Below, piece after piece: positions 1 to 24,165 of a stretch of DNA of 24,165 nt. A model generated the notes under the pieces. That model had not been told where the DNA came from, made no database searches, and saw nothing but the letters and a program-made list of their open reading frames with translations. The DNA comes from a virus: positions 1-24,165 of the IMG/VR virus record IMGVR_UViG_3300018417_000062, one strand, 5' to 3'. The stretch's first letter is position 1. Each line of letters starts with the position of its first letter. The position numbers and the translations under genes are program-made.

Positions 1-2
1 AT

Positions 3-1145
3 TTTTCATTTAAAAATCATTTGTCGGGTGTTAAAATAGGTGTGATGTATGATGTTCGAGTAACCCATTTATCGATAGGACAAACTAATGATGAGTGGGA
101 AAAAAACAGAATCTTATTTACTGAAAGGTTTAAATCTGATTTACCTAAAAAACTACCTGAGTTGTTTGAAAACAAAAAGTTAAAAGTTCTATTAGGAGTT
201 TTAAACTTCCAAGGGCTTACAGGTTCTGAAATTTCAACTATAGAGTTAGCTAAGGGATTATCTAAAAAAGGATGTGATGTTTCTGTTATATCATTTAACG
301 TAAGTAATCACTTTAAACAAGTATGTAATAATCACGGAATTAAGACATATCTTATGTCTGAACCACCTGGTTATAAGGTTGGGGATGGGTTATGGTCTAT
401 GAAAACCCCAAACGGGTTAAAGACATCTGAGAAAGGAAAACTATATAGATTAAAGAATGTTAATTTTGACATCATACAAACAAACCACACACCAATAACT
501 GAAAGGTTATTAGAACTTTATCCCGAAAAAAAATTCGTAACAATTGTAAGGTCAGAAATTATAGACTTAGAAAATCCTGTTGTTAATGATAATGTAAAAG
601 GGTATATCGCAATAAGGCCTTCAATTAAAGATTACTTAATCAGTGATTTCGATTTAGATAGTGATTCTATTGAGGTTATATATAATCCTTTCGACGATAC
701 TCGATTTAAACCAAAAACTAAACAGGAAATAAGTAAAAAAATAACCTTATTTGTTGGTACTATGGATTACCTTAGAAAAAGTAGTATTGAAGATTTAATA
801 ACATCTTTAGATAAAAGTAAGGAAGAGTTGTGGTTAGTCGGTAAGGACACCATGGGATATGCGAGTAAATATGGGGAGATGTATGACCACGTAAATTACT
901 ACCCTCCGACAGAAAAAATAGAAGATTTTTATCATCAGTGTGATGTAACCGCAGGTATAATGTTAGGTAGAACTACTATTGAGGGTTACTTATGTGGTAA
1001 GCCAGGTATAATCTACAACGTGGATAAGGAAGGAAATATCAAAGGGAAAGAGTTCACTGAAGTTCCTTTAGATATTGAAAAATTCAATAGAGATACTATT
1101 ATAAATAAATTTAAAAATTTCTATATAAAAAAAATAAATGAGTAA
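3..1145 (+). CDS. Glycosyltransferase, 5'-truncated at window edge; possible GT2 tail plus GT-B (GT4-like) domain
   Basis: The reading frame is open back to the first bases of the window, so the true start lies upstream; a TTG at 21 is in frame but nothing supports it as the start. The part before about nt 170 (HLSIGQTNDEWEKNRILF) resembles the C-terminal end of GT2-type glycosyltransferases. From about nt 180 a second domain begins with the GT-B pattern of a beta strand, glycine loop and helix (LLGVLNFQGLTGSEISTIEL). Its C-terminal half has LFVGTMDYLRK near nt 750 and GYLCGKPGIIYNVD near nt 985, typical of the nucleotide-sugar-binding half of GT4-like enzymes. I infer a two-domain sugar transferase. 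It overlaps the next gene by 8 nt and starts a run of glycan-related genes. Acceptor and sugar are unknown. Confidence 0.72.
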   Translation, partial: FSFKNHLSGVKIGVMYDVRVTHLSIGQTNDEWEKNRILFTERFKSDLPKKLPELFENKKLKVLLGVLNFQGLTGSEISTIELAKGLSKKGCDVSVISFNVSNHFKQVCNNHGIKTYLMSEPPGYKVGDGLWSMKTPNGLKTSEKGKLYRLKNVNFDIIQTNHTPITERLLELYPEKKFVTIVRSEIIDLENPVVNDNVKGYIAIRPSIKDYLISDFDLDSDSIEVIYNPFDDTRFKPKTKQEISKKITLFVGTMDYLRKSSIEDLITSLDKSKEELWLVGKDTMGYASKYGEMYDHVNYYPPTEKIEDFYHQCDVTAGIMLGRTTIEGYLCGKPGIIYNVDKEGNIKGKEFTEVPLDIEKFNRDTIINKFKNFYIKKINE

Positions 1146-1770
1146 TATTGTAGATAAGATTTTTATCGGAGGTTTTGGTGGTACTGGAAGTAGGGTAGTT
1201 GCTGAAATATTTGACTCTTTTGGTTATTATGTAAGTAGGGAGACAGGGAAGGATTCTATCGACTTTGGTGCAGGTGAATTTGTTAATCAATTTGATTTGT
1301 CTTGGAGAACAAAAAATTTCACATCACTTGTTACATATATGAATAGAAAAATACTCAATAATAAACATTTCGCACTTAAACATGGTCATTTTATGTTTAT
1401 AGATAAAGAACTTAGAAAGTTTTATCCTGATTGTAAAACTGTATATGTGATGAGACATCCCGTAGACGCCGCTGCTGGTGATTCTAAAAAATTTTATATG
1501 CCCCATGTGAAATACGGAGGTCTTAAAAATACTTTAGACAATAAAATTAAATATTATATTGAAAAATCTATTCAAGCATATGAGGAAGCAGATTTAATAA
1601 TAAAGTATGAAGAACTTTGTAATGACACCGAGAATCAGTTAAAAAGAATCAGAAAATTTACAGGTAAACATGACAGAGATTTACCAGAAATAGACATAAA
1701 AATCTCAAAGAATACTGGAATACACAAAGAATTATATGATAAATATGATACGTCAATGTTGGGATACTAA
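1138..1770 (+). CDS. Sulfotransferase-like protein (PAPS-binding P-loop)
   Basis: This 210-aa protein carries the two hallmarks of the sulfotransferase fold. Near the N-terminus (residues 8-19) is a P-loop-like 5'-phosphosulfate loop, IFIGGFGGTGSR, followed by a helix. At residues 103-118 is a 3'-phosphate-binding segment, VYVMRHPVDAAAGDSK, with the conserved Arg-x-Pro and a downstream Ser. A later IIKYEELC segment also fits Sulfotransfer-type proteins. Family members move sulfate from PAPS to hydroxyls or amines, often on sugars. The ATG overlaps the upstream glycosyltransferase by 8 nt, so the pair is probably translated together. Among glycosyltransferases, the likeliest job is sulfating a phage- or host-made glycan; that is inference. 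A nucleotide kinase-like P-loop protein is the alternative, but the RHP segment favours sulfotransferase. Confidence 0.68.
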   Translation: MSNIVDKIFIGGFGGTGSRVVAEIFDSFGYYVSRETGKDSIDFGAGEFVNQFDLSWRTKNFTSLVTYMNRKILNNKHFALKHGHFMFIDKELRKFYPDCKTVYVMRHPVDAAAGDSKKFYMPHVKYGGLKNTLDNKIKYYIEKSIQAYEEADLIIKYEELCNDTENQLKRIRKFTGKHDRDLPEIDIKISKNTGIHKELYDKYDTSMLGY

Positions 1771-1781
1771 AATTAAAAATT

Positions 1782-2465
1782 ATGAATATTAATATAACAA
1801 ATAACCCTTCTAAATTTTATATAGATAAAATAAACAATAAGGAAAATTTTTCGTTTACGAGATGGGGAGATGGTGAGTGGTTTTGTACGTGGGGTGTGTC
1901 TGGTCGAAACACTGATAGTCATGAATATTTTCCTGAACTTAGAAGTGGCTTAAATAAGGCACTTAAAAACGACAAAGGTTACTACAAGGCAATATGGAAT
2001 ATAACACATGGACAAATTGCAAGAATATTAAATCCACTAACAAATTTTCTAAATCAAGAAAATATTATAGTTGACTGGGTTAACGCCGGAATATGGGAAG
2101 ACCTTGTTTTGAAAGGTGGTATTGAAGAATTGATTGAATCACTAGAAAAAAGAAATTTTGTAATAGTTTCTAACGATAGTTTAAGAGATTTAAACGTAAA
2201 ATATACTGATTTTATCTCAGTTCCTTTAGTAAATTGTTTCTTAGATAAAGAAAGAATTAAAAAAGAAATGATAGATATCTCAGAAAAATATGACAATGTG
2301 GTTTTTGGTATGTCTTCCTCTATGGCAACAAATGTTATAGTGGATGAGTTATATGATGTAATAGGTGATAAATGTAGTATGATAGATTTTGGTTCTATAT
2401 GGGACCCGTTTGTCGGAAGAAATACGAGAGGATACCATAAAAATTATGTAAAAATAAAGTTATGA
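1782..2465 (+). CDS. GT-D-type glycosyltransferase-like protein (DUF1792-like)
   Basis: The 227-aa protein has the motif FSFTRWGDGEW at residues 23-33. This matches the Arg-x-Gly-Asp-Gly-Glu signature of the GT-D fold (DUF1792) family, whose Asp-x-Glu binds metal and UDP-sugar. The C-terminal region (VVFGMSSSMATNVIVDEL, then SMIDFGSIWDPF) fits the second half of that Rossmann-like domain, which usually ends in a D-x-G-S-x-x-D-P segment. Known members extend O-linked glycans on bacterial surface adhesins. Here it sits between a sulfotransferase-like and a fucosyltransferase-like gene, and its stop overlaps the next ATG (ATGA). I infer a role in assembling the same glycan. Sugar specificity cannot be read from sequence. 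Confidence 0.62.
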   Translation: MNINITNNPSKFYIDKINNKENFSFTRWGDGEWFCTWGVSGRNTDSHEYFPELRSGLNKALKNDKGYYKAIWNITHGQIARILNPLTNFLNQENIIVDWVNAGIWEDLVLKGGIEELIESLEKRNFVIVSNDSLRDLNVKYTDFISVPLVNCFLDKERIKKEMIDISEKYDNVVFGMSSSMATNVIVDELYDVIGDKCSMIDFGSIWDPFVGRNTRGYHKNYVKIKL

Positions 2466-3172
2466 TTAATTGTATACCCTATGGTGGTATATCTAATCGG
2501 ATGAAATGTATAATTTCGTCAATCGCAGAATATGAAAAAATAAACCTACAGTGGGACCCTAAACCATCTGTTGGTGGTGTTAGATGTGAATTTTCAGATT
2601 TATATGAAAACGTTTTTAAATGTGACTATAATAAAAGTGTATCAGATTGTCAGTTTATACACACTAATATGAACACCCACAATACCAATATTGAAAAGGG
2701 GGATATTGACCCTAATCTACAGCAAAAATACATCAAAGTAATAAATGATTTACAACCCATAAATTATATAAAAGAAAGAGTGTCTATTGAAAAAGACGTT
2801 TTAGGTGAGTTTGATACTGTAGCTGTTAGAACGTTTAAAAGTTTTCAAAGAGAGTATAAGTCGTGGGGATATAAATTTAACATAGAAAAGTTATATAACT
2901 ATATGGATAATATTAAGGGTAAAATATTATTAACTTGCGATGATGAGGATACAGTACATCATCTAAAAAAGAGATATGATGTGCACACTACTTTTAAAAG
3001 AACAGAATTTGGGGACTTTTCAAGTGTAGAAGGAATGCAAGATATATTAGTCGATTTATATCTTGGTGGTTTATCTAAAAATATATATGGAACTAAGGAA
3101 AGTAGTTTTACGGAAATGCAGTGGTGGTTAGGTCAATGTAAACCTAATTATATAAACATGGATTTACATTAA
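2462..3172 (+). CDS. Fucosyltransferase-like (NodZ/GT23- or GT11-like) GT-B protein
   Basis: The 236-aa product begins with MINCIPYGGISNRMKCIIS, close to the G-G-[LI]-x-N-R-[ML] loop found at the N-terminus of alpha-fucosyltransferases and related GT-B enzymes. The C-terminal half has the expected second Rossmann-like domain: ILLTCDDEDTVHHLKKRY (about residues 155-172) and, later, DILVDLYLGGLSKNIYGT followed by SSFTEMQWWLG. The last stretch matches the family's usual donor-binding S-[ST]-F-[ST]-E segment. It overlaps the preceding gene by 4 nt and is followed by 32 nt of A/T-rich sequence before phoH. The class assignment is reasonably supported. The exact donor (GDP-fucose or another sugar nucleotide) is not. 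Confidence 0.55.
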   Translation: MINCIPYGGISNRMKCIISSIAEYEKINLQWDPKPSVGGVRCEFSDLYENVFKCDYNKSVSDCQFIHTNMNTHNTNIEKGDIDPNLQQKYIKVINDLQPINYIKERVSIEKDVLGEFDTVAVRTFKSFQREYKSWGYKFNIEKLYNYMDNIKGKILLTCDDEDTVHHLKKRYDVHTTFKRTEFGDFSSVEGMQDILVDLYLGGLSKNIYGTKESSFTEMQWWLGQCKPNYINMDLH

Positions 3173-3204
3173 TTAAAAAAAGATTAAATTTTAAAAAAAA
3201 TTAC

Positions 3205-3888
3205 ATGCCATACAAAGTAGTTAAGAAAGAAGAGATAAAAAGTATAATTGGAAAAGTTTCAAGGAAGAAGTTTTTATCTGAAAATCAAAAAGTATATTAT
3301 AATCAATTAATAGATAATGAAATAACTATATGTTCTGGACCCGCGGGTGTAGGTAAATCTTATGTCGCTATGAGAGCGGCAATAGATTTATTAATGGATG
3401 ATACAAACTCATATGAAAAAATTATTATAGTTAGACCGGCTGTTGAGGCTGAGGAAAAATTAGGTTCCTTACCTGGTAATTTAGAAGAAAAACTAGACCC
3501 ATATATATTCCCATCGTATTATCTTTTAAATAAAATAATAGGAAAAGAATCTAGAGAAAAGTTAAAACAAAATGATGTTATTGAGGTGTTTGCATTAGCA
3601 TACATGAGAGGTATGAACATAGATAACTCAATACTAATTTTTGAAGAAGCTCAAAACTCAACACCGTCACAAATGAAATTGTTACTTACTCGTATTGGGT
3701 TTAATTCTAAGTTTTTTATATCCGGTGATGTTGAACAAACTGATAGATATAGAGATAAGACACAATCAGGTTTATATGATGCTTTAAATAGATTTAGAGA
3801 AATAGAAAGAATCGGTGTGTTTGAGTTTGAGAATAAGGATGTAATTAGAAATCCTTTGATAAGTAAGATTTTAGATAAGTACGATTAA
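3205..3888 (+). CDS. phoH: PhoH-like ATPase
   Basis: The 227-aa protein is a clear PhoH-family P-loop NTPase. Walker A is GPAGVGKS at residues 45-52, followed by a helix. The family-specific IIIVRPAVEAEEKLGSLPG lies at 73-91, Walker B ILIFEEAQNSTPSQMK at 143-158, and the FFISGDVEQTD sensor-like segment at 170-180. Length is typical of phage PhoH, which lacks the extra N-terminal domain of many bacterial forms. phoH is a common auxiliary gene in marine phages. Its biochemical role is unsettled, with RNA-related ATPase or helicase activity often suggested. The leader is A/T-rich without a Shine-Dalgarno sequence, and the stop overlaps the next start as TAATG. I see no Pho-box that would argue for phosphate control. 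Confidence 0.93.
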   Translation: MPYKVVKKEEIKSIIGKVSRKKFLSENQKVYYNQLIDNEITICSGPAGVGKSYVAMRAAIDLLMDDTNSYEKIIIVRPAVEAEEKLGSLPGNLEEKLDPYIFPSYYLLNKIIGKESREKLKQNDVIEVFALAYMRGMNIDNSILIFEEAQNSTPSQMKLLLTRIGFNSKFFISGDVEQTDRYRDKTQSGLYDALNRFREIERIGVFEFENKDVIRNPLISKILDKYD

Positions 3889-4529
3889 TGAAAATTGCAT
3901 TTGATTTAAATGGTGTAATTAGAGATGTTTTTCTAAAGACTGAGCAGGTTTATACTAAATTCTATTTAGAAGAAAAGGACGATGAGGTTGTATCTAAATA
4001 CAACGAGGAAACCGAAGAATGGGAAGAGGATAATAAAACAGACGTTTTCGAATATGGATTAGAATTACCCGTCACTTCCATGAATTTAATAGACCACTTT
4101 AAATTCGAGACTCCCGAAGACCTATACAACTTTTTTTATGTTGATTTTCCTATGAACATTTTTGGTCACAGTCCGTCAATAAGTGGTAATACATTTAATA
4201 TTTTAAACGACTTATATGTTGATTATCGAGATGAAAATGAAATTTATATTATATCAGATGAAATCGGTAAGTCTAAACCGGCAACGTTGTTTTTCTTATC
4301 TAAATATGGATGTTTAGTGGAAAACATTAAATTTTATTCTAAGTCTACTTTAGTGAATACTTTTGACGAGTTTGATATTATTATTACATCAAACCCGGAT
4401 TTTTTATCAAAAGATTCAAATAGTAAAAAAATTATAAAAGTTAACACAACTTACAATCAGGATTATGAATCCGACTTTACGATTGATAATATTTCGGAAG
4501 TTAATGATATATTTAAAAAAATAATTTAA
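3888..4529 (+). CDS. HAD-like hydrolase with altered motif I
   Basis: The 213-aa protein starts MKIAFDLNGVIRD, a HAD-superfamily motif I except that the second acidic residue is Asn (D6-x-N8 instead of D-x-D). Motif II/III-like elements follow at IYIISDEIGKSKPAT (about 119-133), with Ser123 and a Lys at 128 or 130. FDIIITSNPDFLS (about 162-174) takes the place of the acidic motif IV. A charged, Glu-rich segment at about 36-52 looks like a cap-region insertion. HAD proteins are mostly phosphatases or nucleotidases. Losing the second Asp, the general acid/base, suggests weak phosphatase activity or a binding role. Translation is probably coupled to phoH through TAATG, and the gene lies next to glycosyltransferases. 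The exact substrate is unknown. Confidence 0.6.
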   Translation: MKIAFDLNGVIRDVFLKTEQVYTKFYLEEKDDEVVSKYNEETEEWEEDNKTDVFEYGLELPVTSMNLIDHFKFETPEDLYNFFYVDFPMNIFGHSPSISGNTFNILNDLYVDYRDENEIYIISDEIGKSKPATLFFLSKYGCLVENIKFYSKSTLVNTFDEFDIIITSNPDFLSKDSNSKKIIKVNTTYNQDYESDFTIDNISEVNDIFKKII

Positions 4530-4531
4530 TA

Positions 4532-4801
4532 ATGTTAGACGTTTTAGGTGAACTATATTATATAGATTTAGATAGTGTTAGTAATACTATCGATATGTCT
4601 GATGACAATTTTTCAGGTGAAACTGAACAAACCATAAATTTGGTGTCTTTTGAAGTTATAAAAATGATGTTAGAGATTATAATGACGGAAAGAGAAGAGA
4701 TAGATAATAATTTGGGTGTCCACAATACGAAAGATTTAAGTATTCCTTTTAGGATTGCTTTTAATACTTTATTAAAACATCAAATATTAAAACATTTATA
4801 A
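4532..4801 (+). CDS. Small conserved-looking protein, function unknown
   Basis: An 89-aa acidic protein starting MLDVLGELYYIDLDSVS, packed between the HAD-like gene (2 nt upstream) and a glycosyltransferase (2 nt downstream). The predicted content is an N-terminal beta-like strand followed by helices. A long helix spans about residues 37-58 (FEVIKMMLEIIMTEREEI), and a second lies at the C-terminus (FRIAFNTLLKHQILKHL). There are no cysteines, no transmembrane segment and no signal peptide. I do not recognise a named family. Codon use and spacing match its neighbours, so I treat it as a real gene. Confidence 0.7.
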   Translation: MLDVLGELYYIDLDSVSNTIDMSDDNFSGETEQTINLVSFEVIKMMLEIIMTEREEIDNNLGVHNTKDLSIPFRIAFNTLLKHQILKHL

Positions 4802-4803
4802 AA

Positions 4804-5868
4804 ATGAATGAAGAAACAATATTAAAAGTAGAACAATCTGTTAAAAATTTATCAGATAAAAGTTGTCGAATTTATTTTTTGTGTCAAGACACAAAAGGTA
4901 ATGCAAAAGCAGGTGTTAAAATGATATATGATATGGCATTAACACTTAAGAATGATGGTTTTAATACCATAATAATGCACGAAAAAAATGACTATACAGG
5001 TGTAGAATCTTGGTTAGGTGAGGAGTATATGAATATTCCTCATTCTTCTATTGAAAATCAGGATTTAAAGGTGTCTCCTGAAGATTTTATAGTTATTCCT
5101 GAAATATATGGTCATGTTATGGAACAGATATCTAAATTATCTTGTGCAAAAATTGTTTTATGTCAAGCATACGACCACATGTTAGAAACATTACAACCTG
5201 GTACATCTTGGACCTCACACGGATTTAATAAATGTATAACCACAAACGAAAAACAAAAAGAGTATGTTGGTGAGATTATGACAAATATTAGTTTTGATGT
5301 GATTGAGCCACTAATTAGTGACGAGTTCTCACCTAAAGATTTACCGTCTAAACCAATAGTTTCGATACATACAAGAGAACAAAGAGATACGATGAAAATA
5401 ATAAAAACCTTTTATCTAAAGTATCCACAATATAGATGGATTACTTTTAGAGATATGAGAGGTTTGTCCCCTAAAGAATTTTCAGAGTATTTAAAAGATT
5501 CATTTGTGTCTGTATGGGTTGATGATACTTCAGGTTTTGGCACATTCCCATTAGAGTCTATGATTACTAGGACACCAGTTATTGGAAAAGTTCCTAATCT
5601 TAAACCTGAATGGTTAAATGATGAGAATGGTGTTTGGACATATGAACAAAACAACATTCACGATATTTTAGCAGAGTTTATTCAAAATTGGTTGGAAGAT
5701 AATATTAATGAGGACTTATATGATAAAGGTGTTGAAACCGCTCAGAAATATAATAACAAAGATGAATTTGATAGTAAGGTTATATCTCTGTTTGATACAT
5801 ATATATCTCAAAGAAAAGAGGTCTTTGAGAGTCAGTTAGAGAAAATAAAAGTTGAAGAAGAAGGATAA
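4804..5868 (+). CDS. GT-B fold glycosyltransferase (GT4-like)
   Basis: The 354-aa protein has a GT-B layout. The N-terminal half begins with a strand and helix, IYFLCQDTKGNAKAGVKMIYDMALTL in sense (about residues 22-47), where the K-x-G-x-K-x-x-Y-D-M part resembles the acceptor-side helix of GT4 enzymes. A linker strand then leads into the donor-binding half: PIVSIHTREQRDTMKII and ITFRDMRGLSPKEFSEYL. It continues to the signature SGFGTFPLESMITRTPVIG (about 243-261), which matches the GT4 segment of a small-residue loop, catalytic-region Glu and proline strand. The last 40 residues are charged and helical. It is spaced 2 nt from genes on both sides. No signal peptide or membrane helix is visible, so it is cytoplasmic. 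Sugar and acceptor are unknown. Confidence 0.75.
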   Translation: MNEETILKVEQSVKNLSDKSCRIYFLCQDTKGNAKAGVKMIYDMALTLKNDGFNTIIMHEKNDYTGVESWLGEEYMNIPHSSIENQDLKVSPEDFIVIPEIYGHVMEQISKLSCAKIVLCQAYDHMLETLQPGTSWTSHGFNKCITTNEKQKEYVGEIMTNISFDVIEPLISDEFSPKDLPSKPIVSIHTREQRDTMKIIKTFYLKYPQYRWITFRDMRGLSPKEFSEYLKDSFVSVWVDDTSGFGTFPLESMITRTPVIGKVPNLKPEWLNDENGVWTYEQNNIHDILAEFIQNWLEDNINEDLYDKGVETAQKYNNKDEFDSKVISLFDTYISQRKEVFESQLEKIKVEEEG

Positions 5869-5870
5869 AA

Positions 5871-6701
5871 ATGGAAAATTTAAATATATCTATAGTATTA
5901 CCAATAGAGTCATCAAAGCATAAAAATTTTGATTTACTTTTCAAATCTTGTATTACATCAATTACAAATCAAGTTAAAGAATGTCCTATAAGAGGAAAGT
6001 GTTTGGAAGACGTTGAGTTAGTTCTTGTGCATTCAGGAGAAGAGTCCTTAGAGTCATATATAAGTAATTTTGATTTTAGTGGTATAACTACTAATATCAT
6101 ACATAATACAGGTGAAACTGACTTTTGTAGTCAGATAAATTTGGGTGTTGAAAAATCAACTCATGAATGGGTAAGTATTTTTGAATTTGATGATGAGTAT
6201 TCAAGTATTTGGTTTAAGAATGTTTCTAGATATATCGATTCATACCCTGAGGTTAAAGCTTTTTTACCTTTAGTTGTTGATACCGATGAGAAAGGGGTGT
6301 TCGCTGGATTCACAAATGAAGCTACGTTTGCCGCCAACATGAATAGTGAGATTGGATACCTAACAAACGAAGTTTTACTAAACTATCAAAATTTTCAAAC
6401 AAGTGGTATGGTATTTAAAAAGTCACTATTCGATGATTTTGGAGGGTTTAAAAAATCAATTAGGTTAACTTTTGTATATGAGTTATTACTAAGATTAACT
6501 TATAATTCAACAAAAATTATGACTATTCCAAGAATAGGGTATAAACATTCTAATATGAGAGAAGGTTCAGTATTTTGGAACTACAAATTTGGTTCTACTC
6601 CGCTTACAGAAGATGAGGTCGCTTTTTGGATTGATTCAGCTAAAAAAGAACATTTCTTTAAAGAAGATAGAAATATAAAGTATGAATTAGGTGAAGTTTA
6701 A
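5871..6701 (+). CDS. GT2-like (GT-A fold) glycosyltransferase
   Basis: The 276-aa protein starts with the GT2 pattern LNISIVLPIESSKHKNFDLLFKS and then IVLP-type nucleotide-binding strands. VELVLVHSG appears at about 47-55, and NTGETDFCSQINLGVEKSTHEW in sense (about 80-101). WVSIFEFDDEYSSIWF at 101-116 contains the acidic D-x-D-like metal site (FDDE). The C-terminal part (QTSGMVFKKSLFDDFGGF) matches the family's acceptor-side loop, which normally follows a G-x-x-x-F-R-R or similar segment. No membrane segment is seen. The downstream sigma gene overlaps its stop as TAATG. It is likely one step in the same glycan pathway as the other transferases here. Confidence 0.75.
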   Translation: MENLNISIVLPIESSKHKNFDLLFKSCITSITNQVKECPIRGKCLEDVELVLVHSGEESLESYISNFDFSGITTNIIHNTGETDFCSQINLGVEKSTHEWVSIFEFDDEYSSIWFKNVSRYIDSYPEVKAFLPLVVDTDEKGVFAGFTNEATFAANMNSEIGYLTNEVLLNYQNFQTSGMVFKKSLFDDFGGFKKSIRLTFVYELLLRLTYNSTKIMTIPRIGYKHSNMREGSVFWNYKFGSTPLTEDEVAFWIDSAKKEHFFKEDRNIKYELGEV

Positions 6702-7444
6702 TGACGATTTCTGGAGATAATAAAAATTCCGAAGTCAAAAAACGAGGGAGAAAGGCTAAATCTCAAAATTATTTTGATGTGAGGGAAGAAAAAGCAGTAA
6801 GAATGTTTCTTACTGCTTCTACGTGGAATGAAAAAAATCAAATTTATAATGAGTATTTAAGGGCTCCTTTAGACAAAATGATTGAGTCTATTATTAGGAG
6901 ATATAAGTTATATCGAAAAAATATGGACTTTGTTGATATCCACAACGATACTCATTCATTTTTAATGACTAAAGTTGAAAAGTTCAAACCCGACAAAAAC
7001 AAAAAAGCCTATTCCTATTTTGGTACTATATGTAAAAATTATCTTATGGGTCAAATTATTAAAGACCAAAAAGAACAAAATAGAAAAATATCGTATGAGG
7101 ATATTACAACTAAGTTAGAGAGTAGACCTGATATGATATATTATTTGGAGCACGAAAAAGTAACTGCGGAACAAGTAATAAAAGAGTTTTTAAAAGAACT
7201 AGAAAAATTTATAGAAGATTCTTCTTTAAATAATAATGAAATAAAATTAGGATATGCTCTATTAGAGTTATTTGATAATTATGAAGAAATTTTTATAGGT
7301 ACTGACAATAATAAGTTTAATAAAAACATTATCTTACTTTCTTTGCGTGAAATGACTAATATGAGTACTAAAGAGATTAGAACTTCTATGAAAAAATTTA
7401 AAAATTTGTATTTTGATTTAACAGTTAAGCTTAATAATTTATAA
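6701..7444 (+). CDS. gp55: gp55-like sigma factor for late transcription
   Basis: The 247-aa protein has a basic N-terminus (KKRGRKAK) followed by a sigma-region-2-like helical block at about 28-125. RMFLTASTWNEKNQIYNEYL leads into KMIESIIRRYKLYRK. The stretch FLMTKVEKFKPDKNKKAYSY then runs into FGTICKNYLMGQII, the region-2.3/2.4 equivalent that melts and reads the -10 DNA. This is the arrangement of T4 gp55, which directs host RNA polymerase to late promoters. At 247 aa it is longer than T4 gp55 (185 aa); the additional residues are mainly the C-terminal helical half. It overlaps the glycosyltransferase by 1 nt and is the last gene before the structural block. No gp33 or gp45 homologue is in this window. 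Confidence 0.78.
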   Translation: MTISGDNKNSEVKKRGRKAKSQNYFDVREEKAVRMFLTASTWNEKNQIYNEYLRAPLDKMIESIIRRYKLYRKNMDFVDIHNDTHSFLMTKVEKFKPDKNKKAYSYFGTICKNYLMGQIIKDQKEQNRKISYEDITTKLESRPDMIYYLEHEKVTAEQVIKEFLKELEKFIEDSSLNNNEIKLGYALLELFDNYEEIFIGTDNNKFNKNIILLSLREMTNMSTKEIRTSMKKFKNLYFDLTVKLNNL

Positions 7445-7458
7445 AACCCATAATTAAA

Positions 7459-7465
7459 TATTTAT
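7459..7465 (+). promoter_or_regulatory. TATTTAT upstream motif, candidate late promoter element
   Basis: TATTTAT in coding orientation, 6 nt before the ATG at 7472, in the only intergenic gap between the sigma gene and the structural genes. It matches the element found upstream of seven other units. If it acts as a -10 box, the transcript would be nearly leaderless. Confidence 0.45.
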
Positions 7466-7471
7466 AGTATT

Positions 7472-7843
7472 ATGGGAAGACCTAAGAAAAAAGAAATTGT
7501 TTTAAGTAAAGACTCTGTGTTGAGTTTAATGCAAGAGATTTATAATGAACTTGTTGAGCAAAGGGCCACGGCAATAAGGATACAGAATAAAATGTTAGGG
7601 TTGTTGAAAGGTGCTGAAGATATGGCAGTTATTGGTCCTGTTATTAAAGAACAACAGAAAATCATAAACGACACTATCGAAAAAAAATTATCTTTATCTA
7701 AGTTACAATCATCTATATGGGAAAAATCGTCAAATACGTCTGAAGAGGAATTTAATTTATCAGAGATGGATGACGATGTTTTACAAGCCCTAATACAAAA
7801 AGATTTAGACAAAGAAAATGATGATGGTTATAAAATGACTTAA
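7472..7843 (+). CDS. Small helical protein, unknown; terminase small subunit is one possibility
   Basis: A 123-aa protein starting MGRPKKKEIVLSKDSVLSLM. It has a basic N-terminal tip, a long central helix with coiled-coil character (about 15-90; EIYNELVEQRATAIRIQNKM) and an acidic C-terminus rich in Asp and Glu. It is the first gene of the structural block and is followed 2 nt later by the 648-aa virion protein. Small size, basic N-terminus, helical core and acidic tail resemble phage small terminase (gp16-type) proteins. I see no diagnostic motif, and the large terminase is far away on the other strand, so this is only a possibility. Confidence 0.65.
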   Translation: MGRPKKKEIVLSKDSVLSLMQEIYNELVEQRATAIRIQNKMLGLLKGAEDMAVIGPVIKEQQKIINDTIEKKLSLSKLQSSIWEKSSNTSEEEFNLSEMDDDVLQALIQKDLDKENDDGYKMT

Positions 7844-7845
7844 TC

Positions 7846-9792
7846 ATGGCAATAGACGTAAAACAGGGTTATAGAGACGCCACAACAAAGATTAACTCAT
7901 ATAACACCACAATTTCAACGCAAGCGACAGAAAAAACTCTTAAAAAACTATCTTTAGGAGATAATTTTGAATTATCTAAAAGTGAATCGTTAAAACAACT
8001 TAACGATATTGGGGACACCCAACAAAGACTTCAAGCTGAAATTAAAAATCAATATGAAGAGTTAATTGATTTAGTAAAAACATCATTACCTAGTAAGCCT
8101 ACAAGTAATTCTAATACTATTAATTTTTTAGTAAAACAGGTTTTAACTGCGTCTCAAAATACTAAAAGTAGAATTTCTGAGGTCGTTGTTGAGGAAAGTT
8201 TAAAAGTTGCTGGTTGTTCTCAAGAACAAACGTTTGTTGGTAACGATGATAATTCGGGACCTAATAAAATTTACGTTAGGTTAAATCAAATCGACTTATT
8301 TAAATTACTTAAGAAAGACCCCTCTGAAGGGTATAATAAAATTCTTTATGAAAAAGAAGACCCTGTAACAGGAATGATTCCATTTCCAATGGATAAAGAA
8401 TTATATAATAGATTACAAAATGAAGGAGTGTCATTAAGTGATGAGTTTGGAAGTGATTATATTGGAGCGTCTGGTAGACAAATAATGGACGTTAAATACG
8501 TTACAGAATATGTACAAAACGGAACAACCTATTATGGGGACTTTTACGAAATTACTTTACGTAATAGACCAAACTTAAATAGAGTTTCAGACTTTCTTAG
8601 AGATTATTATAAATCAATCGATATGTTAAATTTTGATGGGTTAATGGTAAAAATTATGAATTCTTTAACTGAGTTTATTGACATATCAGGAGGACTAACC
8701 ACCTCAGACAAAGAGGAACAATCTAAGTTTGAAAAGATAATACAAAGAATTTTAGGTTTATGTTTTGATAGTAACAAGGAAATTGATGTTTCGGGTACCG
8801 CAAAATTGTCAACATTAGATAATTTAGATGATTCATTTTTTGAAATGACTACTGCAGATTTACGTAATATTGAAAATCAAATTAATAATATGGTTTTAGG
8901 CGTTACTGAATTTGAAGATTGCGGAAATGTTAAATTACCTGTTAATACTCAAGCAATATTTGAAGATATAAATGAAATACGAGACTTACCTGAAAATGAA
9001 AAAGTTGACGCATTTATAGAAAAAATTGAAAAATTAGGTAAGGATGAGAATTGGAAACTTCAATTACCTGATGGCATCAATATCGATATCGCGATTAAAG
9101 ATGGATTATTAAAGGTAATACCTAGAGCTGTTGCGATGACGATACTCTCTCCCAAAGTATTACTAGGTCTTATGATTATATTGAAGTCATTAGGTAGTGC
9201 CATAATAAATGAAATCGAAGATTTTGCGACCTTCATGAAAAATATGAAAACTTATTTGGTAAATATGATAAGTAGAATCGCATCTATTTTTGTTGAGGAG
9301 TTATTTAAATTACTTAAGAAGAATATTAGACGGTTGGTTGAAACTCTGATGGTAGAAATTATAAAGGAGTCTAAAAACGCTCAGTTAAAAGTAATAACAG
9401 GTATAGTTTATGTATTACTTCAATTGGCTTCTGCAGTTGTGGACTGGAGACAATGTAAAAGTGTAGTTGATGAAATATTAAACCTTCTTAATTTAGCTAT
9501 ACCGGGAGGTAGTAGACCTCCAACATTTGCATTAGCGGCGGCAGGATTATTACCTGGAGGTTCACCCACAAGAGCACAAGCTAACATCACTGAAAACATT
9601 CAAAAATTAGGACTCCCGACAGGGGATATGCCTGATGGTTCACCTAACTTATCACTACCCTCCATATTCCAACAAATAAAAGGTAGTAAAGACGAAGATT
9701 TAGAAAATGGAGTGGTCCATAGTTGGTGTGCGCCAGTAGCTGTAGGCCTTGTAGTCACCGGACCGATAAGATGTACAGGAAAAAGTATGTAA
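7846..9792 (+). CDS. Large probable baseplate/tail structural protein with hydrophobic C-terminal region
   Basis: A 648-aa protein I cannot place in a named family. The first 300 residues are mostly soluble and mixed, with coiled-coil-like stretches at about 45-80. Residues 420-455 (PRAVAMTILSPKVLLGLMII onward) are strongly hydrophobic and helical, and 463-545 are amphipathic helices. A second hydrophobic segment spans about 515-532, and a Gly/Pro-rich stretch 553-605. The extreme C-terminus is small-residue rich with two Cys (628 and 643). It is followed by a small coiled-coil gene and a gp5-like OB-fold baseplate gene, so a hub or tail role is the likely context. A membrane-interacting hub or tape-like protein is possible, but I do not assert it. 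Confidence 0.7.
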   Translation: MAIDVKQGYRDATTKINSYNTTISTQATEKTLKKLSLGDNFELSKSESLKQLNDIGDTQQRLQAEIKNQYEELIDLVKTSLPSKPTSNSNTINFLVKQVLTASQNTKSRISEVVVEESLKVAGCSQEQTFVGNDDNSGPNKIYVRLNQIDLFKLLKKDPSEGYNKILYEKEDPVTGMIPFPMDKELYNRLQNEGVSLSDEFGSDYIGASGRQIMDVKYVTEYVQNGTTYYGDFYEITLRNRPNLNRVSDFLRDYYKSIDMLNFDGLMVKIMNSLTEFIDISGGLTTSDKEEQSKFEKIIQRILGLCFDSNKEIDVSGTAKLSTLDNLDDSFFEMTTADLRNIENQINNMVLGVTEFEDCGNVKLPVNTQAIFEDINEIRDLPENEKVDAFIEKIEKLGKDENWKLQLPDGINIDIAIKDGLLKVIPRAVAMTILSPKVLLGLMIILKSLGSAIINEIEDFATFMKNMKTYLVNMISRIASIFVEELFKLLKKNIRRLVETLMVEIIKESKNAQLKVITGIVYVLLQLASAVVDWRQCKSVVDEILNLLNLAIPGGSRPPTFALAAAGLLPGGSPTRAQANITENIQKLGLPTGDMPDGSPNLSLPSIFQQIKGSKDEDLENGVVHSWCAPVAVGLVVTGPIRCTGKSM

Positions 9793-9793
9793 A

Positions 9794-9991
9794 ATGGATG
9801 ATAAAATTAAAAATATAATTAATGATTATAAATCTCTACCAAATAAAGATTTAGAATTTGGTTTAAATCAAATTAGTGAAGATTTTGAAGATACTAAAAA
9901 GTTGATAGTTAGATTAACACATCATTTAGATTCGTTAGAAAATAGTTATAATAATATTTTAAAAGAGTATAAATCTCGTAATGCTAAATGA
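9794..9991 (+). CDS. Small coiled-coil protein between baseplate genes
   Basis: A 65-aa, fully helical, highly charged protein (MDDKIKNIINDYKSLPNKDL at the start). A heptad-like C-terminal helix, VRLTHHLDSLENSYNNILKEY, spans about residues 39-59. It starts 1 nt after the stop of the 648-aa gene, and its own stop overlaps the next ATG (ATGA). No cysteine or membrane segment is present. Position and size suggest a structural accessory or assembly chaperone for the neighbouring baseplate proteins; the sequence gives no direct proof. Confidence 0.68.
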   Translation: MDDKIKNIINDYKSLPNKDLEFGLNQISEDFEDTKKLIVRLTHHLDSLENSYNNILKEYKSRNAK

Positions 9992-11574
9992 TTGGTAAAG
10001 AAGATAATAGTAGAGAACTCAGGAGGGGTCAAATAATTTACAAAGGTCAGTGTATTGACAGTAACGACCCTATGCGTTTAGGTCGTATTCGCGCCATATT
10101 AAAAACAGAAAACCAATCTGACAGGGAAATTGCAAATGAAAACTATGGTAAGAAGACTTATCGTAATTGGGATGAAAGAGACCCTTTTGTATTCAAACCA
10201 TTATTACCTTTTTTTATTAATACTCCCCCTAAAAAAGATGAGTATGTCCACTTGTTTTACAATAATATAACAAGAAAAGGGGATAAAGATAAATTTTACA
10301 TAGGAGGAGTATATAGTTCACCAACAACATCTGAATATGAAAGATATGATTCCGCAGTAACTAATTTTGATGAGGGTTCTAGAAATAAACCATTTACTAA
10401 CTTACTTAATGATGACGGTGAATATTTCTATGAAGACGTTAAAGGTGTATACTCAGAACCTCAAGACGTTACATTATATGGTAGAGGTACCTGTGACATT
10501 GTAATTAAAGATGATACAGTATTATTAAGAGCCGGTAAAAACAAAGACTTTAAAAGAGGTCAAGTACCAAGAAGAAATGAAAAAAGGGCGTTTATACAAC
10601 TGTCAAAATTTAATCAAAGAACTGTATATGGGGATGCTCAGAAAAAACTTATCTTTAATTTTCAACACCAAAACATAAAAAAAATAGTCGAGTATAATAT
10701 CATTAATCCTGAAAATTCTCAGAATGTTTTTACAGGTAATATATACATATACAACATAGCACAAAAAGATGGATTATCTTTAAGTACAGAAGTAGTTAAT
10801 GTTGATACTCAAGTACCTGAAACCTCAAAGTCTTTACAAACCACAGTATCATTTAGTAGTAAAAGCTTATCAGAGGTCATTAAATTAATTAATGACACAT
10901 TAGAAGGGTTAATTAAAGGTAATATAGGAAGTATAGTAAACCAAGAGGTGTCTAATGTGAGTATAAGTGGGCCGCAAAGATTCGACCAGGGTAATACATT
11001 CCCATTTTATTTCAGACCCCAAAGTAGTCTATTTAACAAATATGGTGGAGTTTCCCCAACCACAAACATGCAAGAACAATATAATTTAGGTGTTCTTTTT
11101 AATGGAGTTAAAGTGGTTACTCTAGATTTAAGCCCTGGTTATGGATTGGTTTATGATAAAAATAAGACTGATAGTGTTCCATTTAAACCTACAAAACAAA
11201 ATCTAATACCAAAAACTACAAAACCTTTTGATAAATCAGTTGGTTTAATCGGAGGTGATGAAATATACCTACTTTCTCACCTATCACAGAAAACAGATGG
11301 GGGTGGTAGAATTGATTTAACCAATACGTTATATGGTATAGATGAGAATAAAATTGCTGATGAGATAGAACCAAAAACATCCTCGTTAGTAAGGGGTGAA
11401 GAATTATTAGACTTAATAAACTTAATAATTAGATATTTGGTAGGTCACGTACATGCATATCCTGGTTTACCTCCTGTACCACAAAGTATTGATGGTGTTA
11501 AAGTGGATGATTTACTTAAAGAGCTATTAGATGCACAGGATAAGATATTGAATAAGAATATTCGAATTAACTGA
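9988..11574 (+). CDS. gp5-like baseplate spike/hub protein with N-terminal OB-fold, no lysozyme domain
   Basis: The 528-aa protein opens with an OB-fold typical of T4 gp5/VgrG-like proteins at about residues 14-112. IIYKGQCIDSNDPMRLGRIR is followed by PLLPFFINTPPKKDEYVHLF and then FYIGGVYSSP; the paired strands and the P-K-x-x-x-Y-V loop are characteristic. The middle (about 165-190) has a short strand-rich segment, DIVIKDDTVLLRAG, consistent with the start of a beta structure. The C-terminus carries VGHVHAYPGLPPVPQ before a final helix. There is no lysozyme-like catalytic domain between OB-fold and C-terminus, as in several marine T4-like phages. The gene belongs to the plus-strand baseplate cluster. 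Assignment to gp5 rather than another OB-fold baseplate protein is likely, not certain. Confidence 0.65.
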   Translation: MIGKEDNSRELRRGQIIYKGQCIDSNDPMRLGRIRAILKTENQSDREIANENYGKKTYRNWDERDPFVFKPLLPFFINTPPKKDEYVHLFYNNITRKGDKDKFYIGGVYSSPTTSEYERYDSAVTNFDEGSRNKPFTNLLNDDGEYFYEDVKGVYSEPQDVTLYGRGTCDIVIKDDTVLLRAGKNKDFKRGQVPRRNEKRAFIQLSKFNQRTVYGDAQKKLIFNFQHQNIKKIVEYNIINPENSQNVFTGNIYIYNIAQKDGLSLSTEVVNVDTQVPETSKSLQTTVSFSSKSLSEVIKLINDTLEGLIKGNIGSIVNQEVSNVSISGPQRFDQGNTFPFYFRPQSSLFNKYGGVSPTTNMQEQYNLGVLFNGVKVVTLDLSPGYGLVYDKNKTDSVPFKPTKQNLIPKTTKPFDKSVGLIGGDEIYLLSHLSQKTDGGGRIDLTNTLYGIDENKIADEIEPKTSSLVRGEELLDLINLIIRYLVGHVHAYPGLPPVPQSIDGVKVDDLLKELLDAQDKILNKNIRIN

Positions 11575-11575
11575 A

Positions 11576-11582
11576 TATTTAT
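11576..11582 (+). promoter_or_regulatory. TATTTAT upstream motif, candidate late promoter element
   Basis: TATTTAT in coding orientation ending 14 nt before the ATG at 11597, in the 22-nt gap after the gp5-like gene and followed by an A-rich stretch. It has the same form as the motif before other late genes here. Confidence 0.45.
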
Positions 11583-11596
11583 TATAAAAACTTAGT

Positions 11597-13105
11597 ATGT
11601 CTCTTTACAGGTCTTATTTTAGCAAGAACGATACCCTAATTTATAATTCGTATACTAATACTGCGAGAAACCCTGTTGTAGAACTATTCTACGGTAATGT
11701 AGATAATATAATATCAAGCAAAGGGTTCACAAGATTTATTTTTGATTTAGACCTTAATGATTTAGAAACTAAATTATCTAATGGTGAGATTTCTACTGGG
11801 TGTAGTTACAATCTTAAACATACTTTAAGAATGACCAACACATCGTCCTTTGACAAGGAGTTAATCAATACTAAGTGGTCGAATGGTAGACGGAGAGCGT
11901 CTTCATTTGACTTAGTCCTATTTAGAATACCTAAAACGTCAGGGACTACAGGTAACCCCCAAACATGGGATGAAGGTGTAGGTCAAGACTATTATAAAGG
12001 GAGTCCGATAGGTACTTCAAATACTGTCGCAGTTAAAAATGTTGTTGAGACTGACAACTCATACTCAGACAGACCCGTAAACTGGTTTCAAAGGTCCACA
12101 GTAAAAGATTGGACTGAAGATGGTATCTATGACAACTCAAACTCTTTAACGTCCTTAACGGGTCTTAATTACAGTGCGATTACTATTGTTGATACACAAC
12201 ACTTTGAATTTGGTAACGAAGATATCGAATTTGATATGACTAATGAAATAAATGACATCCTTACAGGTGGTACCACGGGCTCCACAGGGTGGGGTATTGC
12301 TTTTGTCCCCGATGTAGAAAATATAACGGGTCTAACTGAAAATTATTCTGTCGGGTTTTTCTCACGACACACCCAAACATTTTATGAGCCATTCTTGGAA
12401 ACGTCATTTAATGATTTAATTCAAGATGATAGAAACACATTCTATGAAAAAAGAAATAATAAATTATATCTTTATTCTTTTAGGTATGGAGTACCACAAA
12501 GTTTCGACAGTAACCCAACAGTTGATATATTAGATTCAAGTGGGAATGCTGTTGCCGGATTCACGGGACTAACAACTTGTCAAATACAAAAAGGGGTCTA
12601 TGAGGTTAGTGTAAGTGGTTTAACCTCATCTACTATACCTTGTGTGTTTTATGATAATTGGAAAGGTATATCGATTAACGGTGTCTCATTGAACACTGTT
12701 GAGAATCAATTTATTGTTAACCCTCTTTCTGATTTATATCAGATTGGTATGGAGGATAATGAGCCAAGTCTGTACGGTTTTGATTTCTATGGAATAAAAC
12801 AGGACGAAAAAATATTAAATACCGACACTAGAAAAGTTAATGTCGTATTAAAGAAAGCATATACAACTAATGAAGTTTTAACTCAAGTAGACGCGTATTA
12901 TAGAGTTTACGTTAGAGAAGGTCAAACAGAAGTTCAAGTTGAGGATTGGACACCTATAAACAGAACCCCTAATGGTTACTACTTTATTTTTGAAACTAAA
13001 GATAAAATTCCGAATGAGTATTTCATTGACATCAAAGTCATTACAGACAGAGAGGTTAACACCTATAAACGTGAACTAAAGTTCCAAATAGTAAACAAAA
13101 AGTAA
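11597..13105 (+). CDS. Virion/tail structural protein, beta-rich, possible carbohydrate-binding domain
   Basis: The 502-aa protein looks beta-sandwich-rich. Residues about 30-110 have alternating strands (GFTRFIFDLDLNDLE, LKHTLRMTNTSSFDK, SSFDLVLFRIP). A second block at about 205-295 contains FEFGNEDIEFDMTNEINDIL and FFSRHTQTFYEPFLET, then DDRNTFYEKRNNKLYLY, with Ig-like repeats to the end. The N-terminal two-thirds resembles DNRLRE/CBM-type jelly-roll modules in which a Phe-rich strand precedes D-x-x-x-x-I linkers. The final 200 residues look like Ig-like domains. There is no signal peptide. It follows the gp5-like gene, so a baseplate-associated or fibre-attachment role is likely. A host-polysaccharide-binding function is inference. 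Confidence 0.62.
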   Translation: MSLYRSYFSKNDTLIYNSYTNTARNPVVELFYGNVDNIISSKGFTRFIFDLDLNDLETKLSNGEISTGCSYNLKHTLRMTNTSSFDKELINTKWSNGRRRASSFDLVLFRIPKTSGTTGNPQTWDEGVGQDYYKGSPIGTSNTVAVKNVVETDNSYSDRPVNWFQRSTVKDWTEDGIYDNSNSLTSLTGLNYSAITIVDTQHFEFGNEDIEFDMTNEINDILTGGTTGSTGWGIAFVPDVENITGLTENYSVGFFSRHTQTFYEPFLETSFNDLIQDDRNTFYEKRNNKLYLYSFRYGVPQSFDSNPTVDILDSSGNAVAGFTGLTTCQIQKGVYEVSVSGLTSSTIPCVFYDNWKGISINGVSLNTVENQFIVNPLSDLYQIGMEDNEPSLYGFDFYGIKQDEKILNTDTRKVNVVLKKAYTTNEVLTQVDAYYRVYVREGQTEVQVEDWTPINRTPNGYYFIFETKDKIPNEYFIDIKVITDREVNTYKRELKFQIVNKK

Positions 13106-13107
13106 GT

Positions 13108-13359
13108 ATGATACGATTAACAGAGGACCAGCTAGTTGAAATGATACAACAAGTTATATCTGAAAAAAAGAAAAAGAAGAAGAAAAAAAAGAAGAAGAAT
13201 ACTTTATGTGCTAGAGGAAAATCAGCAGCTAAGGCTAAATATGATGTATATCCATCAGCCTACGCCAATGGTTACGCTGTTCAAGTTTGTAAAGGTACTA
13301 AACCTGGTTTAGATGGTAAAAAAAGATGTTCAGGAAAATATTGTTCGGGTAAGAAATAA
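13108..13359 (+). CDS. DUF5872-like small basic protein with 11-lysine run
   Basis: The 83-aa protein has three parts. Residues 1-19 form an amphipathic helix, MIRLTEDQLVEMIQQVISE. An uninterrupted run of eleven lysines follows at 20-30 (nt 13165-13197). Residues 34-83 form a small domain with LCARGKSAAKAKYDVYPSAY and ANGYAVQVCKG, a pattern I recognise from the DUF5872 family in phages and other viruses. Four cysteines (34, 61, 74, 79) could bind metal. The net charge is strongly positive, so nucleic-acid contact is likely. It starts 2 nt after the tail protein. The ISE ending of the helix partly resembles a T4-type prohead protease site; that is inference. Confidence 0.78.
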   Translation: MIRLTEDQLVEMIQQVISEKKKKKKKKKKKNTLCARGKSAAKAKYDVYPSAYANGYAVQVCKGTKPGLDGKKRCSGKYCSGKK

Positions 13360-13363
13360 ACCC

Positions 13364-13371
13364 TATATTTG
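13364..13371 (+). promoter_or_regulatory. Bacteroidetes-type promoter -7 box (TAnnTTTG)
   Basis: TATATTTG matches the Bacteroidetes primary-sigma -7 consensus TAnnTTTG. A TTG lies at 13341-13343, 20 nt upstream, which fits the -33 element spacing. It would start transcription about 10 nt before the 57-aa gene at 13389. Confidence 0.5.
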
Positions 13372-13388
13372 TAACAAACTTCCTGAAA

Positions 13389-13562
13389 ATGATTCAAGTT
13401 AATAACAATAAGTACCAACTCTTAAAAGAAGGTCAAGTAGTTGAAGAAACTGAGGCGGCGACATTTGATAATGCAATTGATTACTTCTTCGAAGTGTATC
13501 CGAAAGCTTATGGTGACAAAAGATATACTTTTAAAAGAGTTAAAAAAACTTACGAATACTAA
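13389..13562 (+). CDS. Small 57-aa protein, unknown
   Basis: A 57-codon frame (ATG 13389, TAA 13560-13562) starting MIQVNNNKYQLLKEGQ and ending FKRVKKTYEY. It reads as a compact beta-beta-alpha-beta domain: an NNKYQLLKEGQVVEE hairpin, the helix FDNAIDYFFEVYP, then KRYTFKRVKKTY. Codon use matches the phage. A host-type promoter box sits 18-25 nt upstream. The stop overlaps, by 4 nt, the stop of the convergent cupin-like gene. I do not recognise the family. The strand-helix-strand layout and its own promoter make it a credible early or host-takeover protein, but that is speculation. Confidence 0.62.
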   Translation: MIQVNNNKYQLLKEGQVVEETEAATFDNAIDYFFEVYPKAYGDKRYTFKRVKKTYEY

Positions 13563-13822
13563 TACTCTTCTATTAGTATAGTTAAATCCGTAGTACCTTT
13601 TATAACTCTGTGAAAGGTTTCTTTCGGTATATCAAATTTAACCCCTTTTTTTAAGGGAATGGGTAATTTATTATCCATCTGAAAGTACCAATCGGTATCT
13701 TCGAGAACTTCAACTAAACGATTCTCCTTATCTCTATGCCAAACGAGTTCTTTTTCAGGAATATCCTGAGAAAAAACTCGTTTGAATTTATTAGATGATA
13801 TATTTTCTTGTGAGTATATCAT
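13559..13822 (-). CDS. Small cupin-like protein
   Basis: I chose the ATG at 13822 (MIYSQENISSNKFKR; 87 aa), because it overlaps the stop of the upstream 303-aa gene as TGATG, a common coupling arrangement. In-frame GTG and TTG lie just upstream. The body has a cupin-like single-domain pattern: VFSQDIPEKELVWHRDKENR is followed by VEVLEDTDWYFQMDNKLPIP, then LKKGVKFDIPKETFHRVIKG and a final strand. His residues in WHRD and FHR sit where cupins place metal ligands. Small cupin-like proteins of this type occur in T4-like marine phages; I know no assigned function. It is cytoplasmic, with no signal peptide. Confidence 0.66.
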   Translation of the reverse strand: MIYSQENISSNKFKRVFSQDIPEKELVWHRDKENRLVEVLEDTDWYFQMDNKLPIPLKKGVKFDIPKETFHRVIKGTTDLTILIEEY

Positions 13823-14733
13823 CACCAAAATCTACCTGATACGTTTTTACCAAAATCTTTATGAGCTCTACATGCCCAATACCCCGCCTTTGTCTTATCT
13901 TTTTTCTTTGCACACTGATGTCGAGCCGCAAATGACTTTCTTGCATCAGGGTCATTCCACTTAGCGGTCATTGTAGGTGAGCCATAACTAACTTTCTTTA
14001 TTTTACCTGTTTTAGGATTTCTAACGTACACATACCACTTTTTAGAACCACCTGATTTAGGTTTATTAAGAGACACTTCTTTACCTTTATATTCGGCCTC
14101 ATTTAAAGTCTCATACTCAAAAGGAAAATCTAACGCTACTGTCTTACCATTTTTTAATTTTACAAAAGTACCCACGTCAGAATTTAATATTTCCTCATCA
14201 AAATTATTAAATCTATACCCTTCTTTGTATAGTTCCCTAGACTCATTTATAAGGTCGAAATATTTTTCACTACCATGTCTAAATGCGTTATCTGTAATAG
14301 ATAAATTATTATCAAAGTGATATTGTAGTTCTTCAGAGATTTGTATTTTATTTAATATAGACTTATTAATACTTTCTCTAATTATATCTTTTATATACAT
14401 AGATTCATTCTTTTTTTTCTTTTTATAGTTTTTAACTTTAATACGAGTAGGTTTTTTACCTTTAGTATCTTTTGAACGTCCTTTTTCTTTTTCCCTTTTT
14501 CTTCTACAAGCAGAATCTTTAGCCGATTGAGACATTTTACCAGCAACACCTGCCGCTCTACATACAGGATAACCTCCTTTATCACTATCACTTCTACCAC
14601 AAGAAGGGTGACCACCTCCTTTTTTCTTTTTACAGATATTAACCCATGGACCTTTAGGTTGTTTTGAACCCTTCTTTTTTTTCTTTTTCCCAAACCATAC
14701 GGCTAAATCTTCTGATAAAATATACTTATCCAT
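13822..14733 (-). CDS. Lysine-rich multidomain protein (DUF6321-like N-terminus, conserved phage C-terminal domain)
   Basis: The 303-aa protein is very basic and modular. Residues 10-80 (AVWFGKKKKKKGSKQPKGPW, then KKKKGGGHPSCGR and AAGVAGKMSQSAKDSACRRK) match the small Cys-containing DUF6321-like domain. After a lysine-rich linker comes a helix at 112-135, MYIKDIIRESINKSILNKIQ. Residues about 135-210 form an alpha/beta region. The last 90 residues (KKWYVYVRNPKTGKIKKVSY, SFAARHQCAKKKDKTKAGYW) are a module common in T4-like marine phages. It is preceded by LNEAEYKGKEV, where LNE|A fits the T4 gp21 cleavage rule. I infer a virion-associated, possibly processed, DNA-contacting protein. Confidence 0.7.
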   Translation of the reverse strand: MDKYILSEDLAVWFGKKKKKKGSKQPKGPWVNICKKKKGGGHPSCGRSDSDKGGYPVCRAAGVAGKMSQSAKDSACRRKREKEKGRSKDTKGKKPTRIKVKNYKKKKKNESMYIKDIIRESINKSILNKIQISEELQYHFDNNLSITDNAFRHGSEKYFDLINESRELYKEGYRFNNFDEEILNSDVGTFVKLKNGKTVALDFPFEYETLNEAEYKGKEVSLNKPKSGGSKKWYVYVRNPKTGKIKKVSYGSPTMTAKWNDPDARKSFAARHQCAKKKDKTKAGYWACRAHKDFGKNVSGRFW

Positions 14734-14754
14734 TTGACTTTATGTTACTTTTTT

Positions 14755-14761
14755 ATAAATA
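14755..14761 (-). promoter_or_regulatory. TATTTAT motif for the minus-strand 303-aa gene
   Basis: Read on the minus strand this is TATTTAT, 21 nt upstream of the ATG at 14733 and followed by an A-rich run. On the plus strand the same bases form TATAAATA (14754-14761), the T4 late -10 sequence, 20 nt before the divergent gene at 14782. The site may serve both directions. Confidence 0.45.
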
Positions 14762-14781
14762 TTAGGTAAAACTCATTTATC

Positions 14782-15030
14782 ATGGAAGAAAATAACGAAA
14801 ACGTAAACACTCTATTTAATACTATTAATTACAAAGAACCACACGAACTAAATAAGTTTATAGATGAAATGAATGTAGACCAAGCGTTATTTTGTTTAGT
14901 TCATGCCACTCGACATGCACACAACCGTGGTTTGTACAATATTGAAGAATCTGAAGTTGTGTCTAAAGCTATAAGAACTCTGACTACACCCCAACCTTTA
15001 CCAAAGGAAGAGTCTAATGACGAAGGATGA
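14782..15030 (+). CDS. Small acidic protein, unknown
   Basis: An 82-aa acidic protein, MEENNENVNTLFNTINYKEP at the start. A central helical stretch, DQALFCLVHATRHAHNRGLY (about 32-51), contains a His cluster (H41, H45, H47), and a Pro/Glu-rich tail follows. It is divergent from the 303-aa gene, with TATAAATA 20 nt upstream in its own orientation. The last 14 nt overlap the start of the next gene in another frame. I recognise no family. Confidence 0.65.
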   Translation: MEENNENVNTLFNTINYKEPHELNKFIDEMNVDQALFCLVHATRHAHNRGLYNIEESEVVSKAIRTLTTPQPLPKEESNDEG

Positions 15031-15220
15031 ATTAACGAGTAGAATTATTATTCTACAATCTGAAATAACAGATGCGATTTTAAATGGTCACAAAGCACAT
15101 GATGAAGACGAATTTAAATCACATAGAATCGAATTAATGATACTTCGTTGTATGTTATATGGTGAAGATTCTAAAATCTGTAAAACTGAAAAGGCAAATT
15201 GTAGAAATTGTAAGCAATAA
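15017..15220 (+). CDS. Small protein with C-terminal cysteines, unknown
   Basis: A 67-aa protein starting MTKDELTSRIIILQSEITDA. It is a helical hairpin of about 50 residues followed by a short Cys-rich tail (ICKTEKANCRNCKQ), giving three Cys in the last 14 residues. Its start lies inside the end of the preceding gene, suggesting co-translation, and its stop abuts a terminator hairpin. No family is recognised. The tail could coordinate a metal, but the number of ligands is low. Confidence 0.62.
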   Translation: MTKDELTSRIIILQSEITDAILNGHKAHDEDEFKSHRIELMILRCMLYGEDSKICKTEKANCRNCKQ

Positions 15221-15245
15221 AAAGGGAGACCGAAGTCTCCCTTTT
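15220..15245. terminator. Bidirectional rho-independent terminator
   Basis: An 11-bp perfect stem (arms AAAAGGGAGAC and GTCTCCCTTTT) with the tetraloop CGAA. On the plus strand it is followed by a T-rich run; on the minus strand, A-rich upstream sequence becomes a U tract. It lies between the plus-strand small genes and the capsid gene, which converge here. Confidence 0.85.
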
Positions 15246-15268
15246 CTTTTTATGTTTAAGATAAAATA

Positions 15269-17062
15269 TTATCTTAACTCTCTTAGGTCGAATGTTCTAA
15301 CACCATCAACTGTAATCTTACCGTAGAAACGGTTGTTCACCATCTTCTTAGCGTATCTTGTCATGATACCCTTGATTGGTGTAAAGTTGAATGGGTTGTA
15401 CATTGTTGGAGTCAACTGTAGAGGTACGTATGGAGCGTATACATATCCTGTGTCAAGTAATGATGAACCCTTGTGTCCCAACAATACTGTGTTTGGTGGG
15501 AAGTATGGGTCACGGTAAACTTGATATCTACCTGATAATGTACCAACTCTTTCGATACCCATGTTGTAGTTGTCTTGGTCAGGAGCCGCGTTTGAAACGT
15601 GGAAGTACTCAAGGTCATCGAAGATTGCTGAAATCTCTGAAGATACAACAATCCAGTTAGCACCACCTCTTAGAGTTGATTTATGGATTTGTGCAGAAAT
15701 CTGATTGATTGCAGTAATCAATGTCTGATTCCAATCCTTTTGGTTGTAGTTGACAGAACCGTTAGATACTCTCTTCCAACCGTTGTAGTCCCATCTTAAT
15801 GACCAAGCCGCACCTTTTCTTAAGTCTCTTAAAATCTCACGGTCAATCTCTGCTGCAACCTGCTCTGACAACAATGCTGTCAATTCAGCTTCCGCATCAA
15901 TGTTGTGGAATGCAGAGACGTCTTGTGCGAGTTCTGGTGACCACTGAGCTCTTAACTTTCTTTCTGTAACAGAAACAGTAACAGCTTCTAAGTCGAATGA
16001 AACTTCACCGATAGCGTCTTCGAATTCTAATGTCTCGTATACTCTGTATGAACCATAGAAAGTATCTCCTGAAGCAACTGTTGAACCTGTGTATCCGTCG
16101 ATTGATTCAGTTCCAATTTCAACTGGTGTAGAGAAGTCAACCTCCAAGTAGATTCTACCTTCAACGTCACATACGTTGTCGTACTTTCCACCAGGACCTG
16201 GGTAAGAACCACTGTAGAAAGTAGTCTGTTGCTCGTTACCATAGTTTACAATACCCTTACCGTACTTCTGAGTTACAACTCTGAAGTTCCAGAATTCAGT
16301 GCTTGAACCTAATCCCGCTTGGTCAGAAACTTCTAGTGAAGCCAAGAAGTCTTCAGTATCCATTTCTTGTCCGTCAGGACCGATTAATTTACTAGCACCT
16401 GCAGATGAGAATCCTGTCATCATAAAGATTAATGACCTTACATTACCTGACGCAACACTACCTGTACCACCATTAGCGACTGATAATGCGTTTCCTAATG
16501 TAGTTGCAGTTAAAACACCACCGTTCCATACAACAGGAATTAATGTTGGTGTTTGCTCTTCGTAAGCACCCTTTGAGTAATCGAACAACCCAGCTGGGTC
16601 TGAATTTGGTGTACTACCTTCGTAGAAACGGTCGTACAAGTTAGTTGAATTTGTGTAACCTGAATCTGTTGTAGATGGACCGTTTGGTGCTCCGAATGGA
16701 GGAACGTGTGTTCCATCAGCGTTTCTGTTCTGAATCTTTGGAACAAAGTAGAACAACTTACCGATTGGTAGGTTCATAGCTTGTACTGAAACGATATCGT
16801 TAGCCAATAACTTAGAGAAAACTCTTCTTACTATTGGGAAAACAACTGTTTCGAAAGAACCTGAACTGTCAGATGCCGCCGCTTCGTTTATCAAATATGA
16901 TGCTTGGTTCTCATATAACTGAGCCATATTTTCTTTAGTGTGGCCTTTAAGACCATCGAGGAACCCTAATTTGTCCCACTTGTTAATTGTGTCCTCCTTG
17001 ATAACCTTAAGGTGCTTAAGACCGATGTTACCAACTAGACCTGATTCTAATAATGCTCCCAT
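15269..17062 (-). CDS. gp23: Major capsid protein (gp23-like)
   Basis: The 597-aa protein is a T4 gp23 homologue by motif and context. After an N-terminal helical arm come ETVVFPIVRRVFSKLLANDI (about 71-90) and VSVQAMNLPIGKLFYFVP, the conserved start of the HK97-type fold in gp23 relatives. The C-terminus has TRYAKKMVNNRFYGKITVDG. SYLINE|AAASDS at residues 55-66 fits a T4-type prohead protease site, so about 60 residues should be removed on maturation; T4 gp23 loses 65. The gene is visibly less AT-rich than its neighbours, as expected for a highly translated protein. The start has no Shine-Dalgarno sequence. It is probably co-transcribed with the scaffold 27 nt upstream. Confidence 0.93.
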   Translation of the reverse strand: MGALLESGLVGNIGLKHLKVIKEDTINKWDKLGFLDGLKGHTKENMAQLYENQASYLINEAAASDSSGSFETVVFPIVRRVFSKLLANDIVSVQAMNLPIGKLFYFVPKIQNRNADGTHVPPFGAPNGPSTTDSGYTNSTNLYDRFYEGSTPNSDPAGLFDYSKGAYEEQTPTLIPVVWNGGVLTATTLGNALSVANGGTGSVASGNVRSLIFMMTGFSSAGASKLIGPDGQEMDTEDFLASLEVSDQAGLGSSTEFWNFRVVTQKYGKGIVNYGNEQQTTFYSGSYPGPGGKYDNVCDVEGRIYLEVDFSTPVEIGTESIDGYTGSTVASGDTFYGSYRVYETLEFEDAIGEVSFDLEAVTVSVTERKLRAQWSPELAQDVSAFHNIDAEAELTALLSEQVAAEIDREILRDLRKGAAWSLRWDYNGWKRVSNGSVNYNQKDWNQTLITAINQISAQIHKSTLRGGANWIVVSSEISAIFDDLEYFHVSNAAPDQDNYNMGIERVGTLSGRYQVYRDPYFPPNTVLLGHKGSSLLDTGYVYAPYVPLQLTPTMYNPFNFTPIKGIMTRYAKKMVNNRFYGKITVDGVRTFDLRELR

Positions 17063-17089
17063 TTTAATATTTTTTAAGGAAATTTATTT

Positions 17090-18670
17090 TTATTTTAATT
17101 TACTCATTAAATCTCTCATTCTTAAGAACTGAGGATTTTCATAAGTTTTACTTTCGATAAGATTGTTTGCTGAACCTTTAGTTGGAGTTTTAGTAACTTT
17201 AGATTGTACTGATTCAGTAACAACGTTAGTTTCTTTTCCACCTAAATCTTCTTTAACTGTCTTATATAAAGATTTCGATTCTTTAAGAGTCTCGACACCA
17301 TCGAAACGTCTTAAAATATTTATTTTCTCTTGCTTCGTAGTAGAATGCTCAGTGAATAAACGAGTAGCGTAAGCTAAATTAGAATTGAAAACAGCCACTT
17401 CGTTAAGTTTCTCTTTGAAAACATTAAGTGCCTTACGGTACTCTTCATTTTTCTCTCTAAGTTGTTTAACTTCTGCTTTTAATTCTTCATTTTCTCTTAC
17501 CGCAGGTCTTAATCTACCCTTAGCATATTTTCTCACCTCTTCGGGTGCTGATTTAGCGTTTGGGTACTTTCTTAAAGACGCATTAGTTCTAGCAGTTTCA
17601 GTGGTTTCACCTTCGTTACTTTCGTAATCTCTGTGTGACTTAGACTCATCGCCTTTGTTTCCACCGTAATCACCTTCGTTAGTTTCGTAATCTCTGTGTG
17701 ACTTAGACTCATCGCCTTTGTTTCCACCGTAATCACCTTCGTTAGTTTCGTAATCTCTGTGGGACTTAGACTCATCGCCTTTGTTTCCACCGTAATCACC
17801 TTCGTTAGTTTCGTAATCTCTGTGTGACTTAGACTCATCGCCTTTGTTTCCACCATACTTACCTTCGTTAGTTTCGTAATCTCTGTGTGACCTAGACTCA
17901 TCGCCTTTGTTTCCACCATACTTACCTTCGTTAGTTTCGTAATCTCTGTGGGACTTAGACTCATCGCCTTTGTTTCCACCGTAATCACCTTCACTCATTT
18001 CTTCTTCGTCAGCTTCTTCTTCCTCACCAATCTCGATTTCATATACCACTTCTTCTTCTGTTTCGTCTTCCCCTAAATGGTCACCCATTGTTTCGGAAAC
18101 TTCTTCTTCTGATTCACCTAACTGAATAACGTATTCAGTATCGGTCTCTTCGTCTGATAAATGAACGTCACCACCGTCTTGTTTTACAATGATACCGTCT
18201 TCTTCACCCATAGCTTTAAATACCTTTAGTATTTCGTCATCAGAAGCTGCGGTTAAATCGAGAGGTAAAAGAACTTCTTCTTCATCATCAACTTCCAAGT
18301 CGTCACCAGGTAAATCGGTCATTAACATTTCCTCATCACCCAAGTCTAACTCTTCGTCGTTATCAGATTCCATATCGTCACCCATATCAAGACCTAAATC
18401 TTCAAGGGCATCTTCCATGTCGTCTTCTGCATCATCAACTTCAACATCTTCAATGTCAATCTCTTCCTGTTCGGACATTTCAACATTTTCTTCAGTCTCC
18501 ATTTCAGACACTTCTTCAACCTCTTCTTCATTAAGAGATTCTTTTACTAATTCACTGATTTCTTCCTTCATAGTAGAAGCAAGTATTCCTTTTGCATTAT
18601 TAGTTATGGCTTCTTGTAGATTTTCCATCTGCAATAAAGCTTCTTCAACTAGGTTTTTTTTGTCTGCCAT
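17090..18670 (-). CDS. gp22: Prohead core scaffold protein (gp22-like) with 6 x 21-aa repeats
   Basis: I chose the ATG at 18670 (MADKKNLVEEALLQMENLQE; 526 aa); the TTG 15 nt upstream is less likely. Residues 48-227 are extremely acidic (Glu/Asp). Residues 228-353 are six nearly identical 21-residue repeats beginning GDYGGNKGDES. From about 385 comes the gp22-type coiled coil, ENEELKAEVKQLREKNEEYR, then NLAYATRLFTEHSTTKQEKI and INILRRFDGVETLKESKSLY, which is diagnostic of T4-like scaffolds. The C-terminal tip, ENPQFLRMRDLMSKLK, probably contacts the capsid protein. Scaffolds of this type are degraded by the gp21 protease. It lies directly upstream of the capsid gene. The repeat block is unusual for gp22. 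Confidence 0.87.
   Translation of the reverse strand: MADKKNLVEEALLQMENLQEAITNNAKGILASTMKEEISELVKESLNEEEVEEVSEMETEENVEMSEQEEIDIEDVEVDDAEDDMEDALEDLGLDMGDDMESDNDEELDLGDEEMLMTDLPGDDLEVDDEEEVLLPLDLTAASDDEILKVFKAMGEEDGIIVKQDGGDVHLSDEETDTEYVIQLGESEEEVSETMGDHLGEDETEEEVVYEIEIGEEEEADEEEMSEGDYGGNKGDESKSHRDYETNEGKYGGNKGDESRSHRDYETNEGKYGGNKGDESKSHRDYETNEGDYGGNKGDESKSHRDYETNEGDYGGNKGDESKSHRDYETNEGDYGGNKGDESKSHRDYESNEGETTETARTNASLRKYPNAKSAPEEVRKYAKGRLRPAVRENEELKAEVKQLREKNEEYRKALNVFKEKLNEVAVFNSNLAYATRLFTEHSTTKQEKINILRRFDGVETLKESKSLYKTVKEDLGGKETNVVTESVQSKVTKTPTKGSANNLIESKTYENPQFLRMRDLMSKLK
17612..17989 (-). repeat. Six tandem 63-bp in-frame repeats within the scaffold gene
   Basis: Exactly six 63-bp units, 378 bp, with only a few differing bases per unit. 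The encoded unit varies at Asp/Lys (position 2), Lys/Arg (position 12) and Thr/Ser (position 19). Units 1 and 4 in coding order share a silent TCC serine codon, which hints at duplication of a three-unit block. Confidence 0.93.
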
Positions 18671-18707
18671 ATTATTTTTTTGCAAAAAAGTTTATTATAG
18701 TTATCAT

Positions 18708-18714
18708 ATAAATA
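18708..18714 (-). promoter_or_regulatory. TATTTAT motif upstream of scaffold gene
   Basis: TATTTAT on the minus strand, 37 nt before the scaffold ATG and just downstream of the terminator that ends the previous operon. This is the expected place for a promoter serving the scaffold and capsid genes. Confidence 0.55.
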
Positions 18715-18761
18715 TGTTAAATATGAAAAAAGTGTTTTTTTAATAACTTTAAGCAAAAAAA

Positions 18762-18781
18762 AATCGGGGATAACCCCGATT
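18762..18781 (-). terminator. Rho-independent terminator of the upstream head-gene operon
   Basis: An 8-bp stem (AATCGGGG / CCCCGATT) with loop ATAA on the plus strand. Read on the minus strand it is followed by an uninterrupted run of Ts (18754-18761). It sits just after the 69-aa gene and separates it from the scaffold/capsid unit. Confidence 0.82.
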
Positions 18782-18805
18782 CAAAAATCTTTTTTTTATT
18801 TTAAA

Positions 18806-19015
18806 TTACTCATACACCTCGTCGATTTTACTCTCAACACACGCTGTGATTCTCCAATCGTAAACAAAATCCTTAAAGTTTTGAGTAACTTTAGCTTCAA
18901 CGTCAGTTACGTTAAAACCCTTAACAAGTTTTTCTTCTCTAACTTTTTTAATTTTACCTGAGTTTTCATCAGGGAGGTCATACTGAACTTTTGCCACAAA
19001 ATACTTTTCGTCCAT
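18806..19015 (-). CDS. Small DUF4494-like protein
   Basis: The 69-aa protein, MDEKYFVAKVQYDLPDENSG at the start, runs as two strands, a charged KIKKVREEKLVKGFNVTDVE segment, a helix and final strands ending VESKIDEVYE. The order of W/Y-F-x-x-K-V-x-Y, then K-K-V-x-E-x-x-L-V, then T-D-x-E-A-K matches my memory of DUF4494, a small family mostly from Bacteroidetes. The start has no Shine-Dalgarno sequence. The gene follows the protease by 19 nt and ends at the terminator. Function is unknown. A phage copy next to head genes suggests either an assembly accessory role or a gene acquired from the host lineage. Confidence 0.6.
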   Translation of the reverse strand: MDEKYFVAKVQYDLPDENSGKIKKVREEKLVKGFNVTDVEAKVTQNFKDFVYDWRITACVESKIDEVYE

Positions 19016-19034
19016 GTTTTTTTATTTAAAAGGT

Positions 19035-19757
19035 TTAATAACCTAAATAATCGGAAAGTCTTTTCATTAAGTCAACACTTTTACCTAAACCACCATCAAT
19101 CTTTGGTTCTTGTGACCTTAACTGAGTCTCTTCCTCTAAACTTTCTTCATACTTACCCTTATCATTTTTATCTAAGAATAGATATGCACCTGGTGTAGAT
19201 GGAGATGAAACTAAATCAAAACAGATTAATTCAAAATCGTCTTGTACTTCATTTCTTTCACCTTTCTTTACTAATGAGCCAACACCACGAGAAGAAACAC
19301 CCATAGTGACTCCTTGTCTCATTAAATTAGCCGCTTGGTCACCTGGACACGAAACTACACCCTCTGTATGAAATCCAGGTGAGGTCAATAATTTAATCTT
19401 TCCCATAAGTGTGTTACCTTCCCACCATACGTCTGTGATTAAGTGTGAGACACGGTCCAAATCTATCAAAGATGATTCAGGGTGGTTAAGTTCAGATATT
19501 GATAATCCTTTTTCGATTGCTTTTTTATAAACGTCAGCTTCTCTACGTAAAATCTTTTCAGGATACACTCTACCGTTTCTATTGGGGGTATCGTATTTTT
19601 GTAACGTCGCGTAAAACTCAAATGGTTTTGAATGGTCTAATTGACCATAAGACTCTTTTATAACTTGTGCATTACGGCTATCGTTAGGATTTACAAATCC
19701 GGCATCCCACTCTACTAAGATACCTTTACCTGAATCGTTTGGTCCTAAAATCTTCAT
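19035..19757 (-). CDS. gp21: Prohead protease (gp21-like)
   Basis: The 240-aa protein has the gp21/herpes-assemblin-type serine protease pattern. LQKYDTPNRNGRVYPEKIL lies at 52-70, and ELNHPESSLIDLDRVSHLI at 89-107 carries the catalytic His (H92). The nucleophile segment TMGVSSRGVGS is at 151-161, with Ser155 or Ser156 as the nucleophile. FDLVSSPSTPGAYL (180-193) is the family's usual continuation. The charged C-terminal tail (SLEEETQLRSQEPK) is where such proteases self-cleave. It cuts scaffold and capsid precursors during head maturation. It sits two genes upstream of the scaffold, as part of the terminase-to-DUF4494 unit, with its own TATTTAT motif 11 nt before the ATG. Confidence 0.92.
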   Translation of the reverse strand: MKILGPNDSGKGILVEWDAGFVNPNDSRNAQVIKESYGQLDHSKPFEFYATLQKYDTPNRNGRVYPEKILRREADVYKKAIEKGLSISELNHPESSLIDLDRVSHLITDVWWEGNTLMGKIKLLTSPGFHTEGVVSCPGDQAANLMRQGVTMGVSSRGVGSLVKKGERNEVQDDFELICFDLVSSPSTPGAYLFLDKNDKGKYEESLEEETQLRSQEPKIDGGLGKSVDLMKRLSDYLGY

Positions 19758-19768
19758 GTTTTTTCTTT

Positions 19769-19775
19769 ATAAATA
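19769..19775 (-). promoter_or_regulatory. TATTTAT motif upstream of prohead protease gene
   Basis: TATTTAT on the minus strand, 11 nt before the ATG, in the short gap after the 147-aa gene. It is followed by an A-rich stretch like the other copies. Confidence 0.48.
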
Positions 19776-19777
19776 TA

Positions 19778-20221
19778 TCAGACCACTTCTTTTGTCGTTT
19801 TACTCTTGTGTATTTCAAAATACTTCATACCTCTTAAGCAATCGGTATACACTGCTTGAATGACTTTTTTAACATTTTCTTTTAGTTTTGTTGATTTAAA
19901 ATCTAAGTGATTTTTAAGATATAAAGTAATTTCTAAGTTCATAAAACTTCTTTTACCTCTTTGTATTCCACTACTTCTTAAATCTAAATCCACTATATTA
20001 TGTTTTTCGAACACTTCGGTATTTAAAACTTCTAATAAAACGTGTTTAATATTGCGTTCCATAGTCCCTGTCGCTCTATCCCAATTCTCAAACTCTTTTA
20101 TGGGTTCTACCCATGATTGTAAAACAATATAAACTGTTTTTAAATTTTTGGCATCTACTGTGCCGTAATAACATTTTGCGTCATTGAATATTTTTAATTG
20201 TGACGTTTTTCCTTTTTTCAT
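19778..20221 (-). CDS. 147-aa protein in the head-gene cluster, unknown
   Basis: A basic, mixed alpha/beta protein starting MKKGKTSQLKIFNDAKCYYG. Central strand-rich text (TVYIVLQSWVEPIKEFENWD) leads to a second half with strands and helices (SFMNLEITLYLKNHLDFKST, then VKKVIQAVYTDCLRGMKYFE). No membrane segment is seen. I do not recognise a family. It lies directly before the prohead protease, where T4 carries small core genes (67, 68), so a core or neck-type role is possible, but the sequence does not show it. Upstream it is divergent from the bS21 gene. A TATAAATA on its own strand lies 73 nt before the ATG. Confidence 0.68.
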   Translation of the reverse strand: MKKGKTSQLKIFNDAKCYYGTVDAKNLKTVYIVLQSWVEPIKEFENWDRATGTMERNIKHVLLEVLNTEVFEKHNIVDLDLRSSGIQRGKRSFMNLEITLYLKNHLDFKSTKLKENVKKVIQAVYTDCLRGMKYFEIHKSKTTKEVV

Positions 20222-20265
20222 ATAAATCCATACTTACAAAGTTTATTGATTTGTATTAAATATAC

Positions 20266-20273
20266 TATATTTG
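20266..20273 (+). promoter_or_regulatory. Bacteroidetes-type promoter -7 box upstream of bS21
   Basis: TATATTTG matches the TAnnTTTG host consensus. A TTG at 20246-20248 is 17 nt upstream, slightly shorter than usual. It would drive the bS21 gene with a leader of roughly 40 nt. Confidence 0.42.
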
Positions 20274-20294
20274 TAGTTATATGTCAAAAACATA

Positions 20295-20301
20295 TATTTA
20301 T
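20295..20301 (+). promoter_or_regulatory. TATTTAT motif upstream of bS21
   Basis: TATTTAT in coding orientation, 18 nt before the bS21 ATG and downstream of the host-type box, so the gene may have two promoters. On the minus strand the same bases read ATAAATA, as part of TATAAATA (20295-20302). Confidence 0.42.
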
Positions 20302-20319
20302 AGATAAACAAATTTATAT

Positions 20320-20505
20320 ATGCTAATTATTAAGGTAAAAAATAAGAACATAGAGGCGGCTCTTAAAAACTACAAATATAAAGTTTATAAGACTAAGCAA
20401 CTTCAGAACCTTAATAAAAATAAGGAGTATACAAAACCCTCTGAAGAAAAAAGAGAGAGTCAAAAAAAGGCTATATACCTGAACAAAAAAAGAAACGACC
20501 TTTAA
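20320..20505 (+). CDS. rpsU: Phage-encoded ribosomal protein bS21
   Basis: The 61-aa protein reads as bS21. MLIIKVKNKNIEAALKNYKY at the start matches the family opening, and the MLII form is that of Bacteroidetes. KVYKTKQLQNLNKNKEYTKP and SEEKRESQKKAIYLNKKRND follow the basic helices of bS21, with the conserved K-P-S-x-x-[KR]-R and the A-x-Y near residue 53. Length is typical of a Bacteroidetes bS21. Many phages carry bS21, which can enter host ribosomes near the anti-Shine-Dalgarno end of 16S rRNA. Here it is the only plus-strand gene inside the minus-strand head module, with its own promoter-like elements and no Shine-Dalgarno sequence. Confidence 0.86.
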   Translation: MLIIKVKNKNIEAALKNYKYKVYKTKQLQNLNKNKEYTKPSEEKRESQKKAIYLNKKRNDL

Positions 20506-20540
20506 GATTTAGGACCATTTAAGATATTTTCTATCCTCCG

Positions 20541-20771
20541 TTATTCCTCGACACCTTTAGTTCTTGAAAATTTTTCAAGTGTGGTAAATCCTAACCCCGC
20601 ACCTACAATATACATCATACCGTCCCACACATATTTTTGTAACGGTATATCCATAAAAATGTTAGCAACAAAGGCAATACACATCATGAAAAATGCGATT
20701 ATGGTAACAAACCTTTTTGATGACTTTTGACCATCAACGTCACCTAATAATGATGTAAAAAATCTTTTCAT
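20541..20771 (-). CDS. Small two-helix membrane protein, possible holin
   Basis: The 76-aa protein begins MKRFFTSLLGDVDGQKSSKR and has two hydrophobic segments: VTIIAFFMMCIAFVANIFM (about 22-40) and WDGMMYIVGAGLGFTTL (about 49-65). The basic N-terminus and KFSRTKG C-terminus flank them. Small size and two membrane helices suit a holin, and the SSKRF-type segment before the first helix occurs in phage membrane proteins. No lysis gene is visible beside it, so holin is a possibility only. Its ATG overlaps the stop of the 244-aa gene (TAATG). Confidence 0.6.
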   Translation of the reverse strand: MKRFFTSLLGDVDGQKSSKRFVTIIAFFMMCIAFVANIFMDIPLQKYVWDGMMYIVGAGLGFTTLEKFSRTKGVEE

Positions 20772-21505
20772 TATAACCCCTTTTCTAATTGCTTAAGTCT
20801 ATAAAGAGATGTAAGGGTATAATCAGTTTCGTTTATTTTATTTAAAGTTTTTTGAATCTTTTCTTTAAGTTCGTTATCGTTAGATTCATTTAAATTATTA
20901 CTTAATTTACTATAGACAGATTTCTTAGACTTATCTATTTCCTCTATTAATTGGTTCTTATTTAGTGACGTAAAAAATTTAAACTCCTTTTTCTCTTCCT
21001 CATTAAGTGAAGAAAACTCTTTATTAAATGTTTTAGTGGCAATCTGTAACATAGAAGAAATAGGTATATTCAAACTAGATTCATTTATTTCAACTATATC
21101 ATTACTTAATAAATTTTTCTTAATTCTATTTTTAGATTCTAATAATGACTCTAGATTTTTAGTTACATTTTTAGTATAAACTTGAATATCGATATCACTG
21201 TAATTGTTATTAGTTTCAATAACTAATTGGTTAATCCACTGACTAATTTTATTAATTTCATTTTGGTTATCATCAATTAAACTTCTTAGTTGTTCAAACG
21301 ATTCAGAGATATACTCATCTACAATAGTTTCGTTTAAACCTTTTTTAGATGATAATTCATCGTAAATAAAATATACTTCGCATAAGTCACTATTTTCAAG
21401 TATCATAGATTTAAATGACTTAATATGAGTTTTAAAATCTTGTTTTCCGTAAGTTGATTCGAATAACTTTTCAATCTTGGTTTTGATGATTCCGAATGAT
21501 GTCAT
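20771..21505 (-). CDS. Helical protein downstream of portal, possible prohead core protein
   Basis: The 244-aa protein is predominantly helical and charged, starting MTSFGIIKTKIEKLFESTYG. A region at about 163-185 (KTFNKEFSSLNEEEKKEFKF) resembles a segment I associate with core-type proteins of T4-like marine phages, and the C-terminus is coiled coil (KLSNNLNESNDNELKEKIQK). It occupies the position between portal and protease where T4 places genes 67 and 68, so a scaffold-core role is a reasonable inference without direct motif proof. No membrane segment or catalytic motif is seen. Its stop overlaps the start of the next gene. Confidence 0.6.
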   Translation of the reverse strand: MTSFGIIKTKIEKLFESTYGKQDFKTHIKSFKSMILENSDLCEVYFIYDELSSKKGLNETIVDEYISESFEQLRSLIDDNQNEINKISQWINQLVIETNNNYSDIDIQVYTKNVTKNLESLLESKNRIKKNLLSNDIVEINESSLNIPISSMLQIATKTFNKEFSSLNEEEKKEFKFFTSLNKNQLIEEIDKSKKSVYSKLSNNLNESNDNELKEKIQKTLNKINETDYTLTSLYRLKQLEKGL

Positions 21506-21518
21506 GATATTTTTTTAT

Positions 21519-21525
21519 ATAAATA
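21519..21525 (-). promoter_or_regulatory. TATTTAT motif upstream of 244-aa gene
   Basis: TATTTAT on the minus strand, 13 nt before the ATG and followed by A-rich sequence, in the gap after the portal gene. Confidence 0.45.
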
Positions 21526-21550
21526 TCATGTAAGTAGTATTATTCACAAT

Positions 21551-23431
21551 TTAGTCATTTAGAAGTGAATTCAACTTTTTTTCTATTTCCCCTAAAGACT
21601 GTCTACCTTTAGATAAGTCTAATATACTTTTACCTTTTATTAAGTCGTCCTCGACTAATAAATCTAAGTCTTTATTTCTTACTAGTCTTTCGGTTGGAGT
21701 TTCTTCGGGTGCAGTGTCTCCCCCTCCTTCATCACCACCTAAATCACCACCTAAGTCACCACCTAAGTCACCACCTAAGTCACCACCTAAGTCACCACCT
21801 AAGTCACCACCTAAGTCACCACCTAAGTCACCTGTACCTGAATCAGTTGTTTCATCACCTAATGGGTCACCTCCTTCACCTGGTTTATTACCATATAGTT
21901 TATCTATATTTGCGAATACACCAGTTTTACTAATAACTTCGGATGTCTTTTCAAGTTCGGCAGCAACCGCTTTTTCGATTCTTTGTTGTTGTAAGTCTAA
22001 TTTAATTTCCTCGTCACTAAAACCAAGTATGTGCTTCTTAGCCCAAGATGAGGAAACGGGTAAGATACCAGTTCCTGGGTCAGTAACAGCATCTCTATAT
22101 AATTGAATTTTTTGTTGCCATTGCTCAACTTTGAGTAAGTCCGCTTGTGTAGAAGGATTAGTAAGACCTAAAGTAAAATTACCTAATTCATCTTCAAAAC
22201 CTAAAAGGTAAAGGTGTATAATTGCAATTTTATTTAGTTCTTGAATCATCGACTTTTGAATTCTGTTTATAGTTCTAGCAAATCTTATATCCTGTAATGA
22301 TAAGTTTTTACCGTCACCAACAACCTCTTCAAATCCTAAGAATGCTTTGGGTACTCTTAGAGATGTTAAAAGTTTCTTCTGAATGTATTCTATATCTGCA
22401 ATTTCAGATAGGTTTTGTGCACCTGGCAATGTATCTATAGGGTTAGGTGCGTTAGGGTCTCTAACGGGAATAAAATAGTCTTGGTCGACCGCCATTTGAT
22501 TGTATCTTAAATCGACATTTCCGTTACTCGAATCTACAACTTGGTCTCTCTTAAATTTGTTTGCCACTCTATTTACGTATGGTTCAACATCCTTGTCGTC
22601 CATATTTCCAACAAATACTTTAAATACTCTTCTTTCAGGTGCTCGCGATGTTCTATAGATTAACATGGCATCTTCTGATAGTATTAACTGTTTCCAAATT
22701 CTTCTACCTTTTTCCAACATAGATGTCCCGTATGGTAGTTTTCTATCGTCACCTAATAATCTAAAGTGAGCAATCTCCCAAGTATTAAATTCCATGTCTT
22801 TATTTTGCCATAAAAACTTTAGCGCATCATTCTCCGTATTTGTTGAGTTACGTTCAGGCTTCATTTTCATACCTCTCTCCTGTCTATTAATCTCAATATT
22901 AGGTAGTTGTTGTGCACCCATAATACCTTTTTCAGGGTCTAATTTCAGATAAACAAAATTGTCACCATACTTACATGTATTTCTTGTCCACATAGGTAAG
23001 TTAGTATTAATATCTAATCTGTTATTAAACAAATCACCTAAAACAGATTTAATTCTTTTACTTTCCGAATATATCTGTAACATATAACCGTCTTCATCGG
23101 GAGTAGTAGATTCTTCTGAGTATATATCTAAGGCGGCGGAAATTTCAGGAGTATACTCCATACTTTCATAATCATAAAAGGAGGCTAAACGAGTTGGTTC
23201 ATAATAAACTGCTTGTGTATAAAGATTGTTTTCAATCTTTTGCCATTGTTGACCTAAATAAAGGGTTTGTTGTGCTTGTAACTTCTCTCTCTCATACTCT
23301 TGTTTATTAGTTGTCTTGAGTATTTGTTTTTTGTCGAAGTTATATACGGGTGGTTGTTGGTCCAAAGTTGAATCGGGACCAAATACTTTTGTTAACCTTT
23401 GCCAAATCGTATAATTATTCTTTTCCGCCAT
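21551..23431 (-). CDS. gp20: Portal protein (gp20-like) with GDLG-repeat C-terminus
   Basis: The 626-aa protein shows the gp20 signature. MEYTPEISAALDIYSEESTT lies at about 91-110, KYGDNFVYLKLDPEKG at 154-169 and IYRTSRAPERRVFKVFVGN at 258-276, the most diagnostic stretch. VPKAFLGFEEVVG follows at 360-372. Twelve copies form the dodecameric head vertex through which DNA passes, and the terminase docks on it. Residues 534-565 are eight tandem GDLG units inside an acidic, Gly-rich tail that the T4 protein lacks. The last 50 residues are helical again. It follows the terminase gene with no gp18/gp19 between them. Confidence 0.93.
   Translation of the reverse strand: MAEKNNYTIWQRLTKVFGPDSTLDQQPPVYNFDKKQILKTTNKQEYEREKLQAQQTLYLGQQWQKIENNLYTQAVYYEPTRLASFYDYESMEYTPEISAALDIYSEESTTPDEDGYMLQIYSESKRIKSVLGDLFNNRLDINTNLPMWTRNTCKYGDNFVYLKLDPEKGIMGAQQLPNIEINRQERGMKMKPERNSTNTENDALKFLWQNKDMEFNTWEIAHFRLLGDDRKLPYGTSMLEKGRRIWKQLILSEDAMLIYRTSRAPERRVFKVFVGNMDDKDVEPYVNRVANKFKRDQVVDSSNGNVDLRYNQMAVDQDYFIPVRDPNAPNPIDTLPGAQNLSEIADIEYIQKKLLTSLRVPKAFLGFEEVVGDGKNLSLQDIRFARTINRIQKSMIQELNKIAIIHLYLLGFEDELGNFTLGLTNPSTQADLLKVEQWQQKIQLYRDAVTDPGTGILPVSSSWAKKHILGFSDEEIKLDLQQQRIEKAVAAELEKTSEVISKTGVFANIDKLYGNKPGEGGDPLGDETTDSGTGDLGGDLGGDLGGDLGGDLGGDLGGDLGGDLGGDEGGGDTAPEETPTERLVRNKDLDLLVEDDLIKGKSILDLSKGRQSLGEIEKKLNSLLND
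21734..21831 (-). repeat. Tandem 12-bp repeats encoding GDLG units in portal C-terminus
   Basis: Eight head-to-tail copies of a 12-bp unit (CCACCTAAGTCA on the plus strand), one with a single base change. Each copy encodes Gly-Asp-Leu-Gly, so changes in copy number keep the frame. Confidence 0.9.
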
Positions 23432-23441
23432 AGTTTTTTAG

Positions 23442-23448
23442 ATAAATA
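23442..23448 (-). promoter_or_regulatory. TATTTAT motif upstream of portal gene
   Basis: TATTTAT on the minus strand, 10 nt before the portal ATG, followed by an A-rich stretch, in the 43-nt gap after the terminase gene. Confidence 0.48.
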
Positions 23449-23474
23449 TAAACTTTACCCGAATTAATTAAAGG

Positions 23475-24165
23475 TTATCTTCTTCTACCTCCAAATAACC
23501 AGTTATATTGTTCGTAATCTTGTTTTGTGATTCCATTTGGTCGGTAGTGATTGTTATTGTTTGGCATGACGGGTAAACCAGGATTAAAGTCTTTAGATGA
23601 ATTTTTAACAGGAGTTTCATTGACCATCCAACTCTCCATCATCGCCTTGGTCTGTTCAGTAACCTTTTCAAGTTGTGTAAATGAGTTTTCACCAACATAT
23701 ATCGCCATAGCCATTGCCATGATAAGGTCGTCGTGTTGCCCTTTAATGTGGTCAGGTCTTCCGTTAATATATACAAACGTATTTAATTCATTCATTAAAC
23801 GAGAAGAACGAACAATAAAGTTATGTCTTAAAGCTTCTTCAAATGCCGCAACAATTTGAACACGTTTTGAATTAAAATTAAGACCTGGTATTTTTTCTAT
23901 TACTTTTGGGTTGTATTTCCATTTGTCAGCGGCATTTATACCATCAACATACAAATCCTTATAATTCATTTCCTGAAGTTTACGAGCGGTAGAAACTCCC
24001 ATACCCCCAGTGATATCAATCACAACAAACGCAGAATACATAGTCGCCCATTTAAACGCGACTTCAGCGGCAACATCAGGTGGTACCTTACCCAAATACT
24101 CTAGTACCTGTTCTCTCTCATCAAAATCTATAATACAGAATGTTGTAAAGTCCTCACTATCACCA
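23475..24165 (-). CDS. gp17: Terminase large subunit, C-terminal nuclease part (gp17-like), 5'-truncated
   Basis: The frame is open to the window edge, so the ATPase half and the true start are outside; the first visible residues are GDSEDFTTFCIIDF. This is the RNase-H-like nuclease domain of phage large terminases. The first catalytic acid sits in GDSEDFTTF, the second in FVVIDITGGMGVSTARKLQE, and the third in IKGQHDDLIMAMAMAIYVG. The tail (YEQYNWLFGGRRR) is a common C-terminal end. The enzyme cuts concatemeric DNA and, with its ATPase half, pumps it through the portal encoded next door. The gene is transcribed ahead of the portal and head genes. Confidence 0.88.
   Translation of the reverse strand, partial: GDSEDFTTFCIIDFDEREQVLEYLGKVPPDVAAEVAFKWATMYSAFVVIDITGGMGVSTARKLQEMNYKDLYVDGINAADKWKYNPKVIEKIPGLNFNSKRVQIVAAFEEALRHNFIVRSSRLMNELNTFVYINGRPDHIKGQHDDLIMAMAMAIYVGENSFTQLEKVTEQTKAMMESWMVNETPVKNSSKDFNPGLPVMPNNNNHYRPNGITKQDYEQYNWLFGGRRR

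Follow-up and report, generated by a model that had tools for sequence, protein, structure and literature searches.

The window, that is, the whole stretch of viral DNA analyzed here (24,165 bases), contains a T4-like head gene cluster on the minus strand. This cluster includes the genes of the major capsid protein (gp23-like, 15269..17062; Pfam Gp23, 1.5e-72), the prohead protease (gp21-like, 19035..19757; Pfam Peptidase_S77, 2.4e-22), the portal protein (gp20-like, 21551..23431; Pfam Portal_T4, 9.1e-78), and the large terminase, truncated at the window end so that its C-terminal part remains (23475..24095; PHROG 2, 1.4e-4). Only one gene of the cluster lies on the plus strand, at 20320..20505, and it encodes, from an ATG start, a 61-aa homologue of the ribosomal protein bS21. 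It is flanked on one side by a divergent conserved gene of 147 aa (19778..20221, minus strand) and, on the other, by a gene for a small protein of 76 aa, membrane-like by inspection (20541..20771, minus strand). Rfam and tRNA searches of the whole window returned no matches. Two repeat-bearing stretches were also observed in the head cluster: six nearly identical repeats (YGGNKGDESKSHRDYETNEG) in a scaffold-like protein at 17572-18000(-), and a GGDL repeat tract near the portal protein C-terminus, at 21694-21933(-).

The translated product of the plus-strand ORF (MLIIKVKNKNIEAALKNYKYKVYKTKQLQNLNKNKEYTKPSEEKRESQKKAIYLNKKRNDL) scores 38.3 bits against PF01165 (Ribosomal_S21; E 1.1e-9) in a Pfam search, above the curated cut-off of 27. 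In NCBIfam, the equivalog cut-off of TIGR00030 is narrowly missed (25.7 vs 28.95 bits), and the gene is, therefore, classed under Pfam PF01165 rather than as a TIGR00030 equivalog. The top solved relatives in the PDB are the bS21 chains of 9i5v and 7jil, the latter being the Flavobacterium johnsoniae ribosome (PMC9976891). The AF2 model comprises three helices (pLDDT 85.1), and its eight PDB matches all come from ribosome entries, where they fall on bS21-type chains, with a TM-score of 0.64-0.66 against E. coli-type ribosome chains; given the very small size of the protein, the E-values of these matches are weak. Forty-eight distinct homologous proteins were found. Among relatives, the median dN/dS is 0.07 (14 pairs), synonymous changes exceeding non-synonymous ones about fourteen-fold, which indicates purifying selection and, together with the 48 homologues, shows that the ORF is not due to chance. 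It is a genuine phage bS21 of the Bacteroidota type.

Like F. johnsoniae bS21 (7jil; McNutt et al. 2023, PMC9976891), to which it is about 40% identical, the phage protein has an MLII start, a similar length, and the K51-A52-x-Y54 motif (F. johnsoniae numbering is used for aligned positions). In an alignment of ten host and phage sequences, K40, S42, R46, K51, A52, and Y54 are invariant. Phage Tyr53 (codon 20476..20478, plus strand) aligns with F. johnsoniae Tyr54, which stacks on A1534 of the 16S rRNA (PMC9976891). This tyrosine is found in 47/47 full-length members of the family and in 70/70 Flavobacteriaceae-type hosts, as well as in 41 of 47 other phage bS21 proteins. The original prediction of a bS21 homologue with a conserved tyrosine near residue 53 is thus borne out, by the PF01165 score and the bS21-type structural matches for the former, and by the alignment for the latter. 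The same alignment, nevertheless, gives a mixed picture as to residue conservation: the tyrosine and the K-A-x-Y motif are kept, but P5, R21, F23, D25, and G27, invariant in the sampled Flavobacteriaceae-type hosts, are altered in the phage family (D25, G27, and F23 being replaced by Y, K, and V, for example). The phage bS21 is, therefore, not simply a copy of the host protein. As far as can be judged from residues, conservation of the tyrosine favours an anti-Shine-Dalgarno (anti-SD) sequence that would be kept hidden rather than changed.

The putative phage promoter element of the gene, ATATTTAT (20294..20301, plus strand), lies 18 nt ahead of the ATG. The short A/T-rich leader region in between (20302..20319) has no SD and is almost unstructured (MFE -0.7 kcal/mol). 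This element is found upstream of 47/50 bS21 genes of the family, at 15-20 or 5-7 nt from the ATG, with one case between, at 12 nt. The shorter distance was observed in L028, L055, L060, L091, L092, and L099, for which a leaderless mRNA is possible. In a 270-kb relative (L229-L242), ATATTTAT was counted, within -30 to -11 of a gene start, 34 times on the coding strand vs 4 times on the reverse strand (p 3e-7), with two preferred ATATTTAT(A)-to-ATG spacings, 3-7 and 11-17 nt. These patterns point to ATATTTAT as a putative promoter specific to the phage, from which mRNAs with a very short leader or none would be made. If the element works as T4 late promoters do, transcription would start about 5 nt past it, yielding leaders of about 12 nt or none.

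In the window, ATATTTAT sites are found at 7458-7465(+) and in the leaders of the genes starting at 11597(+), 14733(-), 18670(-), 19757(-), 20320(+), 21505(-), and 23431(-). The element lies ahead of the protease, the portal, the scaffold-like protein, and other head or tail genes. It is absent from the cluster at the window's left (21-6701, plus strand), which groups glycosyltransferases, a sulfotransferase-like gene, and PhoH. Genes preceded by it in the 270-kb relative include those of the tail tube, baseplate, protease, adaptor, and lysin. This distribution supports the view that the element serves mostly virion genes. DnaB-like and UvsX-like genes carry it too in the 270-kb relative, which weakens its reading as a strictly late promoter. 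The T4-type late promoter TATAAATA was also considered, but its seven matches in the window are near chance, and more is learned from the reading on the coding strand, ATATTTAT. Next to the left-hand cluster, the gene at 6701-7444(+) encodes a 247-aa protein resembling, by eye, a small sigma factor (T4 gp55-like); it matches only PHROG 8271, weakly, and a PDB search gave no match.

The divergent neighbour has a promoter-like region of a different kind. A TTG (20285..20287, minus strand; -33-like) and TATATTTA (20257..20264, minus strand; -7-like) were recognized by comparison of upstream regions, TTG-N20 or N22-TAnnTTT being present in 38 of 41 distinct regions upstream of this gene. This arrangement resembles the -33/-7 promoter of Bacteroidota. 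In two relatives, L050 and L065, the bS21 ORF is missing together with ATATTTAT, but the divergent gene is retained along with the side that holds its promoter (TGTCAAAA, read on the bS21 strand); by inspection, a homologue of the 76-aa gene comes directly next. The joint loss of ORF and element indicates that ATATTTAT belongs to bS21, and the retained side that TTG-N20/22-TAnnTTT belongs to the divergent gene. A tree built from the divergent gene places L050 and L065 apart, L065 being beside L063 (support 98/92), which is consistent with two separate losses of bS21. Two other candidates for the bS21 promoter were set aside on these grounds. A Bacteroidota promoter, TTG-N17-TAnnTTTG (20246-20273), was dropped as the main candidate because it lies in a stretch that varies in relatives, where ATATTTAT is kept in 47/50 and vanishes with bS21 in L050 and L065. 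TGTCAAAA, considered as part of the bS21 promoter, remains in these bS21-less relatives and belongs to the divergent gene, as its -33 side. As to the product of this gene, its AF2 model (pLDDT 83.7) matches one protein confidently, an uncharacterized one from a myovirus, and neck or tail-completion proteins weakly, with no clear match to a solved fold. The gene persists in L050 and L065 and so does not need bS21; this persistence and the weak neck- or tail-completion-like matches weaken the idea of a dedicated bS21-exchange factor.

The claim that genes of the window generally lack an SD was confirmed. None of the 24 called genes has a core SD (AGGAG/GGAGG/GAGGT), and their leaders pair with the 16S tail, taken in its canonical form (that of the host may differ), at a mean energy of -1.03 kcal/mol, close to the -0.80 of shuffled leaders. 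Core SDs are found in 1/76 genes of a 71-kb close relative and in 3/243 genes of the 270-kb relative. In these counts, gene starts were set by a simple longest-ATG caller that may misplace single cases. The leader of the window bS21 itself has a pairing energy of -1.1 kcal/mol and, thus, no strong SD. The prediction of an SD-less phage bS21 gene holds for the window and for 43/50 distinct genes of its family, as well as for 44/45 other phage bS21 genes (one has a strong SD); it does not extend to the remaining 7/50. A subclade near that of the window (L026, L027, L046, L047, L048, L051, L057, and L062) carries AGGAG 7-9 nt upstream of bS21. There, by a conservative count, a core SD is found on bS21 in 6/6 cases vs 0/40 for other genes. 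Judged from these leaders, an SD on bS21 alone is the host rpsU pattern in miniature; no mention of it in a phage subclade was found in the literature cited here.

In F. johnsoniae, rpsU is translated, via its SD, by bS21-free ribosomes; Tyr54Ala or a C-terminal truncation of bS21 raises rpsU translation, and an SD mRNA is translated 3-fold better by Y54A ribosomes (PMC9976891). Among close relatives of F. johnsoniae bS21, all 77 distinct rpsU leaders have a strong SD (mean -19.5 kcal/mol), vs 7/50 in the phage family (Fisher p 7e-27). Unlike F. johnsoniae rpsU, the phage gene has no extended SD and, on leader comparison, is devoid of the control signal of Flavobacteriaceae rpsU. The notion that all hosts have an SD on rpsU had to be dropped, though, since a strong SD (threshold -7 kcal/mol) was found in only 10/32 leaders of a wider, non-random Flavobacteriales sample (best-scoring matches, about 30, from 99 genomes), the other 22 being without. 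SD autoregulation of bS21 is, hence, not universal in the order. The proposed escape of the phage gene from this control would apply to Flavobacteriaceae-type hosts; beyond them, it hinges on the host lineage and may be moot. In this best-scoring sample (L410-L438), the rpsU genes without a strong SD, about two thirds, include those of small-genome lineages.

Bacteroidetes T4-like phages with bS21 have already been described by Chen et al. 2022 (PMC9723584), who proposed that phage bS21 is built into the ribosomes of the host and gives phage mRNA an advantage late in infection; in such phages, bS21 is transcribed together with capsid genes. The window shares with them the position of bS21, which runs opposite to the head genes and is flanked by two hypothetical genes, in the vicinity of those of TerL, portal, prohead protease, and MCP, as well as the aromatic residue at position 54, the phage-specific N-terminal half, and the presence of PhoH. 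By position and co-occurrence, its neighbour is a candidate equivalent of their bS21_CN (fam498); the window itself is a 24-kb fragment. The substitution idea and the conservation of the tyrosine in such phages were, thus, published in 2022 (PMC9723584), and the central idea is mostly not new. What is added here are the leader contrast, the SD-bearing subclade, the promoter-like element, and the natural losses; a term search in PMC9723584 did not reveal any promoter or phage-bS21 leader analysis. The source record contains only virus sequence. A Bacteroidota host is likely, given the type of bS21, the group of phages already published, and the place of Flavobacterium phage vB_FspM_immuto among the annotated isolate phages with the closest capsid (about 42% identity). 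Microcystis phage Mel-JY01, however, has a capsid just as close, and its portal is slightly closer than that of immuto.

The reading that we consider fairly probable is that the phage bS21 replaces host bS21 in the 30S subunit, the anti-SD staying hidden and SD-free initiation continuing. The protein would enter host 30S subunits during infection, displacing host bS21, as suggested by analogy with the bS21 of pelagiphage HTVC008M, which enters E. coli ribosomes (Mizuno et al. 2019, PMC6375957; phage named in PMC9723584). That protein is also phage-encoded, but from a different host group (Pelagibacter). Once in place, Tyr53 would hold the 16S 3' tail on the platform, where Bacteroidia-type bS21 keeps it in a pocket with bS18 and bS6, and the anti-SD would stay hidden, and SD-free initiation would go on for both phage and host mRNAs. 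The bS21 mRNA would be short, SD-free, and, in some relatives, probably leaderless, and made from a phage-type promoter; its synthesis should, thus, not need bS21-free ribosomes, unlike that of Flavobacteriaceae rpsU. Ribosomes with viral bS21 were strongly impaired in vitro (Mizuno et al., PMC6375957), so that mere replacement may not be benign. The expected late timing of bS21 is uncertain, as ATATTTAT also precedes DnaB-like and UvsX-like genes.

An alternative explanation is that the phage supplies a dispensable, exchangeable ribosomal protein after synthesis by the host has ceased, initiation not being specifically affected. The loss of the gene in L050 and L065 fits this, and readily exchanged ribosomal proteins tend to be those that viruses encode (PMC6375957). 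Strong purifying selection, near-universal retention beside the divergent neighbour (209 loci with both), and the maintenance of phage-specific residues speak against it, making it rather unlikely. Another possibility gives weight to the leader contrast (77/77 vs 7/50) and to the retained tyrosine: phage bS21 would fill the 30S subunits, and host rpsU would be shut off because its SD needs bS21-free ribosomes, SD-free phage mRNA still being translated. The host circuit that this takeover relies on is established in F. johnsoniae (PMC9976891). It requires an rpsU SD in the host, found in only 10/32 of the best-match Flavobacteriales sample, and the phage subclade with an SD on bS21 would need a different kind of host to be reconciled with it, so that this explanation is deemed unlikely. 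Its extended form, in which phage bS21 silences host rpsU with its own SD-free or leaderless mRNA immune, and the SD-bearing subclade, having gained or kept its SD, instead senses bS21-free ribosomes, is slightly less likely still. Finally, an initiation switch, by which the altered N-terminal half, near the mRNA path, would favour phage over host leaders, appears improbable: its phage-specific residues are kept across the family, unlike in the sampled Flavobacteriaceae-type hosts, and Chen et al. 2022 (PMC9723584) also flagged the region as divergent, but drift after transfer could yield the same changes, and phage and host mRNAs are both SD-less, leaving no known leader feature to distinguish them.

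The proposed replacement of host bS21 with the anti-SD kept hidden is of interest because Bacteroidota ribosomes hide their anti-SD, bS21 being a lock on it and, in Flavobacteriaceae, being also autoregulated through it. A phage gene with the lock residue kept and the control signal absent offers a clean, testable handle on phage-induced changes in ribosome composition. The leader types found in nature (SD-free, probably leaderless, and SD-bearing) and the two natural losses constitute ready comparisons. On the host side, the Bacteroidota genomes G082, G089, G105, G103, G235, and G141 were observed to contain more than one gene for bS21 (two or three), and some of these genes are low-scoring paralogues.
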